64,000 nucleotides of DNA from assembly GCA_021234155.1 (NCBI GenBank), contig JAJEKV010000064.1, positions 5,456,001 to 5,520,000 of the forward strand, written 5' to 3'. The notes under the pieces were generated by a model. The model saw nothing but the letters and a program-made list of their open reading frames with translations, did not search any database and had not been told where the DNA came from. The number at the start of each line of letters is the position of its first letter. Position 1 is the stretch's first letter. Positions 1 to 64,000 of the stretch are shown piece by piece. Source of the stretch: Isoetes taiwanensis (lineage: Eukaryota > Streptophyta > Lycopodiopsida > Isoetales > Isoetaceae). The translations under genes were made by a program, and so were the position numbers.

Positions 1-1890
1 CGCTTGTTCCTGATTCAATGTAGGTATGCCTTTTATCACCATTTCAAAAATGAAAATCACGGAAAATATGACCTTACCTACTTCCTAAGTTTTAAAGTAT
101 ACTGACGGACATATGAGACTTTAGAAAGTTACTGGACATTACTAGACAGCATGTGAGCAACAGTTTTTAACAGTATTTGTCATGTATAATATCAATTTGC
201 TTTCTCCTCTGCGTACTACAATACTTTATGGAAGGATACTGTAAGATGATAAATTTACAACAAACCAGGTTCTAGAAGTCATTTAGAGAACGTAGAAGAT
301 GATTTGCAGTGCAGCTTACAAAAGAAACATGTTCCTGCCAGAACCGCCAAATTATTCTCCTGAGCTCCATTTGCACGCATTCTTACTCCGCCCTAGTTGG
401 CCATTTCCATTATTCTTTAGTCTGGTTAAAAGGATCGGCAAAAAATATACAGAGAGCTTTCAGACAGAAGGCTGATTTCATATCTCTGGTTGATTGCTTG
501 TTCAATAAACAGAGCCTGTGGCTGCTTCACCCATTCAAGGTGTTGATGGAAATTCCTCTTTGCATGACTATTTGAGAGCAAACATCAAAGCATTTCGCCC
601 TTCGAGGACCAGTTCTGAGGTGTGCAGACAGTTGGGTTTGTGGCATATTCCGTACCTAAGGAGGAATACGATGGTCTGCAGCAGAATTGGCTCCGTTTGT
701 ATCTCTGAATACATTATTTTGTATACAACGCGACCCACAAACCAAGGAGATATTGTATAAAGGACATGGAAGGAGCTGGAAGGAAAATGCCTAATGTGCG
801 AGGAAAATGTCTGAGGAACCAAACTCCAACAGAAAAGAAACTTGAAGCCCAGCTCTGGACCCAAATCACTTGCAACAGTGCTGGAATTAACTGCTCTGAT
901 CATTCTCGAACAGAGTTTGGGTGTTCCAAACAAAATTAAGTTAGGAATTAACAACAGCCTTTATTTGGTCAAGTTTATACAGAGCCTTGAAGTAGAAGCT
1001 TACCCAGCAAAGCCTATGGTCGAATGCATGCATCAGCTCTTTATACTACTCTGCTGGGTCGATAATAATAGAGGGTTGGTTCGTGGTTAGTATTTACATC
1101 GCAGAAGTTCTTGTTACTAAGCTATACACTTGCTGCTTCTACTCAGCACATTGATAAACAGAGCATGAAAATAACATGCATCCAAAAGGTATGCATACAA
1201 ACAATATTTAGACACGTGAAGTAAAAGAAGCTGATACTGTTTCCTGATGATGAAATCCTTTAGGAATGTTACAGAGACAAATTGCCAAAATAGATTATGT
1301 CATGAGAAAGGTGATGTAAATACCTTATCTTCTTCAAGGTAGTTTGGTTTGTTGCACTTTGACTCTAGAATGGACCTCTGCAGACCACACATGATATTAG
1401 CCAATAAGGGGAAAGGGATGCATTTTGAATTTAAAATTGAAGGAACGTAGAGAAATTGCTCAAGGATTCATAAAACGGATGTACATCCCATGAAGCTATT
1501 TATGGCAGTAATGTCACTACAAAGATATTATCAAGCTAGAAATCAAAAAATTCTTGTACCTCAAGTTTAATTGCACAAATCGACTTACCTTGTTTAATGT
1601 CAGATTGTTTTCCAAGTCGGCATATATAAGAGCATCAAAACCTTGCTTTGGTTGCTAATATTATCGATGGATATTACAACTGCGCCGGATCTTGATACCT
1701 TTTTTTCAACTAAATGCAATAGCCCAGAACCTTTTTTCATTGTTGCAAATATTGCAGCAGGTATCAAAATAACGAAGACTATTTTTGAAAATGAATGCGG
1801 AACGAGCTAATTTTGATCAAAAACCGGCAGCTAATTTCTCATGTACGTCCTTTTTTTTGTCCCTTTTTTCGATCTGGCCGTTGCCTTGCC
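1..1890. other. Upstream intergenic DNA, nothing recognised
   Basis: I see no recognisable coding region, repeat or RNA gene here. Open frames are short (at most about 130 codons) and show no familiar motif. The last part is pyrimidine-rich and leads into the promoter of the glucanase gene. Confidence 0.5.
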
Positions 1891-1894
1891 ATTC

Positions 1895-1902
1895 CTATAA
1901 AT
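1895..1902 (+). promoter_or_regulatory. TATA box of the GH17 gene
   Basis: CTATAAAT lies about 55 bases before the ATG at 1951. That spacing would put transcription start near 1925-1930 and give a leader of about 25 bases. The box argues for the 1951 start, because the upstream in-frame ATG at 1795 would lie ahead of the promoter. Confidence 0.55.
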
Positions 1903-1950
1903 CTTCCTCAGATATCAAGCACCAACTTATTCCAGCAGCATCGAGCAACA

Positions 1951-2985
1951 ATGGCAAAGCTGCTTGCTTTGGCTCTATTTGGCGCCCTATTTGTGTTGAA
2001 TTTGGAGGTGGGGTTTAGTCGGAAGGAAACTTTTGGTGTGGATTATGGACAAATTGCCAACAACTTGCCCCCACCTAGCCATGTTGTGAACTTACTCAAG
2101 TCTATGCACGTTGATATGGCTAGGATTTTCAACTCCAATGCCTCCACAATTCGTGCCTTCCAAAATAGTGGCATCCCATTATGGATCTCTGCTGCTGACC
2201 GCGAGATTTATCCCCTCGCTCAAGTTGACTGGTATGCAGATCAATGGGTCTTGCACAACATTGCCCCATATTATCCCGCCGCACATATTCAAGCTGTGCT
2301 AGTTGGGAACGAAGTCCTTGGTTCTTGGAACCAGGGTGAAGACCAAAATGACCTTGTTCCAGCTATGAGAAATTTGAGGGCTGCCTTGAACAGACATGGT
2401 TACCATCATATAATGGTGTCCACTCCCCTTGCCGGAGATGCCTTGGAGGCCTCTAGCCCTCCTTCACGTGGCACTTTCAGGAGAGACCAAGCACATATTA
2501 TAACTCCGCTAGTCAAATTCATACATGAGACCAATTCTGTCTTCTGTATCAACATTTATCCTTATTATGCTTATAGCTCAAATCCTCAACAAATCCCTCT
2601 AGAGTTTGCTCTTTTGAAAAACCCACACCCAATGATTCATGATGGTAAGTATTCTTACCACAGTATCTTAGATGCCATGATTGATTCTTTTCATGCTGCT
2701 CTTGAGAAACTAGGCTATAGTGATGTGAAAATTGTGGTCACAGAGACTGGTTGGCCCTCAGCTGGTAGCATATATGCTACAAAGGAAAATGCAGAGATTT
2801 ATAATCAAAGGCTAATTCATAAATTGCGCAAAGGTCAAGGTACTCCTAGAAAACCCCACTATGCAGTGCCAATGTTCATTTTTTCCTTGTTCAACGAGAA
2901 CTTGAAGGGTGGGCAACCAATAGAGAAGTATTGGGGATTGTTACACCCTAACGGCGAGCCTGTTTATAATATCCACTATACTTGA
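1951..2985 (+). CDS. Glycoside hydrolase family 17 endo-1,3-beta-glucosidase, secreted
   Basis: A 344-residue GH17 enzyme that would hydrolyse beta-1,3-glucan (callose or fungal wall glucan) in the apoplast. Residues 1-23 form a hydrophobic signal peptide, and the mature enzyme starts near FGVDYGQ, a GH17 hallmark. The general acid is expected at E121 in VGNEV. The nucleophile is E265 in VVTETGWPSAG, which fits the GH17 signature. FSLFNENLKGG near the end matches the usual FALFDEN block. There is no C-terminal X8/CBM43 domain or GPI-anchor tail, so it resembles short PR-2-type enzymes. The open frame extends upstream to 1795, but the signal peptide and the TATA box favour 1951. The gene has one exon, whereas many GH17 genes have an intron in the signal-peptide region. 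All key residues are present and the gene looks functional. Confidence 0.95.
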   Translation: MAKLLALALFGALFVLNLEVGFSRKETFGVDYGQIANNLPPPSHVVNLLKSMHVDMARIFNSNASTIRAFQNSGIPLWISAADREIYPLAQVDWYADQWVLHNIAPYYPAAHIQAVLVGNEVLGSWNQGEDQNDLVPAMRNLRAALNRHGYHHIMVSTPLAGDALEASSPPSRGTFRRDQAHIITPLVKFIHETNSVFCINIYPYYAYSSNPQQIPLEFALLKNPHPMIHDGKYSYHSILDAMIDSFHAALEKLGYSDVKIVVTETGWPSAGSIYATKENAEIYNQRLIHKLRKGQGTPRKPHYAVPMFIFSLFNENLKGGQPIEKYWGLLHPNGEPVYNIHYT

Positions 2986-5900
2986 TGCTATTACCTGTTT
3001 TCAGAAAGAAAAACAGTTAGATTTCTTATTTAATGTTCTATTTTACTTATATGATTGCCTCATTTTTGGAATTCTGAGAAATTTGTATCCAGAAGCTTTC
3101 TTTCAATATATGATATCATTATTCCTCTAAGATGTACCTTGTAATATATATGAAAGGAAAGAAAAATTTCATGAATTCTCATTCAATGTAATGTGCGGAG
3201 GACGCAACAAAGCATTGTTAGTATGTTGTGTGTGTGTCATATGTCCAATCAGATGATATCAATGTGGCATGATGTATAAATTTCTTCATCTTCTACTACT
3301 ATCACCATGATATATTTATTAATTACTATAATAATATTAGTATATATAATAAAGCATACATACAAACAATATGCATGTATATTTTGGATAAATATTAAGA
3401 GTATACACGATGGATGGATGGACTTGAAATCATGTTTTGTACATTGCAATAACCAAAAGAACAAAAGTAAAGTCTGGTACTGGAAACAGCTAGATCAATC
3501 TTTGAGGACATCAGTTGTATAGTAAAAAGAAAGGATTTAATTGATAATCTGGTAAATCTATTTGTTGATATTATACACTTGCAAAAACCAAGCCCAAGCC
3601 ATGATAAATCTATTTGTTGAAAGATAAGAACCAAGCCAGTTCTAGATTGAGGTGCAAAGCAATCATAACACCTAAACTCCGGAACAAGTCAAAATAGAAG
3701 TACGTAAACTCTAGGCACATTATATTGCAATTATATATATATTATTAGTATTGATATTATTGTTTCCGTTAGGGACATTATACTGCTATCAATCTTGTTA
3801 ATAATTTGGGTTTTTTCGGTATGGAGAAAAACCTTTTTGGAATTTTTTTTCAGATGGTGGCCCTAAGGTTTTTGGATATCCCGGTCCTAAAAAGTTTTCA
3901 GATTGTCCGAAAATGTGTGTTGTGCTCGAAATGTTTTAAATATCTAAAAATTTGTCCATCGCATGGAGGACGTGTGGCTCTGAGTGCATTTTATGCCAGA
4001 TGGAAGGAGATTTGCATACAGCGAAATGGATTCTTCCAAGACTGTGCAGCCAATGCACGTTATTCATTTTTTGAGATGTCTGAAACCAGATGCAGCTTAG
4101 CCTATTCATATGAATCGATGTGTGTAAGTATAAGCGGCAATATTTTCTCTGTTTCGAGGGAGGCATTCAGAGGCAAGAGTCATCAGAAGGTGGATAATTT
4201 TTCATTTTGTTGGGTTTTATTGAGAGAAGTCGTCAGAAGGTAGACAATCTTACATTTTCTCTTCCTTTTGTTGCCTGATTTTTTGGTCTAACCATGTGCC
4301 TAGAATGTGAATACATGTTTGCAATGTTGATCAACGTAGAGATGAATGAAAGAAATACATTTGGTTGGGAACCTAGAAGCATTCGAGTCATCATTATAGG
4401 TCCTGTTTCATGGCAAATTTCTAACGACTACTCAGTATTGTGATTAGAATAGGTTTCTTATTCATTTTGGCAATTGCCTGAATTGATTTGTCAAATCCTC
4501 CGTCTCCTGTTTTATTTTCTTGAATTTGAGTTCAATAAATAAAATGTTTCATTGCGGGATTGAAGCAACACGAGTTTGGAACCCTCATATTTAAAGCAAT
4601 TAAGAACCTTCGGGCTGATCTTCATGTTCAAAAGCTCTTATATCTCAAAAAAATTCAAAAGCTTTAACATACCATTATAGTACTTTTCCAGGCTTTTTAA
4701 CTTCTGCTTTCTTCACATTTCTCTACTTTTCTAAGGAAACCTTCTTTTTGTAGCGCTATATCAGAGCTTTAGGTAGCTAAGTTCCCGTTACATTGGTAAC
4801 AGAGGCAACAGACTAAGTATGCAAGTTAATAATTGTGTAGAAAAGCAGAATATCTGGGCTTTCTTGGGCTTCCAAAATCCATTGTCTATGATATTTGGTG
4901 AGTTTTAATGTGGTTGCTTTAAAATTGGTTATTTCTAAAATGTATATGTAAATATAAACCCTATTTGCAGCTTGCTTACATGTTTTGCCATTGCGAACTT
5001 ATCGGTTGATTATCTAGCCATTTCAGTAACAAGCACAGGCAAGCAATTTTGTTGCTATATCTTTTCTTTGTCCTTTAAAAACCAACAAATATCAAGCATT
5101 CCTCATGATGTTTGAAGTTAGTTAATACTGACATCTTCATCATGCTTCTTTTTCCTTAATGCATTTGCTTAAATCACAATTTACTCCATTAGCATGTGGT
5201 CGAATTGCTTTTGAATGTTTATCTCCTGTTTGAGCAGAATTCTTAGGTAAATGTATCTTTTCAGATAGTTGTAGCTTTAATGATTTTGTCATTACTTACA
5301 ACTGTACTATATCAAACTCATGCCAATGTAGGCATTCGGGTTCTATTTCTCTACTAGACATGTAAACTATTCCATGAAATGCCCAATTAAGAATTTAGTT
5401 TTCTTGAGTATCATAATAGCAGTTAACATTCAACAGAGATAACAAGGCACACCTATGGACAAAAGTCAGAGCCAGACAATCATTTGAAATCTGAAATAAG
5501 ATGTCACAACAGCATAATGCATCTGGCATTGTTGGCTCTATCTGATTTTTATATTTTCTTTGTAACACAGGGAGTTTGGAGCTGAAGCAATCACTAGAGT
5601 GCCGAGTTGGAGCTGATGCAGTGTGCATGTTTGTGAATCATACTGTAAATCTTTCTGTGTTCTGTGTCTCTTGCTCCATCTCTACGTTATCTCTGCATTT
5701 CTTGCTAATGAGTAGGAGCACGCGGCTGTAAAAGAAACACATCTCTGGGTATCTCTTTTTGTCGTAGCTCTGCGTTTCTTGCTGGAGTGCATTATCTCTT
5801 TTTATACTGATCTCTACTTTTTCTGTGCCATCTACATTTTGACGAGAGCAAAAATCAGCTTATTAGAGGATTAAAAATCAGCTTATACATTCTCAGATAG

Positions 5901-7019
5901 ATCCTTATTGTTTATATCGTTGAAGTGGAGGAGAATGCATTTTAGCTATGCAGGTAAAACCATACATAGAAGCTGTTTAGTTGGTATTCTGTAGTAGAGG
6001 GACGGGACTTGGAATATCATATCAGGCTGCAAAGAGTAGTCATTCCTTGGTTGTTAATTTGAGAATTTGAATTGAATCCATATAGCTAATGCAACCGTTC
6101 TCATCAAAGTAGTGGAGAGATGGATTTCAGTTGGCATGTCTTGAAAAACAGCATGGAAATAATGCTTTCCCCCCTATACATTATGCTGGAAAATAGGCCC
6201 TTTAATGTGCAATTGAACACAATTTCAATTTCAAATGGACTGCATAATTATTCGTACTTACAAAACTTTTGTACTTTTGAAGGTCCTCTGGCTATGGAAT
6301 AGCATTAACTATATTCTTTTTCGGGTGGGTGATTTGGAGCTACAAATTGATTTCTTTGAGGTTGTAGTCATGATAGTAGTCCATCCCAAACTCTCTCAAG
6401 TACAGTACAATGGTATGTTCTTTGCTTGGAAGAAGTTCCACATCTTTGTTGTACAACTGTACTGGATTTTCTGGTTACATGTATTTGATTATGGTAACAG
6501 GCATGTGGGGGTCTTTGTGATCTTTGACATTCACAAAGCTACTGATAACAGGTTTGCTAATTTTTGTGCTAGTTTTTGGTCCATATCACATTGTCAGTTC
6601 TGCAATTACATGTAAATGCATTGCCACTGGAGCTCAAGCAAAATTTTGCAAGAAGATATGATGTGAAAGATCTACAAGGCATCAAGTCTTTCATCGAGAC
6701 TAAAATGGTTAATAGGGGTATAGATCAGAACAATAATCTGATACTTCAACGATCTACATGTACGTCCTTTGTAGTCCCTTTTTATTCATGGGAGAAGCAT
6801 GGTTGAAAAAAGGTTGCTTGATTGCAGAATGTTATATTTTCGATCAAAGCGTTCCTTAGCAATGCAAAGGCTTTGAATTTGTACAAGTGTTGTGCATTAA
6901 TCACTGGCTTTTTCTTCTTTACATAGTATGAAGAATGCACAAGCATTCCCAACATACTTTTGGCAGATACAAGTACGTTGGATTCCTGTTCATTCATTCA
7001 AAGTTTAGGAACCTTATGA
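2986..7019. other. Intergenic DNA, mostly unrecognised
   Basis: AT-rich DNA without a supported gene. Open frames at 3806-4243 and 6120-6806 are short and have no motif I recognise. A small direct repeat, with cores gtcatcagaaggtggataat and gtcgtcagaaggtagacaat, lies near 4177-4240. A SINE-like tail at 3236-3292 is listed separately. Confidence 0.45.
3236..3292 (+). repeat. SINE 3'-end fragment
   Basis: The stretch gtcatatgtcc...tcaatgtggcatgatgtataaa closely matches the 3' half of the SINE at 39860-39996, which reads gtcatatgtcc...ccaatgtggcatgacataaa. Only the 3' part is visible here. Confidence 0.45.
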
Positions 7020-8466
7020 TCTTCCTGTACACGAGCCAGAATGCACACGGGAAGAGTATGGTGGACTATGTGATAATGAATGACACTGCAGCAGAGATAG
7101 TATCGGGATTCATGCTCCTAGAATGGCCGATCGGGAAAAGGGAGAGCCACAGACCCATACAGTTGACACTTACAGGGGACGAATACACCTCGAATGACAG
7201 GCAACAAGAAACAGAGGAAATTAACGGGAAACTAAAAATACAGTTTCAAGAGAAGCACGTAGATGTATTTGTGCAGTACGTCAAAGAAGAAATGGGAAAA
7301 TGGAATTGGGGGGCACATAGGGCAGACGATAATGGAAACAGGCTTAATGATATAACAGTGAAAGTAGCAACGGAAGTTTTCGGAAAGAGAAGAAGAAAAA
7401 GGGGGAAGGATGCGTTCAAGGCATCGAGTTGGTATGACGACGAAAAGCGCAGGGAAACGTAAAAGAAAGGTCAGAGAACAGAGAGGAAGGGAGACATATC
7501 AAACTGAGAAAAAGGTATATCTAAAGATGTTGAAGGCAAAGAGAAATAAAAACTTGGTACATCATCAATGGGGACTGGCCAAACTCTTGAAAAAGCAACC
7601 CCGAAAATTCCGGAAAGGATTTAAAGGGAAAGGACAAGGGAATCAGAAAAATGGTAACACGCAAGAAGATATTGGGGCAGACGGGTGGGAGAGATACCTG
7701 GAGAAATTGTATAAGACCGGAGCATCTCCAACGACCAATACCGAATTACAAGGGATGGACAAGCCGTGTTTTAGCATACGTGAAGTGATGATGGCACTAA
7801 ATAGAATGGACAAGAACAAAGCCCCGACCTATACCGGGTTAACAAAGGAATTATTAAAATGCGCAGATACAAAGAATAGGGAAACAGTGACGATATTTTC
7901 AACCAGATCATACACACAGGACTCCCAGCTAGATGGGCGTATAACAGAGTGATACCCCTACACAAGGGAGGGAGGAGACAGGAACCTGGGAATTACAGAA
8001 CCATAATGGTGAGTTCCATTTTCGCAAAATGGTTTGGAAAAGTTTTAGACAACAAGCTAAAGCAATGGGCAGAGGGTGGGAACCGGAGAGCACAGGGACA
8101 GGCAGGGTTCAGGCCAGAACACTCAACTACGGATCACTTAGTGACCCTCAGGATATTGGTAGAACAGAATAGAAACCAGGGGAAGAAAATAATATGCTGC
8201 TTTGTGGACTTTAAGAAAGCTTTTGACACAGTCCCGAGGGAAAAACTAATACAAAGGCTTATAGATATGCAGGCACCAAAGAATATGGTGGGGGCAATTG
8301 CAAGACTGATGTATATGCGAAAATGGAAGAAGAAGGGAAAGGGATAGATTGCGATACGGGAGTCAAACAAGGATGCCCATTATCCCCCACACTGTTTGGA
8401 ATATACATAGATGCATTACAGGATTTTATAGCAGAACAGCAAGGGGACACAGACTCCAAACCGTGG
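7020..8466 (+). pseudogene. LINE (non-LTR retrotransposon) endonuclease/reverse-transcriptase relic
   Basis: The remains of a LINE ORF2 in three frames. From about 7025 one frame shows the end of an APE-type endonuclease (MVDYVIMND, then SHRPI). A second frame (about 7450-7890) gives the RT lead-in LNRMDKNKAP. Back in the first frame (7949-8345) are IPLHKGG, GNYRTIMVSS, GQAGFRPEHST and the RT core FVDFKKAFDTVPR. A third frame (about 8323-8466) has VKQGCPLSPTLFGIYID. There are therefore at least three frameshifts, near 7450, 7890-7950 and 8315. The homology stops at 8466, before the YADD catalytic box, so the RT is incomplete at both ends. The clade cannot be set from what is left. Confidence 0.85.
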
Positions 8467-8950
8467 TAGAATTTGCTTGAAAAAGTAACCCTCTAACAGC
8501 AAAATATTGATCTGTTCCTGTAAAAACGATTAGTAATCATACAATCCCAGAGAAGACGCTTGAATGAAAGAAATATAATCTATAATTGCAGCCCGCCTGG
8601 TAAGCAAAGTCTGAAGCTCCAGAAGCCGACCTGGTAACAAAAGTCGAAGATCCAGAAGCCCTAAACCTTTGAAAGAATGGTGGCTTGTCTGCAAACAAAG
8701 AAGCAAATGAAATAGATTCAATCTTTGCCAAAAGAACATGCACCAAAGAAGGGCCTTATATTCTGAGAACGAACCTTAATTTGAGAGCAGCTCTGGAACT
8801 GACCTGGTAAGCAAGAATCGAAGCACTTAAAGGAAAATATCTGAATCTTATAAGCTTTACCTGGCCGATTCTTTTCATAGTCGAATACTCTACCCAGAGG
8901 AAAAGGAAAAAAAAAAAAAAAACTAGCAAAAAGGCGCAACAGGAGGCTTG
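8467..8950. other. Unassigned DNA between the LINE relic and the LTR element
   Basis: The sequence contains three imperfect copies of a cctggtaa(g)caa motif, near 8599, 8629 and 8800, each followed by gaagc-rich text. An A run of about 18 lies near 8908-8922. On the minus strand there is a possible exon ending in gcttaccagg. If the LTR element is removed, this DNA joins directly to 20952 and so could be the continuation of the Helitron 3' side. I could not find a CTRR end with a hairpin in it. Confidence 0.35.
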
Positions 8951-8955
8951 GGCAG
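8951..8955 (+). repeat. Left target-site duplication GGCAG
   Basis: GGCAG immediately precedes the 5' LTR, and the same five bases follow the 3' LTR at 20947-20951. A 5-bp duplication is normal for LTR retrotransposons. Confidence 0.9.
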
Positions 8956-9278
8956 TGTGACGTTCCAGCACAGTATACGGTCTCAGGACGTATACTGTAC
9001 TGTCTCGTCACGCGTACACGCCACTCCAACTGACGTGTACGCCGAGGTGTGGCCAGGTGAGTAGCCCTAGGGGGCAACTTGCTAGGTATGTGCATTTCTT
9101 ATTAATGTGCACATGCACATTTATTAAGGTGCACACATTTCCATGTGGGCACATTTAGGTGCACACATTTCCATGTAGGCACATTTGGCCACCTAGCCAT
9201 TAAAGGCAAGTGGGCCCATTTCCAATTATCCCACATGCCTAAAGGGATAATTGGAAACCCTAAGCCCCAACCCTTGCC

Positions 9279-9286
9279 TATTTAAG
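9279..9286 (+). promoter_or_regulatory. Probable LTR TATA box TATTTAAG
   Basis: TATTTAAG follows cccttgcc about 320 bases into the LTR. The same sequence is at 19663-19670 in the other LTR. It is the best TATA-like element ahead of the conserved ctagggttttagagct stretch, which would then be the start of R. Confidence 0.45.
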
Positions 9287-9385
9287 TAGAAGAACCCTAA
9301 CTTGCCCATTTTCGTTCCTAGGGTTTTAGAGCTCTGTTTTGGCTGCTCTAGGAGTCAAAACCGCCTCCCGCACTGGCCCGAGAGA

Positions 9386-9466
9386 ATGGCACCATTAGTT
9401 TCCCTTGATTCGAAAGCAGTTCAAGAGGGATGGTCGAACTCGGTCGAGGAGCAACTCTTGGATCAG
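9386..9466 (+). other. Short LTR ORF running into a consensus splice donor
   Basis: An ATG at 9386 opens a 27-codon frame (begins MAPLVSLDSK) that runs into GATCAG|GTATGT, a near-perfect plant 5' splice site at 9466/9467. The 3' LTR keeps the ATG and the donor but has small indels in between. It could be a leader exon spliced to an interior acceptor. I could not identify the acceptor. Confidence 0.35.
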
Positions 9467-10565
9467 GTATGTAGTCGATTTAATGGTCTAAACCGTTTTT
9501 CCACCATTGTATCGAGGGTTTAGCCTATTAAATCGCCTTTAGCAGCTATCTAGATCTCTAGATGAGTAGATACCGACTCTAACTAAAGAACCTAACTCTA
9601 TGATATAGATTAGATCTATGTTCTTTAGTTCTTCTGTGATGTATATGGATGATGTATCTCTGTGAACTCCTTGTATTGGGAAGGGGGGTAGAGACTTCAA
9701 GCTTGGTAGTAGATGCTCCTAGATTAGCCTCTCTAGCACACCATAGATTCGGCCTGTGCACAAGAGCCACACCCGGTGGGTGAAGGGGCCGACCGGCTTA
9801 TAAGGAGGTTCGTGTTCGACTCTTGAACCATCCCTATGGTGTGTTAGTGCTACCGGGATCATTGTGACTAGGTCCAATGGCTTGCCACTGCGTGTGGGCA
9901 AGGCATGGGCTCGACACTCGTGAGGTGGTGGATATGACCTTCCATTGAGTTCAAGTCGAATACGGGCAAAGGGCCCTCTAGTCACCTTGAGTCAGCATGT
10001 AGATCTCGGAGGGAGTGATCCCTACCGCCCCCCATCGGAACCGGGAGATGAAACCCGTGAATAGCCCTTTGGCTATGCATCCCATGCTGGCTCTGATCCA
10101 GTCCCAACACTTTTCAGCCTACTCGCAAAGTGTGCACGTGAGGGGCGGATGGAGTGGACAACCCTATGCCATGTTCTTATGCCAGCCAAATCCATTGCCA
10201 TGAATTACATGCCCGCAATGAACTCGAGACCCAAGCCGCCGGGCCATCCCTTTGAGTCCGAGCCTTGGGTAGGATTCCCTATGTGATGTGCTGATCTTTG
10301 TCTATGCAGATATGTGGAGGACCATCCTTCGTGATGGTCATATGATGTTGATGTATGTACTAATCGACATGTATGTTCACGCCCGCAGCCTAGGTAGGCC
10401 CCGAGGGAGACAGGGGTAAAGGACCCTTCATTCTTCCCACTCGAACTCTTCAAGGTTGCAGTGATACGTGGAGGGCCCCTATATTAGCATGGAGCCGGTA
10501 TGGGGAATGAACTCTCTGTTTGTATACGGTGAGTGCAAAGTATATGAGTAGGGGACGCCACAAAG

Positions 10566-10579
10566 TGGTATCGAAAGCA
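10566..10579 (+). other. Primer binding site, initiator-Met tRNA type
   Basis: TGGTATCGAAAGCA begins four bases after the 5' LTR. It resembles the common plant PBS TGGTATCAGAGC, complementary to the 3' end of initiator-Met tRNA, with changes in the middle. Confidence 0.8.
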
Positions 10580-10736
10580 ATGTTCTTGGAGACCAAGAGC
10601 AAAGCACCGCCATGCTCCCAAAGTACTAACTTGATAGGATTCTCGAACCTCGAAAGTGGGAAATTTTTTCTCATTTTGTAGTTTATGCTAAGCTAGTAAC
10701 AGTTAAGTGGATTGGAATTTAATATTAGCACAGTTA

Positions 10737-11400
10737 GGTGAATTGGAACTTAATAAAACTAAAAAGAATGAGCCAGGTAAGGTGTGAGATAGGTGAATTG
10801 GAACTTAATAAAACTAAAAAGAATGAGCCAGGTAAGGTGGTCTCACAGCTCGCGCCTGGTTCAATAACTAAACTTTAAACTAAAAAGAATGAGCCAGGTA
10901 AGGTGGTCTCACAGCTCGCGCCTGGTTCAATAACTAAACTTTAGTACTAAACTTTAGTTTTGCGACGAGGCTCGCGCCTGGTTCAATAACTAAACTTTAA
11001 ACTAAAAAGAATGAGCCAGGTAAGGTGGTCTCACAGCTCGCGCCTGGTTCAATAACTAAACTTTAGTTTTGCGACAAGGCGCAAGCTGTGAGACTGGTTC
11101 AATAACTAAACTTTAGTTTTGCGACAAAGGCGCAAAAGCCGTCTCAAGCCGTGAGATCGGTGCGACGAGGCTCATACCGTTCAATAACTAAACTTTAAAC
11201 TAAAAAGAATGAGCCAGGTAAGGTGGTCTCACAGCTCGCGCCTGGTTCAATAACTAAACTTTAGTTTTGCGACAAGGCGCAAGCTGTGAGACTGGTTCAA
11301 TAACTAAACTTTAGTTTTGCGACAAGGCGCAAGCTGTGTCTCAAGCTGTGAGACTGGTTCAATAACTAAACTTTAGTTAGGCGCAAGCTGTAAGACATTG
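10737..11400 (+). repeat. Array of hairpin-forming tandem repeats inside the LTR element
   Basis: A complex tandem array is built from the blocks actaaaaagaatgagccagg, GTCTCACAGCTCGCGCCT, ggttcaataactaaac and AGGCGCAAGCTGTGAGAC. The second and last blocks are reverse complements apart from one base, so each full unit can fold into a stem of about 17 bp with a loop of roughly 30 bases. The left arm occurs about four times here and the right arm at least three times. Units are shuffled and partly deleted. Confidence 0.8.
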
Positions 11401-12185
11401 ATGAAAACAGCTTGAAAAGTTATAGAATTTAAAAAAGTAACTTGGTAATTCGTTGATGAAAACAGCTTGAAAAGTTATAGAATTTAAAAAAGTAACTTGG
11501 TAATTCGAATCTTAGCCTAGGATCTAGCTAGATTAGTCTAGTTTTTCAATCTCTTTGAACCTCATCTTAAAAGGATTCCCGCAGTGGCGAATTGAACCTC
11601 CCACCCACGTGGTTGAACCCCCAAACCCCCGTACAACCAATCGAGGGCGGGCATCGTTTACGTTTGAATTATAATTCTTAATTAGATTTAAGCTTTAATA
11701 ATGTTAGATAATATTAATGGCTAAGCCTTAGATTTAGAACCAAGGCCCTTAAGCTAGATAGAGACAAAGATCTCGATAGACACCAGGACTCTGGACGACA
11801 TGATGCGCACTAAAAAACGCATCACTCGACTTTCTCGACAAGGCTAAAACAGCCGAGGCCAAGGAGGCCGAAGGAAACAAGAAGAGGAGAGGACGAACGA
11901 GAGCGGAGGCCAAGGCTCAAAAAGCGGCAGAGCGTAAGCCGGTCCAACATTTTGAAGACTCAACACTGCTACTGCTCATGCTGGCGAGTAACCCTCATGA
12001 GGGAAGGCATGTAATTAGCTAGTTTAATTAAGGGAGATCCCCAGTAGATATGTTGTAAATAATCAATAATTTTGTTAATACATGATAATTTTGAGTAGTT
12101 TATGTGTCAAATCTTGCTTAATTAGGACGAGTTAGCAAGTAGTAGTTTTTATTTTAGTAAAATAGGATACTCTCAGACCAAAAAG
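11401..12185. other. LTR-element interior, non-coding
   Basis: A direct duplication of about 55 bases (core tgatgaaaacagcttgaaaagttatagaa) lies at 11399-11508. The rest has no supported coding frame. Confidence 0.5.
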
Positions 12186-12472
12186 TGTGATGTCTCACAG
12201 CTCGCGCCTTGTCAAGAAAATAAAGTTTAGTTTTTGAACGAGGCGCAACCTGTGAGACCTTCATACTTAGACCATGTCCAAACTAGACCAAAACACCTCC
12301 AAATTGACCAAGTAAGGGGTCCATTCTGCCTAACTCGATGAGACTAGCATGATTTGACCCTTAGATCACCCAAATTGGACACGTTTAACCCAATTTACAG
12401 CCAATGTCTCACAGCTCGCGCCTGGTCAAAGAACTAAACTTTAGTTTTTGAGCAGGGCGCAACCTGTGAGAC
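12186..12472 (+). repeat. Two dispersed copies of the array hairpin
   Basis: At 12189-12262 and 12406-12473 the same left arm (tgtctcacagctcgcgcc) and right arm (ggcgcaacctgtgagacc) recur, each around a loop containing taaa(g/c)tttagttttt. The loop and flanks differ from the array copies while the pairing arms are kept. Confidence 0.75.
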
Positions 12473-15400
12473 CTCCAAACTTTGAACCTCCATAACTTGA
12501 GCTACAGAGCTCCAAATCGTCTGAAAATTGTTGCAATAGGACCATTAGATAGCCTAGAATCCATTTATGACCTCAAATTAGGCTAGAAATGTCAAACCCT
12601 AGCTCAAATTAACCAAAATTGCCCAAACCCTTGAATTGTTCTTCCAAACTGTAGTTTGTTTGTAGATAGAAGCCTACCCCATTAGTAGCTCGCAAGTATT
12701 GCTCTCGGCTCGAAGCTGATACCTTACTCCTAGATAGAAGTGCCCAAGAACACCCCTTTGTTATAGTCATCTAGACCTCAAAGATAGCAACCCAAGTCCA
12801 ACTCAGGTTGCAGACATCACCTCTGCTCATGCCAAAGGCATAAACCTTGACCTAATTCTGTGTCCTTCTAATAGAGTTTGACTTATATAGCCGCCACATT
12901 GACACTCCCTATTGCCAGGGTACCTAGAAAGGAGCTAGAGTCTAGAACTGCCCAAGCCGCTCCATGTGTAGAGATTGGACTCCCCCCAAACCAACTTTGT
13001 TAGGACCTTAGGGTATGCCTCAAACATCATGGAGGTTTTGCAAAACAACCCTCATTTCATGCCATACCACACGTCCTAATATCCATAGACTTGTAGATTA
13101 TAGATATGTCTCCAAATCTTGCCGCCGAGCCACCTTGCTTGCTTATAGAGCCCGTATCGTTGTAGGAGAGCCCTTCAAGTAGACCTTAGACTCTAGGAAA
13201 TACGAAGTTGCTTTGCAGGCACGGGCCGAGCCACGTAAGAGCTTGAGGCGCAACTCCTTGAAGACATCAAGGTCCCAACGATGTACGCATGCATAAGGAG
13301 AGGAGACCGAAAAAGGCGCACCCAAGAGAGGGAAGCACAACGACAAACACCTCAACCGACAAACGAGTAGAACAGACACCACCGGCCTATCATCAATCTT
13401 CATCAAATGGGAAGAATAATTGGTAACCAACGGCATCAAGAATTTTCTAGGTGTCAACCTCCCGGCTACCACGACGAGGTCACATCGGAAGAGGATCTCG
13501 ACGCCACCAACTCGACGCCCACGAAGTTTCAAATGGAAGAATGCAAGGCAGCAAAATACAAAAGCGTGAACACGTTAGACATCGATGCCGCGTTAGCATC
13601 ACGAGCTAGGGTCAGAAGGCATAATCTTCCGCCGAGGGAGAAGTCATGGCAACACAGAGCGTATAAAAACCGGAGGGAAGACAACCACGACATTGCAGCC
13701 CAAAGAGCTCAAGCGAATGTCATGCAACGCCAACGAAAAGGAGTAACCAAGCTAGGCAACCACAAAGCACCTAGTAAGGCTGACCAAGATGAGCTTCTAG
13801 CTCCCTTTGCACCAGCAGGAGACCACGAGGGAGGAGACGATATCGGGAACATCTCCAACTTGAAGGCCTATATCAGCATTAGGGGCAAGATCAAGGAGGA
13901 GAATATTCGTCTTGAACAAAGAATTCGGGACCCGTAAACACCTAGAAACCAAAGGAAGGACGACCTTACTACGCCAGCCAAGGAGTGCGAGATTCGAATG
14001 GATAGGACCCAAAGGACCGGAGGAGACGACCTAGCCAGCAGATACAAATCATGCAAAGGCAACCGTAAGGAGCCATGGTAGGGACAATAGAAATGACCAC
14101 ACTTCCGTACATGTGAGAGAGGCACCTCCTAATGAAGCAAAGCCCAAGCAACAGAGTCGACTCGTAAATTCAACTCCGGAGGAATGCCAATGCCCGCCTA
14201 CGACCATGATCTCGAGAGCTTCAAGACATCCAAGAATGCCCAACCGCAACAGCCTAGGTGATCCTACTCAAGCGACCAATGGCACCAAGACATCCAAGAA
14301 CCCCGCAATGACACACCGCATGTAGGGACGCTGAGCGGTCACCGCATTCCTCACGACGAATATACATATTAAGGAGGAGCATCTTTCTCAAGGGATCACA
14401 TCGACAAACACTCTTCAAGAATCGGGCGGACGAGCTCCCGGATCAGACATGAAGCTCAACAATAGTAGCAAAGATCTCAAAGGAATCCCCGGAGTCAACC
14501 CGAACAAAGAAGATGCAAAGAAACCAAAGGGTCAAACGCGATAGGAGGAGGGGAAACCCTAAAGGAGTATAAACATTTAAGTAGATCTTCGTAGTTGTTT
14601 TGAAAAAAGTGGATGAATTAAAATCCCAATGTAAATGCGTATATGTCTATTGTATATCTCGGTGCTCACAGATACGGAGTGGAAAACATGAGTTTAGAGT
14701 CATGTTTTACTGGATTTAGCGCTTAGATCAGAAGCTCCTTCACTTCGACTACCAAAAGAGGAAGCATAGAAGCACAACTATAGCCCAAGATCAAAATGGA
14801 AGAGCAAGTACGAGGGAGAAACGACCGGGAGGCCAAGCAAACCTTCGACTCCAAACACTTCCTAGTGGCCCGGCGTAGAAGACAACTCGGCCCACCCAAT
14901 GTCGAGAATAAGAGATAATACCGGCCATGTCAAGATCATCACACCAGACGGGACATCGTCCAGACGCAACACTACATCTTGTGGCAGCAGAACACTTGAC
15001 TAACTTATGACACGAAAGGGCCTCAACAATAGAAGGAGGAACGCCTCACATCAACGAGCCAACTAAGAAGACAACATCTCGACGACCATAATTCCACCTT
15101 TGTGGTAATATAGGGGAATGCGCTTATGACACGGGGATTAGATGGAGATGCACTTACGAAAGGCACCGCGATGAGGAGATATGCCTTCAAGAACTAGGTG
15201 ATGGCTTCGCCGTACTCCTACCAAGAATTAGAAGAGAAGAAGCCGATCATATCTCCGACATGTGGCACGCCAAACGCCCAAGGTAGAAGCATTCGACACC
15301 TTAACGACAAGGATAGCAACTAAAGCACCTTCGGCAAAAAGAGAGTTCAAGATAATAGCCGCTATTCAACGACAAGAGCATATCTAAGGCGTGTACTTCT

Positions 15401-18400
15401 TCAACTCAAGGATCAAGCCGCTAGAGATATAAGGATCCATCATCCCGACAACATCGCCAAAGGAGAAGAGCCATGAAGCTTTACTTGCTAGAGAGGCCGA
15501 CATGCATAGAGAGACAAAGGTCGAACTGAAAGTCGGAGAAGTGCTAGCAACCGACTTCTTCCACGAAGCTCCCTAGAGGCAAATGAGGATCAAAACCGAC
15601 GAAAGCACAATCAAAGTCACCCGAGGGTACCTCAAGACAAGAAGACGCATAGCATGGCGGAACGTGACAATGTCCAAGCCATGTGATCGAGGGGAGCAAA
15701 CAAGGAAGATTAGAAGCTCGATGGAGAAGCATCTAGGCGAGGGCGAGCCGATGACTTGCACACGGACTTGCATGCAACTTGGTGAACCAAGGATGGACGA
15801 TTCAAAGAACAACCAAGTAGAAGAGAACAACCCGTGAGGAGTATAGCCAAAGGAATCGCAAGACACGACCTCAAGAGACGCCTCCAAATAGTTTCAAGTA
15901 TCAAAGGGAGGAACAATTACCGCCCAAAAACAGATCGTGAAGCGGGCAAACGTCGAAGCATCAACGACCACCACACACCTTTAATTAGAAAGTGATGCAA
16001 AGCGTGTTGTGCCATAGCCGACAAACATCTGAGGGCCCGGACATATCAACAAATTACCCCCTGAGTACGAAAGCCAACGTACAAATAGGAGGATATAGAT
16101 CGTCAACACCATTGCACCCGGAGGAACACCGATGACATCACCAAGGAGTAGGTGTGCAACTTGAAGGGAGGCACAAGGGAGACCTAATGGCTCTAGTGGT
16201 AATTGTAATTAGGTAAGCTATATGTTTTGCATGTATAGTTCCCTTTGTTATTCCTTCCTTCCCATAGCGCAATGCATCAAAGGAAGAGATGTCGGCAATT
16301 GCGGGGCGACAAAGAGGACTCAACGTATGAGACATCGATGGAGTCAAGAAACAATATCGGATCTGAGAGTCGCCCTTTAGCTGCCAAGACAAAGAGTTCA
16401 AGATGAAAGATCTTTTTCAACTACCCATCTTCGTGCTTTTGAAAAGCGGCATGGAAGATTCAAGTGATCAACTACACCATCAGGCCACCAAAGAATGAGA
16501 GCCTTCTAACGAACAAAGTCAACCTCTACATCAAAGAGGAGCCACCGTCAAGGAGACCAAGTATCGAAATTACTCGGAAGAACGCTACCTTGCTACTTCA
16601 AGCAGTAACGAAGTGGATGAGCTTCTAGCAAGCTCAAGGATCTAAGGCCATGGGGCCTAGTAGGTTAATGTATGGACTAACATCCATATTGGGATTAAAA
16701 GGCATTTCCGTGATATTCCGCTAAAGGATTGCCCCAATATTGAGCTAAGCGTCAAGGATTGGGAAGGAAATGCATAGGAGTAACTATAATTATACACGAT
16801 TGTTAACGCACATCCAACGTATTGAAACCACTTGGTGAGATTGATCTCCTCGCTAAGAAGGAATCATTACTAGGATAATTGTTAACCATGTATAAATCTA
16901 GTACCTCCAAGAATAATCCAACCGAAAAGAAAAGAAGTAATCTAACAAGTCCGCCAACTTGTTACGATGACATCAATTCGATTGGTAGGAATATTCCAAG
17001 AGCTAAATAACTAAGAAAGGGGAATCTCTAGAATATAAAAGAATAATACATGCAAGGTACATCTAAAATAAGAATTATAGTAATCAAATAGTCTTTTTGA
17101 GACAAAAGGAATTGTCATGATGACAAAACCTTGTGGTTTAGAATCGCTTCTAACTAAGTAAGTAACCCATAGCTATATTGAAATAAATGATAACATAATA
17201 TGTGCATCCATCTTAGATGGTTATATATGTTAGCTAAGGCTAGTAAATTAATGTGCTAAGTAAGAAGCATATAACCTCTTAAGGGAGAGAATAGATATGA
17301 TGTTGTGTACAACGCATTGAAGGGGTGCGGAGACCATTTTCTTTTTGAAGAAAGTGGGAGGGCTCAATCTTATGATTGAACGTGCTTGCATCGAATTGAT
17401 TGACCCAGAATAGAGTTCACTCCGCAAATGGCGGCTTAATAGAGCGCAAGATAGATAGATAGATAGCTCGAGGGTCTTCAACGTGCGAGACTGACGCAGT
17501 AGCTATCTACACCAATGAAGTGGAGCAAAAACTATGGGAGCAATGCAACGACCAAGTCATCTCCAAATTACTCGACGCCGGCTCAATGGGTGGATGCATT
17601 CTAGCCTAGGTAAGGCGTACGCATGCATTATAAGCTTTAATGTGTCTTATAAATAAGTTAAATATAGATCCTAATAATTGCATGGAATTACTGTACGTAT
17701 ATGTATCATACGGAAATAAGTTAAATAACAACGATAATGTGAGGTAGCATGTTAATTAATCCTTCGCAAGGATGCAATTCCTTCCAAGGATAGCCATATG
17801 ACCTTGGGGTCCTTATAAATATAGATAGAAAATAGAATTCAAATATACTTAAGTGCATCTTAGGGATATACTTCCAAGGGTAATGCAGGACCCAAGGAAG
17901 AGAATAAGAAGCACATCTAATTCTTGTGTATGATAATTAAAACCTTGTCTATGTAACAATAGGTCTAAAATCGGGGTTATTGTTCAAATAATCGCGATCT
18001 AAAAGTCGTTAAATATTGCAAAGCTTAGAGTAAATATAATTGTACCATCTAAGTAATGTATCCTGGTGTACTATGATAATGTTAATTCATAAATATTACC
18101 TTAGGGTAATTATGTTAATCACATGCATTAAAGGAGCCAAAGAAAAATCGGCTCGGGCATGTCGCTTTGTGTGTAGATTAAATGCTTGTATAGTTAAGAT
18201 TAATCTACGCATGCAACCTATGCTAGGTAGGGGTTGCATGCGTTGTTACCGATGATGAGACCACTACAGTGATCTCTAGGGCGTGGTGTAATGTCAATGT
18301 AGGCATGACCGCGTTTCCGCTTGGACGAGTGGAAGGTAGATTAGAAAGTCTACTGGTCCCACCCGCGAGTAGACGACCTCGAGAGAAAGGAGGTCATTCA

Positions 18401-18700
18401 GAATGCATTGATAGGAAAGGCACCTTTAGCCCCATATATGCTTTGATAGGAGGAAGCTATCCTTCACGCCCCACGCCGAAGGATATCCTCCACGCCGGGC
18501 AACTAGAGGTGTAGGCATGAGCGCATATAGGCATATAGGCCGCCTCCACGCCATAATGGAAGATTCACCCTCTTCCTAACGGAGATTTAGCCATGCATCC
18601 ATGTAGATAGGTGGGGTGGTCACCATATAACCAAAATTTTATTAATAATTAAAATAGTAATAACGTGGGTCGACCTGCAGGCCAAAAGAGCTCCGAGGGC
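12473..18700. other. LTR-element interior, no recognised gene
   Basis: From about 13,150 to 16,600 the plus strand is purine-rich and codes for no protein I recognise. The longest frame, 13407-13937 (176 codons, from ATG), is rich in R, K, E and Q, but its motifs are not gag-, RT- or integrase-like. It could be decayed gag or plain composition. An (ATAG)4 microsatellite is at 17451-17467. Confidence 0.45.
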
Positions 18701-18716
18701 AAGGAGGTCGAAGACG

Positions 18717-19240
18717 AAAACTTGCAAACACAAATTTAGTCATAATGTGTTGCAAGGGATGAAGAGTACCTTAGAAGTGTAAATTTTGTATGAAATTGAT
18801 AAACTTTGATAAACTTAAATGTTGTGTTAAGTAAGGTTAATAATTACCTTGCGTAGATTAAGTTATGAAGTGATAAGTTAATTGGGTAATGAAATAGTAC
18901 AAAGAATGTCTTAAACATTACCTTAGAGTAATTCTAATAATTAAGATAGTAAGTATGTAATTATAGATATTGTAAAATTAATGCAGGATTTTAAGGTGCG
19001 AGGACTTGCAACACAAATTTTGTTTGAATGTGTTGCAAGGAATGAAGAGTACCTTAAATAATAATTGTATATGAAAGTGTTAAATTGTGATAAACTAAAT
19101 GTTATAATAACGAGGACTAATAAGTACCCCGCTTAATAGAAGTTACTTAATTGACAAGTTATTTGATAATGTAATGGCGTAATAATAATTTAAAAATATT
19201 ACCTTAAGGTAATCTTAATAAATGTGTAAGTATAATAGTA
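18717..19240 (+). repeat. Degenerate tandem duplication near the 3' LTR
   Basis: Two diverged copies of about 270 bases share gcaa(ac)acaaattt, tgtgttgcaagg(g/a)atgaag, agtacctta, tgataaact and taccttA(a/g)(a/g)gtaat. A third partial match (attaccttagggtaatta) lies at 18097-18115. Confidence 0.6.
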
Positions 19241-19323
19241 GTATATCGTATGCATCGTGGTTGATTGCGGGTTAGGAAGATTCCAAGGTGGGGACCCCCG
19301 ATGTCGCTGACAAAGATCATTTC

Positions 19324-19334
19324 AAGGTGGAGAA
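19324..19334 (+). other. Polypurine tract
   Basis: AAGGTGGAGAA abuts the first base of the 3' LTR. Its position and composition fit the plus-strand primer site of plant LTR retrotransposons. One T interrupts the purines. Confidence 0.8.
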
Positions 19335-20946
19335 TGTGGCGTTCCAAACACGAAGATACGGTCTCGGGACGATAATCGTCTTGTCTTAATCGCCGCATTA
19401 CCCACCCAACCGACGCGGTAATCTGCGCCGACGTGTAGCCAGTGAGTAGCCCTAGGGGCAACTTGCTAGGTATGTGCATTTCTTATTAATGTGCACATGC
19501 ACATTTATTAAGGTGCACACATTTCCATGTGGGCACATTTAGGTGCACACATTTCCATGTAGGCACATTTGGCCACCTAGCCATTAAAGGCAAGTGGGCC
19601 CATTTCCAATTATCCCACATGCCTAAAGGGATAATTGGAAACCCTAAGCCCCAACCCTTGCCTATTTAAGTAGAAGAACCCTAACTTGCCCATTTTCGTT
19701 CCTAGGGTTTTAGAGCTCGCTTTGGCTGCTCTAGGAGTCAAAACCGCCTCCCGGACTGCCCCAGAGAATGGCACCATTAGTTTCCCTTGATTCGAAAGCA
19801 GTTCAAGGGATGGTCGAACTCGGTCCGAGGAGCAACTCTTGGATCAGGTATGTAGTCGATTTAATGGTCTAAACCGTTTTCCAGTCATTGTATCAGTAGG
19901 TTTAGCCTATTAAATCGCCTTTAGCAGCTATCTAGATCTCTAGATGAGTAGATACTAGACTCTAACTAAAGAACCTAACTCTATGATATAGATTAGATCT
20001 ATGTTCTTTAGTTCTTCTGTGATGTATATGGATGATGTATCTCTGTGAACTCCTTGTATTGGGAAGGGGGGTAGAGACTTCAAGCTTGGTAGTAGATGCT
20101 CCTAGATTAGCCTCTCTAGCACACCATAGATTCGCCTTTAGGCACAAGAGCCACACACGGTTGTGGGTGAAGGGGCCGACCGGGCTTATAAGGAGGTTCG
20201 TGTTCTGACTCTTGAACGATCCCTATGGTGTGTTAGTGCTACCGGGGATCATTGTGACTAGGTCCAATGGCTTGCCACTGCGTGTGGGCAAGGCATGGGC
20301 TCGACACTCGTGAGGTGGTGGATATGACCTTCCATTGAGTTCAAGTCGAATACGGGCAGTGGCCCTCTAGTCACCTTGAGTCAGCATGTAGATCTGAGGG
20401 AGTGATCCCTACCGCCCCATCGAACCGGGGAGATGAAACCCGTGAATAGCCCTTTTGGCTATGCATCCCATGGGCTACTGCCGAGTCCCAACACTTTTCA
20501 GCCTACTCGCAAAAGTGTGCACGGGAGGGGCGGATGGAGTGGACAACCCTATGCCATGTTCTTATGCCGCCCAAATCCATTGCCATGAATTCTGCGCCCA
20601 ATGAACTCAACGGAGACCCAAGCCGTCAGTCATCCCTTTGAGTCTGAGCCTTGGGTAGGATTCCCTATGTGATGTGCTGATCTTTGTCTATGCAGATATG
20701 TGGAGGACCATCCTTCGTGATGGTCATATGATGTTGATGTATGTACTACTGACATGTATGTTCACGCTTCCGCAGCTAGGTAGGCCCTGAGGGAGACAGG
20801 GTAAAGGACCCCTTCATTCTTCCCACTGGAACTCTTCAAGGTTGCAGTGATACGTGGAGGGCCCTATATTAGCATGGAGCTGGTATGGGGGATGAACTCC
20901 TGTTTGTATACGGTGAGTGCACCGTATATGAGTAGGGGACGTCACA
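19335..20946 (+). repeat. 3' LTR
   Basis: The LTR starts TGTGGCG and ends CGTCACA, and aligns with 8956-10562. Each LTR has one mutated base in the ancestral TGTGACG...CGTCACA inverted repeat, at opposite ends. GGCAG follows at 20947-20951. Confidence 0.92.
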
Positions 20947-20951
20947 GGCAG
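20947..20951 (+). repeat. Right target-site duplication GGCAG
   Basis: Matches the left copy at 8951-8955 exactly. Confidence 0.9.
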
Positions 20952-21139
20952 TATTAGGCTTGGATTCAATTTCCAATTAGAAAAGCATGTACTGGACAAA
21001 ATATTAGTCGAAGTTATATTCAATACAATATAATAACAAATGAAATTTGAGTTGGTTATATTCGAGAAGTTAATAATAATATTGTTTAGCAAGTTGCAAA
21101 TGATGTGTTTGTTTATGAGTGGTTTTGCTTTCTACATTG

Positions 21140-22449
21140 TTAGATTTTGTTTCTCTTTTTGAGAAACCAATACTTTTTTGTTTTGGATGGGTTGGCTAGT
21201 AAATTGTTGTAGCCCGTAGTGGTGGTTTCTTGTTGTTGGATTATTTCTTTTTCTAATTGGTTTGCTTTTTGTTTGTTGGTGGTTGTGTGAAGGAGTTGAA
21301 TCTCGAAATGATCATGGAATGGTTTGTAGGTGGCAATATCTTGGGACATCTTTTTGTTCGGCGTTGTTTGATGACGACGTAATCGTGCCTTGACGTTTGT
21401 AGTTTGGCCTATATAGGTTTTGTCGTTTTGTTTGCACCGGATCGAGTATATCGTTATTAACTTGCCTGTTCTCGAGAAAGAAACATTTCAATGATTTGAT
21501 GTTTCTAATAATTGTTTATTGTAATAGCACTTGCTTTTAATTGTTTATTTCAAATATTGTTATTGTTTTTGTTGTTGATTGTCAAAATTGTTTTCCGTTC
21601 ATGATATAAAACTCAAACTTGTCAAAAGTTTAGGAAAAATAAGAAAGTGATGATGTTTATTTACTTTTTATTGGCGGGTCCGGATAAAAATCTATATTTC
21701 CAAAGAGCTCGACCGCCAGGGTTTTGTCAATTGTGTAAGTTACTTTTTCAATCGTTAGTGGATGACTGTCTGATGAATGGGTGTGGTCGTATAGGGACAT
21801 CAGTTTTTGCATCATGGTCTGTGCCGTTTTCTTGGATAGAGATGTTAGAGCATCAATGGAGACGTTGTATCCGTAGTGTAATATGCTCGCCTGGTATGGA
21901 TTTATTGATGTGGAGGTGGTTGAGTTGCAGGCTGTCGCTAGCGCCAGTGCGCCTTGTGATTTGGTAAGGGTCGAGTAGTCAAGGTCGGCGTTTCTTTGGC
22001 GAAGTATATGCTTGAGTAGACCTGCACGAGTTATAGATCCTGGTTAGTTCAATATTACACACGTGGAAGTTAAGTTGTTTGAGTGCAAAAAACCTTCAGC
22101 AGGGGGTTCTTTGTGTTGCTCCTCGAACTTGATTTTTTCATCTTTTGCCTTGTTTCTAAATTCGTCTAGTTCCTCCTGTGTTTGCCATCCGTGAACGTAA
22201 TCTCGCGGTTCTACTCCGCATAGGTTCATGTATCTCATCGTTGAACTCGTCAAGGTCAAGGTTGTTGATTTTGACGTGGATGATTTCTTTTTTTTGGCGA
22301 CTTCTTCTTTCTTGATTTCGTCAAAAAAAACTTTCCAGACCTGCGCAAGAGGAGTTGTTATTGTCTTGAATGATTGTTGGTGTATTGGGGTTATGTTGGC
22401 TTACCTCGCTTGTTTGTGCTCGCTTCTTGTTTCTAGTTTGGTGATCCAT
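21140..22449 (-). CDS. Helitron-linked protein with C-terminal GIY-YIG nuclease domain (spliced)
   Basis: My model has four exons: 22449-22405, 22340-22094, 22039-21665 and 21465-21140. Phases agree and give 330 residues with no internal stop. The first intron (64 bp) has GAG|GTAAGC and GCGCAG|GTC sites. The second (54 bp) removes an in-frame TAA but is short and its donor is weak. The third (199 bp) has AA|GTAAAT and AACAG|GC. Residues 20-45 are lysine-rich. Residues 100-140 (RAGLLKHILRQ, then LTKSQ) faintly resemble a SAP-like helix pair. The C-terminus has IYSI (Y229), TYIG (Y240-G242), ARLRRH (R250) and QLEKEII (E294), the GIY-YIG order with its Arg and Glu. The fold is expected to nick or cut DNA. 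The gene is on the same strand as the Helitron helicase and starts 82 bases after it. It could be an accessory transposition protein or a captured gene. Confidence 0.6.
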
Positions 22450-22530
22450 GTTGATGCTGTCACCTGCATGCATATTGTTAGACAATTGAAGTTTTATAGT
22501 GTGCTGCAACTTTTTTTGTTGTTTTGATTA

Positions 22531-23955
22531 CTATATCAGTGTCTTGTTGGGTTGGAAGTCATGTATAGTGATGGGTTTGACTATTCTCAGTTGAGAACGC
22601 TTCTTGACTCTTGATAGCATGACGTAGAGAAGGCCTGGTGAGAAGGCTTTTCTCACTACAATTATAGCATTGCCATCTATTGTGCCACCTTGTGACTTGT
22701 GGGCAGTCATCGCGTAACACAAGGCCAATGGGAAGGTTTTTTTGTAATAATATTGTCCATTGTGGTACTTGTGTTCAACCTTTGTCCTCCTTAGTTCGAC
22801 GTATTGCAAGCTATCATTGACATGGCATATTATTGATTTAACTTTGCTTGTGTTTGCGTGGACGTCGATGTATGCAACTATGCCAGTTGTTCCATTTGCT
22901 AGTGACGATGAAATGTCAATGTTTGATGTTATCATCACCTTGCAACCCACTGCAATGCAAGGTAGTTCTTGGAATGTTGGTTCTGCAAGCCATGCTTCCA
23001 ACCCATTGATTCCTGTTGCATTTGTTTCTATCTCAACTGGAATGATTTGAATTGGTTGAAATAATTTGTGCATGGTGTAGTTGTTGAAGAAGTTGACATC
23101 TTCATGGTGGGTACATAGGACAATGGTGTTTTGGTCGATGCATGTTAGAGCAGCATTTTGTTCAACAATTGTGTCTTTTAGGGTGTCGAGGAGTTCTTTC
23201 TCGGTTGGATGTCTGAATCTTATGATGTTTAAAAATTCAGAATATTCGATGTCATTTGAGTGCCGTATTGATGTTTGGAGATGGTATTTCTTTGCTTGTT
23301 GGAAGTGTAAGGAGTTTGACAATGGGCAAGTAGCACAAGTAGAATTCTTTTGTTTTTTATGACGACAAATTGGTGGCAATTGGGCGTGGTCTCCAACTAG
23401 TATGATGCACCTGGTAGCAATTATTTCTTGTATGGGGGTGCGTGTAACCTCAGAGACTTGTCGAAGTATCATGTTTAATGTAATGGTGGTTAGCATGGAC
23501 ATTTCATCAACTATTAGTGCATCAAAAGTGTTTATTTGTTGGTATCTTATGTCTGTTCTTTGTATGGTGTGGGGCCACTGGTTCCTTGTGGGGATTGCGA
23601 ATTGATGATGTACTGTCACTGCCTGTCTTGATATTCTGCAGGCTGCTATGCCAGTAGTTGCAGTGACAATGGGTCGTTTCCCTATTTGAATGTAGTGTCG
23701 TAGCAAGTGTTTGATCAAAAATGTTTTGCCTGAGCCTGGTGCTCCTGATAGAACGTGGATGCCTGTAGGAACATTGCATAATACTGAGAACACGATTTCT
23801 TGTTCGGATGTTAATGTGCTGTTATGTATCTCTGAGAAGTTGTCTTTGAAGTAAGTTTGAGGTAAGTTGTCTTGTTCTTCTATGTTGGGTGACGTCGTTG
23901 TGTGGTCTAGCAATGGATTTAGCCTTTGCAAGATGCCATTCAAAATCTGTGTTTG
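22531..23955 (-). CDS. Helitron helicase part (PIF1 family), downstream of an in-frame TAG
   Basis: This is the C-terminal half of the Helitron Rep-helicase, which unwinds DNA during rolling-circle transposition. About 474 residues follow the stop and end at TAG 22531-22533. Visible motifs are Walker A GAPGSGKT, TATTGIAA, Walker B DEMSM, GDHAQLPP, TSIRH, MTAHKSQGGT and VMLSRVKK, which together cover SF1B motifs I to VI. Nothing in the helicase core looks broken. The frame is the same as the upstream Rep part and there is no ATG near its beginning. It is therefore best seen as the second half of one protein rather than a separate gene, reached by readthrough or, in an intact relative, by a sense codon. 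PIF1 is the family, not a claim that this is the host PIF1 gene. Confidence 0.9.
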   Translation of the reverse strand, partial: QTQILNGILQRLNPLLDHTTTSPNIEEQDNLPQTYFKDNFSEIHNSTLTSEQEIVFSVLCNVPTGIHVLSGAPGSGKTFLIKHLLRHYIQIGKRPIVTATTGIAACRISRQAVTVHHQFAIPTRNQWPHTIQRTDIRYQQINTFDALIVDEMSMLTTITLNMILRQVSEVTRTPIQEIIATRCIILVGDHAQLPPICRHKKQKNSTCATCPLSNSLHFQQAKKYHLQTSIRHSNDIEYSEFLNIIRFRHPTEKELLDTLKDTIVEQNAALTCIDQNTIVLCTHHEDVNFFNNYTMHKLFQPIQIIPVEIETNATGINGLEAWLAEPTFQELPCIAVGCKVMITSNIDISSSLANGTTGIVAYIDVHANTSKVKSIICHVNDSLQYVELRRTKVEHKYHNGQYYYKKTFPLALCYAMTAHKSQGGTIDGNAIIVVRKAFSPGLLYVMLSRVKKRSQLRIVKPITIHDFQPNKTLI

Positions 23956-26535
23956 CTACTCGCTTTGTAGTAGGTGGTATTCGGTGTACTTCTGGATGTA
24001 TTGCAGGATGTCGTCATCGTTGTTTATAAGCCCGCGGATTTGGCATTCTATAAAATAGCATGATTTGGAATTTTGGCTTGATATCAGATGATTTTCTTGG
24101 GTAAATGGCACTTCTGCTAATAGAATGTTATAGAAGAACCCCTCAAAGTGATGCAATGGATGGTAGTCTGTAAAGCGAACTATATTTTTTGATGGTATAA
24201 TTTTATTGCCATAGTTGTCGATGCCAATGGCATCTAGTCTGTAGCTTTTCGGCGCAAGTTGGTATTTTTTCCAATATTCTTTGAATGTTATTTGTTGAAA
24301 GCTTTGAGGTCTAGCACAATAGAGGTCAACAGGATGTAAAGTTGCTGTAGATCCTTTTGACACAATTCTTTGTCGTGATGATGGAGGTGATGTGTCTATA
24401 TATTGTACTTTTTCTGATCTTTGTATGGATGGGATCTGTAGGCATGTTAGTGTTGCTTCTGTAGCCGAGATTGGCTTTGTCAGTAGCATAGCAGAGATAA
24501 TTTTGCACTTTGTGTCATCAAGGTTGGTTATGCCTAGTTTTCTTATATCGTCAATGTTCAAGACGAGGTTGCCGTACGGTTCACACTTCATGGCATACTT
24601 TAGCAAGTAGTAGGACCAGCATCCATCTGTTACTCTTTGAATATTCATGTGTGCTCCCCATAAAGACAATATAGTGGGATGGTATGGCACAATGCGCTCA
24701 TGTTGGATCCCAGGTCTATGGTATATCCAACGTTGGTTTTGTTGGTCAAGTTCAGCTGTAGCAGAGTAATGTGGAGGGAAAGGAAATCCATACTTGCATT
24801 GCTTTACATGAGAGTACTTGTAACATGATGGTCTACATGTATGGATTTGTTTTTGCAACACAAGGCCTTGCAATCTCTGTGAAAAGTAATCAGTACTTGC
24901 ATTTGGAATGACGGCATCTATCTCATTCGTTACTCTATCAATATCTTGACATGATACCCAGAGGACAATATGGGCATGCAATGAATGCCTATTTTGAACT
25001 TCGTATCTCAAAACATAATGGAGAACATTGCCAATTATTCCGTTTTCACAAAGTATGTAATTTTTTAGGAACATTTGCATCCTAACATGGAACAACACTG
25101 CGCATTCAACTGGGCAATCTGCCCAGGTTAATGTTTCATCAATCTCTTTAATGATTTTTTCAATATCAGATATCTCCGTCCACCTTGTGCTGCTCACCTC
25201 GTCTGCAGTTAGTGTGAGGAAGAATGATGGAATTCCCCAGTATTCTACCATAGCTAACATGTCTTTAAGGTGCTTTCTATGCCATGACGGTGAGTTTGGG
25301 ATTGTTTTTGGCACTATGAATTTAAGCACATGACGTAGACAATCTTCTTCACTGGAGGCTGGGTGTGTCCTCCTATATTCTATCATGTCCTTTTCCAAAC
25401 AACATCTATTTAGTGACCTTGCTATAAGAGAAGCTTGTCTGACCTGGTACATCATTAGGAGATATGGTTTGTACAAAGTGTATACTGAGAACATACAGCT
25501 GATTCTTTGCTTTAAGTATTCAAATATGCCTTCCTTCTCATCATAGCTTCCAGTACCATGTGGAAATAAAAAAGGGAACATGCACATCTCTAATGTCAAT
25601 GGCAAGTCAGATACTCTGTTGTCTATTGTTGTACCAGTCAATGTCATATATCTCGCGACTTGTGTTAGATTGCCCCCATCTCTCTTTGACAATGTCGGGA
25701 GCTCGTACATCTCATGTTTTGAGAAAGTGTCTGATGACCCATTTTGTGTTACATCTTCCAATATTGAAAATCCCCTTGTGTTTGCTGTCTCCATTGCAAT
25801 GTATGGTCTTGTAACAGCATATTGGTCAGCAATTTTTTGTATTACATTGACAGACATGATACTTATTCCGGTTGTTGGATTTGGTCTTTCATACAGTGTT
25901 AGGAATTTTTTCACAAAAGGATTGTGCACCAATAGGTATCCCAATAAAGATCGTATGCTCGCTTCATGGTTGGCATCCATTGGAAGATCAATCATGTCAC
26001 CCCATGCCATGAGTGGGTTTTCTAGCAATGATCTGTTGCAATGAGTTCCAAATGCAATGCTATTATATTTCTTCACTACAATGGATACATCGACGAGCGA
26101 CAACATTTGTGTGTAAAAGATGGGAAGCATCAAGAGTTGACGGATGTACGCTGGACTAAACGATGAGTTGCGGTTGGATCGCCTTGGATTTTTATTGCAA
26201 CTTGAGCATACTTTGCAGCAGAGCCCATTTCTTATCAAGTAATGGTAAAGGAAAGGATTGCATATGCTGAGGGCAGGCACATCGTCAGTTAGGGGTTCCC
26301 ATGGATCTGGTTCAAATACCCATGCGTTGTAATATGAAGTATTGCTGCATATGCCACAAACGTGGAGTGAATGCACTGTTTTTGTGGTGATTCCACTCCA
26401 ACTTTCATGGTATTTGGTTATTTCTAGCCATGAGTCTGCGCTTGGTTGTAGATGTATCTTTCTAAGTTTTCGTCTGTTTTCTTTTGCATTAAGACACTTG
26501 CGTTTCATGGCTATTTTTTTGGAACTAGTGGCCAT
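23956..26535 (-). CDS. Helitron Rep (HUH endonuclease) part
   Basis: A frame of 859 residues from ATG 26535 (context gcagacaATGGCC) to TAG 23958-23956. Four codons, and then the helicase, follow in the same frame. The first ~120 residues have Cys pairs (CGIC, CCKVCSSC) typical of the N-terminal zinc-finger region. The Rep nickase has FFLTLTADE near residue 440, the metal-binding HAH near 520 (RHSLHAHIVLW) and YYLLKYAMK near 642-650 with the paired tyrosines of Y2 HUH enzymes. A Cys-rich stretch, CRPSCYKYSHVKQCKYGFP, lies near 567-585. The protein would nick and join Helitron ends. Apart from the terminal TAG the frame is uninterrupted, so the copy is young or selected. Confidence 0.92.
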   Translation of the reverse strand: MATSSKKIAMKRKCLNAKENRRKLRKIHLQPSADSWLEITKYHESWSGITTKTVHSLHVCGICSNTSYYNAWVFEPDPWEPLTDDVPALSICNPFLYHYLIRNGLCCKVCSSCNKNPRRSNRNSSFSPAYIRQLLMLPIFYTQMLSLVDVSIVVKKYNSIAFGTHCNRSLLENPLMAWGDMIDLPMDANHEASIRSLLGYLLVHNPFVKKFLTLYERPNPTTGISIMSVNVIQKIADQYAVTRPYIAMETANTRGFSILEDVTQNGSSDTFSKHEMYELPTLSKRDGGNLTQVARYMTLTGTTIDNRVSDLPLTLEMCMFPFLFPHGTGSYDEKEGIFEYLKQRISCMFSVYTLYKPYLLMMYQVRQASLIARSLNRCCLEKDMIEYRRTHPASSEEDCLRHVLKFIVPKTIPNSPSWHRKHLKDMLAMVEYWGIPSFFLTLTADEVSSTRWTEISDIEKIIKEIDETLTWADCPVECAVLFHVRMQMFLKNYILCENGIIGNVLHYVLRYEVQNRHSLHAHIVLWVSCQDIDRVTNEIDAVIPNASTDYFSQRLQGLVLQKQIHTCRPSCYKYSHVKQCKYGFPFPPHYSATAELDQQNQRWIYHRPGIQHERIVPYHPTILSLWGAHMNIQRVTDGCWSYYLLKYAMKCEPYGNLVLNIDDIRKLGITNLDDTKCKIISAMLLTKPISATEATLTCLQIPSIQRSEKVQYIDTSPPSSRQRIVSKGSTATLHPVDLYCARPQSFQQITFKEYWKKYQLAPKSYRLDAIGIDNYGNKIIPSKNIVRFTDYHPLHHFEGFFYNILLAEVPFTQENHLISSQNSKSCYFIECQIRGLINNDDDILQYIQKYTEYHLLQSE

Positions 26536-26762
26536 TGTCTGCAATGAACTATGGAATCTATTATTTTTTATTTATTTTTTTAACTATATACATATAATGA
26601 CATTATTATGTTTAGGAAGGAAGGTTTCTTCTTTTCACAACATACCTTGAACGCTTCAAGTCCAATGAAGACAATAGGTATAGAATCTGAAAAATTACAT
26701 TTACGTTTGCAATTACAAAAATGTTTAATACTATTACTCATATATTACTCGTTGATCTCTCA

Positions 26763-26785
26763 TTCTCATTCTCATTCTCATTCTT
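26763..26785 (+). repeat. (CATTCT)n microsatellite
   Basis: About four units of CATTCT lie in the 5' untranslated part of the Helitron. A similar run is at 48265-48287. Confidence 0.85.
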
Positions 26786-26879
26786 AAAATTCTAAATATG
26801 ATGTTCATTAAGGTTGATGATTATATTCATGTGAATTTAGTTAAGGTTCATTGAAATTCTAAAAGTCCAATATGAAAAT

Positions 26880-27121
26880 ATGTATTTTAAAAAAAACATC
26901 TTGCGAGTACAATGAAACTAGCATTTTTCAAAGCCATTAACAAGAGGCGTGCCAAAAATGCTATGTTGGTGACACAAAACTGTAAATCGAACGAAGCAAA
27001 ATAAAAGAAAAAAATCGACGGCTAAAATCGCGCACAGACTATCACAAAACGGCTTTATTATTATATATATAGATGTATTTTAAAAAAAACATCTTGCGAG
27101 TACAATGAAACTAGCATTTTT
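26880..27121 (+). repeat. 49-bp direct repeat around the Helitron 5' end
   Basis: The sequence from atgtattttaaaaaaaacat to ctagcattttt (49 bases) occurs at 26880-26928 and at 27073-27121. The second copy starts at the Helitron 5' terminus. The 144 bases between them contain the terminal TCTATATA... sequence. This looks like a partial tandem duplication of 193 bases or a nested 5' end. Confidence 0.8.
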
Positions 27122-27959
27122 TGTACAGTAAAACAAAAGGAGGAATTTTGAGCTGAAGCTTATCCATAACACCAGCAACCACAAAATATGTGTGAAACTT
27201 TGAATATTAGAGAACAATTAAGAATGATATGCCATCCATGAAAAAACATAAAAGTACACCATGAAGTGTCACCTTCTTATCCTTTCTTGATATCACATTG
27301 TTCAACTCAATGAAAGAAGGCATGCTTATTATAGAGGAAGTTGATTGTAAGCAAAACCAACTAACAATTATAAGCTGTTGATTTAAAAAGTTGTCATTGA
27401 GCTGGGACATTGATGAACCCCGCACTCTGAATGGGCAACTTCTTAGAGAACAATAAACTTATGAGCTACATGATGTGGCACATTGTCAATTGGGTGTAGT
27501 AAAAACTTCTCTTCAATCTGCAGAGAGATTTTCTACTTTGACTTTGATACCTTTAAAGTTCCATTCAGAAAGATGGAAAATCCATTTCATGTGCACTACA
27601 GCTCTTCAATGACAGTATGCAATTACAGCGAGAAGAGTGGACATGCATGCAACAGCAGGGGCAAAGACCTTAGTGAAGTTGACTTCCTATATGAGCACAC
27701 CTTTTGCAACAAGCCAATTGTTACACTTCCTAAATATAACAGCAAAATGGCGCTCGTTCTGAAGGACATTTAATACCCACAACATTTATATGATCATGGC
27801 TAGTCATCATGAGTGTAATAATGGTTGCTGAAGATCACCACACTCTGCTCCAAATAGAAAACGAAACTTTCTCTCACTCAGCACTTTATACAATGAAATT
27901 CTCTTACACCCACTTTATACGGTGAAATTCTAGGTGGATGGCTATGTCAATTTTTACAA
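27122..27959. other. Intergenic DNA, nothing recognised
   Basis: There are short frames only, for example 27483-27773 with several Cys. I see no motif and no repeat that I can place. Confidence 0.4.
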
Positions 27960-28850
27960 ATCTGCATCTAGATTATATTAATTTGACAGCTGAGTTGGGT
28001 GTTTGTTCTGCTCTGCCATATTGAAACAGAAAGATAACCGCTTATCTGGTAACCAAGTTGATTGTTATAAAACTGCTCTACCTTTATTTAACAGACAGCG
28101 TCCTTGACAAGCTGGGTAATTGTTCAACCTTAACAGACCTGCACAGAGTTACATTTGTGGACTTTGTGATTTATGTGCCAAAATATCTGCAAATAGGGAA
28201 GGGAGGCCTTCTCGGCTTTTTGAAGACCATAAAATAGATGGTCAGTCTGTTTTAACAGTTTGACAGACAGCGTCCTTGTCAATTCCAATAGCTTTACAGG
28301 CAGCATTTTTGAATGCCTCATACCTCAGTTCCAATAATTTTACAGGCAGCATTTCTGAAGGGCAGTAACTAGGCATATTTATACCTCAGTTCCAGTAACT
28401 TTACAGCCATTGGATATGCAGTTCCTGATGAGCTATACAAACGAAAGCTTAGGAGTTGGCATGGGAACAAGGCTTCCTCCAGGTCATGCAGCAGGGAGGC
28501 AAAAAACATGATTGCATCTAGATTATATTGTTCTAAAACTGCTCTACTCTTGTACGCCTATACCTTTATACTAACAGTTTGACAGACAGCGTCCTTGACA
28601 AGATGGGCAATTGTTCTGCTCTCACAGTTTTGTGCCTCAATTCCAATAACTTTACAGGCAGCATTCCTGAAGGGCTGTAACTAGGCATACTTATGCTTCA
28701 GTTCCACCAACTTTACAGACATATTTAGACCTCACTTCGAATAACTTTCTGGCAGCATTCCTAAAGAGCTGGGTAATTGTTCTGCTCTTGATTGGTTAGA
28801 CCTCAGTTACGCTGAATTCAATAAACTAGAAACTTAGGAAGTGTTAGCAC
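27960..28850 (+). pseudogene. Shards of a leucine-rich-repeat receptor gene
   Basis: Repeated fragments read LDKLGNCS(T/A)L, LNSNNFTGSIPEG and LGNCSALDWLDLSYAEFN, the plant extracellular LRR pattern of plant receptor kinases. They occur at about 28090-28130, 28275-28360, 28590-28680 and 28745-28815 in different frames with stops between. No kinase domain is visible. The pieces look like several rounds of local duplication of one decayed gene part. Confidence 0.65.
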
Positions 28851-29463
28851 TATAAACCACTAGGCATGTAGCAATGTTTTTTTCCTTGAAATGCGTCGAG
28901 AAATACATTTAAAAATTGCACAGGATGGATTGGAGGCTGACATCTCTACAGCAAACAGCTTAATTCACATATGACTTAGGGGGATAACTGGAGATGCCAT
29001 TACTGTGGTTTATATTAACAGCTTAATTCACATGTATGTGAATTGTGGCTCTCTTGCAGAGGAACAAGAAGTTTTCAACAAGCTCAGTATTCCAATGTCG
29101 AATGTGGGCTTTGTTGGAAAGCATTAAAATGTTATGAACAGATGGAACTTAGGGGGATAACTGGAGATGCCATTACTGTGGTTTATGTTTTGAACAGATG
29201 GAACTTAGGGGGATAACTGGAGATGCCATTACTGTGCTAATATCAAGTTATGCAGTACTTCTGAAATTTCCTTCAACTGGAGAAACCCAAGAATACTGAA
29301 GCGGATTCCAGAAGTGAGTGGATTTCAAGTACATGAATATAATAACTAATTTCAATCTTTCAAGCTTTGTGGTCATAGAAGTACAGCATCATAATTTGGG
29401 AGGGATATCATGCTGAAATCAATAAGCTAGAAACGTAGGAAGTGTTAGCACTATAAACCACTA
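28811..29463 (+). repeat. 52-bp direct repeats flanking a duplicated segment
   Basis: The 52 bases from gctgaa(t/a)tcaataa(a/g)cta to agcactataaaccacta are found at 28811-28862 and 29412-29463 with about four mismatches. They bracket the PPR shards. Confidence 0.75.
28918..29240 (+). pseudogene. Shards of a pentatricopeptide-repeat (PPR) gene
   Basis: The pieces GLEADISTANSLIH, then LIHMYVNCGSLAEEQEVFNKL, then EQMELRGITGDAITV, match the order of a plant PPR repeat (NSLI.MY.KCG, A..VF..M, M...G..PD.IT). The text cttagggggataactggaga occurs three times (28976, 29149, 29202). Frames are broken, so this is a relic. Confidence 0.7.
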
Positions 29464-31380
29464 TTGATTGGAACGGCTTCACACATGCTGTTTCATCGAT
29501 TTAGCATGTTGGTGTGGTGATTTATGCCCATGGAACTGTATTAGTAGCAAAACTCATTTTATAAATGGAATGATCCCATTTGAAATTGAGAAAAACATTT
29601 CTCTCTATTCTTTACCTAAAAAAGGCACTTACCAATATAAGGATCAGGATGTATCTTTTTCGCTAATTCTGCCTCCCCTGATAGTACAATCCTCCCTATT
29701 GTTCTCAAATCATTCTAGAACAAGTTGAAGGAAATTTTATAAGAATAACCGAATGGCAAAAGAAACAGGTTAAATCAAAGGCATCTTAAAGCAAATACAG
29801 AATGGCAAAAGAAACAGGTTAAACCAAAGGGCCGATTAAGTCATAAATTTGCTCAAACGAACAAGAGAGGAAAGAACAAAACAATCATGGTCTGAAGGCG
29901 ACAAGGGATATAGATTCCAAACAAATAGAATCAGATTGATGATGAAGAAGTATAAAGCGGGGGTTTTCGGCTTCGCTTCTGGGGAGGGAATCATAATCTA
30001 AAATGTAAATGAGAAGGCATTAAATGCTCTGAGAAACAAGCAGCTATGGTGAACAAAACGGATTAGCCCAAGGTCTCAGTCTTACTAGTAAGGATCGGAT
30101 TCAAAGAATGCTAATTGACGAATGCTAACAAAACAGTTCAGAGGACGAATTGTCAGATTTAAAGGGAAAACTTATCATGGAATTGTACCTCCAACTCTAG
30201 ACGAAGAACGAAAATGCCAGACGACCGACTACCTTCCTTCAAATCAAGGCGACGGTTCCCTATAGCAATAAGAAAGCTAATTTCGCTGGCCCTTCGTTTT
30301 ATTAGATCAACATCGAATGGTTTAAAATAGGTCCAGCTCATTTTTCATGACACGTGGATAGGCTAAGGTTCGAGATAATGTGTCGCCCGAGGTTAGGCTG
30401 TTGCGCTAAAAAAAAAGAGAGAGAGAGATGGTTACTGACGGAAACATGGATGGATTTAAACTCCAAACCCTTAATCATGGATGGGGAGGAATTTCCCAGA
30501 GGGCCGTAAAGATTATTGTTCTTGTATGTGCTGCAAGAACTATTATTAGTTCTTATTTTGCTGGAGCATGGCAACGGAAGGAAGAGGAGATTATCATTTT
30601 GGAGATCACAAGAAGATATTTGGATTATCCTAATGGAGTAAAGGCCTTTATACATGAAGGGAAATCATATGATTTCAATATTAGAGCAGTTAATGGAACT
30701 GAGATGGATTTGGTGACTATTGTTGCAAGCGAATCTGAAGCATCAGTAGCAGAGAAAACTCGGTGCTTTTGTGGAGAATGCTCGAAGTATATGGACCGAC
30801 TTGTTGTGAACGAGTTCGGATTATTGGGGAAACTTCTATGATCCTTTGGGGATTATGGAATAATAAGGGTGACTGCTAGGTTGTCGTGGAAAAGCTTGTC
30901 ATGGAGACAAATAGCTTGTCATGGAGACAAGTAAACCACTGTTGCAAAACATTGAGCTCTGCTTTGTCATAATAGCCAAACTACCCGCCATAACCTCTTG
31001 CCATCTCTAGAAGTTCATCTTGGTCATTTGAGCCTGCGTAAATTCCAACTTTTAAGCCTGAGTATGGAGAACTGCAAAAGCATCCCGCTTGGGATTGCGG
31101 AGTCAGATCGTGGTGATCTGAGAGACTAATTCGTCATGGCGGTCATCTATATAAATATTTGACTTGGGAAGTCATCTATATTAACACTTGAACTTATTTG
31201 CAGGTTTGCTTAGTGTTAAGCATTGGGGAGGACACTTTACGTAAAAGCTGTCAAGGATGTGGACGCAAAATTTGGATGCGGAATCTCAAATTGTTTCCTA
31301 TGGGACAGGCTTATGGGTAAAGTTCCTAAGTTGAATTTCTTTATTTGGAATAAAGGATAGATACTTTTGTGTATACCCAT
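29464..31380. other. Intergenic DNA, no supported gene
   Basis: A frame at 30428-30841 (137 codons) has no motif I know. A small direct repeat (aatggcaaaagaaacaggtt) lies at 29752 and 29802. Otherwise nothing stands out. Confidence 0.4.
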
Positions 31381-31381
31381 G

Positions 31382-31690
31382 GTAGATTAGTGACTATGAT
31401 TGCAACGTAGCCGGCTTGAACATGGTATACTAGATAGGGAATGCCTCTTGGTAGACTAGTGATTGTGTCTGCAGCACAATCGGCTTGAACAAGAGAGCAT
31501 AAGATGTATACTTTTGAAGACTAGTAATTGTGATTGCAACACAATTGGCTTGACAAAAGTTGCATCTGTATCTTGGAGATACACTGTATCGTGGTGGCGA
31601 TACAATCAAGTAGTACCGCGGAGGTACGAAAGATAATAACGTACCATGGAGGTACAAGGGATATATCGTACTGTGGAAGTACGTGGATAT
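31382..31690 (+). repeat. Series of short hairpins with changing stems
   Basis: Three diverged units contain a ctatg or attgtg arm, a loop of 7 bases and a matching arm (about 31394, 31462-31480, 31527-31545). They are followed by five short palindromes: GTATC/GATAC at 31568-31582, GTATCG/CGATAC at 31586-31603, GTACC/GGTAC at 31613-31627 and 31641-31655, and CGTACT/AGTACG at 31667-31683. Loops are short and often end in TGGA. No protein reading is evident. Confidence 0.65.
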
Positions 31691-31755
31691 CCGTAACTAC
31701 TTCTGGAGTTTTGCAGGGATTATAAAACTTTCAGACTGGTGATGACCATGGAAGA

Positions 31756-31900
31756 TCCATCTTGAGAAGGGATGGATTGAAATGGAGCGTATCTTGGATG
31801 ATCATGGGGTGAACCTTCTTGAGAAGGGATGGACTGAAATTGAGCGTATCTTGGACGATCGCGGACGATCTATCTTGAGAAGGGATGGATTGATATGGAG
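31756..31900 (+). repeat. Tandem repeat of about 57 bases, 2.6 units
   Basis: The phrase cttgagaagggatgga(t/c)tga starts at 31761, 31818 and 31874, followed by gcgtatcttgga(t/c)gatc in the first two. Short frames across it are a by-product of the repeat. Confidence 0.8.
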
Positions 31901-32089
31901 CAAGCACGTGGGAGTGGTCCATGGCGAATGGGTTATTGGAATTATGGCAAATACTACGCAAATATTATTCCTAAGGTCACCTAATTAAATAAAGGGGCAT
32001 AGGATAACATAGCATTTGGATGTGAAGAACCATTGGTTGAGGCACTATCATTGGGATGATTATTAGTTGAGAAAAAGGCCTTAGATAAT

Positions 32090-32215
32090 GTCCCATATGA
32101 TAAGTCATATAATCTAATTAAAGGCAAGGAGATATTTTGAGAAAAAAGGCAAGTGCCTGCTAAAAAAGGCTAAAGTCGCAAGAGAGATCTATAAATAGAA
32201 CCGAAACTTCAGTTG
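32090..32215. repeat. Repeat related to the gypsy tail at 39.84-40.09 kb
   Basis: The pieces taattaaaggcaaggag, then gctaaa(a)aaggctaaa and gaaacttcagttggaca, align with taattaaaggcaaggag...gctaaagaaggtt...gaaacttcaattggacc at 39844-40076, which runs into gypsy pol. It probably is a fragment from the 3' part of a related element. Confidence 0.45.
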
Positions 32216-32598
32216 GACATATCTCCACAACCAGAACTCCGATTGAAGCGACCTTTAGCTCTCTGAACCGGCTCGGAGTCTAGTTTCCGAATTGGGATGG
32301 CACATTCCGTAGTTCATCCGAAGGAGAGAGTAATGGCCGAAAATGTGACAAGGGGTCACAGATCACTGACATAGCGCCACCACATATCTGCAATTGTTTT
32401 TATGATGTGTGGCTACTTGGAGTAGCTAGATTAGTCTGGAAGGCCAATAAGCCAAATGCCAGAGTTTTGTATTTGCCATAGAGCACTTGTGTTTTGCCAT
32501 AACCCAGTGGATCCGGTTGGGTGGTTAATGGTGCTGCCATATCATTTGTGCATGAATAAAGTTTCTTTAGTCTGGTGTTCTATTATTTCATTACGGTT

Positions 32599-33228
32599 CT
32601 ATGATTCTGTATTGCTACAACTTCCCAAATATACATGAATCGTATCAGGAATGACCATCCCAGTGCTCTTCTGATACTTCTTAATCTCGCGAAGCGCTTT
32701 AATGCCAGGCTTCGTCTTCCGCTTCCGGCCACTACCCTCACCCACCCCAGCATTTGCAGGTTGTTGCTCGGCCGACTCTTCCGGCCGTCTCCTCACCCCA
32801 GCATTTGCAGGTTGTTGCTCGGCCGACTCTTCCGGCCGTCTCCTCACATTTCTGGTCGCCTTTCCCTTTCTGGCGTTGAGCCTCCTCCTTTGATTTGAAG
32901 GTCCTGGCGCATCCACAGGAGGAGCAGGAAGAGCAAGAAGAGGCGGTTGCCCAATAATTAATCCGGCGTCATATTCTGCTCGGCGATCTCTCACATTTTC
33001 ATCCTCTATCTCCGAACCGGAGTGCACCTCCCTACTTACTGCCGAGCTGCTTCTCCCACCGTCTGTCATGCGGATTTCTTTTCCGGATCTTCTGTTAGGC
33101 ATGGTCGGAGGAGGAGAATCTCTATCAGAGACTTCAGATTCAGATGTGGATGAAGGAGGCGGACTAATATAATCACCTGGCCTTACACCACCTGGATGGA
33201 TCCTTGCGGTTTGCTTAGTTCTTGCCAT
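32599..33228 (-). CDS. Histone H3/CENH3-like protein: H3 tail start, long linker, alpha-N region only
   Basis: A 209-codon frame from a true ATG at 33228. It begins MARTKQTAR, identical to histone H3 through R8, then I-H-P-G-G where H3 has K-S-T-G-G. So K9, S10 and T11 are lost but G12-G13 are kept. A long acidic, Ser/Pro-rich linker follows, with a 17-residue tandem repeat (RRRPEESAEQQP...) near 129-162. Residues 170-194 (KTKPGIKALREIKKYQKSTGMVIP) match the H3 alpha-N region, with a CENH3 flavour. The histone fold helices are not present in this frame, which ends 15 residues later. Either this is the first exon of a split CENH3-like gene whose later exons I could not find, or it is a truncated copy. 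A possible donor is CAT|GTATAT near the end. TATAAA lies about 20 bases before the ATG. Confidence 0.6.
   Translation of the reverse strand: MARTKQTARIHPGGVRPGDYISPPPSSTSESEVSDRDSPPPTMPNRRSGKEIRMTDGGRSSSAVSREVHSGSEIEDENVRDRRAEYDAGLIIGQPPLLALPAPPVDAPGPSNQRRRLNARKGKATRNVRRRPEESAEQQPANAGVRRRPEESAEQQPANAGVGEGSGRKRKTKPGIKALREIKKYQKSTGMVIPDTIHVYLGSCSNTES
32744..32845 (-). repeat. 51-bp tandem duplication inside the H3-like gene
   Basis: Two identical 51-base units keep the frame and give two copies of a 17-residue segment. Their identity points to a recent duplication. Confidence 0.85.
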
Positions 33229-33425
33229 GGCTTCTCAGCGGATGGCGCTTTATACTACGAACACTGACAAAAATAGACAACTGGCAAGAGATGAATAATA
33301 AAAATAGAAGTTAAAGTAAAATATGATGGCAACTTTTTTAAATAATTGTACGGAATCCTAAAAAAATATCAGACAAAATACGGCTAAAAAAAAATCGGAT
33401 AAAAACACAAATAAAAAACCGAGAT
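33229..33425 (-). promoter_or_regulatory. Short spacer and promoter of the H3-like gene
   Basis: Only about 200 bases separate the stop of the upstream gene (33426) from the H3-like ATG. A TATAAA on the minus strand (about 33249-33254) sits about 20 bases before the ATG and is followed by gcgccatccgc. Confidence 0.35.
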
Positions 33426-34590
33426 TCAAAGCGCTAGGCGATAGACAATTTCTTGTTGATCGCTGAACTCACTAAACTTTACATTTCCCTCTTGCCTGTA
33501 GCCAACCCTAATGCCATCAATGAAATAATGGAAGTCGTTAGCAATCTCCTCTGTCTCCATTAGCACTCTTAGCTCTGATAATGGCCATTCGATTTCCATG
33601 ATGGCTGTAAAAATGACTTCCTCCCCTCGCCATACTCGAATATCTACCGCATCGGAGCGTCTGTTATGGTCCTCAAACGACTACGAAAAAGTTGTGCAGC
33701 CTCTCTTTTTCTGTTTCCTTCGTTCTAGTTGACAATTAATGTATAAATATTGTTTTGCAAGAAAGTATCTGAACTTAAAGGAGGACTTAACTACGCGACA
33801 CTCTGTTAGTTGACCGGATGATTCGCAGAATCGAACATTCCAGGTCGGAACCAAAAATAAGCCATCGACAAAATCGGCAGGGGGGAGAAAGCACATATAT
33901 GTCTTCGGAGCTTTTCGAACTTCCTGCGCCATCTGGAATATGTTAGCAAATACCTCAAACGGTGTGAAGATTTTGAAACTCATCCTCACGCCTTCGTTTT
34001 CAGACATTCCTGCTTGCACCTCGTCAGCCAGGCATTTCTTCATTGCAATTACATTATTCTCATTAGTCTGTGGCTTACAAAGTTCACTTAAAGGGGGCAA
34101 TTCAACCGGCCTCAAGCTCGGTTTCATGACCTTTACGTTGTAATCATGTCCGTAAAACCAGATGCCTATATCCCGCAAGGTCACGGCATCTATACCTTGG
34201 AAAATGACAATTCCGATGTCTATGTGATACACGACAAGGACACTACTAATGCTTTCGGCCGGAACAACATCAACGACGTCTGATAAACATAAACCTGCAC
34301 AATAAATTTGTTTGTAAACACGTGTCAATGAAAGAAATGAAAAGATAAGGAGATCACACGAAGCGAAACTGTCTCTAGGCAGTTAAGTAGCTGACAGACA
34401 GCTTCGCGTCGTGTGATCCAATTAAGGTGGTTACCATTTGCGGGCAATTTTGGGAAGCTATTTTTGGTGGAGATTAGCTCTTTGGCCATATCAGAAGGGG
34501 TATATGCATGTCGTATTGTTATACTTTCCACTTTCCGGCCGCTAGAATTCAACTTGAACTCTTTTATCCTACCTATCCAATGTGTCCGCA
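33426..34590 (-). CDS. Spliced gene of unknown function, BAH-like N-terminus
   Basis: The model has three 3' exons: up to 34435, 34294-33795 and 33680-33426 (stop TGA 33428-33426). The introns are 140 bp (CAAATG|GTAACC ... GTGCAG|GTT) and 114 bp (CGC|GTAGTT ... TCGTAG|TCG), and both keep the frame. The second intron removes an in-frame TAG. The first exon reads THWIGRIKEF and the next LSDVVDVVPAESI, which resemble the start and the LSD..D.VP..SI block of BAH chromatin-reader domains. The last exon (VWRGEEVIFTAIMEIEWPLSELR, FIDGIRVGYRQE) has a ubiquitin-like feel. No ATG is seen in the first exon (the frame opens at GTG), so at least one 5' exon is missing from my model, perhaps within 34607-34846. 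It lies 200 bases ahead of the H3-like gene on the same strand. Confidence 0.45.
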
Positions 34591-34846
34591 CGTCTGATCG
34601 CCTTTGTCACTTAACTCTATGCTTGCTCCTCGTTGATGGCAGCATACCCACCCACGAACCTATTGAGACGAAACCTCCCACTTCTTCACCTTGGGAGTTC
34701 TGTAAATGAGGCAAGAAGACAGAAATTATAGGAGACATGGATTGCAAATGAGGAGTGAAGACGGAGAGGATGCACGTAGAGGCGCCGGAGTGACAGTATA
34801 GAAGTTTGGCACCAAAATTTGACAAGGGAGTTAATGACGCTGACAA

Positions 34847-35105
34847 TAGGCGGTTAAAGTCACCATTATTTTGGGCGGCGAAGTGACTCCCAAAAAATAC
34901 GGGCCATTAAAATGGTTGCAACAAAAGCGCAGGCATCCCCTATGAAAATACGCCATGTGGATGCCAAGTAAGCCTGCTCATCCTTCTACCTGCCAACTAA
35001 TACTGACTTTCGTAAAAAAGGCGCAAACCTGATTGGTCGTGGCGAATCTGACGTGGAAATCTTTAACCCAAGATATGCGCCATTTTGAGACCTCAAATCC
35101 GCCCT
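34847..35105. promoter_or_regulatory. Possible promoter region of the BAH-like gene
   Basis: This 260-base stretch is free of frames. It holds tttgggcggcg, aaaaggcgcaaacc (E2F-site-like) and an attgg (CCAAT box on the minus strand). It lies upstream of the minus-strand gene and ahead of the plus-strand MSH2 shard. The assignment is by position and motif look only. Confidence 0.25.
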
Positions 35106-35107
35106 AA

Positions 35108-35705
35108 TGGAAGCAACCACTACTGGATGTTACTAAAATCCAATGCAGACACGACATTGTACAAGCTTTTGTAGAGAATGCTGACCTCAGTGAGAATGTT
35201 CGTCAACAATTGAAAAGAATTTCTGACATTGAACGTTTAAGTCGTAAAGTTGAAACACACAAAACGTCTTCACAAGATATTGTGAAACTTTATCCGGCAA
35301 TGCTCTTACCTGTTTTCTCACTTTTTATATCAACAATACTAAACATGTAATGTTAATTTAAATTTACTTCTACTTTGCCTCTCTATATCTTGGGCTTAAT
35401 GTTTGGTAATGGAAGGCCACTGCAAGATTACCCCTCATTCGAGATATTTTTCAGCAATACGAGGGGGGCTTCTCATCACTGTTTACTGAGAGGTAGACCT
35501 TCTTTTTAAAAGAATGGACTAGTGCTCAACACCTTGGAAAATATGATAACCTCGTGGAGGCAGCTGTCGACTTGAACCAAAATCAGAGATTATTACTGCT
35601 GATTATGACCCAAGTTTGTAAGGCTTGAAGGAAGAGCTTGAAGGAAGGCTTTATCGGCATACTTCAAAGTATCGCATCGACAATAGTTGCACCTTCACTA
35701 AGGTA
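35108..35705 (+). pseudogene. MSH2 (mismatch repair) gene fragment
   Basis: Three colinear pieces match plant MSH2 in order. They are WKQPLLDVTKIQ with DIVQAFVENADLSENVRQQL and KRISDIERL (35108-35310), RLPLIRDIFQQYEGGFSSLFTER (35420-35495), and LVEAAVDLNQ then EIITADYDPSL (35555-35625). They cover part of the lever/clamp region. The ATPase and mismatch-binding ends are absent. Stops and frame changes break the reading. The pieces are separated by intron-like DNA, so this is a genomic-DNA copy and not a processed one. Confidence 0.75.
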
Positions 35706-35859
35706 TAGCATGTTGTTTTGACTTGCATCTTCAATGGATATGTGGCATTAAATGTGCTTATGGACCGTGTGGAGACTTAAAAGTTAGTGGTATCATGTAT
35801 TTAACACAAGTTGCATGTCTTAAGGAGCACTTACCATAAATCTATTTTATCTAAAACAG

Positions 35860-38630
35860 GTACCTGACATCCAAGCTGGCTCTGGGATGGGGAAATCGAT
35901 TAACGGAACATCTCTCTAAGCTGTACTTTAGAAACAATGCTTTTTACAAGGTTATCATTACTCTGGTTCTATTTTGGCATATTGCTACAATACTTGTTCT
36001 GCAATATGCCATTATGATCTTTTGCTCTTGTTTCTTTAATGCCACTTAAGTATTGTTTGTCTCAAAGGACAGAAATTCATATCCGTTGGTGTTTGCATTT
36101 CCCTTTGAATATCTGAAGTGTGTTTTACTTAAGGGGTTACTTTGTGGGTGCATTGGTGGTGGTGTTTGCTCAGATTCCATTTCCATTTGCCTTGCATTTT
36201 TGCTTAAGTTGATTTTTTCGGCAACGTCCTTCTCATTTTCATGTGGATGTGTAGGCTGTACATCTTTCTGGCGGCATAGATGTTGATCAGCGCATTACAC
36301 AAGATGTAGAAAAGATCTGTGGTGATATTTCTAGACTTGTTACAGGCATGGTGAAGCCTTTGGTGGACATTGTATGGTGATACTAGATGCTTGTCAAATA
36401 AAGCCTTATATGACATTTTTTTTGGTTGGTCTGTCCTTATGCTTGAATTCAAGCAACAGAGTACCTTCATTTTTTCTTAAGAGTTCACGTCAGCATTAAA
36501 CAAGCAAGCCCAATTTTCAATTCTGTGTAAATTAATTTGTAAGCTGTTATTGATCAAAAATTACATTAATCTCATCAAGAGGTCAGAAGTCAGAGTAAGG
36601 CAGAATTGTTAGGATTAACTAGAATTCAAGGTTAACCAATAGTTGGGCCGACCCACCGACCTAGCCGACTTGCCGACCTAGGTGGGAGAAGGCCGACTTA
36701 GGTGGGGATTTTTCGCTGACCTACCGACCTATTTCGCCAAAATTCAACTTTCTCTTTTCCTGCAGATAATGCATAAATAACATGCAATACATCTCTACTT
36801 CTAAATAGATAGTGAATAGACAAGTTTACACCAACTACTGCAACAATCCCAGCATATCATGTTTTATGGTGCACTTTGGAAACTCGTGAACCAATATGCA
36901 AGCTGTGCATAACTCGAATTGTACTCGTCATGACGTTTTTGCTGATGCCTATTCTAGATGTAGAATATTCTACATCTGATCTATGTAAAGGTAAGCTTTG
37001 GAGCTCACTCATGTTCAAATGTGAAGACTAAGGTATATATCTAAGTAAGAGAGACATATCAATTTGTACCTAAGACTACAGTAATTAATTTGTTTACATC
37101 TAGAATTGTGAATAGCTAGTGGAGAGGAAATGGCCACAAAGAGAGGATAATATTTTCTAGATCATAGCAATAGCTTAATTTTGAGCTTGATTTTGCTGGA
37201 CTATCTCATCATGCATATAGAGGCCTTAACAACAAGATGATGTGACTATGTTCAGCCAGTTTTCTGGTTACTTAAAGGCGTTAACAAGACATTATGTGGA
37301 TTTCAATATGTTCATCCAAATTTCTGGTTACTACATCTTACAGAATGCCATTCATGGGAAGCATGATTATATTGAGTTATTGGCCAAAAAGCTCAATGGC
37401 TGCCTTAGTTTGATCGAACTGGACATCCAAATGACAGGGATGAGTTGTTTCAACACTTCAAAAAGCAATCTACAGAGTATTCCTTGCTCATTAAGACCCC
37501 TTTTGGGCATTGCAGCAGCATTTGGCTAGGATAACATTGGTAACGACAATAATACAATAGAATAGTGCAAGACTAACCTGGAAATCGACTATTTTAGCTG
37601 AGAACTAAGATCCAATGCTGCACCTAACTTGCCAAACAAGCATTTGAGATTAATCTCCCAGCCTGGAGGTGGAAAAAAATGTGGAACAAGTTTACCTGGA
37701 GCTCGATTTGGCGATGTCTTGGCCTTTCATTGATCGAAGCAGAGAGTAGAAGGATTCAGGAATGGATTTGGATGGTCGAATGTGCTCCAAAATGCTCTGT
37801 TCCGGCTGTTTTAGGGCCTACAAGATGCAACACAGAAAGTGGGGGATTTTTTTTTTGCCTTTAAGACCCATCCAACCGTGGGTCGGATTAGGCCGACTCC
37901 GATCTAGGTCGGAAACGCTCGGATATTAGGGCCGACCTAGGTCGGCCCCAACCATATAATTGTTCACAATACCAACATTTTTTGGTAGATGGAAGAGTGT
38001 TCAAAGTGTCATCATATGCATATGAAGATTAAAAAATTTGAACTTTATGATTTACGGGCTTCTTGCTGTGTTCCGTGGCATTAAAGATTTGGAAAATTTG
38101 AACTTCATGATTATGGACTCCATATTTCCATATTTGTTTCAGGTTTACATTGCGCATCAAGACTCTTACTGGAAAACGAGGAGTAGCCTTTTTATATGCT
38201 TACATGCTTCTGGGTTACGAGACAATAACCATTGCTTCCTTTTGACATTCTGTTTCTCTATGTATTTAATGTCAACTCATAGGATGGATGACAGATGTCA
38301 AGCATGTATCAAAATCCAGTCCAGTCGATCCTTTGAAGTTAATAGACAAAAGAAGGCAAACATTTGGGTCGCTCATGGCAGAAGACACTAATGGCATTGT
38401 GTTTTCTGGTGTGGATATTGTGACTCCTTCTCAGAAGCTCCTAGCTAGAAAGCTCACATTTAAGATTTCAGTTGGGCAAAGTATGCTTGTTAGAGGTAAT
38501 TTCTTTTGCTTATATTGTCTCCAGTGGACTTCTTACATGTAAACAGGTCCGGATATTGATATTATCTAGTTTCCAGATCCAAATGGCAGTGGAAAAAGCT
38601 CTCTATTCAGGGTGCTTGGTGGTTTAGAAT
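35860..38630 (+). pseudogene. Peroxisomal ABC transporter (ABCD/PXA1-type) gene fragment
   Basis: Exon-like pieces occur in gene order. They are YLTSKLALGWGNRLTEHL with KLYFRNNAFYK (about 35862-35950), HLSGGIDVDQRI then GDISRLVTGMVKP (36255-36375), TLTGKRGVAFLYAYMLLG (38150-38215), FSGVDIVTPSQKLLARKLTF then VGQSMLVR (38285-38495), and PNGSGKSSLFRVLGGL (38577-38628, Walker A). The last intron keeps AGAG|GTAATT and TTCCAG|AT ends. The product would import fatty acyl substrates into peroxisomes. Exons between the transmembrane and ATPase parts are missing, and the copy ends after Walker A, so it is a partial duplicate. It follows the MSH2 shard on the same strand. Confidence 0.8.
36640..37955. 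mobile_element. Candidate DNA transposon with GC-rich inverted ends
   Basis: The left end reads ttgggccgacccaccgacct and the right end, reverse-complemented, reads ttggggccgacctaggtcgg. Both ends carry further ccgaccta-type subrepeats. The 1.3 kb between has no transposase and sits between ABCD pieces, as an intron insertion would. I could not fix a target duplication. Confidence 0.35.
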
Positions 38631-38639
38631 GACATAATC

Positions 38640-39849
38640 TTTGTAAGTTGATATAACAAATTTTCTATTTTCATAATGGCAAATAACTTATGTTTCCTTG
38701 TGAACATTTTGATTTACGTAGTACATTCATTAAAGTTTGCTCATAACCCTCATTATCAAGGTCTTTATATCAACACGAGGGAATGCATTTTATCTACGAG
38801 ATTCATGATAAACTCAGGCCATCAAAACAATGTAATACTGACTCAAGCCATCAAAACAATGTAATACTGACCCGCATCTACCAAGCCATCATAGATACAT
38901 GTTGCCAAGGGAGATTCCTGCATTTCTTTGGCTTTTTTCCCTGTCGTTATATAATTTACCCTGAAATCAATGCACAGGCATTCTATGTAAATAGTTCTAA
39001 CTTTTAGCGCGCACACATTTATTTTCAGATAAATATTATAGACTATATTAGAGAAAATATCCTAGATTGTATTGCAAATAGTTATTCATCCACTCCGTTA
39101 ATATATGGAATTATGTTAGGAACAAAGCCATGCTTTTCCATGCTCCAAAAGATGGATCTCCACAGACATAAGCTCATATAATCAAAAATTAAATTTAGCA
39201 TTATTTTGTAGACACCCTGCTGTGCCATTCAAATGATTTTTCTTTTCGATCAAAAATTTGTAAAGGTATAAAAAACAATGATTCATAATACCTATAACCT
39301 AAACCTCAAGGCTAAGAAAAAGCGCTTGCATGTGGAGATTCATACAACATAAGACATGGGCATAAGGACACATAGACGCGATTTGATGAGAACTTGATGT
39401 GAACAATCTAAGCCCAACTTGTTCTCTTGAATACATCCAGACATGCCCCTATGTGCAACATCGACTATCAAACTTAGAACTTCGCAAGCAGGAACACTTT
39501 CATCTATCTATGCAAAACAAAACCATGCTTATTCAAATGAAATACAAAGGAAAAGAATTAGCTACCAATAGCAGTCTAGTGACACCAAGCCTAAATAAAA
39601 ATCTAGCAAGTCTTACCTTGTTAAAGCCTTCTGGTGTGCTTTTTGCTAATTATTTTTTATTTTTTTATTTTTGAAATCAAAATAACAACATCTCTTATAA
39701 ACAACCACAATTAAAGAATTCAAATACTCTAAAGAACAAGCTTGAGAAGTTACACCAAACTCCTCTCATCAGAAGTAGCCTTTAAGACATACAAACCTTT
39801 TCCAAGGGTCATGAATAATATTTTACAAGATAAGCCAAGTATTCTAATT
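38640..39849. other. Intergenic DNA, nothing recognised
   Basis: AT-rich with a small direct duplication (gccatcaaaacaatgtaatactgac) near 38819-38871. No gene is supported. Confidence 0.4.
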
Positions 39850-39859
39850 AAAGGCAAGG

Positions 39860-39996
39860 AGTTACCTTATAGTGGCTAGTCCATTGGGTTAGCAATTAAG
39901 AGATCTTGTGTTCGAGTCTTTGGGTCCGTCATATGTCCTCATGGATGTTGCCAATGTGGCATGACATAAAAGTACAATCTATCTATCTATCTATTA
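39860..39996 (+). mobile_element. tRNA-derived SINE with target-site duplication
   Basis: A 137-base element begins gttaccttatagtggctagt, with an A-box-like tggctagtccattgg, a B-box-like gtgttcgagtct and a (ATCT)n tail. It is flanked by AAAGGCAAGG at 39850-39859 and 39997-40006. It sits inside the gypsy-derived sequence. A matching 3' fragment is at 3236-3292. Confidence 0.8.
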
Positions 39997-40006
39997 AAAG
40001 GCAAGG

Positions 40007-40655
40007 GCTTGCTAAAGAAGGTTAAAAGTCATGAATACATCTGTGAATAGAAGTTGAAACTTCAATTGGACCATCATATCTTGGAGCAAGTTTAGCACAT
40101 TTTCCAATTCTAAGTTGATTTTTTTTTGGCTTCACATGGAGATATACGAATTCTCCAACCTTGAATTCTCCATGTATTCTATGCTTATCTGCAAGTTACT
40201 TCTGTCTATGTTATGCCCCTGTTAGCCTACTTCTTATAAGTTGCACCTTATCTGCATATTCTTCCAACATCTGCCTAGAAATTTCAGATTTAACCATAGG
40301 ATCATACCAACTTATTGGAGCATAACAAACATGTCCGTAAAGTGCTTCAAAGGGTGTCATCCCTACAGATTCTTGTTTAGAATTATTGTATGCAAACTCT
40401 GCTAAGGGTAGCAAACCTTCCTATTTCCTTGGATTGTCTTGACAATACATCCGCAACATATCCTCAAAGACCCTGTTTACTCTTTCTGTTTGCCCATCGG
40501 TTTCTGGATGATAGGATGTGCTCATCTGCAATTGAGTTCCAACTCCCTTGAAAAGTGAAGTTTAAAAGTTACTAATAATCCTTGGATCCTTACCAGAAAC
40601 AATATTTGTAGGAATGCTATGTAGACGAAAGATGTCATGAATAAAGATATTAGCA
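40007..40655 (-). pseudogene. Gypsy integrase, C-terminal half
   Basis: On the minus strand after the LINE insertion are IFIHDIFRLH, VSGKDPR (the catalytic SDRDP with S-D changed to S-G), [25 protein letters not shown] and FEALYGHVC. The post-integrase tail GEFKVGEFVYL then KLAPRYDGPIEV follows. Stops interrupt it. Confidence 0.85.
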
Positions 40656-40656
40656 C

Positions 40657-41168
40657 TGCGTTCTCAGTTGCCCATGAAGAAGCGCAGGATCATCGCGTCC
40701 ATTCGAACAGGGGCCCACCATCTTCGGCTTGAGACGGGTCGGTGGGTTGGAGAGCCGCGCCAGGACAAGCTTTGTCAGTGTTTCCCGCTGGGGGTTGTTG
40801 ATGAAAGACATGCCTATAGTCAGATTCAGGCTCGCTACATTCTCTTGGTGCGACCTGGTCTGCCCCTGCACGAGCTACTCAGTACGCCGTCAGTTCGATC
40901 CCTTGGCTCCTACCTCCAGGAGGTTTTGGATCTGCGGACTCACCTCTGCCCCCGGGCGCCTACCTGAGATGCCGGAAATTCATGTGTATATGTATATTTG
41001 TACAGCTGCCAGCAGGCTTGTTACTGCGACGGTTTTCCCTCCTAAGGGAGGGTTTTTTAATCCGGGTAGCAACGGGCTTGCTGCACCCATGTAATTTGGG
41101 TCCCAATCCCATAGGCCGATTGGCCTCCACGGACGATAAAAGAACCTTCCTTCCTTCCTTCCTTCCTT
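40657..41168 (+). mobile_element. LINE copy A, 5'-truncated, (TTCC)n tail
   Basis: The copy starts within the LINE ORF2 C-terminus (KKRRIIASIRTGAHHLRLET, then GRWVGEPR), then runs through a GC-rich 3' end containing ccataggccgattggcctcc and acggacgataaaa and ends in (TTCC)n at 41148-41168. It interrupts the gypsy integrase. It matches copy C (minus, 44.3-45.2 kb) over the coding part and copies B and C over the 3' end. Confidence 0.8.
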
Positions 41169-41480
41169 CATTGTTATTGTTTTCCTAACTGAAAAGAAAT
41201 GAACATATTTAGTTAATCTATCAATCACCACAAGAATAGCATATTTTTTTGTTTGGGTCCTTGGCAATCCCATGCTAATAGATTCCCATTTTCTTTCTGG
41301 AATAGACAATGGCTGCATAAGATCAGGTGCCCTAATCTGTTGTGCCTTAAGATGAGAACATATCACACAATTTTGGATATATTTACGAACATAATCTTTT
41401 AGTCCTGGCCAAAAGAAACTTCTCTTTACCTTGTGATATGTCTTATGGAACCCTGGATGACCTATTATTACTGCATCATG
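41169..41480 (-). pseudogene. Gypsy integrase, N-terminal half
   Basis: It has the HHCC finger region HPGFHKTYHKVKRSFFWPGL and NCVICSHLKAQQ, followed by VVIDRLTKYVHF. The first catalytic Asp region (normally WxxIxMDF) reads SISMGLP, so the Asp is deleted. The frame then enters LINE copy A. Confidence 0.8.
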
Positions 41481-41484
41481 ATAT

Positions 41485-42068
41485 TCATTTAGTATTTTTC
41501 TTCTTAATGTGATCTATTGCAGGAATACAAACTCTTGACTTGTATCTCAATATTCCCTGTTCAAAACTATAGTTATCTTTTATCTCCAGATTCTCTTTTT
41601 GTACTTCCGTCAATTTCGGTCCAAAATAATTGTCTGTAGCAATAGTATTTTTCACCGCATCCAACCAATCTGTTGTAATCATAGTTATTACATAGCAAGC
41701 TGGAAGTCTAGACGAAGCGTCTGCAACAACATTTGTACTGCCCATTTTATAATTAATCTGAAAGTCATACTCTTGAAGAAATTCCATCCATCTACATTCC
41801 TCAAATTCAAATTGGTTTGTTTCATAAAGTATGCAAGACTAGCGTGGTCAGTATGCACTTCAAAATGATTCCCTAAAAGATAATGTCTCCAAGCTCTAAG
41901 TGCATGTGCTTATGAGAAATATATGCACACACATGCTTGTCTTGTATCAATACAGCTCCTGTCCTTTCTCCACTAGCATCTGTCATAACCTGATACTTCT
42001 TACTTGGGTCTGCCACTTCTAAAACATGAGCATTTATCAACTTCTCCTTTAAATTTTTGAAAGCTCTC
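41485..42068 (-). pseudogene. Gypsy RNase H region
   Basis: The end of RNase H (FLQEYDFQINYKMGSTNVVADASSR) is clear at 41700-41787, followed by a linker into the integrase. The N-terminal part (41790-42068) is frame-broken but retains the expected position after RT. Confidence 0.75.
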
Positions 42069-42793
42069 TTACATTTCCCATCTCATTGAAAAGCTATATT
42101 TGATTTTGTAAGCGTTGTCAAAGGACTTGCGATTGTAACTTTTTATTATAAATTTCCTATAGAATCCTGTAAGTTCTAAGAATGAATGCACCTGTTTTGG
42201 ATTTTTAAGAACTGGCCATTCCCTCACTGCATCAACCTTTTTGGGGTCAGGTTTGATTCCATCCGCTGAAACTATATGACCTAGATAATACATTTCTGTG
42301 CTACAAAATAAGCATTTGACTTTCTTAGCATACAATTTTTCTCTTTTCAAATTACTCAAAACAGTTCTTAGATATTCTCTATGCTCTTCCAAATTCTTTG
42401 AATAAATAAGTCTATTATCAAAGAATAAAAGGACGAAATTATCAAGGTATTCACAGAAAAGATCGTTCATTAAATGCTAAAAGTTGATGGTGCGTTAGTT
42501 AAACCAAAGGGCATAACCACAAATTCAAAATGTCCATATCTTATAGGAAAAGCTGTTTTGGGTATGCCACCATCCTTAATTCTTATTTGGTGATATCCAG
42601 ATCTAAGATCTATCTTCAAAAACAATGTAGCTCCTTGAAGTTGATCAAACAAGTCATCTATTCTAGGCAATGGATATTTATTTTTAATTGTGATCTCATT
42701 TAATTGCCTATAATCAAAACACATACGCATAGAACCATCTTTCTTCTTAACAAATAAAATTGGAGCACCAAAAGGTGAAATGCTAGGTTGTAC
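42069..42793 (-). pseudogene. Gypsy reverse transcriptase
   Basis: The sequence runs [84 protein letters not shown] and then, after a frameshift near 42475, FVLLFFDNRLIYSK and YYLGHIVSADGI. The catalytic YLDD box reads FFDN, so the enzyme is dead even without the frameshift. Confidence 0.9.
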
Positions 42794-43072
42794 CTCCAGG
42801 AGGTTATGGATGTATTGAACTGTCCTATTATACAACGTGCCAGCATACTTATTACTGCTAAGGTTTTTCCCTCGAAAAATCTTCGGGGCAGGGGTTTTTT
42901 AATCCTGTCAGTAATATGCTTGCTGCTCTCTTTTTGTTTGGGTCCCATAGGCCAATCGGTCTCCGTGGACGCTAAAAAATCTATTCTATTCTATTCTATT
43001 CTATTCTATTCTATTCTATTCTATTCTATTCTATTCTATTCTATTCTATTCTATTCTATTCTATTCTATTCT
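42794..43072 (+). mobile_element. LINE copy B, 3' end only, (CTATT)n tail
   Basis: A 5'-truncated copy starts near acctccaggaggttatggat and ends in ggtctccgtggacgctaaaa, followed by about 18 units of CTATT (42981-43072). Its 3' end aligns with copies A and C. It splits the gypsy RT from the protease linker. Confidence 0.8.
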
Positions 43073-43079
43073 TGATCTA

Positions 43080-43885
43080 AAAGTACTTTCAAATGTTTTT
43101 TTTGTAATTTCTCCAATTCTGACAAAGCAAATCTATATGGAGCTTTTGATGGAGAAGAAGCTCCTGGAACCAAATCAATTGCATGATCAACATATCTTTG
43201 ATGAGGAACTCCATTAACTCTTCCAGAAACACTTCCTCGAACTCCTCGACGTTGTCTTGCACATCATTCATGATTACTTGATTAATTTCTTTGGATCCTT
43301 TGAATACAACCAATCCCAACATTTCATGCTTCCTAATTGACCTTTTGACTTGCTTGCGACTAATAGGCTTAGGAGTAAAATACTGCTTATTCAATCCTTC
43401 CAGTGTATATAATTGTTGATCTTCCTTAGATTTTACTCTTTTAACTCTTTCATGACAATCTACAATAGCAGGCACCTTGCTAAGCCATTCCATGCCTAAA
43501 ATCATCTCATGTGGGCTTAGCTATAGCACATGGAAATTTGCAATTGTATGCATATCTTGCACTTTCAAATTTAACTCAGGCACATACTCACTAGTGGTTT
43601 TTCGCTTATCATCAGCCATTTTCACCATTCTTAAGGCTTGTTGGTTAATATTCAACCTAAACAACTTAACAAGCCTTGGAGAAATAAAATTGTGCGTAGC
43701 TCTATCCCTTGATCAACTGCTGCACAGACTTGCATATCCTCTTCTGAACCCATAAGGCTTGCTTGATGAGCTTTCATTGCTCCTACATTTTGAGTTCCTT
43801 GAACCTTGGAATTTGAATTATTCTTCTTAAAAAGTGCCCTATGCCTTTTTTTCTTACAGTAAAAACATAATTTTTCTTCATGCAC
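43080..43885 (-). pseudogene. Gypsy zinc knuckle and protease region
   Basis: CFYCKKKRHRALF near 43860 is a degenerate CCHC knuckle with the last Cys lost. Downstream MILGMEWLSKVPAIVDC (43505-43455) is the usual end of the aspartic protease. The linker to RT, with HLKVLLDQ, ends at LINE copy B. Confidence 0.7.
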
Positions 43886-44335
43886 TTATTATATTCAACT
43901 TTCTTCTTTTTTTTCATCCATCTGTGGCATTGCATTCAAAGGCAACTTAGAAGTATTATGAGAGGTTTGATGGACCTGAGAGTTTGACTTGTCTCTATAG
44001 TTCTTCTGATAATTTTCTCTCTCCTCCATAAGGATACTCTCAAAGTATCGAGCCTTGTGCTCTGCTTCCTCCAAGGTGAGATGATCACATCCAACCAATT
44101 TCTTAAGTTTCACATCTAGTCCTTGCACAAAACGACTAGCTAACTTTTGCAATTAAATACTATTTATTTTTATAATACTTCTTTTAAAAGAATGATACTT
44201 GCTTAATGGAAATAATTCTTGCCTTTGAATCCAACTTTGGACAATGTTGTTCCAAGGTGGCGAATTCTTGTATATAGTTGTCCAATTATTGGCCTTTCTG
44301 TTTACACTCCATGAATTTATTCATCTGTATGATGT
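43886..44335 (-). pseudogene. Gypsy gag, C-terminal part
   Basis: FMECKQKGQ, DNYIQEFATLEQHCP, ASRFVQGLDVKLKKLVG and LTLEEAEHKARYFES match the retrotransposon gag pattern. Several stops are present. LINE copy C is inserted between this part and the N-terminal gag. Confidence 0.7.
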
Positions 44336-44336
44336 G

Positions 44337-45240
44337 GAAGGAAGGAAGGAAGGAAGGTCACGGAGACCAATCGGTCTATGGGACCCAATACAAAAACGCA
44401 GCAAGCGGATTACTGCCCGGATTAAAAAACCCCCGCCCCGAAGGGTTTTCGAGGGAAAAATCGTGGCAGCAATCAGCCTGCTGACAAACTGTCCTAACAT
44501 ATAAAATGCAGAAACACCCAAATATATACAGTCATGCACCACACCCGTAGTGCCTAATCAGCGGGCAGCCAGGCGGGGGCAAAGGTGACCTCGCAGGTCC
44601 AGTACCTCCTGAATGTACGACCCCAGGGCACATACTGATGGTGTGTTCATCAGCAAATGCAAGGGCAAGTCCGGCCGTACTAAGGGGAGCGTGATCGCCC
44701 CGGATCCGATCAACGCCGGGCAACTCGGAAAGTGTGAGACTCATCCTCAATGGCACCCGTTTGACAAAGACTGACAGAGCTGTCTGGCGGGGCTCCCCAA
44801 TCCACCTGCCTGCGCCTCGATCGCGAAGATGGTGGGCACCTGTGCGAATGGAGGCAATGAGTCTGCGCTTTTTCAGGGGCAGCTGGGAACGCAGGTAGAG
44901 CTGTGGGCCCCGGGCTAACACGGGGTTGATGTGCTCCTTGTAATGGGCCATTTTGACCTGCTCTAGAGCGCCGGGGTCCCAGAGCTTGCCAAGGAAACAA
45001 GCGTCTAGGTACTCCCCGCCAGTCGCCACGATCGGGCGGCATTGCCCACCTCGCACGACGATTGTGCTCTGCCACGTTCCATCTGGCGAACCACTGATCT
45101 CTCTTACCCCTCCAACAGGCCCTAAGCCGCTGCGGACCCATGGCCACAGTGTAAGCCAGGTGCGGGAGCCGAGCATCACCCATAGTAACCACTTTCTGAA
45201 AATAGACGATGTGTCTATCAAGGGCTGCCCGCTGAAACGA
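44337..45240 (-). mobile_element. LINE copy C, 5'-truncated, tail (TTCC)n on the minus strand
   Basis: Read on the minus strand, a GC-rich coding remnant (QLPLKKRRLIASIRTGAHHL, then GRWIGEPR) leads to the family 3' end and a tail seen on the plus strand as (GGAA)n at 44337-44358. It is longer at the 5' side than copies A and B. The coding remnant resembles the region after RT in LINE ORF2. Confidence 0.75.
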
Positions 45241-45279
45241 AAAGTTCCTTGAAAGTTTTCTAAGTTACTTCCTTATCAA

Positions 45280-45640
45280 TCACCTTATATGCTTCCACCA
45301 CATTAGAGCATTTCTAGTCAAACTCGGTGCAACTACACACACCTTCTCTTCTTCAGGAACAACAAAATAATTCTCAGCTTTTTGAATCCAAGCTTCTGTC
45401 AAAACTCCATCCTTGTGGAAACCATCAAATAGCTCCAGCTTGTATTTCTTGGCAATCTCTTTTAAAGCAAATGACTTCTTTTGCGTTTGAGAACTTTCCC
45501 CTCCTTGTCTCATAGCAGTGAATGATGTTGTATCATCTTCCTTGTTTCTTTTCCTTCGCCTAGAGTGGGAGCTTAGGATCTTAAAGGATTCTTGTTGATG
45601 ACTTCTCCTTCTATCTCCTCTCATGGTTTGTGGACTTCTC
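45280..45640 (-). pseudogene. Gypsy gag, N-terminal part
   Basis: The frame has a basic N-terminus and then YKLELFDGFHKDGVLTEAWI, AENYFVV and APSLTRNALMWWKHI, the retrotransposon gag (capsid) start. It is interrupted downstream by LINE copy C. Confidence 0.8.
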
Positions 45641-47625
45641 CTCTACCTCCGTGTTTATTCAATCAAGATTAAGAAAAATTTTCCCGTATGTAATCTCAAA
45701 TTCATGATCTCTAACTTGTCTTTGTCCTTATCATAATGTCTCAATTTGCATTTGAAGGTTTTTCATTTGCTCTGCGCTAGCTCGATTCAAATCAGTAAGT
45801 TGACTCTTTATACTTGTTTGAAAGCTTAAGAAAGCTTGCATCATTGAGGATTCTAGGGTTTTCTTATTGCATCAAAACTGCTCTCCTCTCGATTAGCATT
45901 ACTAGCATTATGATGGGGACTGGATATATGCTCTCTAGGAGGTAGTTCCATTTGAAGATTACATAAAATCTATTTATTCAATGAATTCTTTATGCCTGTC
46001 AAAATAATATCACACTATCTGAACTTCAAAAATAGATTCTCATCACATTTTTGCTTCCATGATTATGATAGATGGCCATGACATAATCACTTCATTCCTT
46101 AACCATTACTTAGGCTATTCACTGCATTTATTAATTTATATCCATTAAACAATTATCATCATCCTCATGCAATCATATAATGGTCTAGGTTAAAGGATTA
46201 ATAGCAAGTACAAGACTATTAATATTAGCAACCAGTAAGGCAATTTGCAAACGCAAGACTTTAACATTAACAGCACCAGTTGTCTATTCTATTCTCACAC
46301 TTGTAAGATCAGCCTCTACGTCTTGAGGTTCCTCAAGCTCGAAGGGGAAACAGCTCTTTACATAACCATATGCTACCCACTGGTGATCCCCCACAACTAT
46401 AGCTTTGCTATTTCGGGTTCCACAGGTGCCACATATGCGTCCAGTATGTCATGTGTGTCCAGCGTTTCGCTCTACTGTAATTGTGTCAGATCCACATAGG
46501 CATGTCCTATGTGTTTACAATGCTTACTGTTAATGACAGTCATCCTATGGTATTTAAATGTCAGCTATAATTTGTCCTTTACATCCCAACATTGCAAGTC
46601 CATAGACATACAAACATTAACCCCAAGTTAATTACAAAGGGGAAATTAGAGATTATGTCATGATTCTCCATCATGGTCTGGAAGCAATCATTATGAGCAT
46701 AACATTGGTATAGGAATGGTTTTAGTAGTGAATATTGTGGCGTGTACACATCCTAACATAAGGTAGTTTATTGCCTTGCTTAACCATTATTCATTAAGCA
46801 AACTGACACTGTCTATTTCATCACTTCTAAACTATTGTAAATAATAGAAAAATAGTGGATTGTTATATTCTATGTGACAAGAGTTGCAACTGAGAGTTCC
46901 AACTCTCAGTTGCATTGTGAGTTCCTCCAGGAGGTGACAAAGTACTAGATGTCAAAAGAAAATGGATAAAGACCCTAAAAACAAGCAATAACGACACGAG
47001 CTCTACCTATACTAGGTGATAAAATAACCTAGAGCTATTCTTTAACATGTTACTATTCTTTGCTATTCGATGCTTTGTCTCGTGATTCATGATGCAAACG
47101 TAACTCCAATATAATCTCATTTGTTGAGTTAGGAATAACCATTATGCTTTATGAATTATACCTACCTATACTAGATTATAGGATACTCCAATACTATGAT
47201 CAAACATGTTACTATTGTGTATCTCTATCTCAAGTTATATAATAAAAAATCCCGGGGGATTCGCCTTTCATCAGCGTATAACCCATGAGAGCTCAACGGA
47301 GGGGTGTTTTTTGGACCATTTGCGTACGTATACTTAGGGGTTAGGGGTGTTTTTAGGCACTGATCTAGAGCAATATCAATACACATAGGGGTCAAATTGC
47401 CTTTTAAAAATGTGTATACAAGGAGGGTTTTTTGCTACCCTCAGAACGCAGATGCCATACCCCCTTATGTATAAGTGCATCCCCCGGCAAAAAGTGCTCC
47501 ATTTACGAAAGAAGAAATAGCTTTTATACCTTAGAAATAGTGTATTGGCATTGAAAGTCATTTTGTGGTGACTTATACCATAAAATCATCGTAGATAAGA
47601 AATGCTTTGAGTTCAACTTGTGATT
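45641..47625 (-). other. Long gypsy leader, non-coding, partly duplicated
   Basis: About 2 kb separates gag from the PBS, longer than a typical leader, so something is probably inserted. Two diverged blocks share cctatactag, aacatgttactatt and a ctcaagttat- or ctcgtgattcat-type end (46998-47095 and 47160-47240). No frame is convincing. Confidence 0.4.
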
Positions 47626-47638
47626 GGCTCTGATACCA
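47626..47638 (-). other. Gypsy primer binding site
   Basis: TGGTATCAGAGCC on the minus strand is the standard plant PBS for initiator-Met tRNA. It lies four bases after the CA end of the LTR at 47643. Confidence 0.85.
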
Positions 47639-47642
47639 AATT

Positions 47643-48013
47643 TGTGCCAGTCCTACGATCAACACCGGTTAATACTTAAATACATAACACAAATACCCCA
47701 GAATCCATGGGTGCATAACCCACGTATCGATCCAAAACTCAAAATAGCATGTTGCGACATCTCTGAACTACTGGTCTCTAGCTTAATGAGATAACCTTCA
47801 TCTAGATGCAACTTGACATGGCCAATGTCAAATCCTCACTAGCGAGCTTCATCAGTGCCCATTCGCTAGTGTTGAGTGATTAGCACTCATGGCCTCAATT
47901 TCTGCTTCTTCTCCCCGGAGAGCTGTGCAAGGTGCAACTAGGCTAGCAACATGACAAAAGATCAAATAATTTAGTCCTCTTGCCAAAATATCTTATAGCC
48001 TACTTAATCAATA
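47643..48013 (-). repeat. 3' part of the gypsy 5' LTR (outer boundary unknown)
   Basis: The segment immediately upstream of the PBS ends ...GGCACA on the minus strand. It is cut at 48013/48014 by a Helitron 3' terminus. The rest of the LTR may continue beyond that Helitron. There is no second copy in the window, so the LTR is inferred from the PBS. Confidence 0.55.
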
Positions 48014-48042
48014 CTAGTTATGGTGCCCGGCGTTGCCGGGCG
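48014..48042 (-). mobile_element. Helitron 3' terminus (minus strand)
   Basis: On the minus strand GCCCGGC-AAC-GCCGGGC (48041-48025) is followed by accataa and CTAG, then T. A GC hairpin about 7-11 bases from CTRR, with T after it, is the Helitron 3' signature. The element extends to higher coordinates. I could not find its 5' TC end. Confidence 0.75.
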
Positions 48043-50985
48043 TAAATACAATTTTATTATACAATCATATGAATAAGATGTAGGATTTAGTAACATATGT
48101 AGGGTTGTCAATCACGCTCTTTCTAAAGTATTGTCTAAGTTGGACGTTCATTACATGATGATAGTTGTTCATTTGTGTACTATTTTTGTATTAGATATGT
48201 GGAAATTACTATTTGTTTGTACAGTCTCGTGCGTACATGAACCTATCTGCGTACATGAACCTATCATTCTCATTCTCATTCTCATTCTTCTTCTAGATAA
48301 TTTCGCGTGCTTTCTAGTTCTTGGCCAAATAGTTAAAGATCCAACATTTTCGTGCATTGCTTTTGGCCACATAGCAACATAATAAAAGGCAACAACTTGG
48401 TCATGAGGAATGCCCTTAGTCGTGTTACAATTTTTATGTTTTGTTTTTGCTTAGGGAAGGGGTATTTTTGCTTCATAATGGGGCATCATTTTACGTTAGT
48501 GTGTTTTGTGCTTAGAAAAGGGTGTCTTATTTTTGCTTAAGGTGGGAGGGTGGCTTTAAATTTATTTGGAATAGGAGGGTGAGAATGTTCACTTATATGC
48601 GGAATAGGAGGGAGAGAATGTAAAGTGAACATTTTTATGTTGAATAGTAATGTAAAGGAATGCTTTTAAGTGGTATAGTAACGGTGCTCAACATTCTTTG
48701 GGCATAATTTGGGATTTTGGAAACTTGTGCATTTGCATAGAGTGACTTCTGGGCCCTTGGATCATTTTCAGAACTTGTAGAGTAACTTCTGGGTTGTTGA
48801 CCATTTTAGGAACTTTTAGAATGCAAGTGGCCATGTCTATGAGTTGTTGAGGTTGTTTACCGAATTTCATGGATACACCATCTCTTGCTGCTTTATTATG
48901 AATGTGGATGTGTTGTGGCTATGAATGTGTTGTGAATAACACCATGTAAACTTTGAAGGCATTGCATTGATTGCATTATTTAGTGTGTATTGCATCTTTA
49001 TCTACAAAGATCTTGGCTTATTTTCTACCACATCCAAAGTTAATATTGTAATGGGAATGTATTGTCGCGCACAAGACACATAAGTGAATGTGTATGTCAT
49101 TTGGTAGAAAGGGAATTGGACACCGAACACATGATGGGATGCATTTCCAACTTCAAGATGTTAAAAAACATGATGGAGTATACTTCCAACTTGAACATTT
49201 TCATGTCCTTCAGATGTTCATGTTGTTCCACGTGGAACTACATCAATGTCTTTCTTAAAATGCATTGTCACAACTTCCCATACATTACAAAATTGTCATG
49301 GAAGGCTTAGATTTTCTTTTAAAACTCCTTACAACTAAGGGACACATTTCATACATCAAAGTGCATTGTTTTGAAAATATCTTGAGAATGGCACAAATGA
49401 TTTTCTTTGAAATATATTTTTCATGCTTGCTGCAATGAATGCATTCTGAACTTTAATCCACATTCACATCATCGTAATAATGCATTATGACCATCTGTCT
49501 TATTGCCCATAGTTTGCAAAGCACCTACTTCTGCAATAGTGAGTTTTAACATTGAAATGGACTTTACTCGATCTGTGAACTACCAACTATACCACAACAT
49601 TGAAATGTAAACCTCCCCCAAAAAAAATCTAAACACATAGTAAATCCTGATATTAGGCTTACTGAATTCCACTGTAGAAATACAAACTAATGTAGAAAAG
49701 ATCAGCGGATATAATGAGCTCTCAACTGCACTTCCTTAAGCTCTGTCATGGCATTCTCACAGCTGCTTCAGTTGTTAAGCATAACAAAAGGGTGTCTTTG
49801 AAGATAACATGAAAATGAAGTTCTTCCATGACAGAATGGGTAAATAATCATAAAGCTGGGCACATAAATACCGATGCTTCGTTGCTGCAACACTTTCATT
49901 TTGTCAACCCTGCATTTGTCTCATATATAGCTCTGCTTGCCCTAGCTCCCTGTGAAATAAACACTGTATTAGAAACCAAAATGGAATAAAGAAACCAAAA
50001 TGGAATGAAGAAGCATCTCACTACAACTGTACCATGCATTGACTAATGTAGGCTGATGAAGAAGTAGACTCGAAAGAATTAATAGCTCTGCTTTCCCTGC
50101 TTGCCCTTTATCCCTTTAAAACCCCTATATATGTGTTTTCAAAGCCCCTATGGCAGAATGTGCCTATTCTGTATTTAAAGCCCCTATGGCAGAGTTTGCC
50201 TATTCTGTATTTAGAAGATTGTAAATTGTGCATTTCAATCCAATGTATTACAAAAGCACAAAGAGAAACAAAAGAATTTATTAAAGAGAAGGAATTTTCC
50301 AATTGCTGTGTTGTAAACACCTATTTCTTTGCTACATTCTGAGAACATGCAAACCGACATGTGAAGATATAGAACATGATATAGTGTTGTAGATGAACTT
50401 GTTTGGCATATATGAGATGCTATAGCAGCACAAAAAGCACAAAAGGATCTAATAAAGAGAAGGAATTTACCTCCAACTATATTGTTTAGCTTCAATATGC
50501 TTGCTGCCTTGGAGTGCTCCGCGGAGTGTCTAAATCACTGTACTCCACAGAGGGCAATGATGCAGGGCTGATGCCTAGATTAGCAAACTCTGCAAAAGAA
50601 AGACCAAAATATTTAGATCCAAAAGCTACTCAGGCATGTTCTTCATTTGTTTAGAGAGCTTCCATATCTTAAAACAGAAAAGCTCGGTTAAGCCCATTCC
50701 TTTCCTTAATATCAGCTGGTCCTGCTAAGACCACTCTTTAAAATGATCGAGCTCTACTAAAAACCATCGTTTCCACAAAAGCTCTCCTTGCGAAGATCTG
50801 GATCATGAAACATGATCTACAATCCCAAAATCATCTTGTGGCGTATATAGAAACAAATGCGAGCAATAACATCAGTATCCACAAAATAAAGATATGAATG
50901 CATGAGCCACCCATAAAAATAGAGATCGTCACGGGGAGCCAGGGCCCAATGTAGAACCCATCCGACTATTTTTTCCATTTTGCAA
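48043..50985. other. Intergenic or non-autonomous Helitron DNA, nothing recognised
   Basis: It contains a (CATTCT)n run at 48265-48287 preceded by a duplicated gcgtacatgaacctatc, and short local duplications near 50130-50210. Open frames are short and motif-free. Confidence 0.4.
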
Positions 50986-50989
50986 GAGC

Positions 50990-51110
50990 TCTAGAAAGCG
51001 ACCACCTTTGTTATGACATTGCATCGATTCAAGACAAAGCACGCATTCCATGATGTGATATCCCTCTCGGGCATCTGTTCAAACAAGCGAGATGCTTCAT
51101 TGAGGCAAAT
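50990..51110 (-). pseudogene. PPR gene shard
   Basis: NEASRLFEQMPERDITSWNA on the minus strand is a clear plant PPR repeat (A..LF..MPERD..SWN). The surrounding frame does not continue as PPR, so only about one repeat is left. Confidence 0.65.
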
Positions 51111-51699
51111 CCACATATCATCAATAAGCGAAAAGCACTGAATAAAGCATGGCAGTCCAGGAAACTTGATCCGAAGCAAATTTATTGGAGTAGCCGGAAC
51201 TGTATGACCGGCATCTATGCATTCCTTGCGCCCCCAACCAATATCCAGCAAAAAATACTGGTTATCTGAGATCCGTGGCATCATGCGAGCTGGCATCGCC
51301 TACCGAATAGATCTGCGGAGATAGTCTTGAAAGAATACGTGTCTTCCAGGCCGCCACTTCCCCAGAATCTGATGATCCGCGTTTCACCACTCTGTTTTTT
51401 CAAAGGTTACCTCCCCTTTCGAAATCATACGAAGCCAACTTTCTGATTTTAGGATTACCGGAAATATTTCAGGCAGCTAAACTACCTCATAATCTTAGGA
51501 AATCACTAAAAAAAAATTCCAAAAACATTTTCTGCCAGGCCGGATAATCCCAAATTAACAAAGTAGATTTAAGATGGAAATCAATCTTGCAAAAGATAAA
51601 ACCCTAAGTCAATAACTAGGATGCTTAAATTGATCTTGCACAAAAAACTATCTAGCAAAACTAGAATGATCCTCCATGAACAATTATTGGAGTTTAAGC
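51111..51699. other. Intergenic DNA, nothing recognised
   Basis: AT-rich with no supported gene or repeat. Confidence 0.35.
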
Positions 51700-51818
51700 C
51701 AAGCCAAAACAAATTCTAAAAATAGTTAAGTGTTCCTACTTTATCTAGAATGAGAATTGAACACAAGTTGCTGGCTTGAAAGGCAAAGGCTTTAACCAAT
51801 AGACCACCAATACAATGG
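51700..51818 (-). mobile_element. tRNA-related SINE head
   Basis: On the minus strand ggtggtctattggttaaagc, then cctttcaagcc and tgtgttcaattct, resembles a tRNA-derived promoter with A and B boxes. It lacks a clean acceptor stem, so it is not a tRNA gene. The 3' end and target duplication are not resolved. Confidence 0.4.
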
Positions 51819-52265
51819 TTAATATAAATTTCATTTAATCTTACATAATGGATCAAATAAACTTGATAATTAGAAATGGAGATTGTCAAATAAATAAACT
51901 TGATTATTATTATTAAATTTTGGCTTGAAGCTATTAATTGTTAAGTTCCTGAATTGTGGTGTGAGGATATTGTTGGTTATGGAAGTCTGCAAGGTCCAAG
52001 ACGTAAGGCTCCATAAAAAATGGGCAGTATATCGAGGAGGCATGGCATTAATTCTTGACCAGTGGCCTCTAGACCCCTTGTTTCCCATGTTCTAGGTGTT
52101 CTGATTTGCTTGATTGTTCCTGTTCTTGTTATTTCTCCAAATTTATGTCATGTCTTGTGATGGAGCATAGTCCTTGAGTTTCATTTGGGCTTAGGCCCTT
52201 TGCTCTGTACTATCTCACGCTCCAATCGGATCTTTGTGGACATTAAAATTTTATCTTTATCTTAT
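51819..52265 (+). repeat. Probable retroposon 3' end with (TTTATC)-like tail
   Basis: The sequence tgggcttaggccctttgctc, then ccaatcggatctttgtggac and attaaaattttatctttatcttatt, resembles the 3' ends of LINE copies A-C (cataggcc...tccacggac...aaaa plus short repeats). The 5' part is not identified. Confidence 0.4.
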
Positions 52266-52929
52266 TCGTAATGGTTAACATTTTTTTCCATTTCTTTTGA
52301 AGGATAGGAGTTGTATTTAAGGGTGGACATGCCATGAAAGTTGATCATTGCATTAGATGTACACAGAGAAGACTCTGTATATACAAGAATCCTGACCAAT
52401 TTTTGCAAATATATGTTCTCTAAGAGTATCAATAGATGTATACATAAGAGACTTGGTGTATACAAGAACGTTGGCCAAATTTTAGCAAATTTTCTTGCTA
52501 TTATATTGCCATAGTAGAATAGTTATGACAAGTAATGCCTCAAGGGCAATGCGAAAAGGAAAAAAAAAATAATCTTTCTATGGTATATATAATGGTATAA
52601 GGTATATATATTTTCGGAGAAAACGAATATTTTTAATGCAATTTCGTTGGGCTGATTCCATGGTTGCATCCATGGGATGCCAACATGTCAAAGAAGATTT
52701 CTATCTGGTCGATTTTGGCTATATAACTTATGTTTCCACAGTACTCCTGCTAGCAAATGCGAGAATCACTTTCTTGGCATGGAACAAAATTGAAGGTGAA
52801 TAGAGGAGACTTTGGCGTGCTATGCAGAGAACATTGCAAAAGGAAGATTATGAAATGGAAAAGAAAACAATGAGAACTTATCTTCCTGTGCAGTTCTTGG
52901 GTACTTTACTGGTGGCTATTTAAATTTTT
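52266..52929. other. Sequence ahead of the L1-like ORF1
   Basis: No clear gene. A direct similarity (tacacagagaagactctgta and tacataagagacttggtgta, each followed by tatacaagaa) lies at 52360-52470. The last 150 bases may be the 5' part of the L1-like insert. Confidence 0.35.
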
Positions 52930-54009
52930 CTCGGTTCCGTGTTTGGTTATTTCGACTTTTGAAACGCGTCAATTTCCTCCTTTTCAGTCCATCAAGTTGC
53001 TGGCAAAAAACTTTGTTCTTATTATGTTTGAAAGTAGTGATGTAGTGGACTCTTTGGTATCAAGAGGGATTGATCCACTTGGTGGGGAATATACAATGTA
53101 CCAGTATTATTCTCCTGGCTTTACACCAGATATGGTTCGTGCATTAAAGATGCCTTGCTGGTTCTCGTTACCTAACCTTCCTCCTGATCTAATGGATCAT
53201 CAATTTCTAGTTGCAATTGCAACGGGGCTTGGGGTTCATATCTCACACTCCATCATGAATGGTCCAAGAATTTGTGTTTCTATGCCAGTGGGCTCGCCTT
53301 TACCAGATTGTATAGTTGTGAAGAGCGGGCCTTGGTATAAAGGCTGGATCTTAAGCTTCTGAATGGTCCAGAATTAGCCCGTCAGTTTCCTGATAAGGAG
53401 GCTTTTGTTAGTTTTCGTCGAGGTACTCGTGCGTCTCAGGCATCTGTTCAACATTCTTCCCAGGTCCAAGCTCCCATTGTTACTTCTTCATGTATTCATG
53501 ATCAACCTTTGCCGGTTGCTTTGCATTCCTCGTCTATGGAAGATGCTCTACATACAGTTCCGGTGGTGTCACCCTTAGCACCATCAGCTGCAACTATAGT
53601 TCCTACTACTCTCCACGATGTTGCTTTTGCCTCTCATGCTTCTGAGATTGTTATGGCTGATGATCCTAATCTTCAGTGCGCTAAAGAGTCATGGCAACAG
53701 GTCAATTGGAAGAAGGCAGCGAGGAAGAAGTCTGTTATGTCATCTTACGAGGCTATCATGCCTCGTACTATTCAATGGCATGATAACTTGATGTCTGTTG
53801 ATGATCATCTCGATGATGCAGAACATGATGATTGTGATGAAGCTATTAAACGCCTCAAGGTGGCATAAGGAGGATGATTATATTCTGTGTATAGATGGTT
53901 TTGCTTATTGGACTATTTCGTCCTCTAAGTCTTAAGTCCCATGTCACAGATCCCTTGTATGTATCTTGATTTTCCTTGATAATAGATTGTCGTCCTTCAA
54001 AAAAAAAAA
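52930..54009 (+). pseudogene. L1-like ORF1 (DUF4283-type gag) insert ending in poly(A)
   Basis: The first frame (52943-53362) has IKLLAKNFVLIMFES, MPCWFSLPNLPPDLMDHQFL, ATGLGVHI and RICVSMPVGSPLPD, the pattern of the DUF4283 domain in plant L1 ORF1. After a frameshift near 53355 a second frame (about 53380-53868) carries the basic C-terminal part. An untranslated tail and an A run (53999-54009) follow. There is no ORF2, so either the copy was made from an ORF1-only transcript or ORF2 was lost by deletion. Confidence 0.7.
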
Positions 54010-54287
54010 GAAAGATTGAGAGCAACGAAAGGAACTATAGGAACAATCATATAGAAATTAGAAACGCTCATGTGTTAGGCCACAGTGCAAGGCAACTCTT
54101 CAAACTTGGAAATCCTTAAGGGAGACTAGGAATCAAGCAGTAAATCATATGCTAGAGTTGGCAAAAAGAAAGAGCAGATTCAATACAGAGGATACCAAAT
54201 GGTAGTGCATGGAGTCCCTTTGGAAGCTGAATAAGAAGAACCTGAATCTTCTTTTTTATTTTGGGATGGGGTTGGGTACCCTGCCCT
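54010..54287. other. Short unassigned stretch
   Basis: No gene or repeat is recognised. Confidence 0.3.
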
Positions 54288-54344
54288 GGAACGCCGCATG
54301 TTACGTCGCATGCGGCGTTCCCCTTCCCGCTTGCGGGACGTGCG
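54288..54344 (+). repeat. GC-rich palindromes
   Basis: GGAACGCCGCATG and its exact complement CATGCGGCGTTCC (54288-54300 and 54309-54321) flank 8 bases. A second small hairpin, cccgc-tt-gcggg, follows directly. The local GC content is far above the surroundings. Confidence 0.85.
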
Positions 54345-55066
54345 CTGGCAGCTTTCATCGGGGTTTTGAACTGGCGGATGTCTTTGAAAGTTTTGAATTG
54401 GCCGAGGTCTTTTAAATGCTGCCGCATCTCATTGCAACCTCACTCCCTACTCCCTGGCTCTTCTACGATTTTGGAGCTCACGTTTTTTCTTTCTTTGGTC
54501 TTCTGCGACGATTTTTATTGTGGTCTCTATGACTTTGGCTGTTATAATTTCTCAAGTTGGTTCGTGTATTGAATAGGAAATTGCATTTTGTTTCGTGTGA
54601 GTACCGAAATCTAAGCTCGATTCTTGCTGCTAAACTTGAAGGTTTTCTTTCTTCACCGATACTCAGAAACCCTCAAGCATACAGAGCAGGTAAACGCAGT
54701 AGGTAGAGCGCCTGTTTCTTTCTATATTTGCCGCCGGCCTGTAAAATGCTTAAGCTCTCTTGCTGCATCTAGGAACAAGTAATTGAAGAGGAATGTGGTT
54801 GCATTTTATTTGATGCAATGGTTGGATGGATGCAGGATGTCGCCAGCAAATTTTAACATTCTAGAGACTGGATCCCTTTTGCTCCAACTTATATGCAGAT
54901 CTAAGTTTCCCTTGATGCACATGGTTATTTACAACTGCATATTTGCTTTTTTTTTTTTCTAGCTATTTGCCTTTCTATTGCTCTTCATTTATTTTGTACT
55001 TTTGTAACAGATGGAAGAAACGTTTTTGGGCTAATCGTGTATCCTATCTCAAATGCAGACGTCATG
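54345..55066. other. Intergenic DNA, nothing recognised
   Basis: Short frames only. A T-rich run is near 54940-54960. Confidence 0.35.
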
Positions 55067-55198
55067 TTTCGGATTTCGGAGCTACATTCCAGTTGCTATG
55101 TGGTAAGCCACGTTTTTTTAGACGCTAATACCTTTCGGATTTCGGAGCTACATTCCAGTTGCTATGTGGTAAGCCACGTTTTTTTAGACGCTAATACC
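55067..55198 (+). repeat. 66-bp perfect tandem duplication
   Basis: The unit ttcggatttcggagctacat...gacgctaatacc occurs twice head to tail with a 66-base period. It keeps an open frame (FRISELHSSCYVVSHVFLDA twice), which follows from the period being divisible by three. Confidence 0.9.
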
Positions 55199-57988
55199 TG
55201 GAGATATCAGGTTTTCCTGAGCCATTCTAAATCCATGGATCAAGAGCATTTCTTAAACCATTTAATGAGATCTGATGATGTGGTACAGATCCACACATGA
55301 TCCACACTTATGAAGTCCCCATAATTTCTTCTTCAGCCAGCAAAAGCAGATTTGGTTTGTAAGCTTTGGCCAAAGATACCATATAGATTTATGCATGAAT
55401 TGTGTTCAATCCGACCTCTTTGTCCATATGCTTTTTTGTTGCTGCATGAGGCATTCCATAAATGCGAATGCGTGTCAGCCTGAATAAACTTTTTAGAATC
55501 ATGCCAGTTTTCAGCTATTGTAACAAGAACCAAGAATCATTAACAACATTTTCAAATCTGTGTATATGTTTATGTGAAGATACAGATCTTAAGACTAGAG
55601 TTTTGTTTCATGTATCATTGTATGGATTAGCAACAAAATTTATGAAACTGTAAAATGAGCAGAGGTAATAAGCTACTTCTCACCTCTATTTTGTTCCCTA
55701 TCTTCTATTTCTGCTATTCCTCAGGATTTTAATTTGATTTGCAGTTTGCTCAAGATAGGAAATGGTTAGATATTCATGAAATTCTTCTTGCTCATCAGTT
55801 ATTGTTCTTGATCTGCAGAGGAGAAACTTGAATGTAGCGCAATGGTTGGATCAAGTAGCTTGGACCGAGTATTACGGCTTCATTATTTAGGTGTCAGGAT
55901 GCATTGGATAAAGATACTAGATTGAGTTGGTACATTTTCTTGCTCTGGGTTTATTTTTAGATTTTGCAATGTCAAGGCAATTAAGCAGATGACTGTTTAA
56001 AAAGCACTATAATTGGCTCATCTCCCATCAGTTTTGGTTCATCTTCTAGCACTACAGGCTATCATTTTTTAGAGTTTTTTTTTCCCCTATTGTTAAAGGA
56101 CGGGGCATGGATGGGATGTTTGCCAGTCTCCTGCTCAATTTTGAGCAGTCATGTATAATATTTCATATTTTCTCTTTTAACACATGACGTTCAAATGACA
56201 TTGCTGGAGAGAGACCAAAATCTACGCAGCATTTGAAATGATCACAGAGAACTTTTTTTCCTTCAATGCAGAGGACCATTCCAGGACCATAGACCATTCC
56301 AGAACATTCCAGGTATGGTAATCATTATGCGATAGACAGTGCTAAGCTAAAGATAAAGGTTTCCATGAACTTCTGTAGTTAGGAGCATCCTACAAATACA
56401 GAGTGAGTAAAATGTCAAGCTAACGTTCAGTAAGAATTAGCTTAACGAGTCAGAGTACCATCATATGAGTTTGTAAGATCTGTGTCAAACTCGCTTTGAT
56501 TCGTACACGTGGTTCCAAGAATAACTTAGTTGTGGTACAGTTGATGCCTTATGAATTTGAATGTGAAGGATTCATCGCAATGTATTACCTATCTGAAGTT
56601 ATGCAACATATAATCTGGCAGTTCACTGCACATAATGATAACATGAAAACATTTACAATAATGCAGTAATGGAAGATGTGACTTGGTGATCAGGGTATGA
56701 ACGTGTCTTCATATTACAATTATGAGCCTGTGATGCTGAAGTTTGTTAAATGAAAAAACATTTGTAGCAGATTATGGTAAGGCAAGATTATGGTAAGGCA
56801 AGGTCTGGCATTTCTCAAACATTTATAGGTAACTTATGTTGTGGATAAGATTTGAACTTTTGTATCTAGAAATGTAGCATGCTGTTGTAATTCTATGACT
56901 GACATCATTTGATATTCCTAAAAGGTAAAGACATAAATGGTCAGGCAGATCAACATGGAACCTTTCTATATACATAGCCTACATTTTTTGCAGATCTACT
57001 TACCTTCCGGGGATAGTCTTTACGACCACGGCTGCTTGAAAGCATCAGCCACATAGCTAAGATGTTCGTACAGGAGGGCCAAAATTTTCCAAGTTGGATA
57101 ACACATGCGAGCAATTTATTTCTGTTGAGTACGGAACTAGACAACACAGGTCTATTCCATTGAGGAGATTACTGTTCATAGAGTATTTCTCTAAGGTTGA
57201 AAGGCATTTATTTCTGATGTCAGCTGGGATGCAACTACTAATATAACCATTTGCATTTGTGGGCTTAAGTTTATATGTTTCTTGGCTAGGTATATTTTAA
57301 TTTGGCATGCAAAAGTAAGTACTATGTCCCGAAAACTTTTATCTTTTGAATTGTCTCTCTCTCTCTTAAATATCCAAGGGTATCTCTTTTTTAATAGTAA
57401 AAAATATCTAGATTTTGCACTGAAGTTGCCGCCTTCACTACTTGCTTCGTTATGGAGAAAGCAACTAACTGTGCAACATGGACGCTCTATGTATTTTTAT
57501 CACAACTTTGTTTTACCCTAGACACTTTTATTAGAATGTTAATTCCTTGCAATATTATTGGGTCAATTAATTACTACCTAAGAGTTTTGTTGGTTAGCTT
57601 TCTTATGTCTATTCATGGGAATGTTCAAAACCAATGTTAGTGTTAAGAGTACCTAATGTTCAAAACCATGTATTATTATTATTGATCCGAAATCTCTTTA
57701 AATAATTACGATTTAAAAGGGAATATATGCTATGCTATGGGGATGGACAATTGAGTTAGAAAATTAATGAGAAATTATTTAACATGACTACATATGTCAA
57801 CATGCTATTAATCATTCATCCACAATGGACTATGTTTTGAATGTTAATGGAAGTGGCAACTTGAAAGACCTTGGTTTATCTATTTTCTAGATTACATGTC
57901 AAATGTATTTGATCCCACATTTAAGGTTGTGGGTAGCCCTTAAATTTTAGAATTTATAGGTTTAGGTTACGAGGATTTATTTTATCAT
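55199..57988. other. Intergenic DNA, nothing recognised
   Basis: No gene, RNA or named element is supported. A few short direct repeats occur (gaccattccag near 56275-56310; attatggtaaggcaag near 56770-56800). Confidence 0.4.
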
Positions 57989-58789
57989 GAATTCTATAGA
58001 ACTTAGAGGATGTAACATATCATCACACTAGGGTTAAGCCTTAGGGGCTTTGGTTTTTTGTTCGGGTTTAGTGTTTGTGTCTTCAGATAGAATATCAGAA
58101 CTCGAGAGAGTCCTAAGATATAAAACACCAAGGGATGCTCTTATATGAATGGGGAGGTATTTCAATTTCTAAACAACTAGCATCTTCACTTTGGGGGTCC
58201 ATACATATGTAGGGCCGTCGCTGCGATCACAGGTGAGTGAAAGACGTCTTTAGAGGATATGGAAGGTATGTTTTGTTTCTTCGCAGATTTCGCTACACAT
58301 TGGGTATTTCATCCCGTTTGATTATTTTAGATACACCACTTGATCTACTTAAAAATAAATCTGCATCATCAGACAATCACACATCTATGATCACGAATTC
58401 TATAGAACTTAGAGGATGCAACATATCATCACACTATAGATCTAGGGTTAAGCCTTAGGGGCTTTGGTTTTGGTTCGGTTTAGTGTTTGTGTCTCTAGAT
58501 AGAATATCATAACTCGAGAGAATCCTAAGATATAAAACACCAAGGGATGCTCTGACATGAATGGGGAGGTATTTCAGTTCCCAAATTGAGGGAGGTCCAT
58601 ACATATGTAGGGCCATCGATGGGATCACAGGTGAGTGAAAGAGGTCTATAGAGGATATGGAAGGTAGGTTTTGCAAACTTCGCTAAGCATTGAGTATTTC
58701 ACCCCGTTTGATTATTTTAGATACACCACTTGATCTACTTAAAGATAAATCTGCATCATTAGACTATCACACATCTATGACTAATGCCC
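57989..58789 (+). repeat. 406-bp tandem repeat, two copies, inside the 3' part of a Helitron
   Basis: Copy 1 is 57989-58394 and copy 2 is 58395-58789. They share gaattctatagaacttagag, ggttaagccttaggggcttt, accaagggatgctct and a near-identical end acacatctatga. Copies differ by scattered substitutions and small indels. Neither codes for a recognised protein. Confidence 0.85.
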
Positions 58790-58814
58790 GGCATCGCCGG
58801 GCACACGTTTCTAG
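58785..58814 (+). mobile_element. Helitron 3' terminus (plus strand)
   Basis: TGCCCGGC-ATC-GCCGGGCA (58785-58803) is followed by cgttt and CTAG (58811-58814) and then T. This is a second Helitron end of the same style as that at 48014, on the other strand. The 5' end, to lower coordinates, is not identified. No Rep or helicase is nearby, so it is non-autonomous. Confidence 0.8.
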
Positions 58815-59920
58815 TGTGTATGTATGATAAGAAAATACTCAGGTGAGAATCATAACGGGAAGAGCATACCTGCAAGCAAGTCACATCTCAAAATCCATCA
58901 TATACTGTCTAAGTGCCCTTTGATCCTTGGTTTTGATTTGAAGCAAAAAGAACAACTTACATTGACAAAACATTTGAAATGCATTATGATTTGAGACATC
59001 TAGTCATATGCATCTTGTCAGACTCGCATCACATTATTAACAATACAACAAAGAATAAACAAAGAATCGAATACCTAGATTTCGTAAATGGAAGACTTTT
59101 GAGCTTTATGTGGCCATGTATTAAATCCAATTTTTTTGCATCTTTTCTTTAAAAGGGTTAATCCAAACTTTGGATTCCTTTGATTTACTTTTGCAACAGA
59201 GTTTTCTCCTTCAGACAATCAACGAACTTCTTGAACAATCTGAAAAAGACATGCAAGCAAGTCAGTTACACTCGTTACAACAACGACACAATGACAGAAG
59301 CATCCAGGCAGCCTTTATAAGCCAAGAATATTTTATTCAATTTTTGGCAAGGAGCTTAAGTAGTTATTACCATCTTCATTCTAAATTCACAGCACAACGA
59401 TACCTGTGGAAAGAAATGATAATATGGGCATGCTTAATGCATCAATGCTTTTACATAGTAAGGCCTTGTAAGAAATACCTTCCAAATACCAACAGACAAC
59501 TTTTGCCCGCCTACATTTGCTGTAGCCAGCTATCAAATGAGTATTTTTGGAAATTTTGAGAGGGACGATCTGCAAGGCATAACATACAATCATTCCACTA
59601 TCTCAAACACAAAGAGAGCTAAGGTGTTAGGAATTTACACTGTGCATGTGCATCCTTTCTCAAGATGGTTTTGCATAGCTCTGTTAAAACACATTGAACA
59701 CACATTAGATGTCATCTAAAGCACATATCACCAAACCATCATAATCATTTCTCTCTCTGTCATATATCTTCTAGTTTCAAAATGCAAGATGGCAACGCAA
59801 AGGTCTTACAAAATGATACCCAGCTTTTTAATCTTATGCACTGCTTTTGGAGCAAGTTGCAAACAATTAATGCAGAATGGCCTTGATCAATGTATCACGC
59901 CATGAAATTTAGCCCACTTT
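58815..59920. other. Intergenic DNA, nothing recognised
   Basis: The frame at 59170-59559 (129 codons, Gln/Leu-rich) has no motif I recognise and is doubtful as a gene. Confidence 0.4.
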
Positions 59921-59929
59921 GTGGCTCGA

Positions 59930-60540
59930 ATCAAGTTACATGAACCAAGTGGGTTCGCCGGGCGTTTCCGGAGAAAATTAAGCAGGCGAACCCACGCAGT
60001 TGAGGGCGATGGCGTGGGCGTGGGGAGGCTGGCGGATCGTGTCTCCCGGGTTAAGCGACGCAACTTGAGTTGGTGCGAGGCTTGGCGAGCCTCGGCGGCT
60101 CTGGCCCGATTCTGGCCAGGACGGCTACGAGGCCGCTGGGCGAACCGAGGGCTGGCGATGCAGCAGCGCCCGGTACGAGGGGAGTGCGGCTCCAGGAGTG
60201 AGTTCTGATTACGCTGCCGGAGGTTCGGCAGAAGCGCCCGGTCTTGAGTCTGACACGTCTGGTGCAGAAGTGGCAGAGGCCCGGACATTTTGTCGGCGTC
60301 ACCGGGTTCGTGAGCGTGAGCATATCGGGCCCATGGAATCGTGCCACTGCGGGATTATAACAATGGAAGCAAAATTTTTTTCTAGAGAATTTTTTGCGCT
60401 CGGCTCGGGCGCTCCTTGTGCGGTACGTAGAACGAGCTCCCCGGCAAGAAGAAGCTCCGAAGCAACTCCGTTGGATCGATTGAAGCGTGGCCATTTTGTT
60501 GGCTCCTTTGTTGGATCGATTGAGAACGTGGCTCCTTAGC
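59930..60540. other. GC-rich island with open frames on both strands
   Basis: A sharp switch to GC- and CpG-rich sequence between AT-rich flanks. Frames of 95-147 codons are open on both strands, as expected of high GC, and none has a motif. There is a small hairpin (cgaggcttggcgagcctcg near 60078-60096) and a direct repeat (ttggatcgattgagaacgtg / ttggatcgattgaagcgtgg, 60470-60530). It could be a promoter island, part of a transposon end or a captured piece. Confidence 0.35.
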
Positions 60541-61299
60541 CTGTTAAAACAAGTATTTCGCCTTCCTTTTTTCTTTGTTTGGAACGATTTTGAGTTGCAT
60601 TGAAGCGATTTTGAGTCTTGTTTTGAGCTCCATTGACAAAATTATAAGTGTGCTTTCGTACAAGTGCATCTAGGTTCCCTATTGCCATCCCTATTGCTAC
60701 TCTGCTTGGTGAGAGTTGCCCATCATAATAAAGTTTGTTTCCTTAAGTGGGCGCTTATTTATATTTGTTGAAGCTTATTTGTATTTGTTGAGCGTTGAAC
60801 TTATTTTTATTTGTTGAAGCTTTCTTTTTTATTTATTTTTTAAAAGCTTCTCTTAGTCGACTCATAATCACCTGGAATTCAGATATCTATTTCAGAGCAA
60901 TCTACATTTATCCGCCAAAGACCATGTCTCAGCCAGAGGCAGTTCCCGCAGTCGGCATGGATGAGCGTCCCTTGCCATTTGGCCTGCAGAGCGGCCATGT
61001 CCCCCCGCGCGACGGTAGCATTGTTGAATGGTACCCCAACCGCACAATCGTCTTATCCCGCTAGGTATGTTTTGTGTGCTTGTTAACCGTATTTGTTTTG
61101 TGACAGGGAATACCATGGCATTTGGTGCCTGGTGCGCAGGGTCACGTCTGTTGAGAGCGGTCGGGCCCACACCGTTGCCCAGCGGTGGATTTGCACAGCA
61201 CCTGGGTGTACACACTTTGTGGATAGAAGTCGCCGCGACCGGATTTCCGGGATTGACCCGCGATGGGGCTTTGGGGCACCATCGAGCCACCATGCAGGA
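60541..61299. other. Sequence downstream of the MULE-like transposase
   Basis: From about 60890 the sequence turns GC-rich again and probably belongs to the MULE element. No domain is recognised. An AT-rich stretch with ttatttttatttgttgaagc repeats lies at 60750-60840. Confidence 0.35.
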
Positions 61300-63982
61300 T
61301 CAATGGTGGCCCACGCATTTTATTCCGGCCAAGGGGGTGCAACCCGCCAATGTGCGCGAGAGAGTGGTGTCCGAAGCGGGAGGGGCTGCAAAACGTCGAG
61401 AAGCTCCTGCAAAAGCTGCACGTATGATGGAGGCCGCGGCGAGACATAGAGAGGCGAGGAGACAAGGAGCAACAACGATGCGCCTACAGCATGTCCTTAC
61501 CCCTGAGGCGGCCCTAGATGCCTTCCCTGAGGGGCCGGACGCTATGAGATGTTTGCACACAGCATGAGGGCATGGGCAGTCGCAATATCGCATCCTCATA
61601 TGCTGAGTGTATCTCAGTCCCTCCGCTTGATCGGCTAGCCATAGATAACCGACGTCTGCGGCATCTTCCAACCCGGATGGCGTTGGGGTTATCGTGCAAT
61701 GATTGGATAATGGAGTGAGCACCAAAGATGTCTCTTTGGATATGAGCGTGCTATAAGCGTCCCAAACTTCGGCTGCATGGAAAAAGAGAGGTTACGGCCA
61801 ACACACGAGAGAGAGTTACACCCTTTTGTACTTACCAAGACTCCATCTTTCTTCGCACCGAGTTAGGATTGTGCCTCCGGCTGGCATCGTCCCGTCCGGA
61901 AAACCAATGAGATGAGACACTAGTGTGTACATCCTTATATTGACTTTGCACTGCAAGGTTTGAGTCTTCAAAACTTTCGAGTGTGACTCCAATGTAGTTT
62001 GTTGTGTCGACGTTGGCATGGTTGAACGGCCGTTTGTGTCTCTGCGCCATTTACCATCCCACGTCGCCCCATTCAACCGGGGCCAGTGATTCAAGTACCC
62101 TTGGATGATGTGGTTTTGTCCATAGAGAAGCTGAAATTGTGCCAGCTGGGCATTGTAGGCGTTGGCATTTGGCTCTGTCATCAACCGACGGCCGCAAAGG
62201 CCACGTCTTTCCTTAGCATCTCCCGGCCCGGCGGAAATGGATATTTTGCCGCGACGCCTTGGCGTGGAACCAACATGCAAGAACATTGCACGCAACCTTT
62301 TGCAAAACCGGGCTATTGTTACGAATGTGTTGATACAATCAATGCACGGTCAGCAGCATACCGCCATCTTCCCAACAATGTTAGCCTTCCCGACACAACC
62401 TCGGTGATAGCCCGTCTCTCTCACACCGTCCATGTCAATGGTGATTGACCTCGATCCGATTGTGCCCATTCGCCGAAGACAAGGCGTAGCGCTATCTTCA
62501 GGGCATGTCGTTGGTGCCCCTCGTCGGCCTCCACGCTGCATAGCATGTAAAACACTGGGTACCCCACACCCCCGGCAATCGGTACAACCGCTCCGTACAG
62601 GGGAAACTTCCACAGATTTGTACAGAAGGTTGAATCCATGGCCCAACCACCGCCAGCGCTCCATCTCACAGCAGCCTCCAACATCCTGTCATCTTGGATG
62701 ACTAGGATCCATGGTCGGTCCAACGGCTCGGCAGCATGCGGATTCCAAGGCTGGTGAAAAATCACCTTCCCGGAGGCTTTCCAATCGTCAATCCCGCTCT
62801 CGAGGCTTTCCCAGTCCGTACCCAAACTCCCGCCTACGATGCATAAAATGATAAAATATTTACTTCAAATTCATTACTATTCGCAGCGAACTAATCATTC
62901 TCATAAATCTACAACAACGTCACTGTTCCATAGTAAAAGATTTATCAGTGGAGCTTACCGAGTATTCTCTGCCGGTAGGCCAATTGCCACACATCCTCCT
63001 GCGCCATCGTGAAGCGGTATGTGACTCTCTCAACTGGGCTCACCGTCGTACGTATTTGTGGTCCCCGTGCTCTTGCGATGTCCCACGCAGCACGGGTCAT
63101 TCCAATACTTCTAAGCTCTAGTGCGACAGCCGCAAGGAGTTCAGGATGCACGGGCATGGACCAATCTTCCGCATTGGTGAAAGGATCATGGCCAGTGTGT
63201 TCGGTGCTAACGTATATCCGTGCACCATTTCCATTATCTTTCACTGTCCGCAAACGAAACAAGCAACCTCTGCGGTGGGACCGTCTGATTTGCCTATCCC
63301 CCCGGGTCCCTCTCCTGCGTGGTTGCCTCCATCGGTGGCAGGCATAGTCATCCACAATCTCGCCCGTCGCCCGCCGACGCGTTGATGTCCATGGACCAAA
63401 CGGACACGATGAGTGGTTTGAAGCTCAATCACCCTTTGCTCGAGGAGGTCCACGGTGGTCTCCTCCGCGTAGTTGAAGTCGCTGTCCTTCATGGTGCGAC
63501 CACTTTTGCACGTGCACACTTCCATGCATGCAGTTATGTATTCCTGTGGGATGCCATGGCGCCGCAGACCAATTTCCCATTCCTCTGAAATCTTTTCAAA
63601 CGTGGCAGAGGGGGACCGATGGGTGCTTCCATTCAAGTGGCCCATGGCAACCAACTGGCTCCAAAACTCCACGTAAGGGACTAACTTATGAGGCCCAGTT
63701 GCGCGCCGGTACAACCAGCCGTTGGAGTCATCGTCAACTGCAAACTCCTCACAATATGCAGCCCATCGGTACATCAACCTGACATGGTGCTTTCGATGGG
63801 TGGCCTCCCCTTCTCTGCCGAGACCGGGGCAAGAGGGGATCAGCAACACTTATTTCGGCCGGGTGGGGAACATAGTGTTCCTCAGGGCACGCGACCTCAT
63901 CAACCCATACACGGACTCGTTGAGGGCATAACCACCACGGGGGCAACGGAGCCATTGAACCGGGTCCGGTAGACACCGCCAC
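61300..63982 (-). pseudogene. Mutator-like (MULE) transposase relic with SWIM zinc finger
   Basis: Minus-strand pieces in order are an N-terminal region with HVRLMYRWAAYCEEF (63.8 kb) and CLFRLRTVKDN with STEHTGHDP (63.2 kb). Then an intron of 125 bp (62958-62834, TCG|GTAAGC...CGTAG|GCG) and the DDE core: AMDSTFCTN with the first Asp, FPLYGAVVPIAGGVGYPV, then TIDMDGVRET in another frame, with the second Asp. After frameshifts come YNAQLAQFQLLYG, DTTNYI and HSKVLKTQTLQCKVNIRM. A 53-bp intron (61835-61783, CTTG|GTAAGT...CATGCAG|CC) follows, then AEVWDAYSTLISKE and a SWIM finger CDCPCPHAVCKHL (about 61540-61580). The order is that of plant MULE transposases, which cut and paste DNA. Frame changes near 62420, 62400 and 62010-61965 argue for decay. 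The element may extend past the window edge. Confidence 0.75.
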
Positions 63983-64000
63983 TTCATGTACAAGCGGTTC

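Follow-up and report, generated by a model that had tools for sequence, protein, structure and literature searches.

In the lycophyte Isoetes taiwanensis we describe what is best explained, as a whole, as a Helitron2-like lineage that encodes, besides its RepHel protein, a GIY-YIG protein giving an extra cut of benefit to transposition, a reading to which we assign a probability of roughly 0.7. The autonomous form would encode two proteins, RepHel and a separate spliced protein that pairs an N-terminal domain with a GIY-YIG endonuclease, of the homing-endonuclease (I-TevI) kind, at its C-terminus. All coordinates refer to the window, that is, the whole 64,000-nt stretch of contig JAJEKV010000064.1 that was analysed (Table 1). 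An earlier note on this DNA had described a Helitron with a linked, spliced GIY-YIG gene. That description, in which the splicing is predicted, survives the checks that we ran, while corrections were needed to the element's borders and class and to the length of the protein.

Table 1. Features of the Helitron2-like element and of the retrotransposon nested in it (window coordinates).
Feature	Position	Strand	Remarks
Helitron 5′ terminus	30371..30416	-	T-run 30416-30408; first element base 30407 (AGCGCAACAGCCTAACC...)
5′ inverted repeat GCGCAACAG	30406-30398	-	within the 5′ terminus
Rep part of RepHel (HUH Rep, H-x-H and Y-x3-Y)	23956..26571	-	PF14214 Helitron_like_N, E=3.9e-24
PIF1-type helicase part of RepHel	22531..23955	-	PF05970, E=3.5e-21
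Accessory exon 1 (15 residues, basic)	22449-22405	-	start and donor site in the 5 family rows reaching exon 1
Accessory exon 2 (N-terminal domain, first part)	22340-22094	-	found in lineages A-E
Accessory exon 3 (N-terminal domain, second part)	22021-21665	-	found in lineages A-E
Accessory exon 4 (GIY-YIG nuclease domain and stop)	21465-21140	-	PF01541, E=5.2e-14
LTR retrotransposon, about 12 kb, nested in the Helitron 3′ end	8956..20946	-	not Helitron DNA
Helitron 3′ terminus	8921..8950	-	CTGTTGCGC 8942-8934; CCTTTTTGCTAG up to 8923 (TT to 8921), then T-run

RepHel and the accessory gene

The nearly intact Rep-helicase that had been reported ahead of the GIY-YIG gene on the same strand was borne out by Pfam matches to both of its parts (Table 1), which lie in one minus-strand frame with a single in-frame stop between them, at the end of the Rep part. 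In some other copies a single open frame, for example of 1352 or 1388 aa, spans both parts. Residues H532, H534, Y655 and Y659 of Rep are invariant in an alignment of 27 rows, and the Rep part matches Helraiser (PDB 7lcc) at E=2.8e-8. RepHel is set apart from canonical plant RepHel proteins, its Rep being far from the canonical plant ones. Scanning the Rep and helicase ORFs against Pfam revealed no AP endonuclease fused to RepHel (for the helicase, among the 25 best of 27 families).

For the gene that follows, the layout of four exons proposed earlier holds as a splicing prediction; its length of 330 residues does not, since the revised boundaries give 324. A counterpart of exon 1 is present in L041 and, less clearly, in L044. 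Conservation of exons 2-4 extends to distant copies, and the junction of exons 2 and 3 falls at the same codon and phase in A, C and E, the three lineages examined. Against the two closest copies, dN/dS is 0.03 and 0.08 for exon 2 and 0.09 in both comparisons for exon 3, and purifying selection in these copies is stronger on exons 2-3 than on the GIY-YIG domain. The N-terminal part, of which some 220 residues were said to match nothing recognised, indeed comprises about 216 residues with no Pfam family above its cut-off, and one fern tail is related to it: exons 2-3 combined share homology with the tail of protein P0034, in which, on a sister branch, the N-terminal domain lies beside RepHel without a GIY-YIG domain. 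The structure predicted for exons 2-3 has a mean pLDDT of 51. In four copies (L005, L008, L048 and L049) the GIY-YIG exon is kept but exons 2-3 find no match, and several copies of the accessory gene are decayed, as old copies of a transposon would be expected to be.

The GIY-YIG signature recognised earlier at the C-terminus was confirmed by the profile search, where the ORF at 21140-21487 (minus strand) matched PF01541 at E=5.2e-14 with 52.7 bits (curated cut-off 22.6). In a 13-row alignment, from which L001, L007 and L047 (which has a stop codon) were left out, the I-Y, Y-I-G, His, Glu and GYNN positions are invariant and the Arg is nearly so, being replaced in L045 only; we take the catalytic residues to be among these. 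The predicted fold is nearest to I-TevI (1mk0, TM 0.62/0.73, rmsd 1.9 Å, Foldseek E 5.5e-3), Slx1 chains being weak in the structure search, and the domain is nearest to homing endonucleases of phages and group I introns. By profile and predicted fold, then, the domain is of the homing-endonuclease kind.

Borders of the element

The earlier note had placed the 5′ border at 27073 and had let the element stop after the GIY-YIG ORF, and both placements were wrong. Position 27073 is ruled out as the 5′ end by upstream DNA common to other copies and by the terminus found at 30407, and the 3′ end lies at about 8921, beyond the LTR retrotransposon inside the element, which is flanked by the duplicated 5-bp target CTGCC (20951-20947 and 8955-8951). 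The Helitron also seems to contain PPR-like fragments.

The 5′-terminal motif follows a T-run in the window, L033, L038 (the same place as L033), L048 and L049, the bases after the T-run being AGCGC or AGCAC. In L026 the motif is preceded by TTTTTG, and the 42-bp match of this copy to the element's 5′ terminus in the window (E=3.7e-11) shows no differing flank, as L026 has just 6 bases before its 5′ end. The other matches to the 5′-end query mostly begin within its first 12 bases (29 of 43), a common start that supports the end without proving a sharp border, the query having begun 13 bases before the end. A search for 9-mer inverted repeats gave four matches in three of ten upstream stretches, one of which, in the window, is the 5′ end, although two matches in an upstream stretch as long as that one are about the chance expectation; and the remaining matches in these stretches yielded no further end.

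Terminal inverted repeats were recognised in lineage A (GCGCAACAG/CTGTTGCGC) and in lineage B (GCACACCAG/CTGGTGTGC), with the changes matched on both sides. The 5′ ends of lineages C, D and E were not found. Ends resembling the Helitron 3′ end in the window were seen in lineages A-D with differing flanks, while on the 3′ side of lineage E the matching stops 628 bp past the GIY-YIG domain in L044 and L045, and earlier in L046. The 3′ CTAG is present in 18 of the 25 3′ regions examined in lineages A-D, changed in two (L001, L007) and not seen in five (L039, L059, L061, L065, L066). At least three T occur in the first four bases past the 3′ end in 15 of 17 flanks; a T-run precedes the 5′ end in the window, L033, L048 and L049; and L048 is inserted in a (TTTTTTC)n microsatellite, whose array it splits. 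In lineage A the 3′ repeat ends 11 bp before the CTAG end (about 11-13 bp overall), and folding gave no stable hairpin between the two. At the 5′ terminus of L048 the fold reached -3.8 kcal/mol (z -1.3), and at the window and L049-type ends it was no better than shuffles. The GIY-YIG exon lies between both ends in the window and in L048, and by coordinates in C1078 and C1030 as well.

Linkage and codivergence with RepHel

The comparison covered 47 listed loci of the Rep lineage, the window included (the Rep list was limited to 52 of 975 candidates), and at least 121 GIY-YIG matches in the genome (150 of 263 candidates were scored). A PF01541 match lies downstream on the same strand within 15 kb at 24 of the 47 listed loci, for which we estimate a chance expectation of about 0.03 (121 matches in 1.66 Gb). 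Counting either side, the number rises to 26, and to 27 with C995, which was found by its exons. No GIY-YIG match lies within 15 kb of any of the 150 best-scoring canonical Helitrons (of 1813).

At 20 of the 47 listed loci no GIY-YIG match is in reach, and further DNA was examined at four of them, the reading at the others extending to the 1.5-kb flanks at most. At C974 the match to sister copies stops some 150-170 bp after RepHel, at C908:6581488 an LTR element sits at the helicase end, and in the 5 kb downstream of C1103 and C1076 (the side searched) no accessory gene was found; C1044 holds remnants of exons 2-3. Six GIY-YIG loci that lack a Rep match in their vicinity (L001, L005, L008, L047, L048 and L049) nonetheless adjoin Helitron 3′ ends of the same kind, the one at L001 being changed, and all 28 of the at least 121 GIY-YIG matches that were examined at the DNA level are exon 4 of the accessory gene. 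As far as these checks went, the linkage claimed earlier stood up.

A chance neighbourhood, with a Penelope-like element or a host gene beside the Helitron, would be suggested by the fact that GIY-YIG domains of eukaryotic transposons are mostly found in Penelope-like elements, according to the available parts of PMC5718144, PMC9033089 and PMC12910113. This we regard as extremely improbable given the 24 of 47 listed same-strand downstream pairs, the shared 3′ ends, the GIY-YIG exon inside both ends of L048, and the lack of any reverse transcriptase among five scanned ORFs. In our view, a Penelope origin or chance proximity is ruled out by these pairs, by the 0 of 150 canonical Helitrons (best of 1813) and by the ends of L048, and a host gene by the repeated copies at transposon ends. 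The accessory gene is very probably an integral gene of the element.

The copies fall into five lineages, A-E, that have exons 2-4 and the active-site residues in common. The gene follows RepHel in A-D, and in E it lies upstream of RepHel in divergent orientation. Trees built for RepHel and for the accessory protein from 19 paired copies give the same unrooted order of the five lineages; in the accessory tree, support for the {B,D} grouping is just 81/81, with the long branches C and E meeting there, and in the Rep tree two E rows are long and of odd composition. On these trees, the accessory gene has diverged together with RepHel over the five lineages, even where it is on the other strand (E), and as read from the copies it is old and conserved, lying between the element's own ends.

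These observations bear on whether the gene could be a selfish passenger, be it captured cargo or a free-standing endonuclease of the homing type, with no gain to Helitron transposition. The kinship of its GIY-YIG domain to the homing endonucleases of phages and group I introns would fit such an origin, as would the readiness of Helitrons to capture genes (PMC6431247, sections available) and the PPR-like fragments seemingly inside this one. However, a passenger appears unlikely in the face of the codivergence with RepHel, the stronger purifying selection on exons 2-3 than on the GIY-YIG domain in the closest copies, the retention of the gene despite a changed layout, the absence of GIY-YIG matches within 15 kb of the 150 best-scoring canonical Helitrons (of 1813), and the N-terminal domain adjoining RepHel in a fern.

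Proposed role of the second protein

A part in transposition for the accessory protein is, judging from its sequence, probable. Rep would nick and the helicase would peel off the transposed strand, and the second protein, with the N-terminal domain as a guide, would make the extra cut. As a first choice, the accessory nuclease would nick the target at its oligo-T, as a published proposal has it for the AP-type endonuclease of Helentrons; as a second, its cut would release or resolve a branched or circular intermediate. That it cuts the target in particular is possible but rather doubtful on present sequence evidence, and that it acts instead on an intermediate (circle release, second strand or branched joint) we consider somewhat unlikely. 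Branched DNA is a substrate of certain GIY-YIG enzymes, Slx1 among them, which counts for the intermediate, whereas I-TevI, the nearest fold to the one predicted here, is a site-specific duplex cutter, which counts against it. The T-run target could be explained without a nuclease, Helitron2 targeting TTTT anyway (PMC3627910, available text): the Chlamydomonas Helitron2 elements insert after TTTT with no GIY-YIG gene mentioned in the parts of that paper at hand, and a T-run target therefore need not depend on GIY-YIG.

Comparison with known elements

Asymmetric inverted repeats and oligo-T flanks, set against Helitron2 as described, point to a Helitron2-like element and not a canonical Helitron. 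In the accessible sections of Bao and Jurka 2013 (PMC3627910), Helitron2 has a RepHel of variable orientation, inserts after oligo-T, between TTTT and T or C, and bears terminal inverted repeats that are short and asymmetric: the 5′ copy sits right at the terminus, whereas the 3′ copy lies 20-30 bp inside the other end and precedes a hairpin. It also has a 5′ terminal hairpin. The Isoetes element is alike in its HUH Rep (two Tyr) and PIF1 helicase, asymmetric repeats, oligo-T insertion and variable RepHel orientation. It differs in its GIY-YIG gene with predicted splicing, in the 3′ end CTAG(TT), in a 3′ repeat only about 11-13 bp from the end, and perhaps in its end hairpins, which were weak or not seen. 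The suffix of the name Helitron-5_SMo presumably stands for Selaginella. The element so named is among the Helitron2 examples in the available text of PMC3627910. With canonical Helitrons (Helitron1) and Helraiser the element has in common Rep, PIF1 helicase and a 3′ CTRR; unlike canonical Helitrons, it has no 5′ TC, inserts at oligo-T and not between A and T, and possesses inverted repeats.

Helentrons, in the sections available of Thomas et al. 2014 (PMC4067079), carry an AP (Exo_Endo_phos) endonuclease fused to RepHel and have a poly-T target. The Isoetes element resembles them in adding an endonuclease to Rep-helicase (after the helicase in A-D) and in its poly-T target, but its nuclease is a GIY-YIG enzyme in a separate gene, as opposed to a fused AP domain, and its acquisition is therefore, in our view, independent of that of the Helentron endonuclease. 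The proto-Helentron of Phytophthora infestans likewise combines a RepHel without fused endonuclease with a 3′ CTAG; it inserts between A and T, and no GIY-YIG is mentioned for it in the same sections, whereas the Isoetes element carries the GIY-YIG gene and has an oligo-T target.

The nuclease itself shares fold, active-site residues and profile matches with I-TevI, Seg and the group I intron GIY-YIG endonucleases, and differs in its N-terminal domain, its eukaryotic transposon carrier and its predicted splicing. Among eukaryotic or viral transposons, the available parts of the literature describe GIY-YIG endonucleases mostly within Penelope-like elements (PMC5718144, PMC9033089, PMC12910113), together with Rep ORFs in the rotifer Terminon retroelements (PMC6431247), and in the Mariner element PGv-1 (PMC3627910). 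Unlike in these, the partner here is RepHel, and a Pfam scan of five ORFs found neither reverse transcriptase nor Mariner transposase. GIY-YIG joined to a Helitron was not found in a partial literature check (including the available parts of PMC3627910, PMC6431247, PMC5718144, PMC9033089, PMC5148889, PMC4067079, PMC8566536 and PMC12910113), and within that check we did not find such an addition described for rolling-circle transposons. Searches of 5.8 billion proteins gave no relative of the GIY-YIG ORF (one candidate) and none of the accessory alignment at E<=0.01 (5439 candidates), so that the GIY-YIG form is known from one genome only; viral contigs scanned with protein P0002 and alignment A1 gave no match.

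Significance

To our knowledge, how Helitrons open the target and complete the second strand is not settled. We propose tentatively, at slightly less than even odds, that rolling-circle transposons recruited a second nuclease at least twice, as the AP endonuclease of Helentrons and, independently, as a homing-type GIY-YIG enzyme, the latter being a standing part of the transposition machine whose N-terminal domain would be older than the split from the fern relatives and whose cut, in target or intermediate, would be one that Rep alone makes poorly. A separate nuclease with a conserved active site, kept with RepHel through deep divergence, offers a direct handle on the steps of transposition, and the parallel to Helentrons, in which another kind of nuclease joined a Rep-helicase having a similar oligo-T target, provides a comparable pair. 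For annotation, transposon genes may account for some of the GIY-YIG genes in the genomes of lycophytes and possibly in those of ferns.

The Helitron copy of the window

When we annotated the minus strand of the window (Table), we found Rep and helicase in one shared frame with a single stop between them; in some other copies among the matches listed, the two share a single uninterrupted frame, at most 1388 residues long (the RepHel protein). The profile search confirmed the earlier note's claim that the C-terminal reading frame downstream belongs to the GIY-YIG family. Its four-exon model for this accessory gene, in which exons 1-3 encode the N-terminal part and exon 4 the GIY-YIG domain, was upheld in its exons and most splice sites by an alignment of six family copies, but our exon boundaries predict a product of 324 residues and not 330. 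All five rows that extend far enough keep the start codon and the first donor site, and the acceptor of intron 2 is altered in two decayed copies (L001 and L002). We infer from this alignment that the gene is spliced.

Features of the window
Feature	Positions	Strand	Details
Helitron Rep	23956-26571	minus	Pfam Helitron_like_N, E=3.9e-24
PIF1 helicase	22531-23955	minus	E=3.5e-21
GIY-YIG domain	21140-21487	minus	downstream of helicase; PF01541, 52.7 bits (cut-off 22.6)
LTR retrotransposon	20946-8956		displaces the Helitron 3′ end; target duplication CTGCC, 5 bp
PPR-like frames	28975-29216	plus	short frames resembling PPR repeats, in the Helitron 5′ region
Lineage-B-like 3′ end	~39620-39660	plus	GCCTTCTGGTGTGCTTTTTGCTAATT and T-rich flank
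Adjacent repeats	58056-58780		two copies of a ~400-bp unit, blocks 90-92% alike

The Helitron 5′ region with the PPR-like frames, perhaps captured gene fragments judging by their sequence, is partly common to the copies on contigs C1079 and C1078.

Linkage to one Rep family and age of the accessory gene

The accessory gene is real and old. Searching the genome (1.658 Gb, 1110 contigs), we found at least 121 PF01541 matches (150 of 263 candidates scored) and at least 69 Rep matches (52 of 975 candidates scored), the latter merging into 47 loci. In 24 of the 47, the window included, the next 15 kb downstream hold a PF01541 match in the same orientation, although in one of these pairs (contig C1064) the two are 11 kb apart and the GIY may belong to a neighbour. 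On any side or strand the count is 26, and C995, where the accessory exons are present and a frameshift interrupts the GIY exon, brings the total to 27/47. In contrast, canonical Helitrons (PF14214 matches, best 150 of 1813 candidates scored) had no PF01541 match within 15 kb, and only one of the 150 had one within 30 kb.

No GIY exon was found near the other 20 Rep loci, most of which are partial Rep matches and four of which were read in further DNA. Of these four, C974 ceases to match its sister copies about 150-170 bp past RepHel, C908:6581488 has an LTR element related to that of the window at the helicase end, and C1103 and C1076 have no accessory gene in the 5 kb on their downstream side. 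A further locus, C1044, retains remnants of exons 2-3. The loci read offer no clear case of an intact copy lacking the gene, although such a copy may exist.

The DNA that was read sorts the Rep loci into five lineages, A (the window) to E; in B-E, Rep is about 37-64% identical to that of the window. Exons 2, 3 and 4 are present in all five, and the intron between exons 2 and 3 falls at the same codon and phase in A, C and E, the three lineages read for it. The accessory gene lies downstream of RepHel on the same strand in A-D, and upstream of Rep on the opposite strand in E (C1053, C1027, C1018 and C995). A RepHel tree and an accessory-protein tree, both from 19 paired copies, gave an identical unrooted lineage order. 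Support for {B,D} is 97/97 in the RepHel tree and 81/81 in the accessory tree, and for {A,B,D} versus {C,E} it is 100/100 and 99/98, respectively. Two five-lineage trees would agree by chance once in 15, and this agreement has to be read with the long branches of C and E, which meet in the accessory tree, and with two rows of lineage E in the Rep tree that are long and odd in composition. With canonical plant Helitrons as the root, a quick tree placed the five lineages in a single clade (SH-aLRT 100), whose sister is a pair of Adiantum nelumboides (fern) proteins (support 96).

When the two closest copies were compared with the window, dN/dS was 0.03 and 0.08 in exon 2, 0.09 and 0.09 in exon 3, 0.15 and 0.35 in exon 4, 0.12 and 0.46 in the helicase, and 0.13 in Rep, which is whole in only one of them; in more decayed family copies it reaches about 0.5. 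Comparisons across lineages give synonymous differences that are mostly close to saturated (pS 0.57-0.95), and non-synonymous differences of 0.26-0.41 in the exons and 0.26-0.46 in Rep.

Element ends and target site

The A copies have DNA in common through ...CTGTTGCGCCTTTTTGCTAG(TT) and diverge beyond it; the B, C and D copies end in ...GCCTCTTGCTAG, ...GCTTTTGACTAG and ...GCCTTTTTGCTAG, respectively, about 100-350 bp past the GIY stop. By hand count, 18 of the 25 3′ regions read in A-D keep the CTAG end exactly, two have it altered and in five it is not seen. The LTR retrotransposon nested in the Helitron of the window has closely similar ends (blocks 92-100% alike), and a relative lies in the Helitron copy at C908:6581488. 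At the 5′ end, a T-run precedes AGCGCAACAG in A or AGCACACCAG in B; these are CTGTTGCGC and CTGGTGTGC, which lie close to the 3′ ends, in inverted form. A and B differ at matching positions of both repeats, as expected if the 5′ and 3′ repeats pair.

The copy on C1063 (locus L048) is inserted within a (TTTTTTC)n microsatellite, splitting the array: the left flank ends in CTTTTT and the right one, past CTAGTT, starts with TC, so that in our reading the array unit would be restored if TT is counted as the element's. This 4.7-kb element (L048 900-5649) has both ends and a GIY exon between them; RepHel and exons 2-3 have no match in it. By coordinates the GIY also lies between both ends at C1078 (5′ match 2851648, GIY 2857900, 3′ motif 2858393) and C1030 (3963883, 3966149 and 3966708, respectively). 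The T fraction in the 12 bases past CTAG is 0.80 (17 ends) against 0.31 across loci, the maximum of 2000 random draws being 0.44; leaving out the two bases that may be the element's own lowers it to about 0.77 (hand count).

The window seems, from its sequence, to hold a second related Helitron end, similar to those of lineage B (Table). At L049, L060 and L001, a 3′ end and T-run are directly followed by another 5′-end-like motif (AGCACACCAG or AGCAGG.TTGCCTAACC); elements of this kind may insert side by side.

Domains of the accessory protein

The I-Y, Y-I-G, His, putative catalytic Glu and G-Y-N-N positions are kept in all 13 GIY rows, and the conserved Arg is replaced in one. The predicted structure (pLDDT 82) is nearest to I-TevI (1mk0; probability 1.00, TM 0.62/0.73, rmsd 1.9 Å), with a Foldseek E of only 5.5e-3. 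In a viral library the best named matches were GIY-YIG proteins of a chlorovirus and phages. All 13 rows matched PHROG homing endonucleases (best 3.6e-18), and in the two rows scanned for it the match to a group I intron endonuclease model stays under the model's cut-off. By these matches, the predicted catalytic domain is of the homing-endonuclease kind.

The N-terminal domain matched no Pfam family above cut-off and was modelled poorly (pLDDT 51), and a search of 5.8 billion proteins with the accessory alignment returned no relatives. Exons 2-3 have a homologue in the terminal stretch of P0034, a fern gene model containing RepHel; in pairwise BLAST the E values were 1e-8 for the window, 3e-10 for C1033 and 3e-4 for C941. 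P0034 was the sole significant exon 2-3 profile match among 51 Rep relatives (E 5.6e-16; next 0.16); no protein among the 51 itself contains a GIY match, in a protein-level search to which a separate neighbouring GIY exon is not visible.

Class of the element and possible role of the nuclease

The element fits the Helitron2 descriptions (PMC3627910, PMC5148889) in its asymmetric inverted repeats, its oligo-T target and its varying orientation, whereas the position of the 3′ repeat misfits and the hairpins are weak. For these reasons we call the element only Helitron2-like, an assignment by ends, target and orientation. In transposons, GIY-YIG is described from Penelope-like elements (PMC5718144, PMC9033089, PMC12910113), from rotifer Terminons together with Rep ORFs (PMC6431247) and from one Mariner element (PMC3627910). 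No passage linking it with a Helitron came up in the part of the openly available literature that the full-text searches covered.

By analogy with the family, Rep would cut the element and the helicase would unwind it, and the accessory protein may contribute an additional cut. One possible place for this cut is the poly-T target; Chlamydomonas Helitron2 elements likewise use TTTT, and the portion seen of their description mentions no GIY-YIG gene (PMC3627910), which weakens a target-cut reading. As a second choice, the enzyme may act on a transposition intermediate. Our first choice is still that the GIY-YIG enzyme would cleave the poly-T target, as proposed for the Helentron AP endonuclease, which may cut between the T's of such a target (PMC4067079).
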